A DNA stretch of 64,000 nucleotides from Desulforadius tongensis. GTDB taxonomy: Bacteria; Bacillota; Desulfotomaculia; Desulfotomaculales; Desulfohalotomaculaceae. The translations under genes were made by a program, and so were the position numbers. This document shows positions 1 to 64,000 of the stretch, one piece after another. Every line of letters begins with the position of its first letter. The first letter of the stretch is position 1. Location: positions 1-64,000 of the forward strand of contig NZ_JAFBCW010000003.1 of NCBI RefSeq assembly GCF_016907915.1. Reading direction: 5' to 3'. Under the pieces are notes generated by a model. It was not told the origin of the DNA. It saw nothing but the letters and a program-made list of their open reading frames with translations, and searched no databases.

Positions 1-46
1 GCTGTTAACCGGTAGGTTGCAGGTTCGAGTCCTGCTCGCGGAGCCA
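1..46 (+). tRNA. tRNA-Asn (GTT), 3' part only
   Basis: The window opens inside a tRNA. The anticodon loop CTGTTAA at positions 2-8 gives anticodon GTT (Asn). It is followed by the anticodon 3' stem, a T arm with the stem GCAGG/CCTGC around TTCGAGT, the acceptor 3' strand and an encoded CCA at 44-46. The 5' half lies outside the window. Confidence 0.85.
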
Positions 47-68
47 TTTTATTTTATTAATCAAAAGC

Positions 69-93
69 CCGCTGGATTACCCAGCGGTTTTTT
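69..93 (+). terminator. Rho-independent terminator after tRNA
   Basis: A 7-bp stem CCGCTGG/CCAGCGG is followed by six T residues, 23 bases after the tRNA CCA end. It also separates the tRNA from the convergent gene on the minus strand. Confidence 0.85.
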
Positions 94-104
94 GTGTGTG
101 CGCC

Positions 105-1772
105 TTAAAAACCACCTGATCGCAGGATTGAAACAAGGAACCAAAAACTCATTATTCCGGCGACCAAAAAACCTGCTTCTGCTATTGGTATCTGTCCGAA
201 CAAAATATTTTCTTTTTGGGTAAGAAAAGCAGAACCGATAACCAAACCGGTTATTATAGTACTAAAGGCAATCCGATTTGTCATGATGTTTAGTGTATTT
301 AAAACTTCATTAATTTGAGGAAACTGGTGTTTTAATTTTAATTCGCCTTTTGCGGCTAAATCCAGCACTTCACCAAGCTGTTCTGGTAAAAAGGAAAGAA
401 TATCACCAAATCCCTGGAGGTTTTTTAATATAGTTTTAGATAATGTTTGAGGTGAAAGCCTTTCTATAAGCAATCTTTTAGCGAAAGGTTCCACTATTTT
501 AACGATACTTAACTTTGGATCCAGTTCTTTAACTAATCCTTCCAGGGTTAGCAGCGTTTTTACCAACATAGCAAATTCCGTTGGCATGCGGATATGGTAT
601 TTAAAAGCAATGCCCATGATGTCATTAAGAGCTTCTCCCAAGCTAATTTGGCTTAAGGGAACTTCGTAATACTTTCTTTGCAGCAAGTCAATATCTCGTC
701 GCAGGAGTTTTTTATCAACATTTTTAGCAATTACCCCCATATTTAAAACTGCCTTCATTACTGCATCGGCATCTTTACTTACTAAAGCCAGCATTAAATT
801 ACCAATGCTGTTTTTGCTTTCTTCAGTAAGAAAGCCTACCATTCCAAAATCCATAAAGATAATTTTGCCATTGGGAAGAACTGCCAAGTTTCCAGGGTGT
901 GGGTCAGCATGGAAAAAGCCGTCTATTAAAACTTGTTTGAATATTGTTTGAGCCAATTTTCGAGCCAAAATCGATCGATCCAAATTTAGACGATTAATTT
1001 CTTGTAAATTATTCAGCTTAACTCCTTCCACATACTCCATAGTTAAAACTCTTCTGGAAGAATACTCCCAATAAACGGCAGGAATAAGTACCTCTGGATT
1101 GTCATTAAAATTTTTTCTAAAAGTATCGGCGTTGCGACCTTCGGTGTTATAATCCAGCTCTTCATGGAGAGTGCGGTCAAACTCAGCAACAATTTCGACC
1201 AGACTGTACATTTCCGACCAGTTTAAACGGCTCTCAAGAAAGCGCGCTATATCATACATTATTTCGAGATCAATATTAATAATTTTTTCAATATCCGGAC
1301 GTTGAACTTTAACAACTACCTCCTGTCCACCGGGCAGCATGGCCCGATACACCTGACCGATGGAGGCAGAGGCCAGCGGCTCAGGATTAAACTTAGTAAA
1401 TAGCTCTGTTAAAGGTTGGTCTAATTCCCTTTCAATTTGTTGTTTTGCTGCATCAAATTCAAAAGCCGGTACTTTATCCTGAAGTTTTTTCAGTTCACCT
1501 ATATAATCTGGAGGAAGCAGGTCAGGACGGGTACTTAAAATTTGACCTGCTTTAATAAAAGTCGGCCCTAATTCTTCAACAGCCAATCGTACCCTTTGAG
1601 CCATAGAAAGTTCTTCTATCTTAGATTCTTTTTTAAATAATATTTTTTTGCGAATAGATAAAAATTCTGCCAATCCCAGCTGATGTAAAATGTGACCGAA
1701 GCCGTGTTTTAGTAAAATATTTATAATCTCCCGGTAACGCTTTAAATGTTTATACCGTCTATACATCTGCAT
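105..1772 (-). CDS. UbiB/AarF (ABC1/ADCK) family protein kinase-like ATPase
   Basis: This 555-residue protein has the atypical kinase fold of the UbiB/ADCK family. Visible motifs are the KxGQ segment (about 73-78), the Ala-rich loop ASIGQ (136-140) that replaces a glycine-rich loop, a lysine in VVVKVQRP (155), the catalytic segment HADPHPGN (288-295) and DFG (308-310). The C-terminal 55 residues contain two hydrophobic segments, which fits membrane anchoring. Family members support isoprenoid-lipid metabolism, classically ubiquinone synthesis. A strict anaerobe makes no ubiquinone, so the lipid target here is unknown (menaquinone or another isoprenoid by inference). ATG start with AAGGGTG upstream. 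Length is typical. Confidence 0.88.
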   Translation of the reverse strand: MQMYRRYKHLKRYREIINILLKHGFGHILHQLGLAEFLSIRKKILFKKESKIEELSMAQRVRLAVEELGPTFIKAGQILSTRPDLLPPDYIGELKKLQDKVPAFEFDAAKQQIERELDQPLTELFTKFNPEPLASASIGQVYRAMLPGGQEVVVKVQRPDIEKIINIDLEIMYDIARFLESRLNWSEMYSLVEIVAEFDRTLHEELDYNTEGRNADTFRKNFNDNPEVLIPAVYWEYSSRRVLTMEYVEGVKLNNLQEINRLNLDRSILARKLAQTIFKQVLIDGFFHADPHPGNLAVLPNGKIIFMDFGMVGFLTEESKNSIGNLMLALVSKDADAVMKAVLNMGVIAKNVDKKLLRRDIDLLQRKYYEVPLSQISLGEALNDIMGIAFKYHIRMPTEFAMLVKTLLTLEGLVKELDPKLSIVKIVEPFAKRLLIERLSPQTLSKTILKNLQGFGDILSFLPEQLGEVLDLAAKGELKLKHQFPQINEVLNTLNIMTNRIAFSTIITGLVIGSAFLTQKENILFGQIPIAEAGFLVAGIMSFWFLVSILRSGGF

Positions 1773-2186
1773 ATCAGTGTCACCCTTTTTTATCTAATTT
1801 ACCCCAATAAGGTAATCATTAACCTTTGTGAATTACTACGGGCACAAGGCCGCAAAGCGGTACAGCGACATATACATGTGCGGGAAATGGGAATCGCCGG
1901 CATTTGTTCCGGTCCAAACCTGAGCAAGTGCAACCAACAATATAAGGTTTATCCCTACCAGCTCACCGTACATAGAGATTTTAAAAAGCATCGGGGGCCA
2001 AATCAGCATGGACAGCAGGGGCAGGGCCGCTGACAGCATCTTTATCAAGCACTTTTGGCTGGCCTCAAGTATGGTGTTATATGATGGATCACCCCGGTGG
2101 CTAAAATTTATCACCGGCAGGTATATTGTAATTTTTAAAGAAAATACTTAATAGGCAAAATAATCAAGGGGTGGGGAAATGAAGTA
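1773..2186. other. Intergenic region without a convincing gene
   Basis: About 410 bases lie between two divergent genes. A minus-strand reading frame at 1836-2114 (GTG start, 92 residues, one hydrophobic stretch) has no ribosome binding site and resembles no family known to me; it may be a gene relic. An overlapping plus-strand frame looks random. The segment near 1834-1853 shares ACTAC and CGGGCACAAGG with the TnpB relic flank near 46819, so it may hold a repeat fragment. Confidence 0.4.
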
Positions 2187-2825
2187 ATGAAGAAACAGGA
2201 AATTGCTCAGCTGGTAACAGATAAAAAATATGAAACATTACTGCAGTTGGCTGAAACCGATGCTAAAAAATTAATCCGGTATTTAGTGCGGCTAACGTAT
2301 TCCCAAGATGACTTGTTACGATGGCGGGCCATAGAAGCCCTTGGATTGGCAGCAGGTAAAATAGCTAAAACCGAGCCGGAGGTTATTAGAGATATTATAC
2401 GCAGATTTTTGTGGTCAATGAATGATGAATCCGGTGCACAAAGTTGGAGTGCGCCCCAAGCCATTGCAGAGATAATTTACAACGAACCGGGTTTGTATGC
2501 TGATTTGGGCCCCGTGATGATATCAGCATCGATGGATGAAAGAATATTTCAGCCGGGCATGTTGTGGGCAGTGGGAAGATTGGTGGGTAAAGTAGATTAT
2601 ATCAATGAAATAGTGCCTGACATCATTGCTTTTTTAGATAATCCTAATGCTGTTATCAGGGGCTATGCTGCTTGGGCGCTGGGAGAGATAGGGGTAAGCA
2701 GCAGCGTGGATAGGTTGAAAAACCTGGTAAATGATAAGGCGCGGGTAAAAATATATATAAACGGAGAACTTTATGAAAAAACAGTGGGTGATATTGCCCA
2801 AGGGAGTATAGAAAAACTTAGTTAG
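2187..2825 (+). CDS. HEAT-repeat protein (DVU0298-like)
   Basis: A 212-residue soluble protein built from helical HEAT/PBS-lyase-type repeats. Repeat cores are visible around residues 40-65 (LLRWRAIEALGLAAGKIA), 80-105, 125-140 and 148-172 (NAVIRGYAAWALGEIG). Proteins of this make-up are known from sulfate reducers and are annotated as the DVU0298 family; they probably mediate protein-protein contacts, and no enzyme motif is visible. The start is the ATG at 2187 behind GGGGTGGGG. An ATG 7 bases earlier opens only a two-codon frame. It stands alone, about 90 bases before the SleB-like gene. Confidence 0.75.
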   Translation: MKKQEIAQLVTDKKYETLLQLAETDAKKLIRYLVRLTYSQDDLLRWRAIEALGLAAGKIAKTEPEVIRDIIRRFLWSMNDESGAQSWSAPQAIAEIIYNEPGLYADLGPVMISASMDERIFQPGMLWAVGRLVGKVDYINEIVPDIIAFLDNPNAVIRGYAAWALGEIGVSSSVDRLKNLVNDKARVKIYINGELYEKTVGDIAQGSIEKLS

Positions 2826-2913
2826 CCTTCCTTAAATTACAGCTAACACTCTTCTTAATGATATTTTATAATTATATAGTCCACTGCAGACAAGTTCTAA
2901 GGAAGGGAAAGAC

Positions 2914-3630
2914 ATGAAGAAGAGTGTTAGTGCTGCTATTGTGCTGATTTTTTTCGTTTCTGTTGTTGTTATTGCTGCAGCTAGTTATCAAGTTGATATT
3001 GCAAATAAAGAAATTAATCAGGTTGCTGCTGATCAATTAACCAGGCAATCCGAAAATAACGTTAAGAATGAAAAGCCAAAGAATACAGTAAAATCAGCGG
3101 AAGAAAAGTCAACAGCAGAAAAAAAATCAGGCGATAAAAAGGAAAAGGTTTTAAGTAAACCGGCAGAACAGAAAAAAGTTGTGAAAGAGCCGGATAAACA
3201 AAAGGCTGATGTAAATTATAAAAGGGCAACCACTACAACAGTTAACCGTGGGACAAGCCGTTTATCTGATGAAGTATACTGGTTGGCCCGTATTATTCAT
3301 GCAGAAGCGGAAGCAGAGCCATTTGTTGGTAAAGTTGCTGTGGGTAATGTAATACTGAACCGGGTAAACTCAAGTAAATTTCCCAATACTATTTATGGTG
3401 TAATATTTGACAAGCAGTATGGCCGTACTCAATTTTCGCCGGTAATAGACGGGCGAATATACAATACCCCCGGTGATGAAAGTATTAAGGCGGCAAAGGC
3501 AGCTTTAAAAGGATACAGACCTGTTGGTTCTGCATTGTATTTTTTAAACCCCAAAAAATCGCAGAACTTTTGGATTGTGAAAAACAGAAAATATATGACC
3601 ACCATAGGCAAACATGATTTTTATTATTAA
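2914..3630 (+). CDS. Cell-wall hydrolase, SleB family (spore cortex-lytic enzyme-like)
   Basis: 238 residues. Residues 6-25 form a signal peptide or membrane anchor. Residues 45-110 are a Lys/Glu-rich, low-complexity linker. The Hydrolase_2 (SleB) catalytic domain follows from about residue 120 (YWLARIIHAEAEAEP...GKVAVGNVILNRV, then TQFSPV, and a C-terminal KHDFYY). The glutamate in HAEAEAEP is the likely catalytic acid. SleB-type enzymes are lytic transglycosylases that degrade spore cortex peptidoglycan during germination. This copy has no N-terminal peptidoglycan-binding domain, unlike classical SleB, so a vegetative or CwlJ-like role is possible. RBS AAGGAAGGG; ATG start. Confidence 0.88.
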   Translation: MKKSVSAAIVLIFFVSVVVIAAASYQVDIANKEINQVAADQLTRQSENNVKNEKPKNTVKSAEEKSTAEKKSGDKKEKVLSKPAEQKKVVKEPDKQKADVNYKRATTTTVNRGTSRLSDEVYWLARIIHAEAEAEPFVGKVAVGNVILNRVNSSKFPNTIYGVIFDKQYGRTQFSPVIDGRIYNTPGDESIKAAKAALKGYRPVGSALYFLNPKKSQNFWIVKNRKYMTTIGKHDFYY

Positions 3631-3660
3631 ACCTGCCGGCGGCAAATCGATACTGTTTAA

Positions 3661-3690
3661 AATTAAAACCCCCTTTTGGGGGTTTTAATT
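3661..3690. terminator. Bidirectional terminator between convergent genes
   Basis: A perfect 13-bp stem (AATTAAAACCCCC with its complement, TTTT loop) has A-rich and T-rich flanks, so it can terminate in both directions. The last codons of the minus-strand gene overlap its right arm. Confidence 0.9.
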
Positions 3691-4227
3691 TAACTCAAGG
3701 TCTTCTTTTACTAATTGGACACCGGGTATTGCAGAACCTTCATTGCCGAGCACGATAAAGTAAAATCCTTTTTCCTTGTAATTGTTTATAAAGCCGCGGT
3801 AGGAATCTTTATACATACCGCTGTATATCATAGTAGCCTGCTGGCTGAAGATTTTTTGGTGTTTAAATTCAAAAAAGGCTGACGGCAGATTTTTTTTAGC
3901 CTTTTCTATCGCGGCCTCATCTAATTTTGCCAATATCTCTGATAATGTTGACCGGCTTTCCACTTTGATATTAATTATTTTTTTCACCTTTGCTACCGAT
4001 ACCGCTAATTCATCATCAATACCCATAACCTCTGTATCTTCACCAAAGAACCTAGGGTGCTGATCTTTAAGAGGTGATAGAGTAGGTTTAATTAACTCCA
4101 TTATAGCGGCAGTTCTTAAAAGACTATCCAAATCTATATGATCCAGCATTAATACAGCATACTCCCGGCCGTCAATTTCTGAAGTACCAATACCGATTTT
4201 AATAACATATTCTTTTATCTGCTTCAT
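3685..4227 (-). CDS. Hypothetical protein, 180 aa
   Basis: I do not recognise the family. The protein is soluble and mixed alpha/beta by appearance, with no signal peptide, membrane segment or metal motif. It has a charged helical stretch (about 100-120) and C-terminal beta-like segments (YFIVLGNEGSAIPGVQLV). The gene is well supported by the ribosome site AAGGAGGGT before ATG and codon use like its neighbours. The stop lies within the terminator stem shared with the convergent SleB gene. It is monocistronic. Confidence 0.7.
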   Translation of the reverse strand: MKQIKEYVIKIGIGTSEIDGREYAVLMLDHIDLDSLLRTAAIMELIKPTLSPLKDQHPRFFGEDTEVMGIDDELAVSVAKVKKIINIKVESRSTLSEILAKLDEAAIEKAKKNLPSAFFEFKHQKIFSQQATMIYSGMYKDSYRGFINNYKEKGFYFIVLGNEGSAIPGVQLVKEDLELN

Positions 4228-4282
4228 ATGTACCCTCCTTGTTTTGCTGCATCAATTATAACAAATTATAACATAAAAAAGC

Positions 4283-4322
4283 TAAAGCTTCTGCTGGCCT
4301 TAGCATGCCGGCAGAAGCTTTA
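4283..4322. terminator. Long terminator hairpin downstream of brnQ
   Basis: A perfect 12-bp inverted repeat (TAAAGCTTCTGC and its complement), extended by a further partial stem. It is flanked by six A on the left (T run for the minus strand) and by six T on the right. It ends the brnQ transcript. Confidence 0.85.
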
Positions 4323-4345
4323 GGATTTTTTAGCCGGTTATCTAA

Positions 4346-5656
4346 TTAAAAAGTTTCAGTTTTGCTTTTATATAACATTCCAACCAGAGCCAGTAATACC
4401 GCCGGCAGCAGCCAGTCCAATCCCTGTTTGTGCAGGGGCAGCTTATAGAGCAGCTGCTCTAAGGCTGTCAATTCAAATCCTAACGTACGGCTTGTAGAGG
4501 TTACTAAAGTAGTTAAAGAAATTATTACCGTGCCGCTGATAGCAGCAATATACACCGCCCGCTTTCCTTTATATAAGTCGTGAAAAAGAGCCAAAAGGAT
4601 CAATACAATGATTACAGGGTAAACAGTAATCAGCAGCGGAACAGAGACTTCTAAAATTGTGGCTAAACCCATGTTTGCCAGCACTGTACTGATAAGTGCT
4701 GTTAATATGCAAACGGTATTGTAACTAACCCGGTTGTTGGTTAAACGACTGAAGAAACTGCCGCAGGTAGCTACCAAGCCGATAGAAGTGGTCAAACAAG
4801 CTAGGGCCATAGTTATGGCGATAACAATTTTGCCCGCAGGACCTAAGATGGCTTCAATTATATATGACAGCATTTGGCCGGGATTGCCGCCGGTGAATGT
4901 AGTGCCTGTGGTAGCACCTATATATGCCAGCCCAACATATACAGAGGACAAACCTATGGCGGCAATAATTCCTGCAATGATGGTAACTTTGGCTATTTCA
5001 CCGTTGTCGGTAACTCCCTTGGCTTTAATGGAGTTGGCGATAACAAGACCAAAAATAACTGAAGCCAAGGCATCCATTGTATTGTAACCTTCTAAAAAAC
5101 CTTGAGAAAAAGGTGAGGTGTATTCACTGGCGTTAACAGTACCCAGTGGGGTGAGAACGCCTTTGAATATAATGATTGCTAAAAAAATAATAATAAACGG
5201 TGTAAGAAACTTACCTATATTATCTACTATTTTTGAAGGGCGCAGCACGAAACCCAGGGTGATGGCAAAATACACAACAGTAGTAACGGCCAGAGCCAAT
5301 TGGGAGTTTGTATCTTGTAAAAAGGGAGCTACGCCTACCTCAAATGTAGTGGCAGCGGTACGGGGAATGGCCAGCAGGGGGCCAATGGATAAAACAACAA
5401 TGGTGGTAATTATTTTACTAAAGAGGGGGTGAACCCGGTTAGCTAAGTACTGCAAATCGCCACCTGCTTTAGCCACAGCGGTAACACCTAAAAGGGGTAA
5501 TCCCACACCGGTGACGATGAACCCCAATATAGCCAGCCAAAGGCTTTCACCTGCCTTTAAACCCAGCACTGGTGGAAAAATTAAATTGCCGGCACCCAAA
5601 AACATTGCTAGCAGTGCTAAACCTGTGATGAAGATTTCTTTTTTAGTTAAATGCAT
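4346..5656 (-). CDS. brnQ: Branched-chain amino acid transport protein BrnQ (LIVCS family)
   Basis: A 436-residue polytopic membrane protein with about 12 hydrophobic segments. The N-terminus (KKEIFITGLALLAMFLGAGNLIFPPVLG) carries the GAGNLIFPP signature of the LIVCS family. These carriers import leucine, isoleucine and valine with Na+ or H+. The start is set at the ATG at 5656 because AAAGGAG lies 8 bases before it. An in-frame ATG at 5719 would add 21 hydrophilic residues without a ribosome site. The 5' leader contains a small hairpin (see 5692-5713). Confidence 0.92.
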   Translation of the reverse strand: MHLTKKEIFITGLALLAMFLGAGNLIFPPVLGLKAGESLWLAILGFIVTGVGLPLLGVTAVAKAGGDLQYLANRVHPLFSKIITTIVVLSIGPLLAIPRTAATTFEVGVAPFLQDTNSQLALAVTTVVYFAITLGFVLRPSKIVDNIGKFLTPFIIIFLAIIIFKGVLTPLGTVNASEYTSPFSQGFLEGYNTMDALASVIFGLVIANSIKAKGVTDNGEIAKVTIIAGIIAAIGLSSVYVGLAYIGATTGTTFTGGNPGQMLSYIIEAILGPAGKIVIAITMALACLTTSIGLVATCGSFFSRLTNNRVSYNTVCILTALISTVLANMGLATILEVSVPLLITVYPVIIVLILLALFHDLYKGKRAVYIAAISGTVIISLTTLVTSTSRTLGFELTALEQLLYKLPLHKQGLDWLLPAVLLALVGMLYKSKTETF

Positions 5657-5691
5657 AGCCAGAACTCCTTTATGATTTAATGTTTTGTCTT

Positions 5692-5713
5692 GGAGATGAG
5701 GTTTAACATCTCC
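5692..5713 (-). promoter_or_regulatory. Leader hairpin upstream of brnQ
   Basis: A 7-bp inverted repeat GGAGATG/CATCTCC with an 8-base loop lies 36 bases upstream of the brnQ start codon. It has no T run and so is not a terminator. It may be an operator dyad or an mRNA structure. No T-box features are visible. Confidence 0.35.
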
Positions 5714-5821
5714 GGGCAATAAATATTGCGTTCGACATATTTTTTAAATCATAAAGTAATTTACCACTAACTAAGAATATATGTCAACCTTAAACAATTT
5801 TTGACTCACGTTTTTAAGCTG

Positions 5822-5850
5822 TTGATAAATATAAATAATTGCATTATACT
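5822..5850 (+). promoter_or_regulatory. Sigma-A promoter of mtaB
   Basis: TTGATA, a 17-base spacer and TATACT lie 44 bases upstream of the mtaB start. This is a near-consensus vegetative promoter. Confidence 0.7.
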
Positions 5851-5893
5851 TGTTGGGAACAAGTTAGATTAGGTTAAAAAGAGGTTTTTAAAG

Positions 5894-7234
5894 ATGTTGA
5901 ATAACAAATATTGCCATGATTATAGTTATAAAATAATTACTCTGGGCTGCCCGGTTAATCAAGCGGAAAGTGCATCCCTGGATGCTGCTATGCAGGAAGC
6001 AGGATACCGTGCGGTAGAAAGCAATGCGGATATTTATATTATCAACAGCTGTGCAGTAACTAAATCGGCAGCGCGAAAATCCCGTTATGAAGTACGCCAT
6101 GCCAAAAAGGAAAATCCCCGGGCATTAATTGTGCTGGCTGGGTGCTATGCCCAGGTGGATGCGGGAGAAATTAAAGAAATAATACCGGAGGCGGATGTTG
6201 TAATCGGAACTGCCGGCCGTTCACGTATACCGCAGATTATTACTGAGGAACTGCAGTATAAAAAACCGGGGAAAAGGATACTGGTGCAAAAACTCCACCG
6301 TGACGAGGAATATGAAGAAATGAGTATTACATCCCGGTTTCCGCGCTGCAGGCCGGTGGTTAAGATACAGGAGGGGTGCGACGAGTTTTGCAGTTATTGT
6401 GTGGTGGTTCATGCCAGGGGAAAGCCCCGCAGCAGGGATCCGCGGCGGGTGATTGAAGAGGTTTTACGGCTGGCTGAAGCCGGTCATAAAGAAATTGTGC
6501 TGGCAGGGACTCACTTGGGTGCCTATGGCCGGGATCTGGGAAGGACCAGTTTGCCTGACCTGCTGAGCAGGCTGGATGATTTAAAGTATCCCTTTAGAAT
6601 TCGCCTTAGTTCTATAGAACCAATGGTGGTAAGCACTGAGCTGCTTGAAACGATGGCTGAAATTGATCGTGTATGCAATAACCTTTATCTGCCGCTGCAG
6701 AGCGGCAGCAGCTCCATCCTTAAAAAAATGAAACGCAGGTATACAGTGGAACAATTTGCGGAAATAATATGCCAGGCCCGGGAATTAATGCCCGATATAT
6801 CAATAATTTCAGATATGATTGTAGGATTTCCCGGCGAAAAGGAAACGGATCATATGCAGAGTATGGAGACGGTGCGCGGCTTAGCGCTGAGTAAACTGCA
6901 CGTTTTTCCCTACTCTCCCCGGGAAAAAACACCGGCAGCTCGTTATCCGGAACAAGTACGGCCGGATGTAAAAAAACGCCGGGTGGAAGAAATGCATTCC
7001 CTGGGGGAAGCACTGGCCTTAAATTTTCACCGCCGTTTTATTGGTAGTGAGCTGAGGGTGCTGGTGGAGAGAATAAAAGAGCAGCAGGATGGTGTTTGGG
7101 CAGAAGGTTTTTCTGATAATTATATCTTAACCAGATTTCCAATAAGAAAAATACAAATTAAAGAGGGCGATATGATAGCGGTGAAACCGGAAAAAGCATA
7201 CTCCTGGGGTGTGAAAGGAATTGTTATAGATTAG
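5894..7234 (+). CDS. mtaB: tRNA (N6-L-threonylcarbamoyladenosine(37)-C2)-methylthiotransferase MtaB
   Basis: 446 residues with the methylthiotransferase layout. An N-terminal UPF0004 domain has cluster cysteines C19, C53 and C84. A radical SAM domain follows, with C162-x3-C166-x2-C169 (CDEFCSYC). A C-terminal TRAM domain (about 380-446) probably binds tRNA. The N-terminal motif TLGCPVNQAES and the downstream RGKPRSRD segment fit MtaB rather than MiaB or RimO. It converts t6A37 to ms2t6A37 in tRNAs reading ANN codons. It is monocistronic, with its own promoter and terminator. Confidence 0.88.
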   Translation: MLNNKYCHDYSYKIITLGCPVNQAESASLDAAMQEAGYRAVESNADIYIINSCAVTKSAARKSRYEVRHAKKENPRALIVLAGCYAQVDAGEIKEIIPEADVVIGTAGRSRIPQIITEELQYKKPGKRILVQKLHRDEEYEEMSITSRFPRCRPVVKIQEGCDEFCSYCVVVHARGKPRSRDPRRVIEEVLRLAEAGHKEIVLAGTHLGAYGRDLGRTSLPDLLSRLDDLKYPFRIRLSSIEPMVVSTELLETMAEIDRVCNNLYLPLQSGSSSILKKMKRRYTVEQFAEIICQARELMPDISIISDMIVGFPGEKETDHMQSMETVRGLALSKLHVFPYSPREKTPAARYPEQVRPDVKKRRVEEMHSLGEALALNFHRRFIGSELRVLVERIKEQQDGVWAEGFSDNYILTRFPIRKIQIKEGDMIAVKPEKAYSWGVKGIVID

Positions 7235-7235
7235 A

Positions 7236-7261
7236 CTGCCGGCAGATTCGGCAGTTTTTTT
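7236..7261 (+). terminator. Terminator after mtaB
   Basis: 6-bp stem CTGCCG/CGGCAG with a 7-base loop, followed by seven T. Confidence 0.85.
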
Positions 7262-7321
7262 ATTTGTCTGCTAAAACATCATTTTAAGGCCGGAAAAGCA
7301 CCCGTTATGGGGGAGACTGCC

Positions 7322-7347
7322 GCCGGCAGCACCGGCTTATTTTTTTG
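7322..7347 (+). terminator. Second terminator-like hairpin
   Basis: GCCGG/CCGGC stem with a CAGCA loop and TTATTTTTTT tail. It lies in the gap between mtaB and the first ADH and may be a back-up terminator. Confidence 0.55.
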
Positions 7348-7368
7348 CTGTTCTATATTTGGGCGGGT

Positions 7369-7400
7369 TGTTCTGCTGTTGAACAGGATTGAACAGGATT
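7369..7400 (+). promoter_or_regulatory. Candidate upstream activator site of the first Fe-ADH
   Basis: A dyad TGTTC-N7-GAACA (7369-7385) runs into a tandem 10-bp repeat GAACAGGATT (7381-7400). It lies about 85-100 bases upstream of the -24/-12 promoter, where enhancer-binding proteins usually bind. The site has the same 5-7-5 geometry as the dyad upstream of AOR (13688-13704). Binding is inferred. Confidence 0.45.
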
Positions 7401-7467
7401 ATGTATTAAATTAAATCGTTGTCTTGATAAGCAGGCAGAAGAAGTTGTAAAGATACTACCGGATAAA

Positions 7468-7484
7468 TTGGCACAAGAATTGCA
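7468..7484 (+). promoter_or_regulatory. Sigma-54 (-24/-12) promoter of the first Fe-ADH
   Basis: TTGGCAC-N5-TTGCAA has the invariant GG (-24) and GC (-12) separated by 10 bases. It matches the TGGCAC-N5-TTGC consensus closely and lies about 65 bases upstream of the ADH start. Confidence 0.82.
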
Positions 7485-7546
7485 AAAGTATCAATACAAC
7501 AAATATTCAGTTTATTCAAAATATAATTTTAAGGAGGTATTTTTTA

Positions 7547-8698
7547 ATGGCTGTGAGCGCTTATTTTATTCCCACCGTTAACTTGATGGGGGCAGGTTGT
7601 GTGAAGGAAGTAGGTGAGCGGGTGAAAGGTTTGGGCGGTACAAGGGTTTTAATAGTTACCGATAAGGGTTTAGCCAAACTTGGTATGGCGGAAAAAGTTA
7701 AGGGAATTATTGAAGATGCCGGTCTGCAGGCGGTTGTATTTGACGGTGCAGAACCTAACCCCACTGACCGTAATGTGGAGGCCGGTTTTAAGGTTTGGCA
7801 GGATGAAAAGTGTGATGCCATTGTATCTTTGGGCGGCGGGTCATCTCATGACTGTGCAAAGGGTATAGGACTGTTGGCTGCAAACGGCGGCAAAATTCAT
7901 GACTATGAAGGTGTTGATAAATCCACCAACCCGATGGTTCCGTTGGTGGCGGTGAATACAACTGCCGGAACTGCTTCTGAAATGACCCGCTTTTGTATCA
8001 TTACCGACACCAGCCGGAAGGTGAAAATGGCCATTGTAGACTGGCGTGTGACTCCGGCTCTGTCTATTAATGACCCGGAGTTAATGGTGGGTAAGCCGCC
8101 GGCGCTGACAGCGGCCACCGGTATGGATGCTTTAACCCATGCTGTAGAAGCTTATGTATCCACTGCTGCCACCCCGTTAACCGATTCTGCCGCCCTGATG
8201 GCCATTAGGTTAATTGCAAAGTATTTACCGGCAGCGGTGGCCAACGGTACAAATATGGAAGCCCGGGAAAAAATGGCCTATGCTCAATTTTTAGCCGGTA
8301 TGGCATTTAACAATGCCAGTTTGGGATACGTGCATGCCATGGCTCACCAGCTGGGCGGGTTTTATAATCTGCCCCACGGGGTATGCAATGCTATTTTACT
8401 GCCCCACGTGGAGCAGTTTAACTTAATTGCCTGTCCGGAACGGTTCCGGGATATTGCCATTGAGTTGGGTGAGAATGTAGAAGGTTTGTCTGTAAATGAA
8501 GCGGCTCAAAAAGCTATTGAAGCGATTAAGAAACTGTCTGTATCAATAGGTATTCCCTCCGGCCTGAAAGAACTGGGCGTTAAGGAACAAGATCTGAAGA
8601 TTATGGCTGAAAATGCCATGAAGGACGCCTGCCAGCTGACCAACCCGCGTTTAGCCACCTTGGAAGAAGTAATTCAAATCTTTAAAAATGCCATGTAG
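7547..8698 (+). CDS. Iron-containing alcohol dehydrogenase (first copy)
   Basis: 383 residues, a usual length for the Fe-ADH family. The N-terminal Rossmann-like domain contains GGGSSHD (96-102) for NAD(P). The C-terminal helical domain carries the metal ligands D194, H198, H263 and H277 ([19 protein letters not shown]). It interconverts a primary alcohol or diol and its aldehyde; the exact substrate cannot be read from sequence. RBS AAGGAGG, ATG start. Transcription is probably sigma-54 dependent from the promoter 65 bases upstream. A terminator separates it from the second ADH, so the two may be controlled separately. The AOR encoded downstream would oxidise the aldehyde to acid with ferredoxin. 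Confidence 0.92.
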
Positions 8699-8720
8699 TT
8701 AAAATTAATAAATTAATCGG

Positions 8721-8749
8721 GGTGAGGGGTATATCCCTCACCTCTTTTT
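8721..8749 (+). terminator. Terminator between the two ADH genes
   Basis: 8-bp stem GGTGAGGG/CCCTCACC with a 6-base loop, then TCTTTTT. Read-through is possible because no strong promoter is evident in the 86 bases before the next gene. Confidence 0.85.
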
Positions 8750-8835
8750 ATTTTTAAATGGCTGAAAGGACATTAATTAAAAATGAAGAATTAATATTAT
8801 GAAATAAATTTATTTTCAAACAATGGGGGTTTGGC

Positions 8836-10002
8836 ATGAAAAACGGAAAGCTTTTAGAAATAAGTAAATTTGCCGCCCCGGAAATTATTTTTGGTTTTGG
8901 TGCCATTTCACAAGCAGGGGAAAGCGTGCTGCGTTTAGGTGCCAAAAAGGCATTTGTAGTTACCGATGATGGTTTAATACAAACCGGGTGGGTTGAGCAG
9001 GTTTTACGGCACCTCAGAGAAGTGGGGCTTGACTATGAGGTATGGTCCAATATTACCAGCAATCCTAAGGACTATGAAGTAAACGAAGGGGCGAGCTTAT
9101 ATCTAAAATCGGAATGCGATGCCATTGCGGCGGTGGGTGGTGGCAGTGCCATTGATGCTGCCAAAGCTATTGCGGTGCTGGCCACCAATGGTGGTAAACC
9201 TCAAGACTTTGAGGGAATTAACAAAATTACTAGGCCGCTGCCTCCCATGGTTATGGTATCCACCACCGCCGGCTCCGGTTCGGAAGTGTCACAATTTGCT
9301 ATTATTGTAGACAGTGCCAGAAAAATTAAAATGACTATTGTTTCTAAATCCCTTATTCCTGACATAGCGATAATTGATCCCTATTTGCTTTATACCAAGG
9401 ATGCCCGCCTTACTGCTTCCACAGGGGTGGATGCCCTTTGCCATGCCATTGAATCTTATGTTTCTTTGGCTGCCACTCCCCTGACCGATGTGCATGCCCT
9501 TTATGCTGTCCAATTGGTATCTAACAACTTGCGGGAATCGGTGGCCTGCCGTACAAATTTGGAAGCCAAAAAGGCAATGGCTATGGCCAGCCTGCAGGCT
9601 GGGTTGGCCTTTTCCAACGCTATTTTGGGTGCCACCCATGCCATGACTCACCAGGTGGATGGTTTGCTGGATTCCCATCACGGTGAAACAAACAGCATTC
9701 TACTGCCCTATGTTATGGAATATAATTTAATTGCCTGTGCCGAAAAATATGCCCGGGTGGCTGAGGCTTTAGGGGTTAGAACTGAAGGTATGTCCCGTTG
9801 GAAGGCGGCAGAAAAGTCTATCCGATGGGTGAAAAATTTATTTCGGGATATTGGAACACCAAAAACTTTATCGCAAATGGGACTTGATGAAAATGTAATA
9901 CCCCAACTGGCTGAAAATGCGCTGAAAGATGCCTGTCTGGTAACAAATCCCCGGGATGCCGGGAAAGAAGACTTAATAGAACTATTTAAACGAGCGCTGT
10001 AA
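8836..10002 (+). CDS. Iron-containing alcohol dehydrogenase (second copy)
   Basis: 388 residues, clearly paralogous to the ADH encoded just upstream. The nucleotide motif is GGGSAIDAAK (101-110). Metal ligands are D199, H203, H268 and H282 (DALCHAIE, HAMTHQ, SHHG). Where the first copy has NLPHG, this one reads DSHHG, and its pocket residues differ, so the two may prefer different alcohols. ATG start with GGGGG upstream. It ends 14 bases before the sensor kinase, so ADH2, kinase and activator probably form one operon. Confidence 0.92.
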   Translation: MKNGKLLEISKFAAPEIIFGFGAISQAGESVLRLGAKKAFVVTDDGLIQTGWVEQVLRHLREVGLDYEVWSNITSNPKDYEVNEGASLYLKSECDAIAAVGGGSAIDAAKAIAVLATNGGKPQDFEGINKITRPLPPMVMVSTTAGSGSEVSQFAIIVDSARKIKMTIVSKSLIPDIAIIDPYLLYTKDARLTASTGVDALCHAIESYVSLAATPLTDVHALYAVQLVSNNLRESVACRTNLEAKKAMAMASLQAGLAFSNAILGATHAMTHQVDGLLDSHHGETNSILLPYVMEYNLIACAEKYARVAEALGVRTEGMSRWKAAEKSIRWVKNLFRDIGTPKTLSQMGLDENVIPQLAENALKDACLVTNPRDAGKEDLIELFKRAL

Positions 10003-10016
10003 AGGAGTGAAAGCCG

Positions 10017-11681
10017 GTGCTGGAACATAAAAGAATGTTAATTGAAAACTTAACCGGTGTAAACTCTTCAAAACTTAATTATTACCTGGAGTTAAAAAAA
10101 CGAAATGAGGAAATTATTAAGCAAAATAATCGGTTAGAAATTATTCACCAGATTGTAAAAGACATCAACATAGATATGTCCATAGAAGATATTATTAATC
10201 GTACATACAGTAAACTTCCCCTGGTTTTGCCCTGTGACTTTTTAGGTTTATCGCTGCTGGAGCAAAATGTGCTGTGCATGACAGCTGTGGTACCCCATCA
10301 TGAATGTTTAAATAAAAAGCTAACTTCAAAATCACTGCTTTGGCAGTGTATTAAAGAAAAAAGGCACTGTTTATATAACTTTTCTGGTGCTGAAGGGACT
10401 TTACAGGAGCTCTGCCAGTGCATAAAAACGGGTAAAGACGAAATACGCAGTTTGGCAACAATACCTTTATTTGTGCGGGGAAAAGTAATCGGAGTACTGG
10501 TGATGGGGGCTAAACTTCATAATGCTTATACTGAAAGTGAATTAAAATTCTGCTGCCAGCTGGCTGACCAACTGGCCATATGCATAGAAAATTCCCGTTT
10601 ATATGAACAGGTACTGCGGGGAAAAAGGGAATGGGAGGAAACCTTTGCCGCCGTTATTGATCCCATCTATTTAATAGATTTAAATTTCAACCTGGTGCGC
10701 AGCAACAACAGAAAATTACCCTTTGTTTCCGGTGACAGCAGTTCTAAAAACGGCGCTGATAAGTGCTACCAGATAATTTGGGGCCGGAACAGCAAGTGTT
10801 CTACCTGCCTGCTGGAAGAGGTTGTAAAGACGGGACAACCGGCTAAAAGACGGGTACAAGCCAGCGGCTATGTGCTGGATGTGTATTATTATCCTGTGTT
10901 TAACAGTGCAAATGAAATATATGCCGTTATACACCATATTCAAGACCTAACAGAGAAAATCAAAATGGAAGCGCAGTTAATCCAGTCTGCCAAGCTGGCA
11001 GCCATAGGAGAAATGGCTGCCGGGGTAGCACACGAGCTGAACAGCCCAATGACGGTGATTATCGGAACGGCCCAGATGCTGTTAAGGGAGATGGGAAAAG
11101 GTCACCCCCGGGCGGAATTTTTAAATGATATTGTCAATTCCGGACTGCGCTGTAAACGGATTATACAAAACTTACTTACTTTTTCCCGGCAGGAACAGCA
11201 GCCGATGGGATCCACCGATATCAATGATATGGTGCACAAAGTTTTAAGTCTTACCAAATATCAAATCAACCGCAGCAAGATAACCATCAAAACCCAATTG
11301 GAAGAAGAACTGCCATTAATTACAGCCAATGGCCACCAGATACAGCAGGTGCTGATAAACCTTTTATTAAATGCAAGGGATGCTTTAGAAAATGTGTCCA
11401 GGAAAAAAATTATAAAAATAAGTACCGGGTTTAAAGACGGCTCTAAAGACCGGCAGCAGGTGTGGCTGACGGTGGAAGATAACGGTGAAGGTATTGATGA
11501 AGATAAAATAGATAAGATATTTAACCCTTTTTATACCAGCAAGGGAGCCAGTAAGGGAACCGGCTTAGGTTTGTCGGTGAGCCTGGGAATTGCCCAGGCC
11601 CACCGAGGCACCATTGAAGTTGACAGTACCCCCGGCCAGGGCAGTATTTTTAAACTGGTACTGCCTGTTTACCAAAGCTAA
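10017..11681 (+). CDS. GAF-PAS sensor histidine kinase
   Basis: 554 residues, soluble, no membrane segment. Domains in order: a short coiled coil (25-50), GAF (about 55-200) with several cysteines and histidines, PAS (about 205-315) with a CStCLleE stretch, HisKA with the phospho-accepting His near 339 (HELNSPMT), and HATPase_c with N (NLLLNARDA), G1 (DNGEGI) and G2 (GTGLGLS) boxes. It presumably senses a cytoplasmic small molecule or redox signal and phosphorylates the NtrC-type regulator 18 bases downstream. GTG start with AAGGAG upstream. The context suggests it senses alcohol or aldehyde metabolism, which is inference. Confidence 0.9.
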   Translation: MLEHKRMLIENLTGVNSSKLNYYLELKKRNEEIIKQNNRLEIIHQIVKDINIDMSIEDIINRTYSKLPLVLPCDFLGLSLLEQNVLCMTAVVPHHECLNKKLTSKSLLWQCIKEKRHCLYNFSGAEGTLQELCQCIKTGKDEIRSLATIPLFVRGKVIGVLVMGAKLHNAYTESELKFCCQLADQLAICIENSRLYEQVLRGKREWEETFAAVIDPIYLIDLNFNLVRSNNRKLPFVSGDSSSKNGADKCYQIIWGRNSKCSTCLLEEVVKTGQPAKRRVQASGYVLDVYYYPVFNSANEIYAVIHHIQDLTEKIKMEAQLIQSAKLAAIGEMAAGVAHELNSPMTVIIGTAQMLLREMGKGHPRAEFLNDIVNSGLRCKRIIQNLLTFSRQEQQPMGSTDINDMVHKVLSLTKYQINRSKITIKTQLEEELPLITANGHQIQQVLINLLLNARDALENVSRKKIIKISTGFKDGSKDRQQVWLTVEDNGEGIDEDKIDKIFNPFYTSKGASKGTGLGLSVSLGIAQAHRGTIEVDSTPGQGSIFKLVLPVYQS

Positions 11682-11699
11682 CAGTAAAGGTGGTGGATT

Positions 11700-13232
11700 A
11701 TGGATTACAAAGCAAATATATTGGTAATAGACGACGAACCCGAGGTGGGTGTATTCTTTCGCCGCTTGCTGGAAAGTAAAGGCTACCGGGTGGGAGTTGC
11801 CATCTCCGGTGATGAGGCGGAAGAGTTGTGGAAGAACAACAACTATCAAGTGGCCCTGGTGGATTTGAAACTGCCCGACGTCGATGGGCTGACATTACTG
11901 CAAAAAATTAAAGAGCACCAGCCTGCCTGTGAAGTGATAATAATGACCGGCTATGCAACTACCAAAACAGCGGTAAAAGCCATTCAGTTGGGTGCCTTTG
12001 ATTATGTGGAGAAACCCTTTGAAGATATACTAGAAGTAGAAACCCTGGTGCAAAAAGGTGTTGATTACAGCACCACGGGTGCTGCCAGGGGAGGCCGGCC
12101 AAGTTGGGCGGATGCGGCAGAAAAAGTGGGGCTGTATTATGGTCAAAATAAAGAAATGCACCGGTTAATGAATATTGCTGCCAAAATTGCGCCCAAAAAC
12201 ATTAACGTGCTGATATACGGCGAAACCGGCACCGGTAAAGAAGTGCTGGCCAGGTTTATTCACCATGCCAGCCGGCGGGCCGGTAAAGAATTTGTGGCTG
12301 TAAACTGTGGTGCCATGCCGGAAAATTTGTTGGAAAGCCAGCTATTTGGCCACGAAAAAGGGGCTTTTACCGGTGCCAGCAGTACACACCGGGGTATTTT
12401 TGAGCTGGCCAATAACGGTACACTTTTTTTAGATGAAATCGGCGAAGCCAGTCTAGCCATTCAAGTGAAGTTGTTACGGGTGCTGGAAACCGGGGAATTT
12501 TGCCGGGTGGGCGGAGAAAAGCCCATTAGAACCAATGTGCGGATAATTGCCGCCACCAATGTAGATTTGGAACAGGCAGTATTAAATAAGCAGTTTAGAG
12601 AAGACCTATTTTACCGCCTGGACGTGATCAGGTTGGTACTGCCCACCTTAAAGCAGCGCAGGGAAGACATTCCCGGTTTGGTACATCATTTTTTAAAACG
12701 CCTGGGTATGAAAGAGGGGGCTGTAAATATTTCTGCAGAGGTTATGAATCGCTTGTGCAGTTACTGTTGGCCGGGGAACCTGCGTGAACTGTTAAACACC
12801 TTAAACCAGGCTGTGGCCCTATGTGATGGTGATACTATATTACCCAGTCACCTGCCGTCCAAAATACTACAGGCTGGTAAAAGCACCGGGGTAAATACAG
12901 AATTAACCGGTACACCGGCTGAATCAAACCCGGTGGAATTAATAAAAAATTTATATCACAGCATCAGCGAAAGTGAAAGCATCTCTACCAAAGAACTGCT
13001 GGACATATACCAAATGATAGGTAAACTAAGAAGAAACATTAAAAAAATCCTTGTGGACAAAGGCCTTAAACCGGAACCACCCCCATCACTGCGGGAATTG
13101 GAAGCCCAGGCCATTGAAGATGCCCTGCTGCATTTTAACGGCAATGTTACCGCTGCTGCAAAAGCTTTAGGAGTGGGGCGTAATACCCTGTACCGCAAAG
13201 TAAAGGAATATAATATAGCAGCTAAAAACTAA
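11700..13232 (+). CDS. Sigma-54 dependent response regulator (NtrC/AtoC type)
   Basis: 510 residues. A receiver domain (1-125, phospho-acceptor D55) is followed by an AAA+ sigma-54 activation domain (about 150-375) with Walker A GETGTGKE (174-181) and the sigma-54 contact loop GAFTGA (221-226). The C-terminal Fis-type helix-turn-helix (about 465-508) reads ALLHFNGNVTAAAKALGVGRNTLYRK. It remodels closed sigma-54 promoter complexes. The best targets are the -24/-12 promoters at 7468 and 13733. An insert of about 80 residues between the AAA+ domain and the HTH is longer than usual. RBS AAAGGTGG. Confidence 0.93.
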   Translation: MDYKANILVIDDEPEVGVFFRRLLESKGYRVGVAISGDEAEELWKNNNYQVALVDLKLPDVDGLTLLQKIKEHQPACEVIIMTGYATTKTAVKAIQLGAFDYVEKPFEDILEVETLVQKGVDYSTTGAARGGRPSWADAAEKVGLYYGQNKEMHRLMNIAAKIAPKNINVLIYGETGTGKEVLARFIHHASRRAGKEFVAVNCGAMPENLLESQLFGHEKGAFTGASSTHRGIFELANNGTLFLDEIGEASLAIQVKLLRVLETGEFCRVGGEKPIRTNVRIIAATNVDLEQAVLNKQFREDLFYRLDVIRLVLPTLKQRREDIPGLVHHFLKRLGMKEGAVNISAEVMNRLCSYCWPGNLRELLNTLNQAVALCDGDTILPSHLPSKILQAGKSTGVNTELTGTPAESNPVELIKNLYHSISESESISTKELLDIYQMIGKLRRNIKKILVDKGLKPEPPPSLRELEAQAIEDALLHFNGNVTAAAKALGVGRNTLYRKVKEYNIAAKN

Positions 13233-13233
13233 T

Positions 13234-13524
13234 TTATTTCCGGTTATTCTTACTGTAAAAGCCAAGATGTACACGGTAAATGCTGGGCAGCCCCGGCGGC
13301 ACCAGTCCTACCCGGTCACCGGGCTTGATGGGGTGAGTAAGATTATAGACCACACCGTTAATAAATATTGCTTCCAGTTTTTCTTCCGGAATTTGAAGCT
13401 GCCTGGCCAGCTGCTTTCCAGTGGTCCCTTCATCCGGTATCTCAAACCGGTGGGGCATGTTCCACCCGTTTTGTTTAAAAATTTTTTGCAAATCTGCAAA
13501 AGCCCTTAATTCTATTACGGCCAA
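13234..13524 (-). CDS. MoaD/ThiS-like ubiquitin-fold protein
   Basis: About 96 residues with the beta-grasp pattern of MoaD/ThiS: an N-terminal strand (VIELRAFADLQKIF), a middle TGKQLARQLQIPEEKLEAIFINGVVYN, and IKPGDRVGLVPPGLPS. The classical C-terminal Gly-Gly is absent: after the expected end (PPGLP) the protein runs on for about 17 residues, so it may not act as a sulfur carrier unless cleaved. Start is uncertain. AAAGG lies 9 bases before a TTG at 13524 but directly touches an ATG at 13533. It is convergent with the activator gene and divergent from AOR, whose sigma-54 promoter region it shares. Confidence 0.7.
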   Translation of the reverse strand: MAVIELRAFADLQKIFKQNGWNMPHRFEIPDEGTTGKQLARQLQIPEEKLEAIFINGVVYNLTHPIKPGDRVGLVPPGLPSIYRVHLGFYSKNNRK

Positions 13525-13687
13525 TTTTACCATCCTTTCATTATTGGTTATTTGGAATATATCATACTGCAAATTTTACGCCCATATTTCAAGCCATTAG
13601 AAAAAAACAGGTGTCTTTTTTAACGTTTATATAACCGGTTGAACAAATGTGTCAAAAAGGGAAAATGTTCTAAAATAATTTTTAAAA

Positions 13688-13704
13688 GTGTCCCGTTCTG
13701 ACAC
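13688..13704 (+). promoter_or_regulatory. Candidate upstream activator dyad of AOR
   Basis: A perfect dyad GTGTC-N7-GACAC about 30 bases upstream of the -24 element. A further half site, TGTGTCAAAAAGGG, lies near 13649. These are candidate sites for the NtrC-type activator encoded just upstream. Confidence 0.45.
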
Positions 13705-13732
13705 ATAATTCCCCCCTGCAGCAGCTGCTGGT

Positions 13733-13747
13733 GGGCATGATTCTTGC
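13733..13747 (+). promoter_or_regulatory. Sigma-54 promoter of the AOR operon
   Basis: GGGCATG-N4-TTGC has the required 10-base spacing between the -24 GG and the -12 GC. It lies about 150 bases upstream of the AOR start. Confidence 0.72.
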
Positions 13748-13893
13748 TTTGATAAATATAAATGATATTAGCGTTTTTTATTATCTAGAAAACTTTTCTG
13801 AATTCTATTTATTAGAAGGGAGGAATTATTTACAAAATAGCGAATCATTAATATTAACCCAATTTTTCGAACATTAGCAAAGGAGGGGTTAAA

Positions 13894-15615
13894 ATGTCTA
13901 AATTTATAAGACTGGACATGACGACTCAAAAAGTAAAAATTGAAGAGGTGCCTGAAAAGTACCGGGCATTGGGCGGTCGGGCATTAACTTCCCAGTTTGT
14001 GCTGGATGAAGTGCCGGCCACCTGTCATCCCCTGGGACCAAAAAACAAACTGATAATTGCTCCCGGGCTGTTGTCCGGTACCAGTGCGCCATCCTCCGGT
14101 CGCCTTTCAATTGGCGGTAAGAGCCCGCTGACCGGCGGTATTAAAGAAGCCAATGCCGGCGGTATTACCTCTCAAAAACTGGCCAGTTTGGGAATTAAAG
14201 CTATTGTCATTGAAGGCAAGCCGGAGAAGGGAACATTTATTGCGCGGGTAACTGCCGACAGTGTGGAAATTATTCCCGCCGACGATTTGGCAGGTAAGGG
14301 AACCTATGAACTAACTGCCATCTTAAAAGAACGCTACAATGAAAAGGCGGGCGTTATCTGCATTGGTCCTGCCGGTGAAATGAAAATGCTCAGTGCTGGT
14401 ATAACCAACAACGACCCGGAAGGCAACTCCAGCCGTTATGCCGGTCGTGGCGGTCTTGGGGCTGTAATGGGCAGCAAAGGATTAAAGGCCATTGTTGTGG
14501 AATGTGATAAAACCTTTGATGCCCCGGTTAAGGATAAAGAACGCTTTAAAACAGCAGCCAGAAAATTTGCCGATATACTGCTGAAGCATCCTGTGTGTGG
14601 TGAGGGCCTGCCCAAATTTGGTACCAACGTGCTGATGAATATTATTAATGAAGCAGGTACACTGCCCACCCGTAACTTCAGAACCGGGCGTTTTGATGCC
14701 GCCGGCGAAGTTAGCGGTGAAAAATTGGCAGAAGTGGCTGTGGCACGGGGCGGCAAAGCAACCCATGCCTGTCACCCCGGTTGTGTAATGCGCTGCTCCA
14801 ACGTTTACCCCATGCCCGATGGCAAAGTTTGTGCTCCCATTGAGTATGAGACTGCTTGGTGCTTTGGTCCCAACCTGGAGATCAGTGATTTAGATGTGGT
14901 TGCTAAATTAAACTACATTTGTAACGATGTTGGTTTAGATACCATTGAAGCAGGGTGTACCCTTGGTGTACTAATGGAAGCGGGAGTAATTCCCTTTGGT
15001 GACGGCCAGGCGGCCATTAAGGCTTTAGAAGAAGTGGTCAAAGGTACCCCGCTGGGAAGAATAATCGGTGCCGGTGCGGCTGTGGCCGGTAAAGTATATG
15101 GCGTAACCCGGGTACCGGCGGTTAAAGGTCAGAGTATTCCTGCTTATGACCCGCGGTCCTGCAGGGGTAATGGTGTAACTTATGCCACCACTCCCATGGG
15201 TGCGGATCACACTGCCGGTTATGCCGTAACTGCTAACATTCTTAAAGTGGGTGGATATGTGGATCCTAACAAGGATGACGGTCAGATTGAACTGTCCCGC
15301 AACCTGCAGGTGGCCACAGCAGCAGTGGATGCCACCGGTCTGTGCCTGTTTGTAGCTTTTGCAGTGCTGGATAACGAAGAAGGGCTGCCAACCATTGTTG
15401 AAATGCTGAACGCTCAATATGGTACAGAACTGACCGTGGAGGACGTTACTGCCCTGGGACAGCAAATTCTGAAGAATGAGCGGGAGTTTAATGCTAAAGC
15501 CGGTTTTACCAAGGCTGACGATCGCCTGCCGGAATTCTTCTATGAAGAAGAACTGACTCCGCACAAAACTAAATTTGCATTGAAAGAAGAACTGGACGAG
15601 GTGTTTAATTTCTAA
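13894..15615 (+). CDS. aor: Aldehyde:ferredoxin oxidoreductase (tungsten/molybdenum pterin)
   Basis: 573 residues, near the family length of about 600. The N-terminal domain binds the bis-pterin cofactor (GRALTSQF, GTSAPSSGRLSIGGKSPLTGG). The [4Fe-4S] ligands are C293, C297, C301 (CHPGCVMRC) and a distal C484 in the DATGLC motif. The first spacing is C-x3-C rather than the C-x2-C of the Pyrococcus enzyme. The DPRSCRGNG and GADHTAGY segments form the second pterin and aldehyde site. It oxidises aldehydes to acids with ferredoxin, or the reverse. With the Fe-ADHs it completes an alcohol-aldehyde-acid path. RBS AAAGGAGGG. Sigma-54 promoter upstream; moaD and cofactor genes follow. Confidence 0.93.
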   Translation: MSKFIRLDMTTQKVKIEEVPEKYRALGGRALTSQFVLDEVPATCHPLGPKNKLIIAPGLLSGTSAPSSGRLSIGGKSPLTGGIKEANAGGITSQKLASLGIKAIVIEGKPEKGTFIARVTADSVEIIPADDLAGKGTYELTAILKERYNEKAGVICIGPAGEMKMLSAGITNNDPEGNSSRYAGRGGLGAVMGSKGLKAIVVECDKTFDAPVKDKERFKTAARKFADILLKHPVCGEGLPKFGTNVLMNIINEAGTLPTRNFRTGRFDAAGEVSGEKLAEVAVARGGKATHACHPGCVMRCSNVYPMPDGKVCAPIEYETAWCFGPNLEISDLDVVAKLNYICNDVGLDTIEAGCTLGVLMEAGVIPFGDGQAAIKALEEVVKGTPLGRIIGAGAAVAGKVYGVTRVPAVKGQSIPAYDPRSCRGNGVTYATTPMGADHTAGYAVTANILKVGGYVDPNKDDGQIELSRNLQVATAAVDATGLCLFVAFAVLDNEEGLPTIVEMLNAQYGTELTVEDVTALGQQILKNEREFNAKAGFTKADDRLPEFFYEEELTPHKTKFALKEELDEVFNF

Positions 15616-15704
15616 CCGGTTATCCTACCCAGGTATAAACACTGGCAGTTGGTAGTGAAATGTTATATAATACTTAAGAATTATCAAAAAGAGGGTGAAA
15701 AAGC

Positions 15705-15944
15705 TTGCTTCTGGAAGTGAGATTGTACAGCGGGTTAGAAAAATACGTGGAAAATGCCCAATATGGTAAGCCCATACAGGTAGAACTGCCTGAGGGTGCC
15801 ACTGTGAAACAGCTTTTAGATAAGTTAGGCATTCCACAGGAGCAGGTTTTTTCTGTCCTGGTAAATGGTACGCATTATAACTGCAGTGATGTAATGGAAG
15901 ACGGTGACCGGGTGGCCCTTTTCCCACCGGTGGGTGGGGGTTAA
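15705..15944 (+). CDS. MoaD/ThiS family sulfur carrier
   Basis: 79 residues with the whole beta-grasp fold and a C-terminus ending PPVGGG, so the terminal Gly-Gly needed for adenylation and thiocarboxylate formation is present. By position (between AOR and MoaA) it is most likely the small subunit of molybdopterin synthase. It is clearly related to the MoaD-like protein encoded at 13234-13524, which lacks the Gly-Gly end. TTG start at 15705, 7 bases after GAGGGTG. The MoeB-like protein encoded at 18631 is its likely activating enzyme. Confidence 0.85.
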   Translation: MLLEVRLYSGLEKYVENAQYGKPIQVELPEGATVKQLLDKLGIPQEQVFSVLVNGTHYNCSDVMEDGDRVALFPPVGGG

Positions 15945-15954
15945 TTAGACAATA

Positions 15955-16130
15955 TTACAGGCGGGTGAGGGCCCGCTTGTAATTAACAACCGTTATGTAT
16001 ATATAAACATAAGGGTTGGCTGTAGTTTCGTATTCCCTTTTGAACATGGGTATGGGTTTCCCGGTGGCCGCCTTCCAACGGCTAAATCAAACATTATCAT
16101 TTGGTGTCAAGCTGCATAGCCGTTGTTATT
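15955..16130 (+). promoter_or_regulatory. Structured 5' leader of moaA; candidate Moco/Tuco-type riboswitch
   Basis: Three structured blocks are visible. 15955-15982 is a hairpin (11-bp stem with one G-T pair) that may end the aor-moaD message. 15987-16018 is a strong hairpin (CAACC/GGTTG plus TTATG/CATAA). In 16066-16125, GGCCG can pair with CGGCT (16079-16083), but the same CAACGGCTA (16076-16084) pairs perfectly over 9 bp with TAGCCGTTG (16117-16125). The two pairings exclude each other, as in a switch. The position before moaA and the GGCCGCCTTCCAACGG stretch suggest a molybdenum or tungsten cofactor riboswitch. I cannot confirm the family consensus. Confidence 0.45.
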
Positions 16131-16218
16131 GGCGGGTTTGTATTTAAAGAAAGTAAATAGACGGGTAATGCCTTGGTTAAGCGGTTGGTCAACTAATTAT
16201 AGATTAGAAGGTGAAAAT

Positions 16219-17196
16219 ATGTTGGACGGGTACAAGCGAGATATAAACTATTTAAGGGTTTCAGTTACTGACCGTTGCAACCTGCGCTGTGTTTACTGCA
16301 TGCCGGCCGAAGGTGTTAAAACGGTGAAGCATGAAGAAATACTAACTTTGGAAGAAATATATAAAATTATAAAAGTTTCTGCTGCAGTTGGTATACGCAA
16401 GGTACGTTTGACTGGTGGAGAACCGCTTGTCCGTCTGGGTATAGTAGATTTAGTAAAGAATATTAGCAATTTACCCCAAATAGATGATATATCCATTACA
16501 ACTAATGGAATCCTGCTGAAAGAAATGGGTAAGGATCTGAAAAAAGCAGGTTTAAAGCGGGTGAACATCAGCCTGGACAGTATGCATGCCAAGCGCTACC
16601 GCAGCATTACCCGCAACGGGCAGTTAAAAAAGGTTATGCAGGGAATTGAAGAGGCATTGAAGCTGGATCTTAAACCGCTGAAAATAAATACCGTGGTGGT
16701 GCGGGGTGTAAATTCAGACGAAGTGGTGGACTTTGCCCGTTGGACTAAGGAAGCACCTGTTCATGTCCGGTTTATTGAGTTGATGCCCATTGGTACATCC
16801 AGTCCCTGGGCGGGGGATCGTTATGTACCGGCGGAAGAGATCCGGGATATGATAACGGACAAACTGGGTTGTTTGAATAAAGAAAGTAAAGTGATCGGCA
16901 GCGGGCCGGCCAGGTATTACAGGTTGGCCAATGCCCCGGGTACGATAGGTTTTATTACCGCCATGAGCGATCATTTTTGCAGCAAATGCAACCGTTTGCG
17001 CCTTACAGCAACCGGTGGGCTGAGACCCTGTCTTTTTGACAAACGGGAAATTGACATTAAAACCCCGCTGCGAAGCGGTGCCAGCGAAGAGTTTTTGGCT
17101 AAAATTATATCAGAAGCAGTGCTGTTAAAACCTGATCGCCACCATATGGATTATGGCTGGAGAGATCAAAGGGTTATGTCACAAATTGGAGGTTAG
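16219..17196 (+). CDS. moaA: GTP 3',8-cyclase MoaA
   Basis: 325 residues. The N-terminal radical SAM cluster motif is C20-x3-C24-x2-C27 (CNLRCVYC). The C-terminal substrate-binding cluster uses C254, C257 and C271 ([18 protein letters not shown]). The protein ends in Gly-Gly, as MoaA must for activity. It converts GTP to 3',8-cyclo-GTP, the first step of molybdopterin/tungstopterin synthesis. Start set at the ATG at 16219, 6 bases after AGAAGGTG; an in-frame start 96 bases earlier would lie in the structured leader and add non-homologous residues. It opens the run moaA-moaC-MOSC-mobB-moeB. Confidence 0.95.
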
Positions 17197-17201
17197 CGAT
17201 T

Positions 17202-17693
17202 ATGGCCGAAATGACCCATTTTGATGCCCGCGGCCGGGCCCGCATGGTGGAAGTTGGTGCCAAAGAAGATACCAGAAGGGAAGCTGTGGCCCGGGGGGAA
17301 GTGAAAATGAAACCGGAAACATTATCTTTGATAGAGGCGGGAAACATGGCTAAAGGTGATGTGCTGGGGGTGGCCAGGGTGGCCGGTATTATGGCGGCCA
17401 AGGAAACCCCGCGCTTAATACCCATGGCTCATCCAATAAATATTACCGGTGCCAACGTGGACTTTCGTTTTCAGCATCCTGATAAAGTGGAAATTGAAGC
17501 CAGGGTGCGTACCACAGGGAAAACCGGGGTAGAAATGGAAGCCCTTACGGCGGTAAGTGTGGCGGCACTGACCATTTATGATATGTGCAAGGCAGTGGAC
17601 AAGGGTATGGTAATTGAAAACATCCGGTTAGTAAGAAAAACCGGTGGCAAAAGTGGGGATTTTATACGGGAAGGTGAAGAAACATGGGAGTAA
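17202..17693 (+). CDS. moaC: Cyclic pyranopterin monophosphate synthase MoaC
   Basis: 163 residues, typical length. Signature segments are [30 protein letters not shown], the metal/substrate motif PMAHPI and [20 protein letters not shown]. It converts 3',8-cyclo-GTP to cyclic pyranopterin monophosphate. It starts 5 bases after moaA stops and overlaps the next gene by 10 bases, so translation is probably coupled. Confidence 0.95.
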
Positions 17694-18133
17694 TTGTAGC
17701 GGTTTGTACCAGCCCCGATAAAGGAATGCGCAAGAAAAATGTTGGCAGCGGCAGGCTGGTTGTGGATTTTGGGTTAGAAGGTGATGCCCACGGTGGGCCG
17801 TGGCACAGGCAGGTTAGCTTGTTGGCCATGGAAAGTATTGAAAAAATGCGCCGCCAGGGTTTGGATGTGGGCCCCGGTGACTTTGCTGAAAATATAACCA
17901 CCGAAGGAATAGATCTGGTATCACTACCCGTTGGCACCAAAATTAAGCTTGGTTCGGAAGCGGTGGGTGAGGTAACTCAAATTGGTAAAGAGTGTCACCA
18001 TGGTTGTGCCATTCGCCAGCAGGCCGGTGACTGTGTAATGCCCCGGGAGGGAATTTTTATTAAAGTGCTGAAAGAGGGGCCGGTTAAAGTGGGGGATAAA
18101 ATAGAAATAATGCCGGAAGGGGAAAAGCGGTAA
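17684..18133 (+). CDS. MOSC domain protein
   Basis: 149 residues forming a stand-alone MOSC (Moco sulfurase C-terminal-like) domain. Family features are [17 protein letters not shown] near residues 30-45, [10 protein letters not shown] and the conserved-cysteine segment [12 protein letters not shown] (about 105-116). MOSC proteins handle molybdopterin-bound metal and sulfur. In this type of operon they are thought to act in late cofactor assembly or trafficking, but no biochemical role can be assigned. It overlaps moaC by 10 bases and stops next to the mobB start. Confidence 0.88.
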
Positions 18134-18625
18134 GTGCTTCAAGTACCGGTTATTTCGGTGGTGGGCTGGTCTAATACCGGTAAAACCACGTTTTTGGAAA
18201 AACTGATAGCTGAATTAAAAAAACGTGGTTACCGGGTGGGCACAGTGAAGCATCATCATGGCAGTATTGAGTTAGATAAACCGGGTAAAGACACTTACCG
18301 GCATGCCCGGGCCGGGGCAGATGCTGTGGTAATAGCCAGCCCCGAAAAGGTGGGATTGGTAAGAACAACCGAACGGGAGTGGTCACTGCAGCAATTAATT
18401 GCTTTATTACCCGATATGGATATCGTTATTACCGAAGGATTCAAAAAAGAAAATACTCCCCAAATTGAAGTGTACCGCCACGGCGTTTCCGAAAGACCGG
18501 CGGCAAAGGCAGAACAGCTGATTGCAGTGGTCAGCGATATAGATTTGGAACGGGAAGTGCCGGTTTATAACTGGAACGATGCCGCTGGGGTGGCGGATTT
18601 GATAGAACACAAATTTTTGAGGTGA
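18134..18625 (+). CDS. mobB: Molybdopterin-guanine dinucleotide biosynthesis protein MobB
   Basis: 163 residues. The P-loop GWSNTGKT (11-18) is followed by VGTVKHHHG and a conserved TEGFKKE segment (about 100). MobB is a GTP-binding adaptor for guanine dinucleotide cofactor formation. AOR-type enzymes use bis-pterin without a nucleotide, so MobB here may serve other Mo enzymes or metal delivery. GTG start directly after the previous stop codon; it overlaps or abuts the next gene. Confidence 0.92.
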   Translation: MLQVPVISVVGWSNTGKTTFLEKLIAELKKRGYRVGTVKHHHGSIELDKPGKDTYRHARAGADAVVIASPEKVGLVRTTEREWSLQQLIALLPDMDIVITEGFKKENTPQIEVYRHGVSERPAAKAEQLIAVVSDIDLEREVPVYNWNDAAGVADLIEHKFLR

Positions 18626-18630
18626 TAATA

Positions 18631-19386
18631 TTGCCGGCATGGGGTAAAGAACAGTTAAAACGCTATAGCCGCAATATTTTACTGGCCGGTGTTGGCGTTG
18701 CAGGGCAGCAAAAACTGTTGAATTCCAAAGTTTTAATTGTGGGCACCGGGGGCTTGGGGTCTCCGGTTGCTTTTTACCTGGCTGCTGCCGGTATAGGAAC
18801 GCTGGGGCTTGTTGATGCCGATAAAGTGGATTTGTCCAACCTGCAGCGGCAAATAATACACAGCACCCTTGACCTTGGCAAACCAAAGGTTGAATCTGCT
18901 GCTGAAAAATTACAAGCCTTAAATAAGGACATTAAAGTTGTGACTTACAGCCGGCCGCTGACAAAAGAAAATGCAGAAGAAATAATCGGCGGTTACCAGC
19001 TGGTGGTGGATGCCACAGATAATTTTCCCACCCGGCAGCTTATCAACGGTGTTTGCTTTAAACAGCGTAAACCCTTTATATATGGAGGCGTTCTGGCCAT
19101 GCAGGGTCAAGTAATGACTTTTATCCCCGGCCGGGGGCCTTGTTTTAGCTGTATTTTTAGAAACGAGCCGTCGAAAAATGCGCCCACCACTTCCACCATA
19201 GGAATACTGGGGGCGGTGGCCGGTGTAATCGGTTCGATACAAGCTTCAGAAGCAGTTAAAGTGCTGCTTAATATAGGTGTCCCGCTGGTGGGCAGAATGT
19301 TTACTATCAATTTATTAGAAATGGTTTCTGACCAAATTGAGGTGCGCCGGGATGTATACTGTCCCGTTTGCGGCAGCAGTGATTGA
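18631..19386 (+). CDS. MoeB/ThiF/HesA family adenylyltransferase
   Basis: 252 residues. The ATP site GTGGLGSP is near residue 36. Further family motifs are DADKVDLSNLQRQ, TDNFPTR, and a zinc site from GPCFSCIF and CPVCGSS at the C-terminus. It adenylates the C-terminal Gly-Gly of a MoaD/ThiS-type carrier, here most likely that encoded at 15705. Start set at the TTG at 18631 because GAGGTG lies about 6 bases upstream. A GTG at 18622 overlapping the mobB stop is the alternative. It ends the cofactor operon before a terminator. Confidence 0.9.
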   Translation: MPAWGKEQLKRYSRNILLAGVGVAGQQKLLNSKVLIVGTGGLGSPVAFYLAAAGIGTLGLVDADKVDLSNLQRQIIHSTLDLGKPKVESAAEKLQALNKDIKVVTYSRPLTKENAEEIIGGYQLVVDATDNFPTRQLINGVCFKQRKPFIYGGVLAMQGQVMTFIPGRGPCFSCIFRNEPSKNAPTTSTIGILGAVAGVIGSIQASEAVKVLLNIGVPLVGRMFTINLLEMVSDQIEVRRDVYCPVCGSSD

Positions 19387-19414
19387 GGTGTTTACTAATA
19401 TAATTTTTGTTCAA

Positions 19415-19449
19415 CCGGCAGTGCCAGCAGCTGCCGGGGGTTATTTTTA
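19415..19449 (+). terminator. Terminator of the pterin cofactor operon
   Basis: 7-bp stem CCGGCAG/CTGCCGG with a 9-base loop, then GGGTTATTTTTAT. Confidence 0.8.
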
Positions 19450-19502
19450 TAGTAAATAATGGAATAAAAAAGGGATTTTTAAACAATACGCTGCTGGAAA
19501 TA

Positions 19503-19511
19503 TGGTATAAT
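19503..19511 (+). promoter_or_regulatory. Extended -10 promoter element of the chemoreceptor gene
   Basis: The sequence TGGTATAAT contains a perfect TATAAT with an upstream TGn extension, about 45 bases before the start. No good -35 box is visible, which fits an extended -10 promoter. Confidence 0.5.
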
Positions 19512-19556
19512 TAGCTCATATTAAGTTAAAAAAATCACAAGCTGGGAGGGATGCCC

Positions 19557-21110
19557 TTGAAACTGAAAACAAAGCTGATTTTAAATTCCTTAGTAATACT
19601 GCTGTTATTGATATTTGTAGGTGTTTTTTCTGTTGTACAGATTCAAAAAATCAACGATTCTTATAACCGGCTGTTTGAAAAACAGGTAAGAATCAAAGAC
19701 GAATCTAAAGAATTGGTGATTAATTTTGAATATAGTGCCCTTTACATGCGCAGCTATTTGTTTACCGGCAACCCGGACTACAAAGAAAAATACCGGCGGG
19801 CGTTGAAAGCCGCATATTATAACCTGGAAACACTGCAAAATTTAGTTACAGACGAAAAAGGAAAGCAGAAAGTGGTACAGCTTGAACAATCGTTGAATGA
19901 ATTTACCGCTTATGCCGCTGACGGGATGAAAATAATGGGCAGCGGGCCGGAAGCGGTGGTGGATTTTACCCTTAATAGAAAAGGAACAATTAACGGGTTG
20001 ATTAAAACAAGCGTCGAGCTGGCAAAAATGCAGGAAGAAATTATGCAGCAGCAGATTCAGGCTAATACCCGGTTAGTGAACAGTATGGGTTCGAAAGTAA
20101 TGGTAGCGGTTGTAAGTGCCTTTATAATCAGTCTAATTATCACGTTAATTACAGCTAAAAGAATAACCGATCCTGTGGTGCAGTTAGAACGGGAATTTGG
20201 TCGTATGGCCCAAGGGGATTTAACTGGTGAGGATATCACCGCTGCCACCAATGATGAAATAGGGTCCTTAACCAGCAACTTCAACAGCATGAAAAAAAGC
20301 TTGCAGCAGATAGTACAGGGCCTGAATGATGCATCCCGCCATGTTGTTTCTTCTTCGGAAACACTTTCCGCTGCTGCGCAGCAAACCAGCAGCGGGGTGC
20401 AGGAGGTAACGGCTGCCATGAATGAAATATCGGCCGCTGTAATTAATGCGGCGGATAATGCGGGGACGGTGTCAAATGCTGCCGACCAAACTGCGAAATT
20501 AGCGGCCAATGGCAGCAAGGGAATAGACAAGATTGAGGTGCATATGGATAATATCAGTGAGGTTTCGTCTAAAGTATCGGAAGCTGTTGACAATCTTAAC
20601 CAGAGTTCTAAGGAAATAACCAGAATAGTGGATATGATTACTGAAATTGCAGAACAAACTAACTTATTGGCTTTGAATGCTACTATTGAAGCAGCGCGGG
20701 CCGGAGAACAGGGGCGTGGGTTTGCTGTGGTGGCGGAAGAAGTGCGGAAGCTGGCAGAGAATTCTGCCCGGGCGGCCAACGAAATATATAGGATGATTAG
20801 TGACGTTAAACAGGAAAGTGAGTACGCTGTTTCGGTGATGAAAGCCAACACTGATGAGGTGGCCAACAGCCGGAGGATAATTCAAGAGGTAGGCTCGTAT
20901 TTTAAAGACATTATAGATAAAATACAGGCCTTAGCAAAACAGGTACATAATATAGCAGAATCCACCAGTGAAATTTCAGCAAGGGTACAAAATGTGTCCT
21001 CCGTTACGGAAGAACAATCTGCTTCAATGCAGGAAGTGTCTGCTCTGGCCCAGCAGCTGAACGGCATGGCAGAGGAACTGAATAGGCTGGCCGGTAAATT
21101 TAAAATTTAA
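19557..21110 (+). CDS. Methyl-accepting chemotaxis protein
   Basis: 517 residues. A first membrane helix (about 6-27) is followed by a four-helix-bundle sensor domain (30-180) and a second membrane helix (182-202). A HAMP domain (205-258) follows, then a long coiled-coil signalling domain with the conserved tip [18 protein letters not shown] (about 370-390). It relays an external signal to CheA/CheW; the ligand is unknown. The TTG at 19557 is preferred as start because GGGAGGG ends 6 bases before it. The ATG at 19551 directly abuts the ribosome site. Confidence 0.93.
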
Positions 21111-21125
21111 TAGCGTTTTTAATAA

Positions 21126-21153
21126 TCCCCTGCTTGTTACGGGGAATTTTTTT
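21126..21153 (+). terminator. Terminator after the chemoreceptor gene
   Basis: TCCCC/GGGGA stem with a 10-base loop and a run of seven T. Confidence 0.8.
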
Positions 21154-21342
21154 CTGCCCGCGAAGAATAAAAGGGATCTTTTAACGGAGTAAAGGTATTC
21201 AACCTAAAATTTTACATTTATGTGTGGTGAAAAAAGTATTGTCACTACTTGGCTGTAAAGGTATAATTATACTATAGGTATTTTAATTTTGATATCAATT
21301 AAAACTTACAGAAATTACAGTTTAGTAAAAATTTTATTTTTA

Positions 21343-21366
21343 CCAGGGTTTGTGATAATTAGCACA
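21343..21366 (+). promoter_or_regulatory. CRP/FNR- or Rex-like operator candidate
   Basis: TGTGA-N6-GCACA at 21351-21366 matches the CRP/FNR-family dyad with one mismatch. The 13-mer CCAGGGTTTGTGA (21343-21355) recurs in reverse complement at 33157-33169, before the second sensor kinase. The region between 21154 and 21611 otherwise holds only a doubtful small ORF and AAGCACC motifs. Confidence 0.4.
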
Positions 21367-21398
21367 TACTCCGGTTAATTTTTAAAGTTGAAGGAGTG

Positions 21399-21500
21399 AT
21401 GCGGAACTGTTTGGTTATAAAAATATTATTGTTGTTATTTAATCAAACTGCTGGTTTTAATTTTTCAGCTGCCAAGTTATTTTTATTAAGCACATTTTAG
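21399..21500 (+). CDS. Possible 33-aa hydrophobic peptide
   Basis: ATG preceded by GAAGGAG (only 2 bases away, too close for an ideal site) opens a 33-codon frame rich in Leu, Ile and Phe. Its stop codon falls inside the motif TAGCACCTG. It could be a small membrane or leader peptide, but there is no independent support. Confidence 0.2.
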   Translation: MRNCLVIKILLLLFNQTAGFNFSAAKLFLLSTF

Positions 21501-21565
21501 CACCTGTTAATATTATGTAAGAATCATTTAGGGATTGGTAAATTATATCTGTTTTAATTAACCCC

Positions 21566-21574
21566 AAGCACCTT
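21566..21574 (+). promoter_or_regulatory. AAGCACCTT motif, copy 1
   Basis: Exact 9-mer 37 bases before the sigma-region-4-like gene. Two degenerate copies (AAGCACATT at 21488, TAGCACCTG at 21498) lie upstream. Same motif and orientation as copies before TauE and SLC13 genes. Confidence 0.5.
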
Positions 21575-21611
21575 TAGTTTGATCTGTTTTTGGAAAAAGA
21601 GGTGACCAATT

Positions 21612-22067
21612 ATGACCAGGAAACAGCAAATAGAAAAAATAAAAAAACATTTAAAAAATTATAAAGTATATAAAGTGGGAATGAAGAACATACAGCAGTC
21701 ACTGGATGAAATTTTACCTAATATTACCACTGATTATTCGTGGAAAGAAAACTCTAAAGAGAGTTTAAATAATAATAGTTCAACGGAAAATACGGCCATA
21801 TATAGACTGGAAGGGGAAAAGGTTGCTTATTTGCAGCAGCAGCTGGCGATATATAAAACAATTATTAATTCCATTGATGAGGCGGTAAAAGCATTAACTG
21901 AGGACGAAGAAAAATTTATTAAATACAGGTATTTTGAAGGCTGGAGCATTGAAAAAACGGCATTGGAACTGGGATATAGTGTACAAAACTGTTTTAAAAT
22001 AAGAACCCAAGCGATGAACAAGTTGTTAATCAGTTTAAGAAATTTAATTAAATTCCCGCTGTCCTAA
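21612..22067 (+). CDS. Sigma-70 region 4-like helix-turn-helix protein
   Basis: 151 residues. The N-terminal half is helical and charged. The C-terminal part (about 95-145) reads LTEDEEKFIKYRYFEGWSIEKTALELGYSVQNCFKIRTQAMNKL-like (shown split here only as a description of positions 95-138), the pattern of sigma region 4 or of phage ArpU/DUF1492-type activators. No region 2 is present, so it is not a complete sigma factor. It probably binds DNA or RNA polymerase as an accessory regulator. RBS AGAGGTGA, ATG start. It is isolated, with a strong terminator behind it and AAGCACC motifs in front, so it could belong to the transporter regulon downstream. Confidence 0.7.
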   Translation: MTRKQQIEKIKKHLKNYKVYKVGMKNIQQSLDEILPNITTDYSWKENSKESLNNNSSTENTAIYRLEGEKVAYLQQQLAIYKTIINSIDEAVKALTEDEEKFIKYRYFEGWSIEKTALELGYSVQNCFKIRTQAMNKLLISLRNLIKFPLS

Positions 22068-22082
22068 TATTTAATAATCTAT

Positions 22083-22118
22083 CGTTCATTTTACTGGATA
22101 AAATGAACGATTTTTTTT
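22083..22118 (+). terminator. Terminator after the sigma-like gene
   Basis: Perfect 11-bp stem CGTTCATTTTA/TAAAATGAACG with a 5-base loop and eight T. Confidence 0.9.
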
Positions 22119-22190
22119 GGCAAATAAAAGAGGGTGTTCGAAAAATCCGCGCGAGATCCACTTCGAATTCGAACATTCAATAAAAATAAC

Positions 22191-22222
22191 TTTTAGTAGA
22201 TTTTTGGTAGATTTTTAGTAAA
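22191..22222 (+). repeat. Three 11-bp phased direct repeats
   Basis: TTTTAGTAGA, TTTTTGGTAGA and TTTTTAGTAAA follow one another at a period of about one helical turn. A palindrome TTCGAATTCGAA lies just upstream (near 22162). This may be a regulator binding array in the 510-base gap before the TauE operon. Confidence 0.5.
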
Positions 22223-22355
22223 CTTTAACATGTTTTTTTTTGATATAGAAAATGAAGTTTCCATGAAGTTTTAATAAATAATTAATGGATGTTTTTGAAT
22301 GAAAAATAAAGTAATATGGTATTGACAAGAAAATTATATAACTAACAAACTATAA

Positions 22356-22386
22356 TGCACTTTGTTTTTAAAAGTGCATTTTTATT
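22356..22386 (+). terminator. Terminator or attenuator upstream of the first TauE operon
   Basis: 8-bp stem TGCACTTT/AAAGTGCA with a 7-base loop and TTTTTATTT. It directly overlaps a TATAAT box at 22351. With no gene between 22119 and 22576, it may act as a leader attenuator or be a relic. Confidence 0.6.
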
Positions 22387-22525
22387 TATATTGCACTTGA
22401 TAGGTGTTGAAATATCAAAGAGGGCATTTTTTGTTAATAATTTTGCAAGGGGGTGATTAAGCTGGTAAGTATTTGTTTTTAAATTATTAATTGTACTGTT
22501 ATAACAACTAAATGAAAGATTATTT

Positions 22526-22534
22526 AAGCACCTT
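22526..22534 (+). promoter_or_regulatory. AAGCACCTT motif, copy 2
   Basis: Exact 9-mer 42 bases before the first TauE gene, on its coding strand. Confidence 0.55.
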
Positions 22535-22576
22535 ATTTATTAGAAAAGAAAACCTTTTCGTTGGGAGGAATTTACT

Positions 22577-23872
22577 ATGAGAAAGCTGTATGATGCTTTC
22601 ATGGAAGCTGCTGCTGCTCACGCCAAGTGGGATTATGAAGTTTCAATGAATATCCTGCACAATAGGAAAAAGCTCTTTTTATTGCTGCTTATGGCTTTGC
22701 CGGTAATACTGCCGGCGGTGGCCCATGCAGCATCCAGTTTACCGGCGGTTTTAGGCGGGAAAAGTGCTTACGCGCCTTCGTTCTTTTCACCTTTTGTCTT
22801 TTATGTATCAATTGCCATCGGCCTTTGTGCCGGTTTAATAACCGGCTGTATCGGTGCCGGCGGCGGCTTTATTATCACACCTGCTTTGATGAGTGCCGGT
22901 GTAAAAGGTATTCTGGCGGTGGGTACCGACCTGTTCCATATTTTTGCCAAGGCTATTATGGGTACTACCGTACACAAAAAGTTGGGTAATGTTCATGTTG
23001 GTTTGGCTATTGCATTCTTGGTTGGTTCCACTGCAGGTGTTACCTTTGGTGGTAAATTAAACAGGGCGTTATATAACGCTAACCCGGTGCTTAGCGATAC
23101 AGTAATCAGTATTGTTTATGTGGTTATGCTGGGCTTTTTAGGTACTTACGCGTTAATTGATTTCTTAAAGTCCCGTAAAAGAGCTGCTGCTTCCGGTGCT
23201 GTTCACGGCGGGGAAGATGAAGAATTAACTGTTTTGGCTAAAAGGCTGCAAAAGAGCAGCATTCCTCCGACCATCAAGTTCGACCAGCATATTGTTCCCG
23301 GTGGTAGAAAAATTTCCGCCTGGTTTGTGGCGGTGTGTGGTGCAGTTGTAGGTTTAACAGCAGCAATTATGGGAGTTGGCGGCGGCTTCTTAACCTTTCC
23401 CATGTTTGTATATGGTTTAGGAGTTTCAACGGCAACTACTGTGGGGACGGACATTTTGCAGATAATCTTTACGGCCGGTTATGCTTCTATTTCTCAATAT
23501 GCCCTTTATGGATATATTTTCTATACCCTGGCCATGGGGATGCTTATTGGTTCATTGATTGGTATTCAAATTGGAGCTATCACCACTAAGGTGGTTTCCG
23601 GTTCCCACATCAAGGGTTTTTATGCTGTAGCTATTTTAGCCGGCTTTTTCAATCGTTTAATGGCTCTGCCGGGAAAATTAAATAAAATGGAAGTAATATC
23701 CATCAGCAAAACTACGGCTAAAGTGCTCACGAACATTGGTAATATAACATTTTTTGCTATTGTAACCTTTTTCGCTGTATGGGTGATTAGTAAATTTGCG
23801 TCTAACTTTAAACAGTTGAGAAAAGAAGCTACGCTCACTGGTGTGATTGCTGGAGAAAAAGGGGTGAGCTAA
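22577..23872 (+). CDS. TauE/SafE-type anion permease with N-terminal extension
   Basis: 431 residues. A charged 33-residue N-terminus (MRKLYDAFMEAAAAHAKWDYE) precedes a first hydrophobic helix and about eight further membrane segments. Both TauE half-repeats carry glycine motifs (GCIGAGGGFIITPALM and GVGGGFLTFPMFVYGLG). A hydrophilic loop of about 60 residues joins the halves. TauE/SafE proteins export or import sulfite, sulfonates and related organic anions. In a sulfate reducer a sulfur oxyanion is the best guess. It heads the operon with an unknown membrane protein and a CBS protein, paralogous to the module at 30506-32658. RBS GGGAGG. Confidence 0.88.
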   Translation: MRKLYDAFMEAAAAHAKWDYEVSMNILHNRKKLFLLLLMALPVILPAVAHAASSLPAVLGGKSAYAPSFFSPFVFYVSIAIGLCAGLITGCIGAGGGFIITPALMSAGVKGILAVGTDLFHIFAKAIMGTTVHKKLGNVHVGLAIAFLVGSTAGVTFGGKLNRALYNANPVLSDTVISIVYVVMLGFLGTYALIDFLKSRKRAAASGAVHGGEDEELTVLAKRLQKSSIPPTIKFDQHIVPGGRKISAWFVAVCGAVVGLTAAIMGVGGGFLTFPMFVYGLGVSTATTVGTDILQIIFTAGYASISQYALYGYIFYTLAMGMLIGSLIGIQIGAITTKVVSGSHIKGFYAVAILAGFFNRLMALPGKLNKMEVISISKTTAKVLTNIGNITFFAIVTFFAVWVISKFASNFKQLRKEATLTGVIAGEKGVS

Positions 23873-23875
23873 ATA

Positions 23876-24565
23876 ATGATAATAAATAAAAAAGATTTTA
23901 ATATTGGCTTGATTATGCTGGTAATTTTTTTGGGGCTGTTTGTTTATATGTGGACCCCGGCCTTTGATGGAAAAAATGCCTTTCAGTTTTCAGACCAATT
24001 TTTTAACTCCATTGCCAAGGGATCCAGCTATCGTATTCCTGCCTTGTTGGCCAGTGCCGAAGATAAAATGGGAAAGGAGATTCAGGCAACTATCAGCGCC
24101 GATGATGCTGAATCAGCGCAAAAAGTAGCCATCCTTTATCAAAAAGCTGGTGCAGATGTGGTAATAAAGGGAGAAGAGATACAAATATCCGGTGATTTAG
24201 GGAAAATTACCACAGCAGCAATTTTAGATGCAGATGCCATGTATGATAACAACGGTAAATATTTAATTCAAAAATACGGCTTTGAGCCCAAAGAAATAAT
24301 GTATTACTGGTGGCATTCCTATGGTATGCTGCAGAATTCACTGCAAAAGGTGAAAGAATTTAAAGCAGCGGCATTTTTAAATGAAGTAACTAAAAAAGCT
24401 GTGGAACCCGGGTATAATTTTTACGGCATACAAAAAGCCAGTGCCGGTGATAATATGGCCTTGTTGTCGGGGCTGTTGGCGTTCTATGTATTCTATACGC
24501 TACTGTGGGGGTTTGCTATTTATTACTTGTGTAATGGTATAGGTATATTAATGAGTAAAAAGTAA
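23876..24565 (+). CDS. Two-TM membrane protein with extracytoplasmic domain, partner of TauE
   Basis: 229 residues, family unknown to me. One membrane helix near the N-terminus (14-32) and one near the C-terminus (200-222) enclose a domain of about 165 residues that should be outside the membrane. The domain contains a regular alpha/beta stretch (about 66-105, AEDKMGKEIQATISADDAES then VVIKGEEIQISG) and a YYWWHSYG segment. It starts 3 bases after TauE stops. The position matches that of the unrelated-looking 156-residue protein in the second module, so both may be accessory subunits. Confidence 0.7.
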   Translation: MIINKKDFNIGLIMLVIFLGLFVYMWTPAFDGKNAFQFSDQFFNSIAKGSSYRIPALLASAEDKMGKEIQATISADDAESAQKVAILYQKAGADVVIKGEEIQISGDLGKITTAAILDADAMYDNNGKYLIQKYGFEPKEIMYYWWHSYGMLQNSLQKVKEFKAAAFLNEVTKKAVEPGYNFYGIQKASAGDNMALLSGLLAFYVFYTLLWGFAIYYLCNGIGILMSKK

Positions 24566-24570
24566 AATAT

Positions 24571-24599
24571 AAGGTGGCCTTTATTTTAAAGGCCGCCTT
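24571..24599 (+). promoter_or_regulatory. Intercistronic hairpin of TauE-CBS module 1
   Basis: 13-bp stem (AAGGTGGCCTTTA with its complement, one G-T pair) and a 3-base loop, with no T run downstream. It lies between the membrane protein and the CBS gene. A hairpin with the same outer stem (AAGGCGACC/GGTCGCCTT) occupies the same place in the second module at 31143-31170. Likely an mRNA stability or partial-termination element. Confidence 0.6.
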
Positions 24600-24622
24600 A
24601 CCTCGCATGGGAGGGGTGCCCA

Positions 24623-25204
24623 ATGCCGGTACTGGCTGGAGATATTATGATGCCCGCAGACAACTGTACGGTTATTTATGAGGACGAAACCGTTCAAAGG
24701 GCCTTGTTAAAAATTCAATTTATGCTTTGTTCCGGTAAAGGAAAGTGTAGAGTGCTGTTAGTTTTAAATGCTGAGGATAAGCCTGTTGGCTGGGTGGCAT
24801 TGACGGATATTCTGGCAGTAATGGAACGCAGTATTAACAATAAAGGTTTTATGATGCTGTCTAATTTAACCGGGCCGTCTGCTTATATTGCCCGGCAGAT
24901 GATGAACTGGTTTCCCGATGATATATATAGATATGCTGAACACCGGCTGGAAAACAGTGTTGACATTAAAATGAAATCTTTAATGCGGTCTTGGCAGGTA
25001 GTATTTGTTTCACCGGATGCGGCACTGAGTACACTGGTGTCGGTGATGTCTAAAAACAGCCTAACTATACTGCCCGTGGTGAAAAATGAGCACCTTGTGG
25101 GCTTTGTTTTTGAAGAGGATATTGTTGTTGAACTTGCCAGGTTAGTATTAGGCTTTCACGGCAGAAAGGAAAAATTGCTGTTGTCGCCTGCTCATATTAC
25201 TTAG
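24623..25204 (+). CDS. CBS-domain pair protein (first copy)
   Basis: 193 residues with two CBS motifs (about 5-65 and 120-180) separated by a linker with the conserved LTGPSAYIARQMMNW. CBS pairs bind adenine nucleotides and regulate partner proteins, often transporters. It is clearly paralogous to the 202-residue protein at 30506-31114: both start with DIM-P and VIYEDET and share GPSAY-AR--MNW. As third gene of the TauE module it probably gates or senses energy state for the permease. RBS GGGAGGGG. Confidence 0.85.
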   Translation: MPVLAGDIMMPADNCTVIYEDETVQRALLKIQFMLCSGKGKCRVLLVLNAEDKPVGWVALTDILAVMERSINNKGFMMLSNLTGPSAYIARQMMNWFPDDIYRYAEHRLENSVDIKMKSLMRSWQVVFVSPDAALSTLVSVMSKNSLTILPVVKNEHLVGFVFEEDIVVELARLVLGFHGRKEKLLLSPAHIT

Positions 25205-25228
25205 CAGTAAGTAAATTTAAAAACGGAA

Positions 25229-25269
25229 AAAGACAGGTTGTTAAAGTAAATTTAAAACAACCTGTCTTT
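25229..25269. terminator. Bidirectional terminator between the CBS gene and the ArsB/NhaD gene
   Basis: Perfect 14-bp stem AAAGACAGGTTGTT/AACAACCTGTCTTT with a 13-base loop between convergent genes. Confidence 0.85.
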
Positions 25270-25289
25270 CATTAGTTTTTGCTGTTGAA

Positions 25290-26573
25290 TTATGTCCAGT
25301 AGAAGAAGTACAGGTAAACGGTACACATCACAATAGATAAGATCATCAAGGGAAAGGCTATTTTCATATAACCTAAAAATGATATCCTGGTTCCGTTTTT
25401 GTCTGCCAAGCCGGCTACAATGACGTTAGCAGCGGCTCCAATAATGGTGCCGTTACCGCCAAGGCAGGCTCCCAGGGCCAGTGACCACCAGATGGGATCC
25501 AGGTTGGTAAAAACGTTTAAGCCTTCGGGCCCCATTTCTTTAATCATGGGAATCATTGTGGCCACAAAGGGGATGTTATCAACAAATGATGAAGCTATTG
25601 CAGCCAACCATAATACTAAGAACCCGGTTTTTAGCAGATCCCCGCCGGTTAATTCAATGGCTTTTGCAGCTATAGCGGCAATTACACCGTTTACTTCCAG
25701 GGCCCCTACAATGGCAAATAGTCCAATAAAGAAGAAAATGGTAGGCCATTCCACAGTGAGCAGCACTTCTTCCGGTTCTTCACGGGTAATAAGCAGCAGT
25801 AAAGTGGCACCGGTTAAAGCAATAATAGAGTTTTCAATGTGCAGTGCACCGTGGAACCCAAAACCGATGATGGTAATGGCCAGTACAAATAGAGATTTTT
25901 TCATCAAAGCGATGTCTTTTAACTCCTGCTTTTCGTCAAACTGCATAATTTTTTCTTTTAATTCTTCAGAGGCCTCAATGCGGAAGACAAAACGCAAAAT
26001 AAAAATAGTGACAATAAATACTAAAATAGCGATGGGGGCTAAGTTATAGATAAATTCCATAAAAGACAGCCCAGCCGGACCGCTGATCATAATATTGGGC
26101 GGGTCACCGATCAGGGTGGCGGTACCACCGATGTTAGAAGCCATTATTTCGGTGATTAAAAAAGGAATGGGATTAACATTTAACTCCCTGGTGATAGAAA
26201 AAGTCACAGGCACTACCAGCAGCACGGTGGTAACGTTATCCAAAAAGGCTGAACCCACGGCAGTGATAATTGCCAGTGTCACCAGAATACGCATTGGTTC
26301 GCCCTTGGCCCTTTTAGCCGCCCAGATGGCTAGGTATTCAAATACACCGGAGCGCCTGGTAATACCCACTATGATCATCATACCTACTAAAAGGCCGATG
26401 GTGTTCCAGTCGATGTGATGGATTGCCTCCTCAAAGTGAATAACACCGGCAAAAAGTACTAACATGGCTCCTGCAAGTGCTACCACTGCCCGGTGAATTT
26501 TTTCTGACATGATTAAAGCGTACGTTAGCAGAAAAACAATGATAGCATATAAGGAGTGATATTGTTCTGGCAT
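25290..26573 (-). CDS. ArsB/NhaD/SLC13-superfamily ion transporter
   Basis: About 427 residues with 11-12 hydrophobic segments. Ion-transporter superfamily hallmarks are a DNVTTVLLVVPVTFSI segment, the MASNIGGTATLIGDPPN motif (about residues 140-160) and, in the second half, SFVDNIPFVATMIP and GACLGGNGTIIGAAANV. Such proteins are Na+/H+ antiporters (NhaD) or arsenite/organic anion pumps; closely similar ones are often annotated ArsB-like. The substrate is not decided by sequence. Start set at 26573 by GAGGAGGTAACC upstream. It follows the SLC13 gene by 125 bases and probably shares its transcript. Confidence 0.85.
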   Translation of the reverse strand: MPEQYHSLYAIIVFLLTYALIMSEKIHRAVVALAGAMLVLFAGVIHFEEAIHHIDWNTIGLLVGMMIIVGITRRSGVFEYLAIWAAKRAKGEPMRILVTLAIITAVGSAFLDNVTTVLLVVPVTFSITRELNVNPIPFLITEIMASNIGGTATLIGDPPNIMISGPAGLSFMEFIYNLAPIAILVFIVTIFILRFVFRIEASEELKEKIMQFDEKQELKDIALMKKSLFVLAITIIGFGFHGALHIENSIIALTGATLLLLITREEPEEVLLTVEWPTIFFFIGLFAIVGALEVNGVIAAIAAKAIELTGGDLLKTGFLVLWLAAIASSFVDNIPFVATMIPMIKEMGPEGLNVFTNLDPIWWSLALGACLGGNGTIIGAAANVIVAGLADKNGTRISFLGYMKIAFPLMILSIVMCTVYLYFFYWT

Positions 26574-26698
26574 AACGGTTACCTCCTCAAAAAAATACCC
26601 GCAGCGATTTATGAAAGGCAACGGGTTCTTGATAAGTATTTTATCAATTAACACCAGTAATTATAATTTGTTTTTTAAATAATTTAGAAGCTCGGTGT

Positions 26699-28153
26699 TT
26701 ACCAAATGCCCAGTACTTTCCACCAGAAACCTACCAGACCGAATACTACAAAGAAAAGAGAGAGCAGGAACATTACAGACCCGGCCTTGAGATAGTCTGA
26801 TGCTTTAAGAAAACCGGGGCCATATACAATGGCGTTGGCTGGCGTTCCAATAATTAACAAGTAGGCAAAGGCTGATCCCAGGGATGTAGCAACACCGATG
26901 GCAAAGGGGGAGGTCTCTGCCAGCTCGGCAACTTTTAAGAAGATCGGCCCCAGCACTGCAACGGTTGGACCATCTGCCATGGTATTGGTGGTAAAGGCAG
27001 TAATTGTTGTGATAGCGGCCACCAGGGGTAAACCATCTGTTATACCTAGAGCACTTACCCCTGCCAGTAGATTTTCTGCCAGCCATAGTGCTGCCCCGGT
27101 TGACTGCAGCATAGAACCCATGGAAATGGCACCGGCGTAAAGAATTACCACACCCCACTGGGTGTTTTTCTGCAGATAGTTCCAATCTACCAATCCCAGT
27201 ATCATAGCTGCAATGGCCCCCATGACAGCGATGTTGCCGAGACCGATATGTTCACTCATTGTAATCCATAAAGTTAGAACCACTATAAAAATACCCAGGG
27301 CCATTTTAGCTTCGGTGGACATTTTGCCTTCAGTGGCCATTTCTTTTTTAATTGCTTCCACCGGCTCCCGCAAATCCGTTACTTCTGGTTTAAAACAGCG
27401 AGTCAACCAAAGTACCGTCAGCGGTATCATAATCAAAGTAAAGGGTATGGCCATTAAGACCCATTGACCGTAGCTAATAGAGATATCGTACTGGGAAAGA
27501 AAACCGATCATCAAAGCGTTGCGGGCTCCACCGGAGGGGGAAGCCAGGCCGCCGATGATACAACCATAAGCAATGGCGAGCATCAATAATTTACCTAGAT
27601 TGGGTACTTTTTTAATACCACCACAGAGGGATACAATACCTACACCAATGGGCAGCATAATAGTGGCGGTTGCGTGCTCGGAAATAAATCCGGCACTAAA
27701 GGCACAGAAGGTGATAATACCCAGCATAACCCTAGTAACATTGGTTCCCGATATGTTTAAAATAAACAGCGCAATACGGTTGTGTATTTTATACTTTACC
27801 AGGATTGAACCGATCATCAGTGCGCCCATGATGAAAGCAACTGCGTCGCCCATAAAGGTTTTGGGAACTTCTCTGAAGGGTGTTAAACCCATTATTACTT
27901 GGTACGAGCCAATTATCAGGGCTACAGCCGGCAGGGGAATTGCTTCTGTAAAGAAACACACCACCACAAAAATCATCAGGGCCAGTGCTCTTTGTCCTGC
28001 GGTTGTTAGTCCTTCAGGAGTTGGCATTAATACTACCAGGGTTGCCAGTAATGCAGCCAGTAAGAAAAACTTCCGGTTTTTTATAAAGCTACTTAAAAAA
28101 CTTTGTTGGCTTTGGGCCTGTTTAGATTCAGAAATGGCAATATTATTTTCCAT
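26699..28153 (-). CDS. DASS/SLC13 family anion:Na+ symporter
   Basis: About 484 residues with 11-12 hydrophobic segments. The two family signature regions are GLASPSGGARNALMIGF and IGTPANAIVYGPG near the C-terminus. SLC13/DASS members carry dicarboxylates or sulfate with Na+. The SGGARN and TPANA motifs correspond to the SNT/SNA substrate motifs. Sulfate is attractive in a sulfate reducer, but a C4-dicarboxylate is equally possible. Start set at the ATG at 28153 because GGGGGT lies upstream; an ATG at 28174 has no such site. Two AAGCACCTT motifs precede it. Confidence 0.87.
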   Translation of the reverse strand: MENNIAISESKQAQSQQSFLSSFIKNRKFFLLAALLATLVVLMPTPEGLTTAGQRALALMIFVVVCFFTEAIPLPAVALIIGSYQVIMGLTPFREVPKTFMGDAVAFIMGALMIGSILVKYKIHNRIALFILNISGTNVTRVMLGIITFCAFSAGFISEHATATIMLPIGVGIVSLCGGIKKVPNLGKLLMLAIAYGCIIGGLASPSGGARNALMIGFLSQYDISISYGQWVLMAIPFTLIMIPLTVLWLTRCFKPEVTDLREPVEAIKKEMATEGKMSTEAKMALGIFIVVLTLWITMSEHIGLGNIAVMGAIAAMILGLVDWNYLQKNTQWGVVILYAGAISMGSMLQSTGAALWLAENLLAGVSALGITDGLPLVAAITTITAFTTNTMADGPTVAVLGPIFLKVAELAETSPFAIGVATSLGSAFAYLLIIGTPANAIVYGPGFLKASDYLKAGSVMFLLSLFFVVFGLVGFWWKVLGIW

Positions 28154-28200
28154 AATCAACTTACCCCCAAACATACGGAATAAATTTACGGAATAAATTA

Positions 28201-28209
28201 AAGGTGCTT
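28201..28209 (-). promoter_or_regulatory. AAGCACCTT motif, copy 3
   Basis: Exact 9-mer on the minus strand, 47 bases before the SLC13 gene start. Confidence 0.55.
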
Positions 28210-28371
28210 TAGAGTTATCTTAGTCAGTCATTTAATTGTAAAAAATTTAATTGTAAAAAATTTTAAACCATAAGGGATTTTTGGTAAGCATCTCCTCCTT
28301 CCCCCCCAGGTAAAAGACTGCTTGATGTAATTTTCACAATCCCCATTACCAAAAAAACCTGGTTTATTATT

Positions 28372-28380
28372 AAGGTGCTT
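28372..28380 (-). promoter_or_regulatory. AAGCACCTT motif, copy 4, next to a TATAAT box
   Basis: Exact 9-mer on the minus strand, one base downstream of TATAAT (28382-28387 region). If that is the -10 box, the motif would span the transcription start. It lies about 220 bases upstream of the SLC13 gene. Confidence 0.5.
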
Positions 28381-28456
28381 CATTATACCAAGTTATTGCT
28401 AATTTTGGTTATGCTTATTATACATGCATAGCTGTGCGGTGACAACACTTTTGTCA

Positions 28457-29449
28457 TCATGTAGTGGTTTTTTTATCGGTACAGGCTATTTCATCCTTGA
28501 CCAGTTCTTCTTCGCTAACTATTTTTCTTACCATTTTTTCCAGCAGCATATAATTAATAACTATAACGGTGGGAGTTAATAAAGCGGCTATTATTAACAG
28601 TTTGGCAAATTTTATATAACCAAACATAAGTACTGCAATGGCCAAAATAGTTTTCATTGCGGACATCAGTAATAAAAAATCTTTTGTTTTACTGGATACC
28701 TTATCCGGTGGAATATAGTTTAAGGCTGCATAACCGATGTAAGAACCGACAATTACACCCACCAGCAGTATGGTGGTAGTTAATACACCCAGTAACCCTG
28801 CTGAGGACCAGAGTTTGATACCCGTTGCTGAGGTTACTAAAAATGCGGCTAAATTGCTGGCTAAAATAACGGTATTCGGCAGGTTAGAAAAGTAAATTAA
28901 AAATGGAATTTGCAGCAGAAGAATTCCGCTGCCCAGAAAGCTGGCCAAAAAACCGGAAAATATGCCAAATAAAACCGGTATTAATGCGGATGGATTAAAT
29001 AGCGGGGTTAAATGAATGCTGAATTTTGGCAGCAATGGTAAACGATTATTGTTCTTTAGTATTAATATAATGGCCAGTATTACTAATAAAGCAATATACA
29101 GGAACCTTACAACGGTATCGGTGATGTGATAATGTTCCGTAAGCAGTATCAACTTATGGCCGGCAGCTAAACCCATAATGCCGGAAAGGCTTAAGATAGC
29201 GGTCAAATGCCAGTTGACAACTTTAAATAGCTTGTAATGGTAGCTGTCAATTATTGTCCTGGTGCAGGCGTGAGCCATATCTGTGCCGATGGCAAATACC
29301 ATTGGTATACTGTTAATATTTAAAGCCGGAATGGCAAGAAACATGGCTTTAGAACCAAAATATGCTCCCATGACGCCAATACAAAAGCCAATTAATAAAA
29401 TTACGTAAGGATTTACAAAAATACTGGCACTTTCATAGTTTAATAACAT
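28457..29449 (-). CDS. TauE/SafE-type permease, second copy
   Basis: 330 residues with about eight hydrophobic segments. The two half-repeats carry GAYFGSKAMFLAIPAL and GFLASFLGSGILLLQIPFLIYF in place of the usual GxGGG motifs. It is more diverged than the other two TauE proteins in the window. The C-terminus is charged and cytoplasmic in appearance (SEEELVKDEIACTDKK). Substrate unknown, presumably a sulfur-containing or organic anion. RBS AGGGG and ATG. It lacks an obvious AAGCACCTT motif and sits alone between the WYL-regulator operon and the SLC13 operon. Confidence 0.8.
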   Translation of the reverse strand: MLLNYESASIFVNPYVILLIGFCIGVMGAYFGSKAMFLAIPALNINSIPMVFAIGTDMAHACTRTIIDSYHYKLFKVVNWHLTAILSLSGIMGLAAGHKLILLTEHYHITDTVVRFLYIALLVILAIILILKNNNRLPLLPKFSIHLTPLFNPSALIPVLFGIFSGFLASFLGSGILLLQIPFLIYFSNLPNTVILASNLAAFLVTSATGIKLWSSAGLLGVLTTTILLVGVIVGSYIGYAALNYIPPDKVSSKTKDFLLLMSAMKTILAIAVLMFGYIKFAKLLIIAALLTPTVIVINYMLLEKMVRKIVSEEELVKDEIACTDKKTTT

Positions 29450-29632
29450 AAATGTCAGCCCCTTTTTTATTGCCCGGGCGATGAAAATTAATTTGTCACT
29501 ACTTTAAATTAAGACAGGTTAATTGTACAGTTGTATATAAAGTTATTACATACAAATATTTGGCACTTATGCCGGTAATCTTTTTAATATACTGTGTTTT
29601 TCTCAGTTACGAAATTTTTTTGTCAGTGTTCG

Positions 29633-29667
29633 AAAATAAAAAAATAATGACCGCTGCGGCCATTATT
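29633..29667 (-). terminator. Terminator of TauE-CBS module 2
   Basis: AATAATG/CATTATT stem with an inner CCGC/GCGG stem, followed on the minus strand by seven T. It ends the operon 32658 to 29691. Confidence 0.8.
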
Positions 29668-29690
29668 TTGGAATTATAAACTTTTAATTT

Positions 29691-30500
29691 TTAGGAAGAT
29701 GCTTTTTGTGACAAGTACTTGCTTTGGTGGGTTTTTAATACATTGTTACAAAAATCAATTAGCTTTTTGCGGATTCTTATTGGCTCAATGATTTCTGCTT
29801 CACCGTTCCAGTGGAACAACCAGGACAAAATTTCGTTATCACAGGAGGCTCTTAAAGTAAGCAATAAAGAGCCGTCGGGTAAAGGTTCCTGGGAGATGGT
29901 TTTAAAATGCTCGGGAGTGTTTCTGTAAATTTCTGCTGCCTTAGGACTCAAAATTACCTTTACTGCTTCTTTTTTGCTTTTGGGTTGATTATTTTTGTTA
30001 GCAGTGGGAAGATAAAAAACTGTTCCGGTCTGCTCTTTTGCAGACGGTTGTTTACTATCATTCAACTCGTTGACCGGTGATTGGTGGATTTCAGACATTT
30101 TCCATTCTTTGGGTAGGCTTAGGTGGTATTTAGCTGCTAAATATCTAATGAAGATTTCATATAATGCCATCAATAAATTACGGTATTGTGCTTCTTTTTG
30201 GGCGTTTAATCCCATTAACATGATTAAGCTGGCATCTGTATCCGATTCAAGCATTGTTTTCTCACTGAGGTAATATTTTCCCCTGCCGGGTGTACCGGGT
30301 TTTTGCTGCACCGGTCTGATTATTTCAATTCCCATGTATTCCAGTTCGTTTAAATAGCGATAAATGTTTCTTTTACTTACACCGCATAGACTGGATAACT
30401 CTTCCAGAGTAACCCCACCGTCAGGTGTTGATTCCCTTAATTTATTAAGAATTAAATCAAGGTTTGCTGCGTGATTGTGTTTTGTTTTAGCTCTACCCAT
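29691..30500 (-). CDS. HTH-WYL type transcriptional regulator
   Basis: 269 residues. An N-terminal winged HTH (about 15-70) contains TLEELSSLCGVSKRNIYRYLNELE-type helices (residues 31-54). A poorly conserved middle with a polar linker (about 150-180) follows. The C-terminal region (185-262) has the VKVILSPKAAEIYR ... LLLTLRASCDNEILSWLFHWNGEAEI pattern of WYL/WCX ligand-sensing modules. Such regulators respond to small ligands or nucleic acids. It is the last gene of TauE module 2, 5 bases after the CBS gene, so it may regulate its own operon and the AAGCACCTT-marked genes. RBS GAGGTG. Confidence 0.8.
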   Translation of the reverse strand: MGRAKTKHNHAANLDLILNKLRESTPDGGVTLEELSSLCGVSKRNIYRYLNELEYMGIEIIRPVQQKPGTPGRGKYYLSEKTMLESDTDASLIMLMGLNAQKEAQYRNLLMALYEIFIRYLAAKYHLSLPKEWKMSEIHQSPVNELNDSKQPSAKEQTGTVFYLPTANKNNQPKSKKEAVKVILSPKAAEIYRNTPEHFKTISQEPLPDGSLLLTLRASCDNEILSWLFHWNGEAEIIEPIRIRKKLIDFCNNVLKTHQSKYLSQKASS

Positions 30501-30505
30501 ATATT

Positions 30506-31114
30506 TTACACCTCGCTGAATTTCGCCGCCGGTGTGGATTGGTTTTTCTTGTTTACAGTGGTATTAATTAGAATTGAAGCCATTTCCATAATAATATCTT
30601 CTGCTCGTACAAAGCCTACCAGTTTTCCGTTTTCAACCACCGGTAAAGTAGAGAGATTTTTTTCGTACATTATAGATGCCACCGCATTTAACGGTGTTTC
30701 AGCATGAACAGCACCTGATTCAAGCGGCCTAACCAATTTATCTACCCTGAGGTTGGAAATTTTTTGACACTGATCCGCTAAGGAGTTTAAGGTATCATTT
30801 GATACCCAATTCATTAACTCGCGGGCGAAATATGCAGATGGGCCGGTTAGTCCCTGTAAATTCCATTTATGCTTGTTTGTATAATCTAAATTGGAAGGAT
30901 GCACTGCTGCCAAAATATCTCTCAGGGTTACCCAACCAATTGGCTCATCATTTCTATTTAAAACTAACAGGTTCCGCCTTTTTGACTGTTTAGAACATAG
31001 GGAAAACTGAAATTTAGACAAAACCCTTTTAATTGTTTCATCTTCGTAAATAACAGGATAACGATCTGAAGGAACCATAATATCTTTAGCAACTTTTTTG
31101 TCAGATGACGACAT
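30506..31114 (-). CDS. CBS-domain pair protein (second copy)
   Basis: 202 residues, with two CBS motifs (about 8-70 and 128-190) and the linker LTGPSAYFARELMNWV. Paralogous to the protein at 24623-25204, with a longer charged N- and C-terminus. It probably binds an adenine nucleotide and modulates the TauE permease of its operon. RBS GGAGGAGG. A 10-bp intercistronic hairpin precedes it, and the WYL-type regulator gene follows by 5 bases. Confidence 0.85.
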   Translation of the reverse strand: MSSSDKKVAKDIMVPSDRYPVIYEDETIKRVLSKFQFSLCSKQSKRRNLLVLNRNDEPIGWVTLRDILAAVHPSNLDYTNKHKWNLQGLTGPSAYFARELMNWVSNDTLNSLADQCQKISNLRVDKLVRPLESGAVHAETPLNAVASIMYEKNLSTLPVVENGKLVGFVRAEDIIMEMASILINTTVNKKNQSTPAAKFSEV

Positions 31115-31142
31115 AGATACCTCCTCCCTTTGAATGGAACTT

Positions 31143-31170
31143 AAGGCGACCTATTTTTACAGGTCGCCTT
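31143..31170 (-). promoter_or_regulatory. Intercistronic hairpin of TauE-CBS module 2
   Basis: Perfect 10-bp stem AAGGCGACCT/AGGTCGCCTT with an 8-base loop, no T run. Its position and outer stem match the hairpin at 24571-24599. Confidence 0.6.
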
Positions 31171-31201
31171 GAATCTTCCAGTTTGACAAATTAAAGAGTG
31201 C

Positions 31202-31672
31202 TTAATGGCCGCCGGATCCCAATATGCCGGAGGCAGCTAAAACAAGTACAATTATCTCAACTGCAACAATTGTTAGGAATGGGGTATCTTTTTGTTTAAG
31301 ATAAGCCGGTACTAAAAATGCCAAGTAGGCTATAATTGTCAGCCCTGCCAGCCAGGCAATACCTAACAGGCTGAGGAAATTACCGTACCGCAGCATTCCC
31401 AACCATTCCCAACCGTGCGGCATACCATTTGTTTTTAAGAATTCCTCACAGCTTAAATGCCAAGTTTGAGCTACTTCGCTGGGGGGAACGAAACCCGGCA
31501 TCATTCCGCTCATATAAATAAAGAATGTGATAACCAGTATGCCTACTCCCAGCCACTGTCCGTAATTAATCATATTTGCATATGCAACCTGCTCTGCCGG
31601 AACATGCATTTTGGACTGCACTTTTCCCGAACTCTTTGGCGCCTGTTGAGCTGCCAGTTGTTCTTTAGCCAT
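31202..31672 (-). CDS. Small three-TM membrane protein, partner of TauE
   Basis: 156 residues. A 35-residue polar N-terminus (Gln/Lys/Ala rich) precedes three hydrophobic helices (about 38-58, 95-118, 130-150). A loop between the first two contains two short conserved-looking stretches (WHLSCEEFLKTNG and HGWEWLGMLRYGNF). I do not recognise the family. It is the second gene of module 2, 38 bases after the TauE stop, the place taken by the 229-residue protein in module 1. RBS AGGAGG. Confidence 0.75.
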   Translation of the reverse strand: MAKEQLAAQQAPKSSGKVQSKMHVPAEQVAYANMINYGQWLGVGILVITFFIYMSGMMPGFVPPSEVAQTWHLSCEEFLKTNGMPHGWEWLGMLRYGNFLSLLGIAWLAGLTIIAYLAFLVPAYLKQKDTPFLTIVAVEIIVLVLAASGILGSGGH

Positions 31673-31710
31673 AATTTCTACCTCCTAAAGTCACCTAAAA
31701 TTAATTTACA

Positions 31711-32658
31711 CTACATTACGCCTAAGCCTTTCAGGAAGGAGTTGATACCTGCAAATAACAGCATTGCAATGACCAGGTATCTTACAGCTTTAGGTTTAGA
31801 CTTGGATAACAGTTTAACACCAACCTGAGAACCAAGCATAATACCCAGCACTGATGGAACAGCAATAATAGGTAATACCGCACCTTTATTTAAGTAAATC
31901 CATGCAGCAGATGTATCTGTAATGGAGAGTAGAAACTTACTGGAACCTACGGCTAATTTCAGTGGTGCGCCCATTAACAGGTTTAATACCGGTACGTTTG
32001 CCCAACCGGCACCAAGTCCGAACATCCCGGCAATTAAACCGATGAAAATAAAGGTTAAATACCCTTTAAGAGTACGGTGTACTGTCCAATCAATTTGTCT
32101 ACCTGTGGATTCTTCAATGTAAGTACCGGAAATTTTAAGTTTTTTGGATAAACCGTCAGGACCCGGTACATTTGGAATATCACTGTTTTTAGAGAATATA
32201 AACAAAACGGCGATGGCACAGATGGTTGCCCCTAAAGCCATTTGCAAAATATTTTGAGGCAGTGCAAGCCCGATAAATGCCCCGATAATACTAAAAGTCG
32301 ATGCAATTAACGCTACGGGCAGTGCCAATCTTAAATTAGCCAGCCCCTTTTTAAGCAGTCCCGGACCGGCAGCCAATGCTCCTGCCAGTGCTACAATCAA
32401 GCCGGCGCCCCGGACAAAATCCAGGTGGAAAGGAAAGAAACTACCTACAATGGGTACAAACAGTACCCCGCCACCAACGCCTGCCAATACCGCTACAATA
32501 CCTAATACAAATGTGGTTACAAACAGCACTGCCGGCCATACCCACCAGGGAGTATCTGGATTTCCCGCTGCAGCGGAAACAGCATTAGCAGCGTCGGGCA
32601 TAGCCGATGATACAGCCACTGTAAAGGCATTAAATTTTTCAATTAATGTGTTCATCAT
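31711..32658 (-). CDS. TauE/SafE-type permease, third copy
   Basis: 315 residues. A polar N-terminus (about 30 residues) is followed by eight hydrophobic segments. Half-repeat motifs are GVGGGVLFVPIVGSFFP (about 60-77) and MFGLGAGWANVPVLNLLMG (about 213-231), typical of the family. It is the first gene of module 2: TauE, small membrane protein, hairpin, CBS protein, WYL regulator. RBS GGGGGAAG before a double ATG (32658 or 32655). Two AAGCACC motifs precede it. Likely substrate a sulfur oxyanion or sulfonate, by family and host physiology. Confidence 0.88.
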   Translation of the reverse strand: MMNTLIEKFNAFTVAVSSAMPDAANAVSAAAGNPDTPWWVWPAVLFVTTFVLGIVAVLAGVGGGVLFVPIVGSFFPFHLDFVRGAGLIVALAGALAAGPGLLKKGLANLRLALPVALIASTFSIIGAFIGLALPQNILQMALGATICAIAVLFIFSKNSDIPNVPGPDGLSKKLKISGTYIEESTGRQIDWTVHRTLKGYLTFIFIGLIAGMFGLGAGWANVPVLNLLMGAPLKLAVGSSKFLLSITDTSAAWIYLNKGAVLPIIAVPSVLGIMLGSQVGVKLLSKSKPKAVRYLVIAMLLFAGINSFLKGLGVM

Positions 32659-33299
32659 TCTACTTCCCCCGTAGAAAAAATTTTTTATTCCTAGATGTCT
32701 TTACCAAGGTGCTTTTTCTAAAGGATTTTTTAAAAGTATTGAATTTTAACTGTAACGGTTGACTTTGCTCAATTAACCAACTATTTGAAATTGTAAGGTG
32801 CTAGCGGGATTAATGTTCACCCCCTTTTAAAAAATTTAAATTTAAATTGTTAAGTTTTTACAGCGCTTTTTTGCTTAAAAGCGGCTAAAATTGTATGTTA
32901 TAATTAATACAATGTTTTTTAATACTGTTTTGACGGCTTCGTACACTTGTTATTATTTTCTCAAACCTTTTAAAACCAATCAGCGGCATTTTTATACATT
33001 TTTATAACTTTGTAAACTTTACTATGCAATTCTCATGCCAAAAGTATGAAAGCGGGAAAAGATTGATTTTAAGGGATTTATTGAAATAAAAACGACAATA
33101 ATTTTAACGAGGTGTACGAAAACAATCAATTAACTATATTGATTATGTAGTTATTTTCACAAACCCTGGAAGTCAGGGGCTGTAAACAAAGGGGTTTGGT
33201 GATGCGGTAAGGGGTTGAAGGTTGTTGTTTGATATTGAACAATAATGTGTTTGATAACATACAATATATTTGATGTTTGGATGGAAAGGTGGGACTATT
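32659..33299. promoter_or_regulatory. Divergent intergenic region with operator candidates
   Basis: 640 bases between TauE module 2 and the second kinase operon. It holds AAGCACCTT (32706-32714, minus), a variant TAGCACCTT (32795-32803, minus), a CGCTTTT/AAAAGCG hairpin near 32863-32883, and the 13-mer TCACAAACCCTGG (33157-33169) shared with 21343-21355. No gene and no convincing -24/-12 promoter were seen. Confidence 0.45.
32706..32714 (-). promoter_or_regulatory. AAGCACCTT motif, copy 5
   Basis: Exact 9-mer on the minus strand, 47 bases before the third TauE gene. A variant copy lies at 32795-32803. Confidence 0.55.
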
Positions 33300-34826
33300 A
33301 TGAAAAAATTTTTTTCACACCGTAATTTTGGTTTTCAAATGATTACCATTACTTTGATAATTTTGGTTATACCGATACTGGTATTGTTGTATGAATCCTT
33401 TGCCAGTAAAAAAGAAGAGATAATTTTTCTTTCTAAGGAAGAGCGTCTGGGAACAATCGTACAGACTGTTTTATTGGAAGTTAATGCTGAAATAAATGAG
33501 AATAAAGAAAAAATTAAACAAATGACCATTGAAGAAAGGAACAATTTTTTTGAGCAAATCTTTTCCCACGCCGCCACCCCGATTATTGAGTTTAACCCCG
33601 GGGTAAGATTAAGCTTGTATATTCCGGACAGTGATAAAATGATAGTTAGAGGTTTTCTGCATAACTATCGTAAGTTGTCCCCAGAGGAGCAAAAAAAGAG
33701 AGAAAAGAGAATCTACACCAATGCGTATTCAGGGATTCGTAGTGTGCTGGCCAGCGGTGAACCGCTGGCTACCATTGCCGGCGAGCCGGAGGACAGGTTT
33801 ATTGAACGGTTTGTACCCGTTAAAATAGAAGGGCAGTTAGTTGCTGTGTTGTGGGCGGATGAACGTCTGCATCCAATTTTTAATCAAGCCAGGCAGTTTA
33901 GAACTATGACCAGGTATCTTTCAATTGCTGCCCTGCTGATTGGCGGGTTAGGGGTATTTATTGTTGTAAACAATTTGACCAGTGGGGTAAGACAAATAAA
34001 AAATGGCTTAAGTAAATTAGAGAATGATATTAACGCCAAACTGCCTGTACTACCGGGGGAATTGGGACAAATTTCAAAAGCCATTAACAAAATGGCTGAT
34101 GCCTTAATTGAAAAAGAAAAATTAGAAGAGGAAATAAGGAAGCAAGAGCGTTTAGCGGCCCTTGGCCGGATTGTAACCGGGGTTGCCCACGAGCTGCGCA
34201 ATCCCATTGGGGTAATTAAAGCAACTGTTCAATTAATGGAAGCAGAAAAAAAAGATCCTTCTATTCAAGAATACTGTCAGGTAATAAAACAGCAGGTGGA
34301 CAGACAGAACAAAGTAATTCATGAACTGCTGTCTTATGGAAAACCCAGTAAGCCGGTAAAAGAGATGGTGCAGATCAATAAACTGCTGGATTCTGTACTT
34401 ACTTTTTTTATTGCTGCCCAGCTTAGACAAAGCAATATAGAACTTGTAACAAACTTTTCCCCGGAACTGCCGCCGGTATATGCAGATGGGGAACGCATTA
34501 AACAAGTATTTGTAAATATAATTTTAAATGCCATAGAAGTAATGCCCGGTGGAGGCAAACTTGATATTACAACTCGACATGATGCAAATAATGTTATAAT
34601 ATCCTTTAAAGACACTGGAACAGGTATAGACAAAGAAAAAATTAAAAATATTTTTGACCCCTTTTTTACTACCAAAGAAACAGGAACCGGTTTAGGGTTG
34701 ACGATATGCAATCAAATAATATCTATGCATAATGGTGTTATTACGGCTGAATGTAATGAAGATGGGGGAATGACTTTTACTGTCAAACTGCCGTTAAACC
34801 AAGAGATGGGGAGAGATGACAGGTGA
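33300..34826 (+). CDS. Membrane sensor histidine kinase
   Basis: 508 residues. A first membrane helix (about 10-30) is followed by an extracytoplasmic sensor domain (about 35-205) and a second helix (about 207-227). Then come a HAMP-like region (230-280), HisKA with His near 297 (HELRNPIGVI) and HATPase_c with NIILNAIE, DTGTGID and GTGLGLT. ATG start at 33300, preceded by AAAGGTGGG; an in-frame ATG at 33270 is less likely. It overlaps the downstream NtrC-type regulator gene, its obvious partner. The extracellular signal may be an anion handled by the adjacent transporters. Confidence 0.9.
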   Translation: MKKFFSHRNFGFQMITITLIILVIPILVLLYESFASKKEEIIFLSKEERLGTIVQTVLLEVNAEINENKEKIKQMTIEERNNFFEQIFSHAATPIIEFNPGVRLSLYIPDSDKMIVRGFLHNYRKLSPEEQKKREKRIYTNAYSGIRSVLASGEPLATIAGEPEDRFIERFVPVKIEGQLVAVLWADERLHPIFNQARQFRTMTRYLSIAALLIGGLGVFIVVNNLTSGVRQIKNGLSKLENDINAKLPVLPGELGQISKAINKMADALIEKEKLEEEIRKQERLAALGRIVTGVAHELRNPIGVIKATVQLMEAEKKDPSIQEYCQVIKQQVDRQNKVIHELLSYGKPSKPVKEMVQINKLLDSVLTFFIAAQLRQSNIELVTNFSPELPPVYADGERIKQVFVNIILNAIEVMPGGGKLDITTRHDANNVIISFKDTGTGIDKEKIKNIFDPFFTTKETGTGLGLTICNQIISMHNGVITAECNEDGGMTFTVKLPLNQEMGRDDR

Positions 34827-36187
34827 TCCCTAAAATATTAATCATTGACGATGAGGAACACATGTGTTGGGCTTTAAAACGGGCAATGGAACAGGAAGGC
34901 TACCAGGCCATAACGGCAACCTCCGGTAATAAAGGGATTAGTCTTTTAAAAAATAAAGGCCCGTCATTGGTTTTGCTGGATTTAAAAATGCCGGGAATGG
35001 ATGGTATGGAAGTTTTAAAGGTTATAAAAGAAATTCATCCCAAGATCCCGGTAATTATGATTACAGCCCACGGCACCATAGAAACCGCCATTGAAGCAAT
35101 GAAACTGGGTGCCAATGATTACATTACCAAACCATTTGATTTAGATGAGCTGAAAATGGTGGTTAAACAAGCGCTGAAATACAGCGAACTTGTTTCTGAA
35201 GTTTCATTTTTGCGCTCGGAACTGAGTAAAAAATACGGGACTATTATCGGGGAAAGCCCGGCCATTAAAGAAGTTATTCTGTTGATTGAGCGGGTGGCGG
35301 CAACCAACGCCACTGTAATGATAACCGGCGAAAGCGGTACCGGTAAAGAGGTTACTGCCTTGGCAATACACCAGGCCAGCGATAGAAGGGACTACCCCTT
35401 TGTACCGGTTAACTGTGCGGCCCTGCCGGAACAATTGCTGGAAAGTGAGCTGTTTGGGCATGAAAAAGGTGCTTTTACCGGTGCTGTGGCGTTAAAACGG
35501 GGACGTTTTGAACTGGCGGACAAAGGAACCATCTTTTTGGACGAGATCGCAGAAATGTCCCCGGCCATGCAGGCCAAACTGCTGAGAGTTTTACAGGAAA
35601 GGTCTTTTGAACGGGTGGGCGGCACGGAAACGCTGCATGTTAATGTAAGGATTATTGCGGCCACCAACAGGGATATTCGTGAACTTATTCGAAAAGGGGA
35701 ATTTCGAGAAGACCTGTATTATAGATTAAATGTTATTCATATTCACCTGCCCCCCTTAAGAGAGCGCAGGGATGACATTCCGCTGCTGGCTAATAATTTT
35801 TTAAGAAAATACATGATGGGAACTTACCCGGTAAAGGATATTGACCCGGAAGCTATGGAACTGCTGGTAAATTATGATTGGCCGGGCAATATACGCGAAC
35901 TGCAGAACGTTATTGAACGTGCGGTTATAATATGCCGGGGAAACAAAATTTTACCTGAGCACTTACCCATAGAATTACAGCAAAAGGCTGATAATAATCA
36001 GTTTGCTGTGGAAACGATAGTAAATTTCCCGGACAGCGGTATTTCATTGGAGCAGGTGGAAAAAGAGTTGATATTAAAGGCCTTGGAGAAAAGTAAAGGT
36101 AATCAAACCAAAGCTGCCCAGTTACTGGGCATTACCCGGTCTGCTTTAATTTATCGCAGCCAAAAGTATAACATAAAATTAGGATAA
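34823..36187 (+). CDS. Sigma-54 dependent response regulator (NtrC type, second copy)
   Basis: 454 residues. Receiver domain with phospho-acceptor D53; AAA+ domain with Walker A GESGTGKE (169-176), GAFTGA (216-221) and a GWPGNIRELQNV-type end (DWPGNIREL); C-terminal Fis-type HTH (SKGNQTKAAQLLGITRSAL). GTG start overlapping the kinase stop (GTGA). It activates sigma-54 promoters, but I found no good -24/-12 site before the neighbouring transporter genes, so its targets may lie elsewhere. Compared with the regulator encoded at 11700, it lacks the linker insert. Confidence 0.92.
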   Translation: MIPKILIIDDEEHMCWALKRAMEQEGYQAITATSGNKGISLLKNKGPSLVLLDLKMPGMDGMEVLKVIKEIHPKIPVIMITAHGTIETAIEAMKLGANDYITKPFDLDELKMVVKQALKYSELVSEVSFLRSELSKKYGTIIGESPAIKEVILLIERVAATNATVMITGESGTGKEVTALAIHQASDRRDYPFVPVNCAALPEQLLESELFGHEKGAFTGAVALKRGRFELADKGTIFLDEIAEMSPAMQAKLLRVLQERSFERVGGTETLHVNVRIIAATNRDIRELIRKGEFREDLYYRLNVIHIHLPPLRERRDDIPLLANNFLRKYMMGTYPVKDIDPEAMELLVNYDWPGNIRELQNVIERAVIICRGNKILPEHLPIELQQKADNNQFAVETIVNFPDSGISLEQVEKELILKALEKSKGNQTKAAQLLGITRSALIYRSQKYNIKLG

Positions 36188-36247
36188 AGCTGGGAAACTT
36201 TAGGGTAAAATATTCATGCTGATACATTTTTAACAGGTGGTGGGATT

Positions 36248-37159
36248 TTGACCAAAGAGTTTCAACCTGCTTACCGTAAAATGTCTATTACCGAGCTTAA
36301 GCGCCGTACCAGGCTGGCGGTGGAAAAATTAGCAGATTGTACAGTGTGTGCCCAGCATTGTCATGTTAATCGTTTAGAAGGTCAGTTGGGTTTTTGCCGC
36401 GCAGGGCGTGAAGCGGTTGTGGCCAGTTATGGAAGTCATTGGGGAGAAGAGGAAGTGCTGGTGGGCCAAAACGGTTCGGGTACAATATTTTTCAGTTACT
36501 GCAGCATGTCCTGTGAGTTTTGTCAAAACTGTGAAATCAGCTATCACGGGGAAGGACGTGATGTAACCGCCAGTGAACTGGCTGATATAATGCTGAGCTT
36601 GCAGCAAACGGGGTGCCATAATATCAATTTGGTTTCCCCCAGTCACTTTGTTCCCCAGATATTAGAAGCACTGGTGCTGGCGGTGGAAGAGGGGTTAAAT
36701 TTACCGCTGGTATACAATACCGGGTGTTATGATGATCTGGAGACGATAAAATTGCTTGATGGAATAGTAGACATATATATGCCGGATATTAAATTTTCCG
36801 ATGACCAAAACGGTAAAAAATATGCTTCGGCGCCCCGGTATTTTACTGTGGCCAGAGAAGTGGTTAAAGAAATGTACCGGCAGGTAGGGGATTTACAGAA
36901 GGACGATAGAAATATCGCCCGGCGTGGTTTGCTGGTGCGGCACCTGGTAATGCCGGAAGATTTAGCCGGCAGTGAGCAGGTGGTGCAGTTTTTAGCCAAT
37001 GAAATTTCGCCCGATACCTACCTGCATATTATGAAGCAGTATTATCCTGCCCATAGAGCCGGTAAGTACCCGGAGTTAAACCGGCCGGTGTACAATCGCG
37101 AGCACAGGTGGGCAGTAAAGAAGGCTAAAGAGGCGGGGCTGCGCCGAATTTTAAGTTAA
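36248..37159 (+). CDS. PflX-like radical SAM protein (COG1313 type)
   Basis: 303 residues. An N-terminal cysteine cluster (C31-x2-C34-x3-C38 and C50: CTVCAQHCHV, LGFC) precedes the radical SAM motif C85-x3-C89-x2-C92 (CSMSCEFC). This double arrangement fits the uncharacterised PflX/COG1313 family, related to pyruvate formate-lyase activases. The target protein or substrate is unknown. TTG start with AGGTGGTGGG upstream. Monocistronic; it may read through from the regulator gene 60 bases before. Confidence 0.85.
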   Translation: MTKEFQPAYRKMSITELKRRTRLAVEKLADCTVCAQHCHVNRLEGQLGFCRAGREAVVASYGSHWGEEEVLVGQNGSGTIFFSYCSMSCEFCQNCEISYHGEGRDVTASELADIMLSLQQTGCHNINLVSPSHFVPQILEALVLAVEEGLNLPLVYNTGCYDDLETIKLLDGIVDIYMPDIKFSDDQNGKKYASAPRYFTVAREVVKEMYRQVGDLQKDDRNIARRGLLVRHLVMPEDLAGSEQVVQFLANEISPDTYLHIMKQYYPAHRAGKYPELNRPVYNREHRWAVKKAKEAGLRRILS

Positions 37160-37166
37160 ATAAATA

Positions 37167-37200
37167 AAAGCCTGGGTTTAACTGGCCGTTCCCAGGCTTT
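37167..37200. terminator. Bidirectional terminator between convergent genes
   Basis: Perfect 10-bp stem AAAGCCTGGG/CCCAGGCTTT with A- and T-rich flanks. Confidence 0.85.
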
Positions 37201-37201
37201 A

Positions 37202-38362
37202 TTATTTAGAGCAGGCCGCTTTTTTTATCACCGCCACGTACATGAGCAGTACTGCAGAATAAACCAGTAGTAAACTTTCTAAACTCCAAATTTCCACCCA
37301 TCCACCGCCTATCAGCGGGCCAAAAACATACCCCAGGGAAAAAGCAGTGTTGTACAGGCCGAAGGCAGCACCATAACTAATGGAACTTTTGTCACCCATT
37401 ACCGCGTCGGCCAGCAGAGGACCGCTGGGTGCAAAGATCAACCCGTATGTTATACCCAAAATACCCATTACCAGCACGGCAGCCGGTATAGAAGTGGTGT
37501 AAGTTAACAGGGGTATGGTTATGGCGGTGGTTATTAAACCGGCTGTAATCAGCGGGATGCGGCCGCAGCGATCTGACAGGCGCCCGAAAACCGGCTGGGC
37601 GATAATGCTGCTGGCGGCGGTTGTTCCAAACAATAAACCGATGGTTCCGGGAGTGGCGGCAAATTTGCTGGCATAATATCCGGGCAGTAACGGGTCCATA
37701 AACCCTAAGCCTATGGAAGCAGCTATTACCAGCCCTGTTCCCAGTAACAGTAATTTGTTGCCAAACACGTCGTTGATTTGAATATTATTACCGGTATATT
37801 TTTTCTGCTGTGGTTCTTTAATAACTAAAATTACAAGCAGCAGTACCACTGCCGACATTAATGCACATACCCAAAAGGGAAAGGCATACCCACCCCAGTC
37901 GTAAAGAAAACCGCCGGCCACCGGGCCGGTTAAAAAGCCAAAATTCATCCCCACCATGGCCAGACCCAGCTTTTCACCTCTTTTTTCCGGTGGAAAAATG
38001 TCAGCAATTAATGCCGGCCCGATGGTCCAGCTTGCCGCTGCCGCGGCACCCTGTAGAAACCTGATGGATGCCAGGGCCAAAACGGATTTAGAAAAGGCAT
38101 AAGCGACAGTGGAAATAGTTAAACCCAGCATACCAATAACCATTAATTTTTTCCGTCCCTGCCTGTCCGACATTATTCCCAGGGGGATGGCCACCAGTAA
38201 TAAAGCGGCGGGATACATGGAAAAAATTATTCCCAGGTGAAAAGAAGAAGCATGCAGCTGCTCTATATATATTGGAAAAACCGGAACAATGATTCCTTCT
38301 ATAAAAGTATCAATAAAAATAGTCAGTGCCACTACTACCAGTACTTTGCTGCAGTAACTCAA
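37202..38362 (-). CDS. Major facilitator superfamily transporter (drug-efflux type)
   Basis: 386 residues and 12 predicted membrane helices. The motif A loop between helices 2 and 3 is GIMSDRQGRKKLMVIG, repeated in the second half as GRLSDRCGRIPLITAG. Motif C-like GPVAGGFLYD lies in helix 5, which suggests a proton-driven exporter of the DHA1 type. The substrate is unknown. TTG start preceded by GGGGGAGG. It is convergent with the PflX-like gene and divergent from the RNA methylase gene. Confidence 0.87.
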   Translation of the reverse strand: MSYCSKVLVVVALTIFIDTFIEGIIVPVFPIYIEQLHASSFHLGIIFSMYPAALLLVAIPLGIMSDRQGRKKLMVIGMLGLTISTVAYAFSKSVLALASIRFLQGAAAAASWTIGPALIADIFPPEKRGEKLGLAMVGMNFGFLTGPVAGGFLYDWGGYAFPFWVCALMSAVVLLLVILVIKEPQQKKYTGNNIQINDVFGNKLLLLGTGLVIAASIGLGFMDPLLPGYYASKFAATPGTIGLLFGTTAASSIIAQPVFGRLSDRCGRIPLITAGLITTAITIPLLTYTTSIPAAVLVMGILGITYGLIFAPSGPLLADAVMGDKSSISYGAAFGLYNTAFSLGYVFGPLIGGGWVEIWSLESLLLVYSAVLLMYVAVIKKAACSK

Positions 38363-38487
38363 TGTTGTTGGCCTCCCCCGGTACAGAATTTAAACTTTTT
38401 CTTAAACTGAATTAGCAAAATTATCTAAGATAATGTTATTATAAATTATACATCAAATTATACATCTGTAATTAAGGCGGTGCTATT

Positions 38488-39855
38488 TTGGGTAATAGGG
38501 AAAACCAAAATATAACCATAGATATAACGGGATTGACGCACAAGGGGGAAGGGGTTGGCCGCCTTCCCGACGGCATGGCTGTTTTTGTCCCCGGTGCTGT
38601 ACCGGGGGAAAAGGCAGCGGTGCAGGTGGTGCGTCGTAAAAAGAATTATGCCCATGCCAGGCTGTTAGATATTATAGCACAGGCAGATGAACGCTGCCGA
38701 CCTCAATGCGCTGTTTACGGCAGGTGCGGGGGCTGTACACTGCAGCACATTGAATATCAAGCCCAGCTGCGTTATAAAACCGGGCAGGTAAAGGACAGTT
38801 TGAGCAGGATAGGAAAGCTAAAAGATGTCAAAGTTCTTCCCACCCTGGGGATGGAACGGCCGTGGCATTATAGAAATAAAGTACATTTTCAGGTGCAGGA
38901 AATTAACGGCCGGGTAACCCTTGGCTATTTTGAACAGGGAAGCCACTGTTTACTGCCCCTTTCAGCACACCGCTGCCTGCTGGTGGATGATGAATTAAAT
39001 GAAGCGGCAAAAACGGTGGAAGAACTGCTGAATAAATACCGGGTACCGGTATTTAACTGGCAGAATAAAAGAGGTTTGATCCGCCATGTGGTTTTGCGCA
39101 AAGGGGCGGTTACCGGAGAAGTGATGGTGGTACTGGTTACCGGCAGCGGCAGGTGGGATGAAGAAAACAGATTGGCCCGAGAAATACAGCATATACACCC
39201 CCGGGTGGCATCGGTGGTGCGGAACATCAATCAGTCCGGCAGCCGGGTGGTGATGGGAGAAAAGAACAAAACCCTGGCCGGAAAACCAACTATAACAGAC
39301 CGGTTGGGTAGGTTGAAGTTTAATATATCCCCCAATTCCTTTTACCAAGTAAACCCTGCCCAGACTCTGGTGCTTTATAATAAGGCCAGGGAGTATGCCG
39401 GTTTAACGGGAAAGGAAAAGGTGCTGGACGCCTACTGCGGAATCGGCACCATAGCGCTGTTTATGGCAGGTTGTGCCGGTGAAGTAATGGGACTGGAAAT
39501 AGTACCGGAAGCGGTGAAAGATGCGGAGGAGAACGCCAAAGAAAACGGTATTGATAACGTCGAGTTTTACCAGGGGGAAGTGGAAAGACTGCTGCCGCTT
39601 CTGAGCAGGGAAGGATACCGGCCGGATGTGGTGGTGCTGGACCCCCCGCGCAGGGGATGCGGGCGGGAAGTTTTAAGTGTTTTAGCAGAAATGAAAGTGC
39701 CCGGGATAGTATATGTATCCTGCGATCCGGGCACACTGGCCAGGGATTTGTCCTACCTGAACAGTAATGGATTTGAAATAAAAGAAGTACAGCCGGTGGA
39801 CATGTTTCCCCAGACTGCGCATGTGGAGTGCGTCGTGAAGATAGAGAAGAAATAG
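38488..39855 (+). CDS. 23S rRNA (uracil-5-)-methyltransferase, RlmD/RumA family
   Basis: 455 residues. An N-terminal TRAM domain (about 5-62) is followed by an iron-sulfur ligand set C70, C74, C80, C83 (ERCRPQCAVYGRCGGC). The SAM-binding methylase domain has DAYCGIGTIALF, DPPRRG and the catalytic SCDPGTLARDL (Cys about 412). It makes 5-methyluridine in 23S rRNA (position 747 or 1939 type cannot be decided; RlmCD-like in Firmicutes). TTG start with AAGGCGG upstream. The last gene before the accessory island. Confidence 0.92.
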   Translation: MGNRENQNITIDITGLTHKGEGVGRLPDGMAVFVPGAVPGEKAAVQVVRRKKNYAHARLLDIIAQADERCRPQCAVYGRCGGCTLQHIEYQAQLRYKTGQVKDSLSRIGKLKDVKVLPTLGMERPWHYRNKVHFQVQEINGRVTLGYFEQGSHCLLPLSAHRCLLVDDELNEAAKTVEELLNKYRVPVFNWQNKRGLIRHVVLRKGAVTGEVMVVLVTGSGRWDEENRLAREIQHIHPRVASVVRNINQSGSRVVMGEKNKTLAGKPTITDRLGRLKFNISPNSFYQVNPAQTLVLYNKAREYAGLTGKEKVLDAYCGIGTIALFMAGCAGEVMGLEIVPEAVKDAEENAKENGIDNVEFYQGEVERLLPLLSREGYRPDVVVLDPPRRGCGREVLSVLAEMKVPGIVYVSCDPGTLARDLSYLNSNGFEIKEVQPVDMFPQTAHVECVVKIEKK

Positions 39856-39911
39856 CTTGAAATCAAAGACTTTGAAGGTTTTTAACTAAATATGGATGTG
39901 TGTTTTATGTT

Positions 39912-39939
39912 CCCTCAGACTATGGTTTGGGGGATTTTT
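39912..39939 (+). terminator. Terminator after the RNA methylase gene
   Basis: 9-bp stem (CCCTCAGAC pairing with GTTTGGGGG through G-T pairs), TATG loop, ATTTTT tail. The gap 39856-40080 holds nothing else that I can identify. Confidence 0.65.
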
Positions 39940-40080
39940 GTTTGAGGGGGGTAAGGATTTTCGCAGAATTGGATATTTGCGAAATTGTTTGAAAGGAGTA
40001 GCTGCATGGTAGGGATAATATGTTTGGGTAGTTTTGAAACATCGAGTGTGTTGTTGTAGATTGTCAAGGAGAGATGTTAA

Positions 40081-40125
40081 TGTCAATATAATTTTTAACA
40101 TATTTGCAAATATAACTTTTAACAC
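40081..40125. mobile_element. IS21-type terminal region
   Basis: The sequence starting TGTCAATATAA contains a repeated segment, AATATAA-T/C-TTTTAACA (40085-40100 and again 40109-40124), as expected for the multiple terminal repeats of IS21-family elements. It lies 66 bases beyond the stop of the istA relic. Only this end is visible. Confidence 0.55.
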
Positions 40126-40190
40126 TTTTGACTAAGTATTTTTTGAATTACTTGTAAATATTTTGTCTTTAACTCTGTAAGATTTGCCTG

Positions 40191-40870
40191 TTATTTTTTC
40201 AACAAGCAAGATTCAATTATTTCTTTATTCGGTAAAGGAGAAAGGTATTCTTTTTCTTTTTTTATAAGCATTATAGGTTTTACTCCTGTGGTTTGATTTA
40301 TTTCATTATTTACTTCATCACTTAATCTATTTATTATTTCAACTAATTCTTCTTCATTCTCGAATTCATAATTGTAAGGGATTAACCTACTTATAAACCT
40401 GTTAGCAGACTCTACTTTTCCTTTAGTTTGAGGAGATCGAACATTGCATTTTTCTGGTGTAAATTTAAAATCTTTTGAAAACTGTCTAAACTCCTCAGTA
40501 AACTTTTTGTTTTTACATTTACTATACTACTCATGTTATCTGTAAGTAATCTTTTTGGAACTCCTCCATAATATTTAAATGATTCAATAAGACATCTAAA
40601 TACATCTTCTTTTGTCTTTGATTTACTATAAGTAAATTTATGCATTCTTGAATATCCTAACGTTGTTGTAAGAATATTAAATTTAAATATCTCTCCATTT
40701 TTTGAAATCATAGTTATGTCTTCTTTGAAATCAAACTGCAGTTGTTCTCCTGGCTTAGTTTCATATCTTGGATGAACTACAGATTTGTTTTTACTTTTTA
40801 ATTTATGCTTTCTTATGTAATAATTAAAGTTTGAACGTGTTCCTATAGTCTTATCCTTTGCGTAAAAGTA
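40191..40870 (-). pseudogene. IS21-family transposase istA, truncated and frameshifted
   Basis: The minus strand encodes an IstA-like DDE transposase: YETKPGEQLQFDFKED, NILTTTLGYSRMHKF, YGGVPKRLLTDNM, then, after a one-base frameshift near 40517 in an A-rich run, RSPQTKGKVESANRF and TTGVKPIMLIKKE to a stop at 40191. The N-terminal third is missing at the junction near 40870, where a serine recombinase fragment begins on the other strand. The partner istB gene is also absent. The element is dead. Confidence 0.8.
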
Positions 40871-41406
40871 TTTGGAACAATCGAGGGAAAAAATCAATAG
40901 TTTGGCGATGTGTTAGTAGATTAGAGAATACAGGTTCATTTTGTGATGCATCAACCATATCTGAAGATATACTAAAAGAGAAAATCATAAAAGCAATTAA
41001 TCTTGTCATTGGTGAAAAAAGTACCTTTATTGCTACACTAAAAACGAATATAGAAACTGTGCTTAATGAAAACTATGATAAGACTACAACCGATATTGAT
41101 ACTAAATTGGATGAGCTGCAAAACGAGCTTCTCAAGCTAGCAAACTCAAAATCGGATTATAGCGACGTTGCTGATGAAATTTACCGCTTGCGGGAACTGA
41201 AGCAAAATGTACTGGTTGAAAATGCAGAGCGTGAAGGAAAAAGGCAACGAATCGCGGAGATGACAGCCTTCTTAAATGAGCAGTCCTATGAGATGGAGGA
41301 ATATGATGAGCAGTTAGTAAGGCGGCTTATTGAAAAGGTGATGGTCTTTGATGATAAGTTAATTATAGGATTTAAGTCTGGGGTCGTGATTGATATTGAA
41401 ATATAA
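40860..41406 (+). pseudogene. C-terminal fragment of a large serine recombinase
   Basis: About 180 residues matching the C-terminal part of TndX/TnpX-like large serine recombinases: IWNNRGKKSIVWRC (end of the zinc-ribbon region), a long coiled coil (about 50-135) and YDEQLVRRLIEKVMVFDDKL with FKSGVVIDIEI at the end. The catalytic N-terminus and its nucleophilic serine are missing, cut off at the istA junction. It cannot be active. A terminator follows. Confidence 0.8.
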
Positions 41407-41418
41407 TTATAAAGATAT

Positions 41419-41454
41419 CCACCGATTATATTAACATATTAACGGTGGCTTTTT
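41419..41454 (+). terminator. Terminator after the recombinase fragment
   Basis: 6-bp stem CCACCG/CGGTGG with an 18-base AT-rich loop and CTTTTT tail. The following 41455-41713 contains no gene I can support. Confidence 0.6.
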
Positions 41455-41713
41455 GCCCGACACTTAGCTTTGATTTGACAGAGTATAGAGAAAGAACTAC
41501 AATAATACATGTACATGTTGATGCGATGTTTGGAACGAAATGCATGACTTGAATGTGATAGCAAATTACGTTTTTGAAAAGTGGAAACATGTATCTTCGT
41601 TTGCTTGTAGTCTTGGAGCATATTTTTCGCTTAACACGTATGTAGACACGAATTTTGATAAAAGGAGATTGCTGTTTGAAGAAAAACAACACCTTGGAGA
41701 TTGTAAGCTAACC

Positions 41714-41751
41714 GGGAGGTTTGCGTAAATACAGTCTCACACAAACCTCCC
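41714..41751 (+). promoter_or_regulatory. Hairpin in the leader of the GNAT gene
   Basis: Perfect 10-bp stem GGGAGGTTTG/CAAACCTCCC with an 18-base loop, 36 bases before the GNAT start and upstream of its ribosome site. No T run. Possibly a recombination-site or regulatory structure. Confidence 0.35.
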
Positions 41752-41787
41752 AGTATTGCAGTTAACAATCATCAGGAGGAAAAATTA

Positions 41788-42414
41788 ATGAATAAAAATG
41801 ACTATATCATTCGTTTAGAAAGAGAAGAAGAATACCGTGAGGTCGAAAACCTTGTAAGAGAGGCATTTTGGAATGTATACCGTCCGGGATGCTTGGAGCA
41901 TTATGTATTGAACCAGCTGCGAACTGATGTAGCTTTTGTGCCGGAACTGGACTTTGTAATGGAGAAGGACGGTAAGCTGATTGGCCAGAACATTTTTATG
42001 AGAGCGAATATTAAAGCCGATGATGGCAGGGATATTCCCATCATGACAATGGGGCCTATCTGTATAGCGCCGGAATTTAAAAGACAGGGTTACGGAAAAA
42101 TACTGTTGGACTATTCTCTTGAAAAAGCAGCAGATTTTGGTGCGGGTGCAGTATGCTTGGAAGGAAATATCGACTTCTATGGAAAGAGCGGATTTACTTT
42201 TGCCAGTGAGTTTGGCATCCGTTATCATGGATTGCCTGAAGGTGAAGATGCATCATTCTTTTTATGTAAGGAATTGATATCGGGCTATCTTGATGGAATT
42301 ACCGGAGAGTATGCTACACCGCAGGTATATTTTGTAGATGAAGCAGAAGCCGAGGAGTTCGATAAGGCATTCATACATAAGGAGAAATTGAAACTTCCGG
42401 GACAGCTTTTCTAA
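41788..42414 (+). CDS. GNAT family N-acetyltransferase
   Basis: 208 residues. The acetyl-CoA binding core reads IMTMGPICIAPEFKRQGYGKILLDYSLEKAADFGAGAVCLEGN (motif A with RQGYGK, about 90-102), followed by DFYGKSGFTFASEFGIRY (motif B-like). The C-terminus (about 150-208) carries an extra YLDGITGEY segment. Members with this layout acetylate small molecules; the substrate is unknown. RBS AGGAGG. Lower G+C and a position among mobile relics suggest horizontal transfer. Confidence 0.85.
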   Translation: MNKNDYIIRLEREEEYREVENLVREAFWNVYRPGCLEHYVLNQLRTDVAFVPELDFVMEKDGKLIGQNIFMRANIKADDGRDIPIMTMGPICIAPEFKRQGYGKILLDYSLEKAADFGAGAVCLEGNIDFYGKSGFTFASEFGIRYHGLPEGEDASFFLCKELISGYLDGITGEYATPQVYFVDEAEAEEFDKAFIHKEKLKLPGQLF

Positions 42415-42424
42415 GCGAAAAACA

Positions 42425-42560
42425 AATTTAAAGCAAAGATAGAAACGCAACGAGTGCCATTGGCATTCCAGAGCCGGAAGGTAGCCCGGCCGTCCTGCAT
42501 CTGCAGGGTAAGTAACTTGCCCCTCCGGGTTGTCCGTTCTTTGCTCATCGAAATCTTGTA
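42425..42560 (+). promoter_or_regulatory. yjdF-type riboswitch (azaaromatic-responsive RNA)
   Basis: A compact, G+C-rich leader full of short stems: TGCCA/TGGCA, GCCGG/CCGGC, CCTGCA/TGCAGG, GTAAGTAACTTGC and CCCCTCCGGG. It ends just before the ribosome site of a yjdF relic. The known yjdF motif RNA sits exactly before yjdF genes. I infer the family from position, and from the segment GGTAGCCCGGCC and GTAAGTAACTTGCCCC. Confidence 0.7.
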
Positions 42561-42573
42561 AGGAGGGATTGTC

Positions 42574-42989
42574 ATGGGCAAAGCAAGTGGCAAGCTGACA
42601 GTGTATTTTGAGAAATTGTTCTGGGTAGGCATCTTTGAACGATTCGAAGATGGTAAGCTATCCGTAGCAAAGTGACCTTTGGTGCTGAACCGAAGGATGG
42701 TGAGATTTATGAGTTTATTTTGAAACACTATTACAGTTTGCAATTCAGTCCTACTGTGGCATGTGTTGTAAAGGAAACTAAAAGAAATCCTAAGAGAGTA
42801 CAGCGAGATGTGAAAAAACAATTACAGGATACTGGAATTGGCACAAAATCGCAGTAAGCTCTAAAATTAAAGCAGGAACAGAACAAGCAGGAACGTAAGG
42901 TGAAAAGTCGAGAACAGAAACTGGCTGAAGCTAAGCGTATGTTTGAACTGAAAAAGCAAAAGAAACAAGATAAGCACAGAGGACGTTAA
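42574..42989 (+). pseudogene. yjdF (DUF2992) gene, broken
   Basis: The frame starting at 42574 (RBS AAGGAGGG) encodes GKLTVYFEKLFWVGIFERF and a DGKLSVAK end. It then needs a one-base shift near 42668 to continue as VTFGAEPKDGEIYEFIL ... YYSLQFSP ... KRNPKRVQRD. A TAA at 42855 interrupts a Lys-rich tail that runs to a stop at 42989 (ELKKQKKQDKHRGR). Intact YjdF proteins are about 135-140 residues, which matches the restored length. Function unknown in the family. Confidence 0.82.
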
Positions 42990-43005
42990 TTGCGCTTATC
43001 AAAAA

Positions 43006-43044
43006 GGCTCCTCATCACCGGAGAAAATCCAGTGATGAGGAGCC
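43006..43044 (+). terminator. Terminator after yjdF
   Basis: Perfect 13-bp stem GGCTCCTCATCAC/GTGATGAGGAGCC with a 13-base loop, then TTGCTTTAT. Confidence 0.75.
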
Positions 43045-43090
43045 TTGCTTTATGGAATTGCGACGTAGAGTACCTTTTTCGTTTAAGTCA

Positions 43091-43255
43091 TTATCTATCT
43101 ACATTCACCGTTACACTAGACTTAAATTCCACAGTGAACCGGTCCTCGTAGACGGTGACCTTTTCAATCAGCTGCCGGACAAGCGGTTCGTCGTATTCGG
43201 TCAGGGCGGTGGGCTGTTCCTGCAGGAAGGTGCCCATGCCGGCGATACGCATCTT
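43091..43255 (-). pseudogene. Second serine-recombinase C-terminal fragment
   Basis: The minus strand encodes 54 residues ending RQLIEKVTVYEDRFTVEFKSS then VTVNVDR and a stop at 43091. This is the same C-terminal motif as in the fragment at 40860-41406 (RRLIEKVMVFDDKLIIGFKSG). The fragment is G+C-rich, unlike its surroundings, so it came from a different element. All of the N-terminal domains are missing. Confidence 0.75.
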
Positions 43256-43349
43256 AAAAAGCCTAACAAAAACACATTAAGTGCATATAGAAAACAAGGG
43301 ATTCTGCGTATTTTGCGAATTTGCAAAATACCAGAACCTCTTGTAAAAC

Positions 43350-43736
43350 GGCTACTCTGAGGGAATTTATCCACATCAATTTAGATATAGATGACAGGCT
43401 TATGGCAGGGGATGTGACTTTGGTAAATGATATTGCCAAAGTCAATATGGATAACGGTACAGTGAAAAATTTCTATTCCTTCGCAACAAAATACTGCAGC
43501 CATCATAAGCATTTAGACTTCCTTATCTATGATAGTTATGTGGATAGGCTTCTTCGCTATTTTAGAGACGTTGATGGCTTTTATAGGTTTAGCAATGACG
43601 ATTTGAAGGATTACATTAAGTTTAAAACATATTACTGGAATTCGGCAAGTTCTATAATCTTGCTCCCTATAACCTGAAAGACATAGATAAGTACCTGTGG
43701 CAGCTTGGAAAGGAAAAATTCCCTAAAAAGTATTAA
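43350..43736 (+). pseudogene. Hypothetical gene 3' part, frameshifted
   Basis: The first frame reads REFIHINLDIDDRLMAGDV ... DNGTVKNFYSFATKYCSHH ... YVDRLLRYFRDVDGFYRF up to KFKT. After a one-base shift near 43628 it continues as LLEFGKFYNLAPYNLKDID to KFPKKY and a stop at 43734-43736. The 5' part is missing or replaced by a junction near 43350. I do not know the family. It directly precedes the SIR2-like cassette and may be its broken first gene. Confidence 0.55.
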
Positions 43737-43767
43737 GCGATTGTTAAGATGAAAGGTATGATAAATA

Positions 43768-44241
43768 TTGGCTCAAATAGAATTTTTGATGCGGGCTGTG
43801 ATAAACTTTTATAAATCTAACGACAGAAATGCTCCCGTAGTAATCAAGAGAGTAAAAGAGTACGACAGTGAAGAAATGTTCATGGCCAGATTAGAAAGAG
43901 CGATTTTTGACTCATGTGATGAAGACTGCAAGGCAACCCCATCAAGATATGCAATATGGGGAGAAGATATTCGTAGCCTTAGTATTTCTGCAAAAGAAGC
44001 AATGAAAAATGGGAATATCGAACAAGCGGAAAAATTAATAAATCAAGTTATTAATAGTATGGGCGCGTTTATAGACGCTCAATTGATACTCAGCAACTTG
44101 CCTGGAAACGTTAGCTTTGTCAAATCTAAAGATATTATTAAATCCTATATAACCAGTTTACTAGAAAACAAAGAACCATCAGATCCTGAAAAGGACTATT
44201 TAATCGACAGCATGAAGGAGATAATGAAAAGTATCGAGTGA
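43768..44241 (+). CDS. Hypothetical protein, first gene of the SIR2-like cassette
   Basis: 157 residues, mostly helical and charged, no membrane segment and no motif I recognise. TTG start with AAAGG-T upstream; the start is uncertain. It starts 31 bases after the frameshifted gene and ends 96 bases before the next one, all in the same direction. Codon use and A+T content match the two following genes. A structural or regulatory part in the cassette is possible, but nothing in the sequence shows its role. Confidence 0.6.
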   Translation: MAQIEFLMRAVINFYKSNDRNAPVVIKRVKEYDSEEMFMARLERAIFDSCDEDCKATPSRYAIWGEDIRSLSISAKEAMKNGNIEQAEKLINQVINSMGAFIDAQLILSNLPGNVSFVKSKDIIKSYITSLLENKEPSDPEKDYLIDSMKEIMKSIE

Positions 44242-44337
44242 AGCGATTGATTAATGAAAGAACCATTCGTCAAGCAAACAGAAGCCGAATCTAATTCCTA
44301 ATCAAATAGAGTCTGTGCTATTTTAGGAGGTGAGCAA

Positions 44338-45174
44338 ATGCTAAGTATTGAAGAGTATATTGCCCGTAGAAAAAAAGAGGATAGACTCAATGAATTTGAT
44401 ATTGAAGCACGTTCTCAAAATTTAAAAATCTGTGTGGATTACGTATTTGAGTATTTTAACAACTATTTGAATACTACTGAAGCCGAAGAAAAAACAGTGC
44501 TTCATAGTGAAAAATTAGACAAGTATCGTAAGCAACTTCAAAATTATGAGCCTGAAGTTAGAGAATGGGCGGTTGGTATTTACGATGAATATGGAAAACA
44601 GATCCACAGGTATATCGGTAATATAATGAGGGAGCATGAACTGTTTTTCCTATATAATACGGACAGCGAGTTTAGAAATATTTCATATGATTGCTATACT
44701 AAACTTATTAAGAAACTGCCATTTCTTAAGGATGAGACTGAAATGCTTTTCCTTTTTATCAAAGATTATCATCGGGTTCAAAGCCAAAAGCATTTTGAGT
44801 TTGGAGTGCCGACAATTACCGAAGAAATTAGTGATTGGATCAATAATACATGGACAAAATATCAGGTTAATCTCCTCGCATTCGCATATGATTGGATAAA
44901 TAGTTTTTATGATAATGAGGAAATTTGGCCTTCGACACATAGAAAGAAGAGTCAATATACGTGGAGAAAGTATGACTATGATTATAAGCAGAAAAGTAAT
45001 CTCTTTAATATTGATTCACTATACAGAAGAATGCCGAAAAAACCTTTTATAAAAGGAAGAAAGCAGGAACTTGAAATTCTGTTTATGTATTATTGGCTTC
45101 ATGATATGGAAGGCGATGACGAAGGATATTGGCAGCAATATTTGGAGACTGTTTTGGCTGCTTTAAAAAAATAA
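44338..45174 (+). CDS. Hypothetical helical protein, partner of the SIR2-like protein
   Basis: 278 residues, rich in Glu, Lys, Tyr and Trp, almost wholly helical by appearance, soluble. Distinct stretches are YEPEVREWAVGIYDEYGKQI (about 71-90), MREHELFFLYN, a basic aromatic region THRKKSQYTWRKYDYDYKQK (about 201-220) and MYYWLHDMEGDDEGYW near the C-terminus. I know no family for it. A strong ribosome site (AGGAGGTGAGCAA) supports the start. It lies 35 bases before the SIR2-like gene, so a two-component sensor/effector pair is the simplest idea, which is inference. Confidence 0.7.
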   Translation: MLSIEEYIARRKKEDRLNEFDIEARSQNLKICVDYVFEYFNNYLNTTEAEEKTVLHSEKLDKYRKQLQNYEPEVREWAVGIYDEYGKQIHRYIGNIMREHELFFLYNTDSEFRNISYDCYTKLIKKLPFLKDETEMLFLFIKDYHRVQSQKHFEFGVPTITEEISDWINNTWTKYQVNLLAFAYDWINSFYDNEEIWPSTHRKKSQYTWRKYDYDYKQKSNLFNIDSLYRRMPKKPFIKGRKQELEILFMYYWLHDMEGDDEGYWQQYLETVLAALKK

Positions 45175-45209
45175 TAATATAGTATTTAGCAGGGGGAATT
45201 TAGGTTCAT

Positions 45210-46628
45210 ATGAAATCCGTTCTATTGGGAAATGGAATCAACATTCAATTTGGCGGTAAAGCTTATTCAAATGATTTTATTATGAAGAGGATAATATTCA
45301 ATGCAAGATCTAATAGATACGATCCGCTATTTGGAGGCTTAGTTTCCGGAAAAGAAATTGAGAGAATCTTTAGAGCGTTTGTAGACATTGCGAACAAAAT
45401 ACTAAACGGTGATTACGATGGTATTGGAAATGTCGATGACCAAGAAGCCATCAAAGATTTTAAGAACAGATATATTGCCCCTATCCTAAAATACTATGAG
45501 ATTATGCTTGAGGATTGGTTTCTATTAATAAGGTTATTCTTTATTACAAATTCAGACATTAAAGATCAGTGGCAGTCAGCTAAGCAAGGATTTGAGCGAA
45601 TGATTCTTGATGCAATATATAATGAAGGGCTGCTCAATAGTGTTTATCAAAGTATGAATAAAAAGGTAAAAAAGTTTTTGAAAAGCTTCGATTATATTTT
45701 TTCTCTCAATTACGATCGTAATATAGAAGCGCTAACAGGTAGAGAGGTGTTTCATCTGCATGGAGATTATTCTTCTCTTGCTGATAGTGAAGACCCGGGT
45801 ACTATCCAAGGATATATCCGCCATCAGGCAGGAGAACCGACGATTGTCATAGAGGAATTTCGTCATTGCTTTTGTAATGCGCTTCTTGACTATAGTGGTG
45901 AACTCAAATTTAAACGAGCATCAGATATTATAAAGTGTACAAACGAATTGAATCGTTGGCTTGAACTATCAAAGCTTAATGTAGATGAATTTAAAAAACA
46001 GATAGCGGCTCTGAAAGAAAAAGATAAGAATGCCTATCAGTATGTTATTACATATATTCATAACCCCACGCTTCGAATTGGTACAGATTATCATTTTGAG
46101 AAGCTGTCAAATTTAGAAGGTGAATTGCATATCATAGGACTATCTCCAAATAATGATAGCCATATATTTAAATGCATAAATGAAAGCAAATTAGATAAGG
46201 TTTGTTTTTACTATTATTCTGAAAAAGATAAAAATGTTTCTATTAATAAACCTTATAAGCTTTTAAGTGTTGAAGATTTATGGAAATCTTTAGACGCTGA
46301 AAAGAAAAAATACAATTGTTCATATCCGATACCGGATGATCCAATGATTGATAAGTTCATTGAGGTTTTTAATGCATTATCGTTTGACCTAATTCCGAAA
46401 GAGAAGATTATCGATGAAGTAAATTCCATTCCTCAATTTAGAGCGGATCAGCTTTGTGCAATGGTAAGAAAAGAACTGGAAGAACAAAAAGAACGAGGCA
46501 ATCCTAAAAATGAAGACGAGTTGATGCGAGGCTTTAATGAAATCAGCCGAATCGGGTTACGTGAAGGGGTATTACCTTCAGCTCTATTTATGCTGTACAC
46601 AATGAATGCTAAAAAATACAAGGATTAA
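45210..46628 (+). CDS. SIR2-like / AbiH-like protein, candidate defence effector
   Basis: 472 residues. The N-terminus LLGNGINIQFGG (residues 5-16) matches the GxGxS/N nucleotide loop of SIR2-like and AbiH-type proteins. Later segments fit the same fold: FSLNYDRNIE (about 167-176; compare the NYD-E of SIR2-like domains), VFHLHGDYS (about 183-191) and LHIIGLSPNNDSHIFKCI (about 306-323; the GxSxxD site). SIR2-like domains in phage defence cleave NAD+. The middle (190-300) and the C-terminal 110 residues are not recognisable and may sense the trigger. Last gene of a three-gene cassette inside a mobile-relic region. Confidence 0.65.
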   Translation: MKSVLLGNGINIQFGGKAYSNDFIMKRIIFNARSNRYDPLFGGLVSGKEIERIFRAFVDIANKILNGDYDGIGNVDDQEAIKDFKNRYIAPILKYYEIMLEDWFLLIRLFFITNSDIKDQWQSAKQGFERMILDAIYNEGLLNSVYQSMNKKVKKFLKSFDYIFSLNYDRNIEALTGREVFHLHGDYSSLADSEDPGTIQGYIRHQAGEPTIVIEEFRHCFCNALLDYSGELKFKRASDIIKCTNELNRWLELSKLNVDEFKKQIAALKEKDKNAYQYVITYIHNPTLRIGTDYHFEKLSNLEGELHIIGLSPNNDSHIFKCINESKLDKVCFYYYSEKDKNVSINKPYKLLSVEDLWKSLDAEKKKYNCSYPIPDDPMIDKFIEVFNALSFDLIPKEKIIDEVNSIPQFRADQLCAMVRKELEEQKERGNPKNEDELMRGFNEISRIGLREGVLPSALFMLYTMNAKKYKD

Positions 46629-46652
46629 AATTTTAATTTTTTTCTTTATATT

Positions 46653-46718
46653 ATTGATATGTTCCCGTATACCTCGGATTTTCAAAAACAGCCAAAAACC
46701 CATTGATATGTTCCCGTA
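46653..46718 (+). repeat. Two 17-bp direct repeats, 49 bases apart
   Basis: ATTGATATGTTCCCGTA occurs exactly at 46653-46669 and 46702-46718, just after the SIR2-like gene. They look like element-end or recombinase core sites. The rest of 46629-46969 shows G+C-rich debris with CGGGCACAAGG near 46827 but no gene. Confidence 0.7.
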
Positions 46719-46969
46719 AACGTAAGGTGCAAAAAATCAGCCCAAGACATCAATCCAAGCGGCTCGTGCCATGTGGAAACTGTTTGCTTACTAGAAAAAT
46801 CAAGGGTTTAGAGTAGTAACTACCGCGGGCACAAGGTCGTGCGGCTTCCGGTGATAACTCCAAGCCTTGTGTGGAACGGCGGCTTCTCATTGCTCCCCGG
46901 TTAACCGCCTGCGAGTTTACACCTGGCGGCAGCCTTTTGCAGCTGGGCTGGATTCACTGCAGCCTACTG

Positions 46970-47226
46970 CAGCCCACATGTTAGCCGGCTGCAGCAATAT
47001 TCATACTGCATTAAAACCTGCATTTACCTGCTAGCCACAGGCTTCACACTGGAAAGCGGCCTGATTTGGCCGGTTGCCTGCATATATGGCAGCGCTGCGA
47101 TGTATAATTAAAAGATAATTCAGCGATACAAAATTTGTATGCACCGGAGATAAGCTTATCCAATACTTCCCCTTGAAAGCTGCCATACTTTACAGGCAGC
47201 ATAACCCGCTTTTGCCGGGTACTCAC
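46970..47226 (-). pseudogene. TnpB-type (IS605/IS200 OrfB) transposon nuclease relic
   Basis: The minus strand reads FNYTSQRCHICRQPAKSGR, then after a one-base shift FQCEACG, and further on VNAGFNAV with stop codons. This is the TnpB C-terminal zinc ribbon (CxxC...CxxC) and the NADxNAA end of the third RuvC motif. Only about 80 residues remain, with at least one frameshift and in-frame stops; RuvC I and II are missing. Confidence 0.7.
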
Positions 47227-47321
47227 TGATACAAAGTAAGGAAAACAAGTTTTTGTTTTGTACAGGGTAAAAGTCCTGCTGGAAGGACTTCATTTTAGAG
47301 TTCTGTAAAGGAGTGTTTTTT

Positions 47322-47999
47322 TTGGATCATATTATAAGAGTTCCAATGGGAAAATCTAATTCATATTTGATTAAGGGGAATAAAGGGTATATTTTAATTG
47401 ATGCGGGTACGCAAAATAAACATGAGAATATTAAATGTGCTTTAAAAAGATTCAAAGCTAATTTATCTGATATTAAACTTATCATAATTACTCATGTTCA
47501 TTATGATCATGTTGGCAGCCTTTATCAAATTAAAAAAGAATCAACTGCACCGGTTTTAGTCCATACAAGTGAACAAGCTGATTTAGCTAATGGTTTTACA
47601 TATTTTCCAAAGGGAACTATGGCTTTTTCAAAAGCTATCTCAAATATCTCAAATAAGTTTTTTCTCTCTAAGAAACAATTCCAACCAATTAAGGCTGACA
47701 TTATAATAGATGATAGTTTTAATTTAAATACGTATGGAGTAGAAGGAGAAGTTATTCATACACCGGGCCATACGAGAGGTTCCATATGTATAATTTTAGA
47801 AGGAAAGTACTGTTTTACAGGGGATACCATGTTTAATTTATTACCTGGTTCAGTTTATCCACCTTTTGCCAATGATGAAGAATTACTTATCGAAAGCTGG
47901 AAAAAAATAAATAGTTACAATTGTCTAAAATATTATCCAGGACATGGAAAAGAATTTGATAAAGAGAAATTTAAAATTTCACTGGCAAAACGCACTTAA
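47322..47999 (+). CDS. Metallo-beta-lactamase fold hydrolase
   Basis: 225 residues. The metal motif HVHYDH (H58, H60, D62, H63) is followed by HTPGHTRG (about 141-148), FTGDTMF and YPGHG, so all seven metal ligands of a glyoxalase II-like di-metal site appear present. Substrate unknown: thioester, phosphodiester or beta-lactam are all possible. The TTG at 47322 is chosen because AAAGGAG overlaps the GTG at 47313 and suits the TTG. A+T-rich codon use differs from the left part of the window. Confidence 0.87.
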   Translation: MDHIIRVPMGKSNSYLIKGNKGYILIDAGTQNKHENIKCALKRFKANLSDIKLIIITHVHYDHVGSLYQIKKESTAPVLVHTSEQADLANGFTYFPKGTMAFSKAISNISNKFFLSKKQFQPIKADIIIDDSFNLNTYGVEGEVIHTPGHTRGSICIILEGKYCFTGDTMFNLLPGSVYPPFANDEELLIESWKKINSYNCLKYYPGHGKEFDKEKFKISLAKRT

Positions 48000-48118
48000 A
48001 TTGATATTGTAGACTGGTGTTACAGCCCCGTTTAATTTAAAAAAATTAGGTATAAAAAGCGTCTGCACAATAGACAATATGCTTGAAAGGATATTAAAAA
48101 AATGAAGGAGTGTTAGTA

Positions 48119-48466
48119 ATGGGTGCTGTAACAGATAAAACTAATAAATTTCAAGCATGTATAGATGCATGCACAAAATGTACACAAGCATGTTATGAGT
48201 GCTTTAATGAATGCCTTAATGAAGCAGATTTAAATGCAAGAAAAAATTGTGTAAGTATATTGGTTGAATGTGCCATGATGTGCCAGATGTCTGCAGCGAC
48301 GATGTCAATGAGCGGTCAATTTTCCAAAGAGCATTGTGAATTGTGTGCAAAAATATGTGATAAATGTGCACAAGAATGTGAAATGTTTAAAGATGAACAT
48401 TGTCAAAAGTGTGCACAAATCTGCCGTCAGTGTGCTGAAGAATGTAGAAAAATGGCTGCTATGTAA
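48119..48466 (+). CDS. Cys-rich four-helix bundle protein (Csp/DUF326-like, copper storage)
   Basis: 115 residues with about 20 cysteines in helical CxxC/CxxxC spacing (CIDACTKCTQACYECFNEC, CELCAKICDKCAQEC, CQKCAQICRQCAEEC). This is the pattern of Csp copper-storage proteins and DUF326, whose helices line a Cu(I)-filled core. No signal peptide, so cytosolic (Csp3-like). ATG at 48119 with GAAGGAG 8 bases upstream. No copper exporter lies nearby, so the role may be metal buffering acquired with the island. Confidence 0.88.
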   Translation: MGAVTDKTNKFQACIDACTKCTQACYECFNECLNEADLNARKNCVSILVECAMMCQMSAATMSMSGQFSKEHCELCAKICDKCAQECEMFKDEHCQKCAQICRQCAEECRKMAAM

Positions 48467-48656
48467 TTGAAATTTTGAATTTTGAAGTGCATTTTCCACC
48501 TTTCTTCTTTTTTCATCTGGCTCTTCCCCATATGATTTATTTTTTCCAGCTCTATCATACAGGAATCGGCAGTTTGTGATAAATATTGTTCATTTGTTTT
48601 TACTTAAATCTGTTTAGTTTGTTTTACTGGTTACACTCCGTTACAGAATAACGCGA

Positions 48657-48682
48657 AAAGACGGCTTTATCCAGCCGTCTTT
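48657..48682. terminator. Terminator between Csp-like and GltD-like genes
   Basis: 9-bp stem AAAGACGGC/GCCGTCTTT with an 8-base loop between convergent genes. Nothing else is visible in 48467-48780. Confidence 0.75.
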
Positions 48683-48780
48683 ACTGTGTTAACGACTTAC
48701 ACCTGTCTGGTTTACTCATCGAAGTTCAATAATTATAATGAACGGTGGTGATTCTAAATTTAAGCGATTCCTAAATACTG

Positions 48781-48796
48781 AAAATAATTTACACTC
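48781..48796. repeat. IS256-like terminal sequence, left copy
   Basis: AAAATAATTTACACTC is identical to 56973-56988 and in the same orientation. The last two bases touch the stop codon of the GltD-like gene. It looks like an IS256-family inverted repeat tip. Confidence 0.5.
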
Positions 48797-50027
48797 ACTT
48801 TTTAGATACATACTCATCTATTGCATCCGCTACTTTCTTAGAAAATTTTACTGCCTCAACTACAGTTTTAGCTCCAGTTACTACATCACCAGATGCAAAA
48901 ACACCTTCTCTAGTAGTTCTTCCACACCGATCTGTTGTTACTAAACCGAATTTATTTATTTTTATTCCTTTAGTATGTGAAACTATATTAGCCTTTGGTC
49001 CTTGACTAGCTGCAATAATAATGGAATCTGTTTCGAATACCCCTTCGGTATTTTCTAATGTAATTAATTTTTCTTCTCCATCTTCTTTAACTTTCTTTGT
49101 TTCTAAGTATTTAACTCCCTTGTCATTTAATTCTATAGGAGTTTTGTAAAACTCAAATTTGACTCCATCTAATTTAGCATATTCTATTTCATGCTTGCTA
49201 GCCGGCATATCTTCTTCGCCTCTTCGATACATTATATAAACTTCATTAACACCTTTTCTTAAAGCAGTTCTTGCTACATCCATAGCTACATTTCCTGCAC
49301 CGATTACACATGTTTTTTTACCTAAATCGTATACATCGGGATTTTTCAAATAATCTATTGCATAATGTACATGTCCTAAACTTTCACCTTTAAGTCTTAG
49401 GGGTTTTGGATTCCAAACTCCTGTGCCTATAAAAATTGCCTTATATCCATCTCTAAAGAGATCATCAATTGTAATAACAGGACCTATCAAAGTGTTCGGT
49501 CTTATTTTTACACCCATATTAACTAATTGTTCTTTCAGCCTATCTAAAATGTCCTTAGGCAGTCTAAAAGCTGGTATGCCGTACCTTAAAACTCCTCCTA
49601 TTTTATCACGGAGTTCAAATATCGTAATATCATATCCTCTAGCTGCTAAGATAAATGCGATTGTAATTCCTGCAGGTCCTGATCCTATTATTGCTATTTT
49701 TTTATTTGGGTCAATATTTGGCTTCATATTCATTTTATTTAAATAATAATCTGATATATAGCGCTCAATAGAGCTCCATTGAATAGGATTTCCCTTATTT
49801 GAAAGTACACAACTACCTTCACAAAACTTTTCATGGGGACAAACTAAGGAACAAATAGATGAAAGAGGGTTATTAAAAAACAGCTTTTCTCCTGCTTCAC
49901 AAATCTTACCATTTAAAAATAGATTAATTACTTCGTTTATAGGAGTATTAACAGGGCATCCCTTGCTGCATTTAGGATTTTTACACTGTAAGCATCTGTT
50001 AGCTTCTGCTATAATATATTGAGCCAT
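48795..50027 (-). CDS. GltD-like NAD(P)/FAD oxidoreductase with N-terminal Fe-S domain
   Basis: 410 residues. The N-terminal domain has cysteines for Fe-S clusters (C12, C15, C20, C24 and a second set in CSLVCPHEKFCEGSC). A first dinucleotide fold (GSGPAG, about 113) binds FAD, a second (GAGNVAMDVA, about 237) NAD(P)H, and GVFASGDVVTGAKTV closes the FAD site. It resembles the small subunit of glutamate synthase and NfnB/SudA-type enzymes. Without a large subunit nearby, it probably passes electrons between NAD(P)H and another carrier. Start set at ATG 50027. A+T-rich, Clostridium-like codon use. Confidence 0.87.
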   Translation of the reverse strand: MAQYIIAEANRCLQCKNPKCSKGCPVNTPINEVINLFLNGKICEAGEKLFFNNPLSSICSLVCPHEKFCEGSCVLSNKGNPIQWSSIERYISDYYLNKMNMKPNIDPNKKIAIIGSGPAGITIAFILAARGYDITIFELRDKIGGVLRYGIPAFRLPKDILDRLKEQLVNMGVKIRPNTLIGPVITIDDLFRDGYKAIFIGTGVWNPKPLRLKGESLGHVHYAIDYLKNPDVYDLGKKTCVIGAGNVAMDVARTALRKGVNEVYIMYRRGEEDMPASKHEIEYAKLDGVKFEFYKTPIELNDKGVKYLETKKVKEDGEEKLITLENTEGVFETDSIIIAASQGPKANIVSHTKGIKINKFGLVTTDRCGRTTREGVFASGDVVTGAKTVVEAVKFSKKVADAIDEYVSKK

Positions 50028-50078
50028 AAAATCACATCCTGAGTAAATATTCATTAGATTATATAGTATTATTTTAAG

Positions 50079-50113
50079 AAAGACTAAGAACTCATCAGAA
50101 TTCTTAGCCTTTC
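50079..50113 (-). terminator. Terminator after the third Fe-ADH gene
   Basis: CTAAGAA/TTCTTAG stem flanked by AAAG and CTTT, 10-base loop, with a T-rich run on the minus strand. It separates the ADH from the GltD-like gene. Confidence 0.7.
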
Positions 50114-50135
50114 TTTATAAGCTATTATTATAAAG

Positions 50136-51302
50136 TTAAAAGTCTACTTTTTTACCGTAATAAACACAAACAAATAGTTTTTTCATTTCTTCTACTGATA
50201 TTTCTCTTGGATTTGTACCTGTACATGGATCTGATACTGCAGTTGTAGCGATTTCTTCAAGCTTATCGTTAAAGTCTTGTTCACTTACTCCGAATTCTCT
50301 TAATGTAAGTGGAATATTCATTTTCCTATTAAAGTCTCTTATCATTTCTATTAATGAACTTACTAATTCATCTTCACTGTTTCCTGCTAGCCCTAATCTT
50401 CTTGCTATATCAGCATAAATTTTACCAGCAGCTTTCTTGTTAAATTGAATTACATATGGTAAATATATTGCATTTGCACATCCATGAGGAATATTAAATA
50501 TTTTTCCTGTTTTATGTGCCATACTATGCACTATTCCTAAAATTGCATTTGAAAATGACATTCCTGCAAGACATTGTGCTAAGTGCATTTCATTTCTTGC
50601 ATTTTTATTTCCTTCAAATGATTTTACTAGATTTTCTTTCATCATTTCGATGGATTTTATTGCTAGTGCATCTGTAAATACTGTTCTTGCTTTTGAAACA
50701 TATGCTTCAAAAGCGTGAGTTAATGCATCCATTCCTGTGTGTGCTACTAATGTTGGTGACATTGTCTGTACTAAATCAGTATCTACTATTGCTATATCTG
50801 GTGTTATATTATAATCAGCTATTGGATATTTTACTCCAGTTTTATTATCTGTTATAACTGAAAAAGATGTAACTTCTGTACCAGTTCCACTAGTTGTTGG
50901 TATTGCTACAAATCTCGCTTTTGTTCTTAACGTTGGTAATGAAAATGGTTTTGTAGCTTCTTCGAATGTAAATTCTGGGTATTCATAGAATATCCACATA
51001 GCTTTTGCTGCATCTATTGGTGAACCTCCACCTACTCCAACTATCCAATCTGGTTCAAATTCCTTCATTACTTTTACGCCATTCATTACTGTATCAACTG
51101 ATGGATCAGATTCTACACCTTCTATAAGTTTTGTTTCCATCCCAGCTTCTTTTAAATAACCTTCAATTTTATCTAACGCTCCACTTCTCTTTATTGAACC
51201 GCCACCAATTACTATAACAGCCCTTTTACCATTTAAATTCTTTAATTCTCCTATTGCACCTTCTCCAAAATACACATCTCTTGGTATTGTAAATCTTGCC
51301 AT
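50136..51302 (-). CDS. Iron-containing alcohol dehydrogenase (third copy, A+T-rich)
   Basis: 388 residues. The nucleotide motif is VGGGSPIDAAKA (about 90-101). Ligands lie in DALTHAFEAY (D and H), HSMAHK and NIPHG. It is distant from the two ADHs at 7.5-10k and looks like the clostridial butanol/ethanol dehydrogenases, with a different codon use, so it was probably acquired separately. RBS GGAGGAATT. It is divergent from an HxlR regulator gene 260 bases away, which probably controls it in response to an electrophile or redox signal. Confidence 0.9.
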   Translation of the reverse strand: MARFTIPRDVYFGEGAIGELKNLNGKRAVIVIGGGSIKRSGALDKIEGYLKEAGMETKLIEGVESDPSVDTVMNGVKVMKEFEPDWIVGVGGGSPIDAAKAMWIFYEYPEFTFEEATKPFSLPTLRTKARFVAIPTTSGTGTEVTSFSVITDNKTGVKYPIADYNITPDIAIVDTDLVQTMSPTLVAHTGMDALTHAFEAYVSKARTVFTDALAIKSIEMMKENLVKSFEGNKNARNEMHLAQCLAGMSFSNAILGIVHSMAHKTGKIFNIPHGCANAIYLPYVIQFNKKAAGKIYADIARRLGLAGNSEDELVSSLIEMIRDFNRKMNIPLTLREFGVSEQDFNDKLEEIATTAVSDPCTGTNPREISVEEMKKLFVCVYYGKKVDF

Positions 51303-51562
51303 TTTAATTCCTCCTCATTTTTGATATAATTTCTCTAGATTTTTTTAATTTATTTTTTTTTGCTTGTGTCTTAGATTATATACACATAGTAAATTTATAT
51401 GAAGAAGGCACTTTTTCGTAAGGTAGTTACAAAAAAGAAACTAATTAAAAGGTTTTAATTTGGAAAAAATATTAATTTATAATAGGAGTTTTCTCTTGTG
51501 TTACATTAGATAAATTTCTTAAAAGTTTTAAAATTTCCTAAAGGGAGGGAGGATAATAATAT

Positions 51563-51925
51563 ATGCCTAAAGATAGAACTAATAAAGTGAGTTGTAGTAA
51601 TTATAGATGTGAAATAGAAATTACTTTAGAATTAATAAGTGGGAAATGGAAAGCCATTATATTATGGAATTTAGGTAATCATGAAATTATAAGATTTAAT
51701 GAATTTAGAAGAATCATTCCTGAGATTACACAAAAAATGCTAACACAACAATTAAGAAGTTTAGAAGAAGATGGATTGATAAATAGAAAAGTTTATAACC
51801 AAATTCCTCCAATGGTAGAATATTCTTTATCAGAAGAAGGAAAAAAATTAATGCCTATATTAGAGCAAATGGATAAATGGGGAAAAAATTATGTAGATAA
51901 TTATAAAAAAACTAAGCAGTATTAG
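51563..51925 (+). CDS. HxlR family transcriptional regulator
   Basis: 120 residues. The HxlR winged HTH pattern is CEIEITLELISGKWKAIIL (about 14-32), RFNEFRRIIPEITQKMLTQQLRSLEEDGLI (45-76) and VEYSLSEEGKKLMPILEQM. A cysteine near the N-terminus (CSNYRCEIE: C11 and C16) could sense thiol stress, as in many HxlR proteins. It is divergent from the third Fe-ADH gene, its likely target. RBS GGGAGGGAGG. The 51303-51562 gap is A+T-rich with no clear operator dyad found. Confidence 0.85.
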   Translation: MPKDRTNKVSCSNYRCEIEITLELISGKWKAIILWNLGNHEIIRFNEFRRIIPEITQKMLTQQLRSLEEDGLINRKVYNQIPPMVEYSLSEEGKKLMPILEQMDKWGKNYVDNYKKTKQY

Positions 51926-51964
51926 CTTAGTTTTAGACTGTCGACAAAGTTGACAGTCATTTTT
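51907..51964 (+). terminator. Double terminator after the HxlR gene
   Basis: First hairpin AAACTAAGC/GCTTAGTTT overlaps the last codons and stop. Second hairpin GACTGTC/GACAGTC (51936-51958) is followed by ATTTTTG. Confidence 0.75.
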
Positions 51965-52002
51965 GATGCCGATTTTCTTTTATTTCTTATAAAAAGTTAA
52001 TA

Positions 52003-52116
52003 GATTTTATAGAAAAGAGTGGATATAAAATTATAGGAGATGCTTATGAAAGTGAACTGATAGGGTATTTTTCAGTTCAATTGCAAAATGTACAGCGAAA
52101 TTTATTAGGATGTTAA
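52003..52116 (+). pseudogene. Fragment of a GyrI-like effector domain
   Basis: A 37-codon frame, DFIEKSGYKIIGDAYESELIG then YFSVQLQNVQRNLLGC, ends in a stop at 52114-52116. It matches the C-terminal segment of GyrI-like/AraC-effector domains in style (E-GY-I-GPAYE). No start or DNA-binding part remains. Low-certainty relic. Confidence 0.35.
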
Positions 52117-52153
52117 TGCTGCCAAAATTCATAAAGCGTTCAGACATTAATCT

Positions 52154-52202
52154 AAAACCTCGCAGTATAAGCAGAATAATTTCTGTTTAGCTGCGGGGTT
52201 TT
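52154..52202 (+). terminator. Terminator hairpin before the ABC operon
   Basis: 11-bp near-perfect stem (AAACCTCGCAG with CTGCGGGGTTT) and a long loop that holds an inner stem CAGAA/TTCTG, T-rich tail. Confidence 0.65.
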
Positions 52203-52301
52203 ACTTTTCATAAAAGAATTTTTAAATCTTTATAAAATCTTTAAAATTAAGCTTTAAATTATAATTGACAGATAAAATTAGAGATTTCAGGAGGCTTAGT
52301 T

Positions 52302-53039
52302 ATGAAAGAGAAAAAGATCGAAGTTATAAATGTAACAAAGAAAATTGGCAGAAAAACTATATTAGAAAGCATTTCATTTACAGTATCGAAAGGAGAAATA
52401 AGTGCTTTAATAGGACCAAATGGTGCAGGAAAAACAACATTGATAAGAATGCTGACGGGATTAATTGATTTAACTGGCGGGGAAATATTTATATGCGGAA
52501 ACAGCATAGTTAAGGATAGAAAAAATGCTTTAAAAAATTTAGGAGCAATTGTAGAAGCTCCAATATTTTTTCCTTACATGACAGGAAGAAAAGTACTTCG
52601 GAATTTAGCTCGTCTGCATAATGATATTCCTAGAAAGGAACAGCTTCGCAAAGTGGAAGAAGTATTAGAATTGGTAGAATTAAGGGACAGAGGAGACGAT
52701 AAGGTGAAAACCTACTCATTGGGGATGAAACAGAGGTTGGGCATAGCTCAAGCACTGCTTGGGAACCCAGAGATTATAATATTGGATGAGCCTTCAAATG
52801 GTCTTGATCCTTTAGGAATGAAGCAGTTAAGAGAGTTGATTAAAAAACTTAGGGATGAGAAAGGGGTAACTTTCCTTATATCAAGTCATTTACTTGATGA
52901 ATTACAGTTGTTTTGCGATAAGTTTATCATAATCAATAACGGAAAAGTTATATGGGAAGGAACAAAGGATGAACTTATTACTTTAACCAGCGGCGGGAAT
53001 AGAATAGAGGATGCATTTATAGAACTTATCAAGGATTAA
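52302..53039 (+). CDS. ABC transporter ATP-binding protein (antimicrobial peptide/ABC-2 type)
   Basis: 245 residues. Walker A GPNGAGKTT (38-46), signature YSLGMKQRLGIAQAL (about 136-150), Walker B IIILDEPSNG (157-166) and the switch His in SSH. The layout fits BcrA/MutF/SpaF-type ATPases that power exporters of peptide antibiotics. It is the first gene of an operon with two ABC-2 permeases and is followed by a two-component system, a known arrangement for lantibiotic or bacitracin immunity. RBS AGGAGG. Confidence 0.9.
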   Translation: MKEKKIEVINVTKKIGRKTILESISFTVSKGEISALIGPNGAGKTTLIRMLTGLIDLTGGEIFICGNSIVKDRKNALKNLGAIVEAPIFFPYMTGRKVLRNLARLHNDIPRKEQLRKVEEVLELVELRDRGDDKVKTYSLGMKQRLGIAQALLGNPEIIILDEPSNGLDPLGMKQLRELIKKLRDEKGVTFLISSHLLDELQLFCDKFIIINNGKVIWEGTKDELITLTSGGNRIEDAFIELIKD

Positions 53040-53054
53040 GCAAGGTGAAATAGA

Positions 53055-53879
53055 GTGGCAGAACTTATTAAGAGCGAATGGGAAAGACTGTGGTTGAAGA
53101 AAAGTACGTGGCTTTGTTTTTCAGCAATTCCTTTTATGGTATATGCAGCAATATCGTATTATACCAAAAAGAATATGGTAATTTCACAAACGAGTCCAGA
53201 ATATACTAATTTTTTGAATTTTCCTGTGGCTGCACTTCAAGAACAGCTTATAAGCGCTGTAAATGTTTTTCTGATATTGTTTGTTGTGTTATCTATAACT
53301 GAGGAATATAGAAGTGGTCAGCTGAGAATGGTTATGATACGAAGATATAATATTCGTGAGATACTGTCTGCAAAGTATATAGTCATACTTACAGCAATGT
53401 TTTTGTTTCTATTATGCTATTTTATTTTCAGTTTTATAGAAGGTTATATTTTTTTGCCTAAAAATAACACGACAAGGTTTTTCTTTAGAGAGGATATATT
53501 TCTTGCAAAGGATGCAGTCATATATTGTTTAAAGTACTATCTTTTAGCTTTTGCAACCATGATAGCTGTAGCCAGTATGTGTATTTTTGTATCTTTGATA
53601 AGCAGGAGTACTACAGTTGCAGTGGGAGCTAATATTGCTATTGTATTGTTTTTAGCTATGGGTACAGAAATAGTTAAGATTTTTGCCCAGATTTTAGGAT
53701 GTGCACCGCCGGCAAAGATTATGTTTTCGTCTATAATTCATATTCAATATAAGGGCATATATTTCTTATTATCAGGCAGCAAATTAAATTTGTGGATTAT
53801 GTTTATTATTTTAGTGTATACAGCGGTATTTTCTATGTTTTCATATTTATATTTAAGAAGAAAAGATTCATTTATGTAA
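53055..53879 (+). CDS. ABC-2 type permease subunit 1
   Basis: 274 residues and six hydrophobic segments, the ABC-2/MutE-MutG pattern. The N-terminus LIKSEWERLWLKKSTWLCF is typical for immunity permeases, and the EEYRSGQLRMVMIRRY segment follows the second helix. GTG start after AAGGTG, 15 bases downstream of the ATPase gene. Forms a heterodimer with the next gene product, by inference. Substrate probably an extracellular peptide antibiotic. Confidence 0.82.
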   Translation: MAELIKSEWERLWLKKSTWLCFSAIPFMVYAAISYYTKKNMVISQTSPEYTNFLNFPVAALQEQLISAVNVFLILFVVLSITEEYRSGQLRMVMIRRYNIREILSAKYIVILTAMFLFLLCYFIFSFIEGYIFLPKNNTTRFFFREDIFLAKDAVIYCLKYYLLAFATMIAVASMCIFVSLISRSTTVAVGANIAIVLFLAMGTEIVKIFAQILGCAPPAKIMFSSIIHIQYKGIYFLLSGSKLNLWIMFIILVYTAVFSMFSYLYLRRKDSFM

Positions 53880-53895
53880 AATGGGGGTATTTATC

Positions 53896-54666
53896 ATGAA
53901 AGCGTTGATTTTAAGTGAGTTGGAAAGAATATGGGGCAGAAAGAGAACTGGTATTTTATTCATATTAAATATAGTATTTATATTTATAATATGTGCGTTT
54001 ATTAATTTTTATAAAGTAGGGTTTTATGGGACAGATGCTTATATTAAATTAAATTCCTTGAATTTTTCACCTTTTGTACTTAGAGAAGGACATATAATTC
54101 TTGCATGTATAATTTGTCCTATTATTTTTATTGACTGTTTGAATTATGAAAAAACGTCAGGTGGATTTAGACTTTATATGATTAGAGCTTATGACAAATT
54201 TGAGTATATCGTTTCTAAGTGGACTGCACTTAGTATAACACTTTTTATATTTGTGCTAAGTATTTTCATTGTAAGTACCGTATTTGGATTTACTTTAATG
54301 CCGCAAACTGAATATACAGAGCTTATTAATGTTCAAGGTAAACATGGACTAATTTCAGCACTGATTTATAATATAAAATTCTATATGATTGAATATATGA
54401 TTTTACTTTGTATTCTCGGAATAGCAAGTTTAGTGAGTGTTTTAGCACCAAATGCAGTTTTAGCTGTTATTGCGACAATTGCAGTAATAGTTGGTTCTAT
54501 TTATGTGTGGGATGGATTTTCATTTTTGTTGTTTAGTACAGATGAGATTTTTAAAGTATTAGGTGGAATTAATACAGCCCAATTTTTCATAAATTCAGCC
54601 GGAATAATTCTGATAACAGCATTATCTAGTGAGATTATATGGAATAAAAAAGGATACTACTTTTAG
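53896..54666 (+). CDS. ABC-2 type permease subunit 2
   Basis: 256 residues, six hydrophobic segments, and again an N-terminal basic-aromatic start (LILSELERIWGRKRTG) and NYEKTSGGFRLYMIRAY, homologous in layout to the first permease. The ATG at 53896 has GGGGGT 7 bases upstream, so it is preferred to the ATG at 53881. It is followed by a terminator hairpin at 54727, and then by the regulator genes, so the exporter and its regulators may be separate transcripts. Confidence 0.82.
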   Translation: MKALILSELERIWGRKRTGILFILNIVFIFIICAFINFYKVGFYGTDAYIKLNSLNFSPFVLREGHIILACIICPIIFIDCLNYEKTSGGFRLYMIRAYDKFEYIVSKWTALSITLFIFVLSIFIVSTVFGFTLMPQTEYTELINVQGKHGLISALIYNIKFYMIEYMILLCILGIASLVSVLAPNAVLAVIATIAVIVGSIYVWDGFSFLLFSTDEIFKVLGGINTAQFFINSAGIILITALSSEIIWNKKGYYF

Positions 54667-54726
54667 TGAAAATTATGATAAAATGATAAAACATGATATG
54701 TTTTATAATACAGCAGTTAAATTAAG

Positions 54727-54765
54727 TATCATGAGTATTGTTTTAATGCTCATGATATTCTTTTA
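54727..54765 (+). terminator. Terminator after the ABC operon
   Basis: 9-bp stem TATCATGAG/CTCATGATA with a 13-base loop and TTCTTTTATTT. Confidence 0.75.
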
Positions 54766-54798
54766 TTTATAATGGTTAATTTTTAGGAGGAATATTTA

Positions 54799-55476
54799 AT
54801 GAAGGAAAAAATTTTAATTGTTGATGATGAAGAAGATATTGTTTTCTTTATCAAGGATTTTTTAAAAGAGAATTATGAAATTCTTTGTGCTTATAATGGT
54901 AAGGAAGCAATTGAAAAGGCTAAATGTAATCCTGATTTAATATTGCTCGATGTTATGATGCCAAACTTAAATGGATATGAAGTATGCGGCAGTATAAGAG
55001 ATATAGTGAGCTGTCCAATAATATTTTTGACAGCTAAATGTGAGGAGCAGGATATAATCAAAGGACTTACTATTGGAGGAGATGATTATATTACTAAGCC
55101 ATTTAGTCTTAGACAGTTAAAAGCAAGAATAGAGGCTCATCTGAGAAGAGAAAAACGGAGTTATAATAATAAACGATCAAGTTTGTATTTTGGTGATTTA
55201 TCTATAGATTTAAAAGGCAAAAAGGTATATTTTAAAAATGAGATAATACACATGACGAAAAAAGAATATAAGATAGTTGAGCTTTTGGCAATTAACTGCG
55301 GACAAGTATTTTCGAAGGAACAGATTTATGAAAAAATATGGGGCTATGATGCTGAAGGTGATGCAGCAGCGGTAGCTGAACATGTAAAAAAAATAAGACG
55401 GAAAATCAGCGAATATGATTCTAAAAGAGATTACATTAAAACAGTATGGGGAGTAGGGTATAGATGGGAAAAATAG
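54799..55476 (+). CDS. OmpR/PhoB-type response regulator
   Basis: 225 residues. Receiver domain with acidic pair D9-D10, phospho-acceptor D51 and the K of TKPFS near 100. A winged-helix DNA-binding domain (about 130-223) contains MTKKEYKIVELLAINCGQVFS and a C-terminal TVWGVGYRWEK. It fits the regulators of peptide-antibiotic resistance ABC systems. It overlaps its kinase gene by 13 bases. RBS AGGAGG. Confidence 0.92.
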   Translation: MKEKILIVDDEEDIVFFIKDFLKENYEILCAYNGKEAIEKAKCNPDLILLDVMMPNLNGYEVCGSIRDIVSCPIIFLTAKCEEQDIIKGLTIGGDDYITKPFSLRQLKARIEAHLRREKRSYNNKRSSLYFGDLSIDLKGKKVYFKNEIIHMTKKEYKIVELLAINCGQVFSKEQIYEKIWGYDAEGDAAAVAEHVKKIRRKISEYDSKRDYIKTVWGVGYRWEK

Positions 55477-56909
55477 CTCATGTAGATGATGCATCTTTAA
55501 AGAAACAATTAATTATTTATATATTAGCGGTAATAATTTTAAGTTTTATTTGTACAGCTATATTGGTTACAATTAATTTAGTTCTTTTGTCAAGAGGAAT
55601 TGTACTTAGAGCTGATTACTATGAGTCTAAAGTGCCGTTTATTGAAAAATATTTAGAGGAAGCCGGTGATAAAATACTGGATAAAGGTTTCAAAACTGAA
55701 CTTGAAAAAGTAATACCGGTACAAGGTATGGAGTATCAAGTTTTAAATTCTCGAGGAGAAATGATATATGGAAATTACAAAAATAATATTGTTGATTTGC
55801 CGTTTAAAGATATAAGTAAAAGAGATAAATCGGTTGAGGGATATTTTGATGGAGAAGTTGTTGAGTATATACCTATATCGAAAAATGGAATTGATATAGG
55901 GATGGTTATACTGAGATATTATATTAAGCCATCGGCTAAAAATCCGAAATATAATTTTTTGGTTCAATATTTGGAATATGTCGTGGTTGTATCACCATTT
56001 GTATTTATAACATTATTTACAACTATTTTTGTTTCAAGGTTTAATAGAAAATTGAGTGGGCCTTTGAATGAACTTTTGGAAGGGGCTAATAAGATAAAGA
56101 ATAGGGATTTGGAATTTGAAATCAGCTATAAAAGTAATAATGAACTTGGAAAATTGTGTTCTGCCTTTGAAAATATGAGAAGTGAGCTTAAAGTAACCCT
56201 TGAAAATCAGTGGAAGCTGGAACAGGATAGACGAGATATGCTTGGAGCAATTGCACACGATTTGAGAACGCCATTAACTATAATAAAAGGATATATAGAA
56301 GGTATTTTATATTCTGATAAATTTGATGAGGATAAAATTATGCGATATTTAAATCTTATGGATAAAAATGTGGATAGAATCATAAAACTTATAGAAAAAA
56401 TAGATGAAGTAGTAAAGCTGGAGCAGCAAGAATTCAAGTTAGAAATTAAGAAGTATGATATAGTAGAGTTTTTAAATGAGAAATCAAGTGATTTTGATAG
56501 AATTTGTAATCTTAGAAAAGTAGATTTCATAATGAAAAAAGATAAAAAAATAAGTGATGAATTTGTAATTTCCACAGATATAAATGCGTTAAGTCAAATT
56601 TTAGATAATATAATCTCTAATAGTTTAAGGTATACTCAAATCAATGGCAAAATAATATTAAAGGTTAATATAGAGCAAAATATGCTGAGTTTTTTAATAG
56701 ATGATACAGGGTGCGGGTTTAGCAGCAGAGATATTAAGAATGTATTTAAAAGATTTTATCAGGGTGATGAATCTAGGTCGAAGGAAAAAGGACATTATGG
56801 ATTAGGATTATATATTGTAAAAACTCTTGTAGAAAAATTAGGCGGCAGCATTACAGCAGGAAATAATGAGATGGGTGGGGCTAGAATTAAGTTTAATATT
56901 CCTATTTAA
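55464..56909 (+). CDS. Membrane sensor histidine kinase of the ABC system
   Basis: 481 residues. Membrane helices at about 14-36 and 168-192 enclose an extracellular domain of about 130 residues, so it senses directly, unlike BceS-type kinases, which have almost no loop. HAMP (about 195-245), HisKA with His near 265 (AHDLRTPLTI) and HATPase_c with NIISNSLRY, DTGCGF and GLGLYI. It presumably detects a peptide antibiotic and activates the exporter operon through the overlapping regulator. Confidence 0.9.
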   Translation: MGKIAHVDDASLKKQLIIYILAVIILSFICTAILVTINLVLLSRGIVLRADYYESKVPFIEKYLEEAGDKILDKGFKTELEKVIPVQGMEYQVLNSRGEMIYGNYKNNIVDLPFKDISKRDKSVEGYFDGEVVEYIPISKNGIDIGMVILRYYIKPSAKNPKYNFLVQYLEYVVVVSPFVFITLFTTIFVSRFNRKLSGPLNELLEGANKIKNRDLEFEISYKSNNELGKLCSAFENMRSELKVTLENQWKLEQDRRDMLGAIAHDLRTPLTIIKGYIEGILYSDKFDEDKIMRYLNLMDKNVDRIIKLIEKIDEVVKLEQQEFKLEIKKYDIVEFLNEKSSDFDRICNLRKVDFIMKKDKKISDEFVISTDINALSQILDNIISNSLRYTQINGKIILKVNIEQNMLSFLIDDTGCGFSSRDIKNVFKRFYQGDESRSKEKGHYGLGLYIVKTLVEKLGGSITAGNNEMGGARIKFNIPI

Positions 56910-56957
56910 GTAAAATAATAAAGCCGAGGTCTATAAGGTTAACCGCTATTCAACGGA

Positions 56958-56988
56958 ATTACCCATTTACACAAAATAATTTACACTC
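56958..56988. mobile_element. IS256-like terminal repeat, right copy
   Basis: ATTTACACAAAATAA followed by TTTACACTC is typical for the outer end of IS256-family elements. The 16 bases 56973-56988 are identical to 48781-48796. No transposase gene remains. The end lies 10 bases from the first CRISPR repeat. Confidence 0.45.
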
Positions 56989-56998
56989 CCATTCAAAA

Positions 56999-57227
56999 GT
57001 TTCAATTCCTCATAGGTAGGCTAGAAACTGCCACTGGGCGGCCGCCACGTCTTTTGCGATTTTGGTTTCAATTCCTCATAGGTAGGCTAGAAACTGGCCG
57101 GTCATGAATGTGTCGGCCACTGTGAAATCGAGTTTCAATTCCTCATAGGTAGGCTAGAAACTCAGCGGCCTGGAAGCAGACAAGCGCAAAGCCAAGAGTT
57201 TCAATTCCTCATAGGTAGGCTAGAAAC
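56999..57227 (-). CRISPR. CRISPR array, four repeats and three spacers
   Basis: Four identical 30-bp repeats at 56999-57028, 57065-57094, 57132-57161 and 57198-57227. On the plus strand they start GTTTCAATTCCTCATAGG and end GGCTAGAAAC. Spacers are 36, 37 and 36 bases. In the opposite orientation the repeat ends in ATTGAAAC, the usual crRNA tag of type I-B systems, so transcription is probably leftwards from a leader on the right. No degenerate terminal repeat is present. cas genes follow 1.9 kb to the right. Confidence 0.97.
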
Positions 57228-57344
57228 CCATTAAAAAGCGCTCAGTACCTGTATTTTAGTTTACACAATACTAATACCAAAAACAAGCATTTCATCTTAG
57301 ATTTTTCCAACATACCAGTTAAATCAATACATTGGAGCTGCTGA
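57228..57344 (-). promoter_or_regulatory. Candidate CRISPR leader
   Basis: An A+T-rich stretch with no reading frame at the right end of the array, the leader end if crRNAs are transcribed leftwards. It is cut off after about 115 bases by the long hairpin and the IS3 relic, so the leader may be incomplete. Confidence 0.4.
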
Positions 57345-57398
57345 AAAATGTCGTCGATCCCCCGGGAAAATTACACTACCGGGGGTCGACGACATTTT
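57345..57398. repeat. Long near-perfect hairpin
   Basis: Arms 57345-57365 and 57379-57398 pair over 20 bp with one bulged base (AAAATGTCGTCGA, then CCCCCGG, with complement) around a 13-base loop. A T-rich tail follows on the right, A-rich on the left. It may be a terminator for the IS3 relic or an IS terminal palindrome. Confidence 0.6.
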
Positions 57399-57605
57399 AT
57401 TTTACAGTATATTTATAATCTTTCCCTGATAAATTAGACAATAAGCTAAGCTGCTGGTATGCACGGCTTGCGTAGGCTGCCGCGATGGTGATGCAGTACA
57501 GCTGCCGCTCACCAGTGGGTATACAGGTGATATCGGCAGCCCACACATGGTTGGGGGCTGGTTGCATATGTTCTTCTTGCCTCACCCGCTGGTTTCAGCA
57601 TTCCC
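57397..57605 (-). pseudogene. IS3-family transposase (OrfB integrase core) fragment
   Basis: The minus strand encodes PNHVWAADITCIPTGERQLY then CITIAAAYASRA, matching the start of the rve/DDE core of IS3/IS150-type OrfB (NQVW-TDITYIPT). After that the frame loses similarity. Only about 60 residues remain and no orfA was seen. Confidence 0.65.
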
Positions 57606-57663
57606 AGTTATTTATACTATACACTTTTTAACCGGCTGTCCATCAAACCGGGTTAGGTCATAA

Positions 57664-58512
57664 TTACTTAACTAAGAAAGTTGAATATTGAATCTCTTTT
57701 GTATTCCATTTATTATTTTCGAATTTTAATATTGATTCAACATAAGAAATTGTATCTGCATTACAACTTCCTGCTATTTTTTGATAGCCTCGTAATTCAA
57801 ATGTTCCATCTCCGTCATATTCAATAGCTTCCAGCTTCGAAAATGGGTTTATCCATGGTTTTAATTCTTTTAATAATTTTCCATTATCGTTATATATTCC
57901 TTCTTCTTTATAGCTTTTCTTATTAGCACTTACATCTAGCGCTATCTTTTTATTTAAATTTTTAAATTCAATTTCTACTTTATATCCATCTATATATTTC
58001 CCGGCTATATCAACACCTGTATTTTCTTTATCTGTAAATATTATATGAGGCTTATTGTCTTTAAAAGCAGCTATCATATGTTCTACCACTCCACCGCTTC
58101 CTCCAGTAGGTGCACTTACCATTACATCTTTTACTTTATCTCCATCAAAATCTCCGATAAACAACATTTCTTCATCTTGATACCCACTAAAATTTTCATA
58201 TGTAGCTTTTGAATATTCTTTGGTTTTTCCATCTTGAACTACAACAGTTAACGTGTCACAAAATATATCACTAATTTCTTTAGTTCCAACTAATATAACA
58301 TTATCTTTAATATTATCTCCCGTTACGTCTTCTGATTTATAATCGACAACATATGCCTTATCTCCCATTTTGAGATCTGAGACTGTAAATTTGTTTCCTA
58401 TTTTAAATTCATCATTTTGTGTGTTTGCATTTGCAAATCCTATTGCTCCTAAAGCTAAAGTTCCAGTTAATAATAAAGCACCTGTCTTTTTTAACAATCC
58501 TTTTTTATTCAT
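57664..58512 (-). CDS. Secreted protein with FG-GAP/VCBS-like calcium motifs
   Basis: 282 residues. A signal peptide of about 29 residues (KKGLLKKTGALLLTGTLALGAIGFANA) is followed by a beta-rich domain. Two Asp-rich loops, DVTGDNIKDNV (about 62-72) and DFDGDKVKDVMV (about 121-132), have the DxDxDxxxD spacing of Ca-binding VCBS/dockerin-like repeats, and a third DYDGDGTFEL is near 234. Secreted and probably cell-surface; function unknown. RBS AGGAGGTAGG. A+T-rich, as in the island. Confidence 0.75.
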   Translation of the reverse strand: MNKKGLLKKTGALLLTGTLALGAIGFANANTQNDEFKIGNKFTVSDLKMGDKAYVVDYKSEDVTGDNIKDNVILVGTKEISDIFCDTLTVVVQDGKTKEYSKATYENFSGYQDEEMLFIGDFDGDKVKDVMVSAPTGGSGGVVEHMIAAFKDNKPHIIFTDKENTGVDIAGKYIDGYKVEIEFKNLNKKIALDVSANKKSYKEEGIYNDNGKLLKELKPWINPFSKLEAIEYDGDGTFELRGYQKIAGSCNADTISYVESILKFENNKWNTKEIQYSTFLVK

Positions 58513-59108
58513 TTTGCCTACCTCCTATATGTTATTTTTATATTGTTATTGTATAAGATTACAGATTTTAAGTAGTTACAAAAAAGTTACAAATCATATA
58601 AATTACAGATTGTTAAATATTTAGACTACTCTTTTCTAATGATCTGTTTTTTATTTCTGATACAACCCTATAATAATGGGAAAGGAATTTGAAATAAAAC
58701 TAATACATCTATTTGAAATTCATAATAGTGCATTGCATTTTCATACTGGAAAAATAAATTAACTCATTAAGTTTATATAGTGTTATTTAGAACATTAAGA
58801 AGTTATTGTTCGGCTGAGTTTATGTTTAATAAAGATAAAACAAACAACAGGTTGAAACATGACTTATAGGCCGTATTTTACCGCTGTGAGGAAACTTATT
58901 CCGGTTTTTTCTTTTGAAATTTGGGGGTGAAAGTAAAAAGGAATGTGGTAAAAAATGACGAAGTAAATAGTCATATATGGAAATAAGATCCAATTAAAAG
59001 AGAATTGGCTGTGAGTAAATTTTATGACAATATGTTGTCGTTTTGCTTTTGATAAATTTAAAGGCATTAGTTAAAATTGGTGCAAAGAAACTGTAAGGAA
59101 GAAGAGTT
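58513..59108. other. A+T-rich intergenic region
   Basis: About 600 bases without a gene. Short direct repeats occur before the secreted protein gene: GTTACAAA twice and TTACAGATT twice between 58558 and 58612. No promoter for the cas operon could be set with confidence. Confidence 0.5.
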
Positions 59109-60095
59109 ATGGGTAACTTTAATAGAACCGAACGCCTGCTGAATATTATTTACACTATTCAAATGAGGCCGGGAATTCAGGCCAAAGAGCTGGCTGCAAT
59201 TTTCGGCTGCCATGTAAGAACTATTCAGCGCGATATAAAACAGATAAAAAAACTGGGGTTTAAAATTGACTCCTCCACTGGTGCTGCCGGCGGCTTTGCT
59301 TCCCGTGGGGAGTATTACCTTCGCCCGCTCACTTTTAGCGGTCGAGAAGCTTTTGCCATATTTACAGCTGCCCGGATTCTCCTGGAGAAAAAAGGCTTTC
59401 CCTACCGGGATGACCTGCAGGCAGCTTTGGATAAGGTAAGTGCTGTTATTAGCGAGAAAGAGCAGGACTTTTTTCATAACATTGAGTCTAAGGTAAGTGT
59501 TTTGATTGATCAATTAAAGGATTATGCTCCCTGGGGAGATGTATTTATCAGCATTAACGAGGCGATTTTTGCCTCCCACCGGTTGGAAATGGTTTACCAC
59601 TCCTATTCCAGTAATACTGTTTCCAGGCGCCTGGTGGATCCATACCATGTAATATTCCGGAATGGCTGCTGGTATCTGGTCGGTTATTGTCATAGAAGGC
59701 AGGAAGTGAGAATATTTCGTATCGACCGGATCAAAAAACTGCGGGTCACTGCGGAGACCTTCCAACTGCCGGAAGACTTCTCGATAAAAGATTATTTTGG
59801 GAGCAGTTGGCAAATAGGCAAGGGGGAAGAGGTGGAAGTTAAAGTGAAGTTTTTTCCACCGGTCTCCCGTTTGATAGGGGAAAGTATTTGGCACCCTGCG
59901 CAGCAGATTGAAAAACTGCCGGGAGATGAACTCATCTTTACTGTAAAAGTGGAAGGAACATGGGAAATAAAAAAGTGGATCTTGGGTTGGGGTAAGTATG
60001 CAGAAGTGCTGCAGCCTGTGGAACTGAGGGAAGAGATTGGGCAGGAGTTGGAAGAGATGTTGGAGAGGTATGGGTGCATTAGCCGGCCTCGATAA
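59109..60095 (+). CDS. WYL-domain transcriptional regulator of the cas operon
   Basis: 328 residues. N-terminal winged HTH (about 5-60; KELAAIFGCHVRTIQRDIKQIKKLGF), a helical middle, the WYL domain (about 140-220; NGCWYLVGYCHRRQEVRIFRIDRI) and the WCX C-terminus (235-320). In the WYL motif the order here is WYL, intact. Proteins of this type regulate CRISPR-cas operons and other defence loci on binding nucleic acid or nucleotide ligands. It overlaps the region just before cas6 (38 bases to its start), so it is co-transcribed. Confidence 0.9.
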   Translation: MGNFNRTERLLNIIYTIQMRPGIQAKELAAIFGCHVRTIQRDIKQIKKLGFKIDSSTGAAGGFASRGEYYLRPLTFSGREAFAIFTAARILLEKKGFPYRDDLQAALDKVSAVISEKEQDFFHNIESKVSVLIDQLKDYAPWGDVFISINEAIFASHRLEMVYHSYSSNTVSRRLVDPYHVIFRNGCWYLVGYCHRRQEVRIFRIDRIKKLRVTAETFQLPEDFSIKDYFGSSWQIGKGEEVEVKVKFFPPVSRLIGESIWHPAQQIEKLPGDELIFTVKVEGTWEIKKWILGWGKYAEVLQPVELREEIGQELEEMLERYGCISRPR

Positions 60096-60132
60096 TGCGG
60101 GGATATTAAAACGGATTTTGGAGGGTATTGAT

Positions 60133-60870
60133 TTGCGCCTGTGTTTATCTTTAACAGCTAAAAATGGTGAAATAGCTTTGCCAATTCATTACAACCGCTA
60201 TATTCAGGCGGCTATTTATGAAAATATTTCTAAAGAATTGGCTTATTTTCTTCATGAACAGGGATTCACCTACGGCAGCCGTCGTTTTAAGTTTTTTGTT
60301 TTTTCCCGCCTGCTGGGTACTTATGAAATTGACCGTTCTGAAAAGAGAATTATTTTTAAAGAAGGTGCCCGATTGTATATTTCATCTCCCATAACAGAAT
60401 TTTGCACGTCGCTGATGGGGTGCATGTTGGGGGACGGCAGAATTCGCCTGGGTGATGTTTGGGTGGAAGTGACCGGTATCAGTGTGGAAAAACCGCTGGT
60501 TTCAGGAAATGAAGTTTTATTAAATCTTATCTCCCCGGTGGTAACTTACAGCACCTTTGAAAAGCCCGAGGGGGGCAAATATACATGTTATTACCAGCCG
60601 GGTGAAAAGGAGTTTAACCGGCAAATTGAAGCCAACCTGCGCAAAAAATATGCAGCCTATTACGGCCGAACTGCCCCGGAAGGGGAGATAAGGGTAGAGG
60701 TGCTGAACAAACCGCAGTTGAAAATAAGCATGTACAAAAAAACGGTAATAAAGGGCTATATCTGCCGCTTAAAACTTACCGGTCCTAAAGAACTGCTTCA
60801 AGTGGCCGTTGATGCGGGAATCGGGGGCAAGAATTCCCAGGGCTACGGCTTTGCCGAGTTGTTAAATTAG
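60133..60870 (+). CDS. cas6: CRISPR-associated endoribonuclease Cas6
   Basis: About 245 residues with the double ferredoxin fold of Cas6. The N-terminus RLCLSLTAKNGEIALPIHYN is typical, and the C-terminal glycine-rich loop GIGGKNSQGYGF marks the family. H at about 12-35 (LPIHYN, or YFLHEQ) may be the catalytic His. It cuts the pre-crRNA in the repeats to leave an 8-base 5' tag. Start set at the TTG at 60133, 7 bases after GGAGGG; a frame from 60037 would overlap the WYL gene and add unrelated residues. Confidence 0.92.
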   Translation: MRLCLSLTAKNGEIALPIHYNRYIQAAIYENISKELAYFLHEQGFTYGSRRFKFFVFSRLLGTYEIDRSEKRIIFKEGARLYISSPITEFCTSLMGCMLGDGRIRLGDVWVEVTGISVEKPLVSGNEVLLNLISPVVTYSTFEKPEGGKYTCYYQPGEKEFNRQIEANLRKKYAAYYGRTAPEGEIRVEVLNKPQLKISMYKKTVIKGYICRLKLTGPKELLQVAVDAGIGGKNSQGYGFAELLN

Positions 60871-61104
60871 AAGCAGTTGCTCAAATAATTAGCTAAACGT
60901 GGCTGCTTAATATTGAAATCAATTTAAACAAATTTTCAGAAAGAGGGGGTGAAAAGCCTGGTTTCTTGGCAGCATTGCAGGAAGGCCGGCGGGTATAGGT
61001 TAACACTTTTTCGGCGGGGTGAATGTTTCTACCCGCGGCACGGCGGCTAAAGTCTGTAACGCTGCCGCCTGTTTAGTCGGACAGGTAAAAACACGCCTGA
61101 TTTT
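60871..61104 (+). other. Gap between cas6 and cas8b
   Basis: 234 bases with GGGGGTGA and GGGGTGAATG ribosome-site-like strings but only short reading frames (33 and 17 codons). This is unusual in a cas operon. It may hold a promoter, a small protein or a damaged 5' end of cas8b. Confidence 0.4.
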
Positions 61105-63234
61105 ATGTTTACCGGAATTTTAAGCGTGTTTTGGGAACCAGGGATTAAACTGATAATTGAGAGTTTAATCAGGCTTGGCAGGCCGATGCTGGAAGGTTGT
61201 ACATCTCCCCAAACGGTGTTAAGCCAGGTGTCCGATGTGGGTACTGCTGCTGCCAGGGGGTTTCTTTCCAGAGTATTTGTAATAGAGATTGATAAAAGGG
61301 GCCCGGAAGCAAGAATAGCGGCTTTACCTGTGCAGCAGTGGGGAGAATACCAGGCCCAATCGGGAAGAAGTAAAAAGCAGGTTTTTGTACAGGAAGTGGA
61401 CCGGGCGGTGGGGGCACCCTTTGTTATTCCCTCCGGCGGAAATCCCACCAGGCCCCAGGGACGGTATGGAGTGCCGGCCTACCCGGCCTATGAACGGCAT
61501 GTAAAAGGGTTTATTAAAAGTGCCGGAGAAGCGGAGAAGTTTCTGGCGGGCAGGATAGACAGAACCATTGGACTGCACTTGACGGATGACGAAATAAAAG
61601 AAGCGGCGGTTCAGCTGCATAAGGCAGCCAAAACAATATCAGCGGATGCCAAAGATAAACTGCTGGGATTAGTTGTTTTGGCCGTGCTGGAGGAAAATGG
61701 TCCATACCGGTTGAGCAGCAAAATTCCACGGGGTGATACATCCCTTGCTTACTTGGGGCCCAGTGTGCTGCAGAAAGACAAATACCTGGCCGCAGAATTA
61801 GACATAGTAAAAGAGCGGTTTTGGGAGGCCAGGCTGGCCGAAGGGGCAGAGATGGGTGAACGTGAGGGCGAAGAAGCGGCATGCTATTTTTGCGGTGCCA
61901 GGGGCAGGGTGGTTTCTTCTTACTGCAAAGCCTGGCCGTGGTTTACCACCACGTGGAACTGCCCTATATCGATAAAACTTAAAAATAAAGACCTTGTGGA
62001 AACCACAGCAGTTTGCCCCCGCTGTTACAGTGCTTTAACATACGGGGCCAACCTTTTTAATAAACTGGCCAAACCGATAGATAATTGGCTGACAAAAGAG
62101 TTGTTTTCTCCCTCTGCCACCGCTGTGGGCAGGAGTATTTCCAAAATGGGAACTCCGGAGACGATTTTCGGCTGCGCCTACGTTCTGCCTGTGCTGGATA
62201 ATGTTTTGGATGATGAAGATTACTGCCTTGACTTTGTAGATGGAATTAATTCTATGCTCAATAATTCACCCCGGGGTAACAGGGTGGATCTTCACCTGCA
62301 GGAAATTACCGGGTTTGAACTACAGCTGCCGGAGGAAATGAGCGGCGATGATTACCGGTTAACCATTATTTATTATTCCGGTGATGTCAGCCGCGGAGAT
62401 ATACACCTGCGGGCAACGATAGAAGATGTGGTGCCCTCGGTGGCCAGGAAATTGAAAAATATCACCAGGGAAATTGGAAACTTGGCGGTGGATACAGCTG
62501 CAGAACTGTACCCGGAGGTTTCAGAAAAGTACCGGGCCTTTCTTAAAAAGTGTTATACTTCACTGCCTTACTTGTTAAGTACATCTTACGGTGCCCCGTA
62601 CATCTGGAAAACATTAAGCACCGTTCTTCACCGGGGACCAATATCACGGAAGAGGTTTTTACTAAACTTGGCCGGCAGAATGAATGAACTGTCGCGCAAA
62701 CTCCCGGATTACAGGGAATTAAACGATGAGGTGATTTTTTACATCGCTTTCTCTGAATTTTTAGATAAGTATAATAGGTTGATTGCTGTAGAAACCGGGA
62801 ACGGAGGTAGTAATTTAATGAGAAATTGGCGGGAATTAAGAAGAATGATAGCAGAGGGCCCCGTTAATGAACTGAGTTTTCAAAATGCCGAGGAGCTGGG
62901 TTTTGCAGCCGGATATCTTGTCCGGGTGTTTTCCAGGCAGTACTGGCATGCCAGTAACGGAAAAGATTTTATAAAACACCGGGTAATGACCTTTGGCAGC
63001 AGTTTAACTCCTTCTGCCATATGGAAGCGGGCTTTGGCCAGGGTTGATGAATATGCACTAAAACTAAATATGCATATATCAAACGATTTGCGCCAGCGGT
63101 TTGCGGTGGTTCTTATGGAGTACAGCCGTTTAAAAGATGATGTAAACAGGGATAAAGATGCCTTTATGGCAGCCTTTTGGGCCGGGTATGCACTGGCCGG
63201 CGATAAAAAAGAACCGGGGGAGAAAAACGAGTAA
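61105..63234 (+). CDS. cas8b: Type I-B Cascade large subunit Cas8b (Csh1-like)
   Basis: 709 residues. A zinc finger is formed by C260-x2-C263 (CYFCG) and C304-x2-C307 (CPRC), a family mark. The C-terminal half (about 450-700) is helical and probably serves as the fused small subunit. Cas8b recognises the PAM and holds the Cascade complex together. The ATG at 61105 has no ribosome site, and the frame is open upstream to 61060, so the start is uncertain. It is followed by cas7 after 30 bases. Confidence 0.88.
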   Translation: MFTGILSVFWEPGIKLIIESLIRLGRPMLEGCTSPQTVLSQVSDVGTAAARGFLSRVFVIEIDKRGPEARIAALPVQQWGEYQAQSGRSKKQVFVQEVDRAVGAPFVIPSGGNPTRPQGRYGVPAYPAYERHVKGFIKSAGEAEKFLAGRIDRTIGLHLTDDEIKEAAVQLHKAAKTISADAKDKLLGLVVLAVLEENGPYRLSSKIPRGDTSLAYLGPSVLQKDKYLAAELDIVKERFWEARLAEGAEMGEREGEEAACYFCGARGRVVSSYCKAWPWFTTTWNCPISIKLKNKDLVETTAVCPRCYSALTYGANLFNKLAKPIDNWLTKELFSPSATAVGRSISKMGTPETIFGCAYVLPVLDNVLDDEDYCLDFVDGINSMLNNSPRGNRVDLHLQEITGFELQLPEEMSGDDYRLTIIYYSGDVSRGDIHLRATIEDVVPSVARKLKNITREIGNLAVDTAAELYPEVSEKYRAFLKKCYTSLPYLLSTSYGAPYIWKTLSTVLHRGPISRKRFLLNLAGRMNELSRKLPDYRELNDEVIFYIAFSEFLDKYNRLIAVETGNGGSNLMRNWRELRRMIAEGPVNELSFQNAEELGFAAGYLVRVFSRQYWHASNGKDFIKHRVMTFGSSLTPSAIWKRALARVDEYALKLNMHISNDLRQRFAVVLMEYSRLKDDVNRDKDAFMAAFWAGYALAGDKKEPGEKNE

Positions 63235-63264
63235 GAATTATTTTACTTGAGGGAGGTTTTTAAT

Positions 63265-64000
63265 TTGAGCGTAAACAGCGGAGAAATTTTATTTATCAAA
63301 AGTGTAAAGGACGGTATACCCAATAGAGATCCTTTAAACGAAAGTGACGCCAGGCGCGTTTTTGGTGAAGAAGACGGCCGCATTTCCCTCTCGGATGTAA
63401 GCATCAAGCGGGACGTGAGAGATTTTGTGCTGGCCAAGTATCCCGATGGAGGGGATAAAAAACGCCACTATATCTTTTGCCGCCAGGAAAGAACCGCGGA
63501 TGGCAAACTGTTGGGGCGGCAAAAACTGGCCGAGTCAATATTAAAAGCGGTGAATAAAGAAAAGTCTAAAAACAAGCGTGACCATCTTTTGGCGTCCAGT
63601 TTTGATATGCGCGTCTTCGGCGTGGTGTACAGTGTGGGCAGAGAAAGTTTTCATCAGACGGGGCCGGTTCAATTCGGCTGGGCCCACTCGCTGCATCCCG
63701 TTGAAACCAAGTATGTGCAGGGAACGGTAGTTATGCCCGGTAAAGATATCGGTGTAAATGATAAGGGAGAACAGCAGGGAAGTCAGCAGGGGACAATTTG
63801 GACAACCTATACCCTGCCCTTTGCAGTTTTTGCCATGCCCGCCGTTATAAACGCTCATATTGCCCGGGATACGGGAATGGATGAAGAAGACATGAACCTG
63901 TTATTAGAAGGATTGTGGAAGGGAACCATGCACCGCCAGGCCAGGGGGCGGGGTATTCAACAGCCGCTGTTGTTAATGCATGTGGAATATAAAGATCCCT
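63265..64000 (+). CDS. cas7: Type I-B Cas7 (Csh2-like) backbone subunit, 3' end outside window
   Basis: About 245 residues are visible. The start IKSVKDGIPNRDPLNESDARR, SLSDVSIKRDVRDFV and the central DMRVFGVVYSV ... TGPVQFGWAHS are the Csh2/Cas7b pattern. Cas7 polymerises along the crRNA spacer. TTG start at 63265, 8 bases after GGGAGG. The frame is still open at the right edge; cas5, cas3 and the adaptation genes would be expected next. Confidence 0.93.
   Translation, partial: MSVNSGEILFIKSVKDGIPNRDPLNESDARRVFGEEDGRISLSDVSIKRDVRDFVLAKYPDGGDKKRHYIFCRQERTADGKLLGRQKLAESILKAVNKEKSKNKRDHLLASSFDMRVFGVVYSVGRESFHQTGPVQFGWAHSLHPVETKYVQGTVVMPGKDIGVNDKGEQQGSQQGTIWTTYTLPFAVFAMPAVINAHIARDTGMDEEDMNLLLEGLWKGTMHRQARGRGIQQPLLLMHVEYKDP

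Follow-up and report, generated by a model that had tools for sequence, protein, structure and literature searches.

Why does one nine-base sequence, AAGCACCTT, stand time after time on the coding strand just ahead of neighbouring anion-transporter genes of Desulforadius tongensis? The locus lies in a window of 64,000 nucleotides (contig NZ_JAFBCW010000003.1, positions 1 to 64,000), which is the whole stretch of DNA analysed here. The question reaches further than one genome, as the control of sulfur-anion uptake in sulfate reducers and their relatives is poorly known. PMC5840216 reports that TSUP proteins abound in sulfate reducers; the available passages of that paper quote the molecular regulation of high-affinity sulfate uptake and describe no cis-regulatory element, and its text nowhere uses the word 'promoter'. 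The motif was likewise not found reported in the literature that we searched. Our answer, which we hold to be probable, is that AAGCACCTT is a linear element of leader mRNA through which a trans-acting factor co-regulates TauE and SLC13 anion transporters, and that this element is restricted to one family and undescribed.

The cluster opens with a gene for a 151-aa protein with a C-terminal sigma-70 region-4-like domain (21612..22067, +; PF08281, E 6.6e-6), followed by the transporter TauE 1 (22577..23872, +; PF01925). On the opposite strand lie an SLC13/DASS anion symporter (26699..28153, -; PF00939), whose start codon was picked by its conservation in the relative G002, and TauE 2 (31711..32658, -; PF01925), which leads an operon that also encodes a small membrane protein, a CBS protein and a WCX/HTH regulator. 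Divergent from this operon are genes for a histidine kinase and an NtrC-type sigma-54 response regulator (33270..36187, +). The role of the transporters in moving sulfur anions is putative.

Five exact copies of AAGCACCTT lie within this cluster, all of them intergenic and in the sense direction relative to the next gene, with coordinates and strands precisely as the sequence-only reading had given them. The first base of the copy at 21566..21574 (+) is 46 nt ahead of the ATG of the sigma-region-4-like gene, and the copy at 22526..22534 (+) is 51 nt ahead of TauE 1 and is kept in G003 and G004. The SLC13 leader has two copies, a proximal one at 28201..28209 (-), 56 nt ahead of the start at 28153 and kept in G002 and G004, and a distal one at 28372..28380 (-). 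The fifth copy, at 32706..32714 (-), is 56 nt ahead of TauE 2 and is kept in G001 and G002. Counted from the end of the motif, the gap to the start codon is 37 nt for the sigma-region-4-like gene, 42 for TauE 1, 47 for TauE 2 and, for SLC13, 47 with the start at 28153 or 26 with an upstream ATG at 28174; the spacing of 37-47 bases that had been claimed is correct given the start at 28153, which is the one conserved in G002. Two near copies had also been proposed. The one at 32795..32803 (-) is real (TAGCACCTT, 89 nt away from the proximal copy of the TauE 2 leader), and so is the one at 21498..21506 (+), TAGCACCTG, with two mismatches; 10 nt before it, in the same leader of the sigma-region-4-like gene, AAGCACATT at 21488..21496 (+) is the better match. 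The consensus of the motif is WAGCAC[C/A]TT. A further exact copy that had escaped the earlier list, at 35466 (-), is antisense within the ntrC-like gene (34823-36187).

Genome-wide, the exact 9-mer occurs 33 times (14 on the plus and 19 on the minus strand of 2.58 Mb in 61 contigs), and the copies outside the cluster are mostly intragenic. At the genome's own rate, the 11.3-kb cluster interval is expected to hold 0.145 copies and holds five (Poisson P ~5e-7). When one mismatch is allowed over the whole window, the 25 matches are not above the 20.9 due to chance, so that the signal resides in the exact copies in leaders. When a Shine-Dalgarno (SD) sequence and an ATG were required after the motif, the genome gave six distinct sites: four in the cluster, one within a coding region at 60550, and one ahead of a TauE operon on another contig (C44). 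This operon is not linked to the cluster; the copy lies 52 nt ahead of a gene for a 76-residue putative small membrane protein, which is followed by the TauE gene. As at TauE 2, the C44 operon faces away from a histidine-kinase-like gene, and a good sigma-54 site is predicted for it. The motif is present at three of the six TauE genes of this genome and absent from the other three. The genome-wide scan, put forward by the sequence-only reading as the way to refute it, did not do so, and well-placed copies are nearly exclusive to the transporter set.

The same arrangement recurs in relatives. Orthologues were chosen by protein similarity and their leaders were read afterwards, so that the motif played no part in the choice; the exceptions are the C44 leader and, at first sight, TauE 2 of G001, which were first found via the motif. 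We take G001 to be Desulfotomaculum sp. GB_MAG20_002 and G002 to be Bacillota MES5, both identities being inferred. In orthologous leaders of four relatives, the proximal motif lies 38-56 nt ahead of the start codon while its flanks have diverged. It is found 45 nt (G003) and 50 nt (G004) ahead of TauE 1, and 44 nt ahead of the SLC13 gene of G002, whose protein is 87% identical; the same G002 leader contains a distal AAGCACTTT in the region corresponding to the 28372 copy. A more distant SLC13-family gene of G004 has two exact copies in its leader, and the SLC13 gene next to it has TTGCACCTT only. The region-4 gene leader of G004 has one exact and three one-mismatch copies, and the AAGCACATT variant occurs twice ahead of this orthologue. 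TauE 2 of G001 and of G002 each has two copies of AGCACCTT, 90 and 88 nt apart, at a distance of 89 nt in this genome (G000). An alignment of these three TauE 2 leaders has a mean identity of 69%, and its longest invariant blocks are an upstream SD-like block, AAGGGGGTGA (32817..32826, - in the window, invariant in the three congeners), both motif copies, and the SD block GGGGGAAGT. As a separate observation, of 22 TauE 2 leaders from the order, 18 have an SD-like block (at least 8 of 10 positions of AAGGRGGTGA) 45-220 nt ahead of the start, against 5.4 in shuffled sequences; these blocks may possibly represent a leader peptide or a ribosome standby site.

Taken over the last 260 nt of 16 leaders, AGCACCTT is present in 12 (shuffles: mean 0.08, maximum 1), including seven of the 11 leaders from genomes other than this one. 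With up to one mismatch, the 16 leaders contain 23 sense copies and no antisense copy; the fixed orientation and spacing first read from a single locus are borne out and extend to relatives. G003 and G004 lack the motif ahead of TauE 2, and loci from other families of the order (GTDB) have no motif at comparable positions of their TauE 1, TauE 2 or SLC13 leaders. The motif-bearing gene set is small and, among the loci sampled, limited to a single GTDB family. Further motif-plus-SD matches in the genomes of the family are mostly intragenic. Those that are not precede a gene of 341 aa in G003, a G005 gene whose protein start resembles an NAD(P)-disulfide oxidoreductase and a desulfoferrodoxin-like gene in G006, or lie at a few places where no gene start is clear; all of these exceptions are probably due to chance. 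Paired copies on C1 and C18 of G003 were rejected, as they lie within coding sequence such as murG.

If the element acts as RNA, one candidate reader is a conserved trans-acting small RNA with a AAGGUGCU-type seed, for which the motif would be the antisense target. A linear element of 8-9 nt is what such pairing would call for, and two of the variants (CACTTT and GCGCC) are wobble-compatible. The recurrent AAGCACATT variant, on the other hand, would mispair, and a search for the motif complement followed by a T-run (8-nt seed pattern) gave no convincing conserved candidate. We give the small RNA a tentative, minor share of the probability of our best explanation. Since AAGCACATT recurs and the motif comes in multiple copies, we infer that an RNA-binding protein is a likelier reader of the leader element than a small RNA.

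The region-4-like protein of the cluster was considered for this part and is disfavoured: among the genomes of the family it is found only in G000 and G004, and a search at E 1e-3 did not detect it in the motif-bearing G001, G002 and G003. It is, on these grounds, probably not a general reader of the motif. G004 has two region-4-like genes in tandem (L088 6245-7490). Near-tandem repeats of ~11 bp (TTAGTAGATTTTTGGTAGATTTTTAGTAAAC) lie upstream of TauE 1 at 22193-22225 (+), and an array resembling them occurs twice before the second G004 region-4 gene (L088 about 6700-6960).

Whether the copies work in RNA or in DNA can be approached through their position relative to promoters. Two predicted classes serve the motif-bearing genes. 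A sigma-54 promoter (TGGCAY-type -24/-12) is predicted for TauE 2 in G000, G001, G002 and G004 and for C44; in the window it is TGGCATGAGAATTGCA at 33025..33040 (-). Promoters of the form TTGTCA-N17/18-TATAAT are predicted for SLC13 (N17, 28417..28445, -; the type is shared by G002 and one SLC13 copy of G004), for the sigma-region-4-like gene (N17, 21239..21267, +; the same type, with N18, in G004) and for TauE 1 of G003. No promoter was found for TauE 1 of G000, TauE 1 of G004 or SLC13a of G004. The motif lies downstream of every predicted promoter found, by roughly 30-400 nt: both TauE 2 copies are >200 nt beyond the predicted sigma-54 site, and the C44 copy is ~75 nt beyond its own. Under either class, the proximal copy keeps its 38-56 nt from the start codon, and inspection of the leaders reveals no other conserved hexamer at the distance expected of a promoter partner. 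The position downstream of both predicted promoter classes and the missing partner hexamer together favour an element of the leader RNA.

The opposing view, a directional DNA element such as a site for a transcription factor (the WCX/HTH regulator, for example) or an unusual gene-near part of a promoter, is in our judgement unlikely and a little less probable than the small RNA. It would account for a directional 9-base motif in multiple copies, two of which lie 10 bp apart ahead of the region-4 gene, and the WCX/HTH regulator is found in G000, G002, G003 and G004. G001 has the motif but no clear counterpart of this regulator, and most distances between copies are without helical phasing. As a promoter part the motif fares no better, given its place downstream of both classes and the lack of a partner hexamer; in G001 the start codon is only 38 nt away, and a -10 element would overlap the SD. 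An inverted repeat, TGACAAAANNATTGTCA, that lies at the -35 is moreover the better operator candidate. Of the two possibilities that the sequence-only reading had left side by side, the 5'-leader RNA signal is thus favoured and the directional promoter disfavoured. Its view that the motif is not a dyad operator stands, as the motif is non-palindromic and its copies run 23 to none in the sense direction.

The TGACAAAANNATTGTCA repeat overlaps the -35 of the TTGTCA-N17-TATAAT promoters and is kept in G002, G003 and G004. It is located at 21228-21244 (+) and 28440-28456 (-) in the window and at L088 13119-13135 (-), L089 7063-7079 and L123 8232-8248 in the relatives; it is imperfect ahead of the region-4 gene and has one imperfect position ahead of SLC13. 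This dyad is likely a transcriptional operator, read perhaps by the WCX/HTH regulator encoded at 29691-30500. The window has sigma-54-type promoter matches at three places, 33025-33040 (-), 7469-7484 (+) and 36603-36618 (-), where 0.2 would be expected.

Returning to the leader-RNA element, folding of 13 leaders gave no common fold; the accessibility of the motif varies between leaders, and its copies are not consistently unpaired. Leaders have one to four copies (up to one mismatch), several of them a single copy. Rfam models gave no gathering-level match in 21100-33400, and a relaxed threshold gave one 16-bit chance match. Elsewhere in the window lie a yjdF (azaaromatic) riboswitch (42429-42553, +; 65 bits) and four CRISPR-DR2 type direct repeats (56999-57227, +).

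These folds also bear on a cis-acting switch in which CACCUU would pair with the SD of its own gene or with an upstream AAGGGGGUGA block. CACCU does complement AGGUG, and such pairing is predicted in the SLC13 leader of G002 and in the region-4 leader of this genome. Across 12 leaders, however, the motif pairs with the SD no more strongly than its shuffled versions do (mean z 0.12), and the recurrent CACATT variant would lose this pairing. We consider the switch quite improbable. We regard as slightly more improbable still that the motif spells codons of a short leader peptide. Some upstream frames do read it as Ser-Thr-Leu/Phe or Lys-His-Leu, and the GTG of AAGGGGGTGA shares its reading frame with the distal copy of three TauE 2 leaders, yet the frame varies among leaders, and inspection found several with a stop right before the motif or without a start codon. 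That the 9-mer merely clustered by chance, as the chance-level count of one-mismatch matches in the window might suggest, is next to impossible in view of the cluster P of ~5e-7, the 23:0 orientation and the retention of the motif ahead of orthologous genes in four other genomes.

We therefore return to the linear leader element as the preferred reading and describe how it may work. The motif would sit in the untranslated mRNA leaders of TauE-type and SLC13 transporters and of the sigma-region-4-like gene, with its proximal copy just upstream of the region that a starting ribosome would cover. A sequence-specific trans factor may bind the copies and tune the translation or the mRNA stability of the transporters jointly. 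This control would be added to a separate transcriptional layer, in which sigma-54 with NtrC and the TTGTCA-dyad promoters presumably take part. We lean, by a narrow measure, towards the broader proposal that a new RNA-binding protein or small RNA reads WAGCAC[C/A]UU and sets sulfate/sulfonate transport in a Desulfotomaculum-like lineage, which would constitute an undescribed post-transcriptional regulon. Because it is short, conserved and common to the leaders of several transporters, the signal offers a way to find the regulator and to recognise co-regulated transporters by sequence alone.

Several known systems help to place the motif. CsrA/RsmA and TRAP are RNA-binding proteins whose target sites are short and lie only in the sense direction; a leader often contains several of them in the vicinity of the ribosome-binding site, and a small regulon has them in common. 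CsrA recognises GGA, and TRAP recognises GAG/UAG repeats. The motif resembles their sites in being short, in the sense direction and shared by a small set of genes, and differs in its letters, in that no hairpin presents it, and in that no homologue of these proteins is tied to it. With riboswitches and other Rfam leader elements it shares the position in leaders ahead of transporter genes, whereas the motif cluster has neither an Rfam match nor a common secondary structure. Multi-target small-RNA regulons are similar in having a common short leader site in functionally related mRNAs; here, the T-run-anchored seed search did not identify a small RNA with a complementary seed. The genes that the motif would control are themselves members of the DASS/SLC13 and TSUP (TauE, CysZ-like) sulfate-transporter families of sulfate reducers. 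Set beside these systems, the motif is an undescribed cis element that is familiar in kind.
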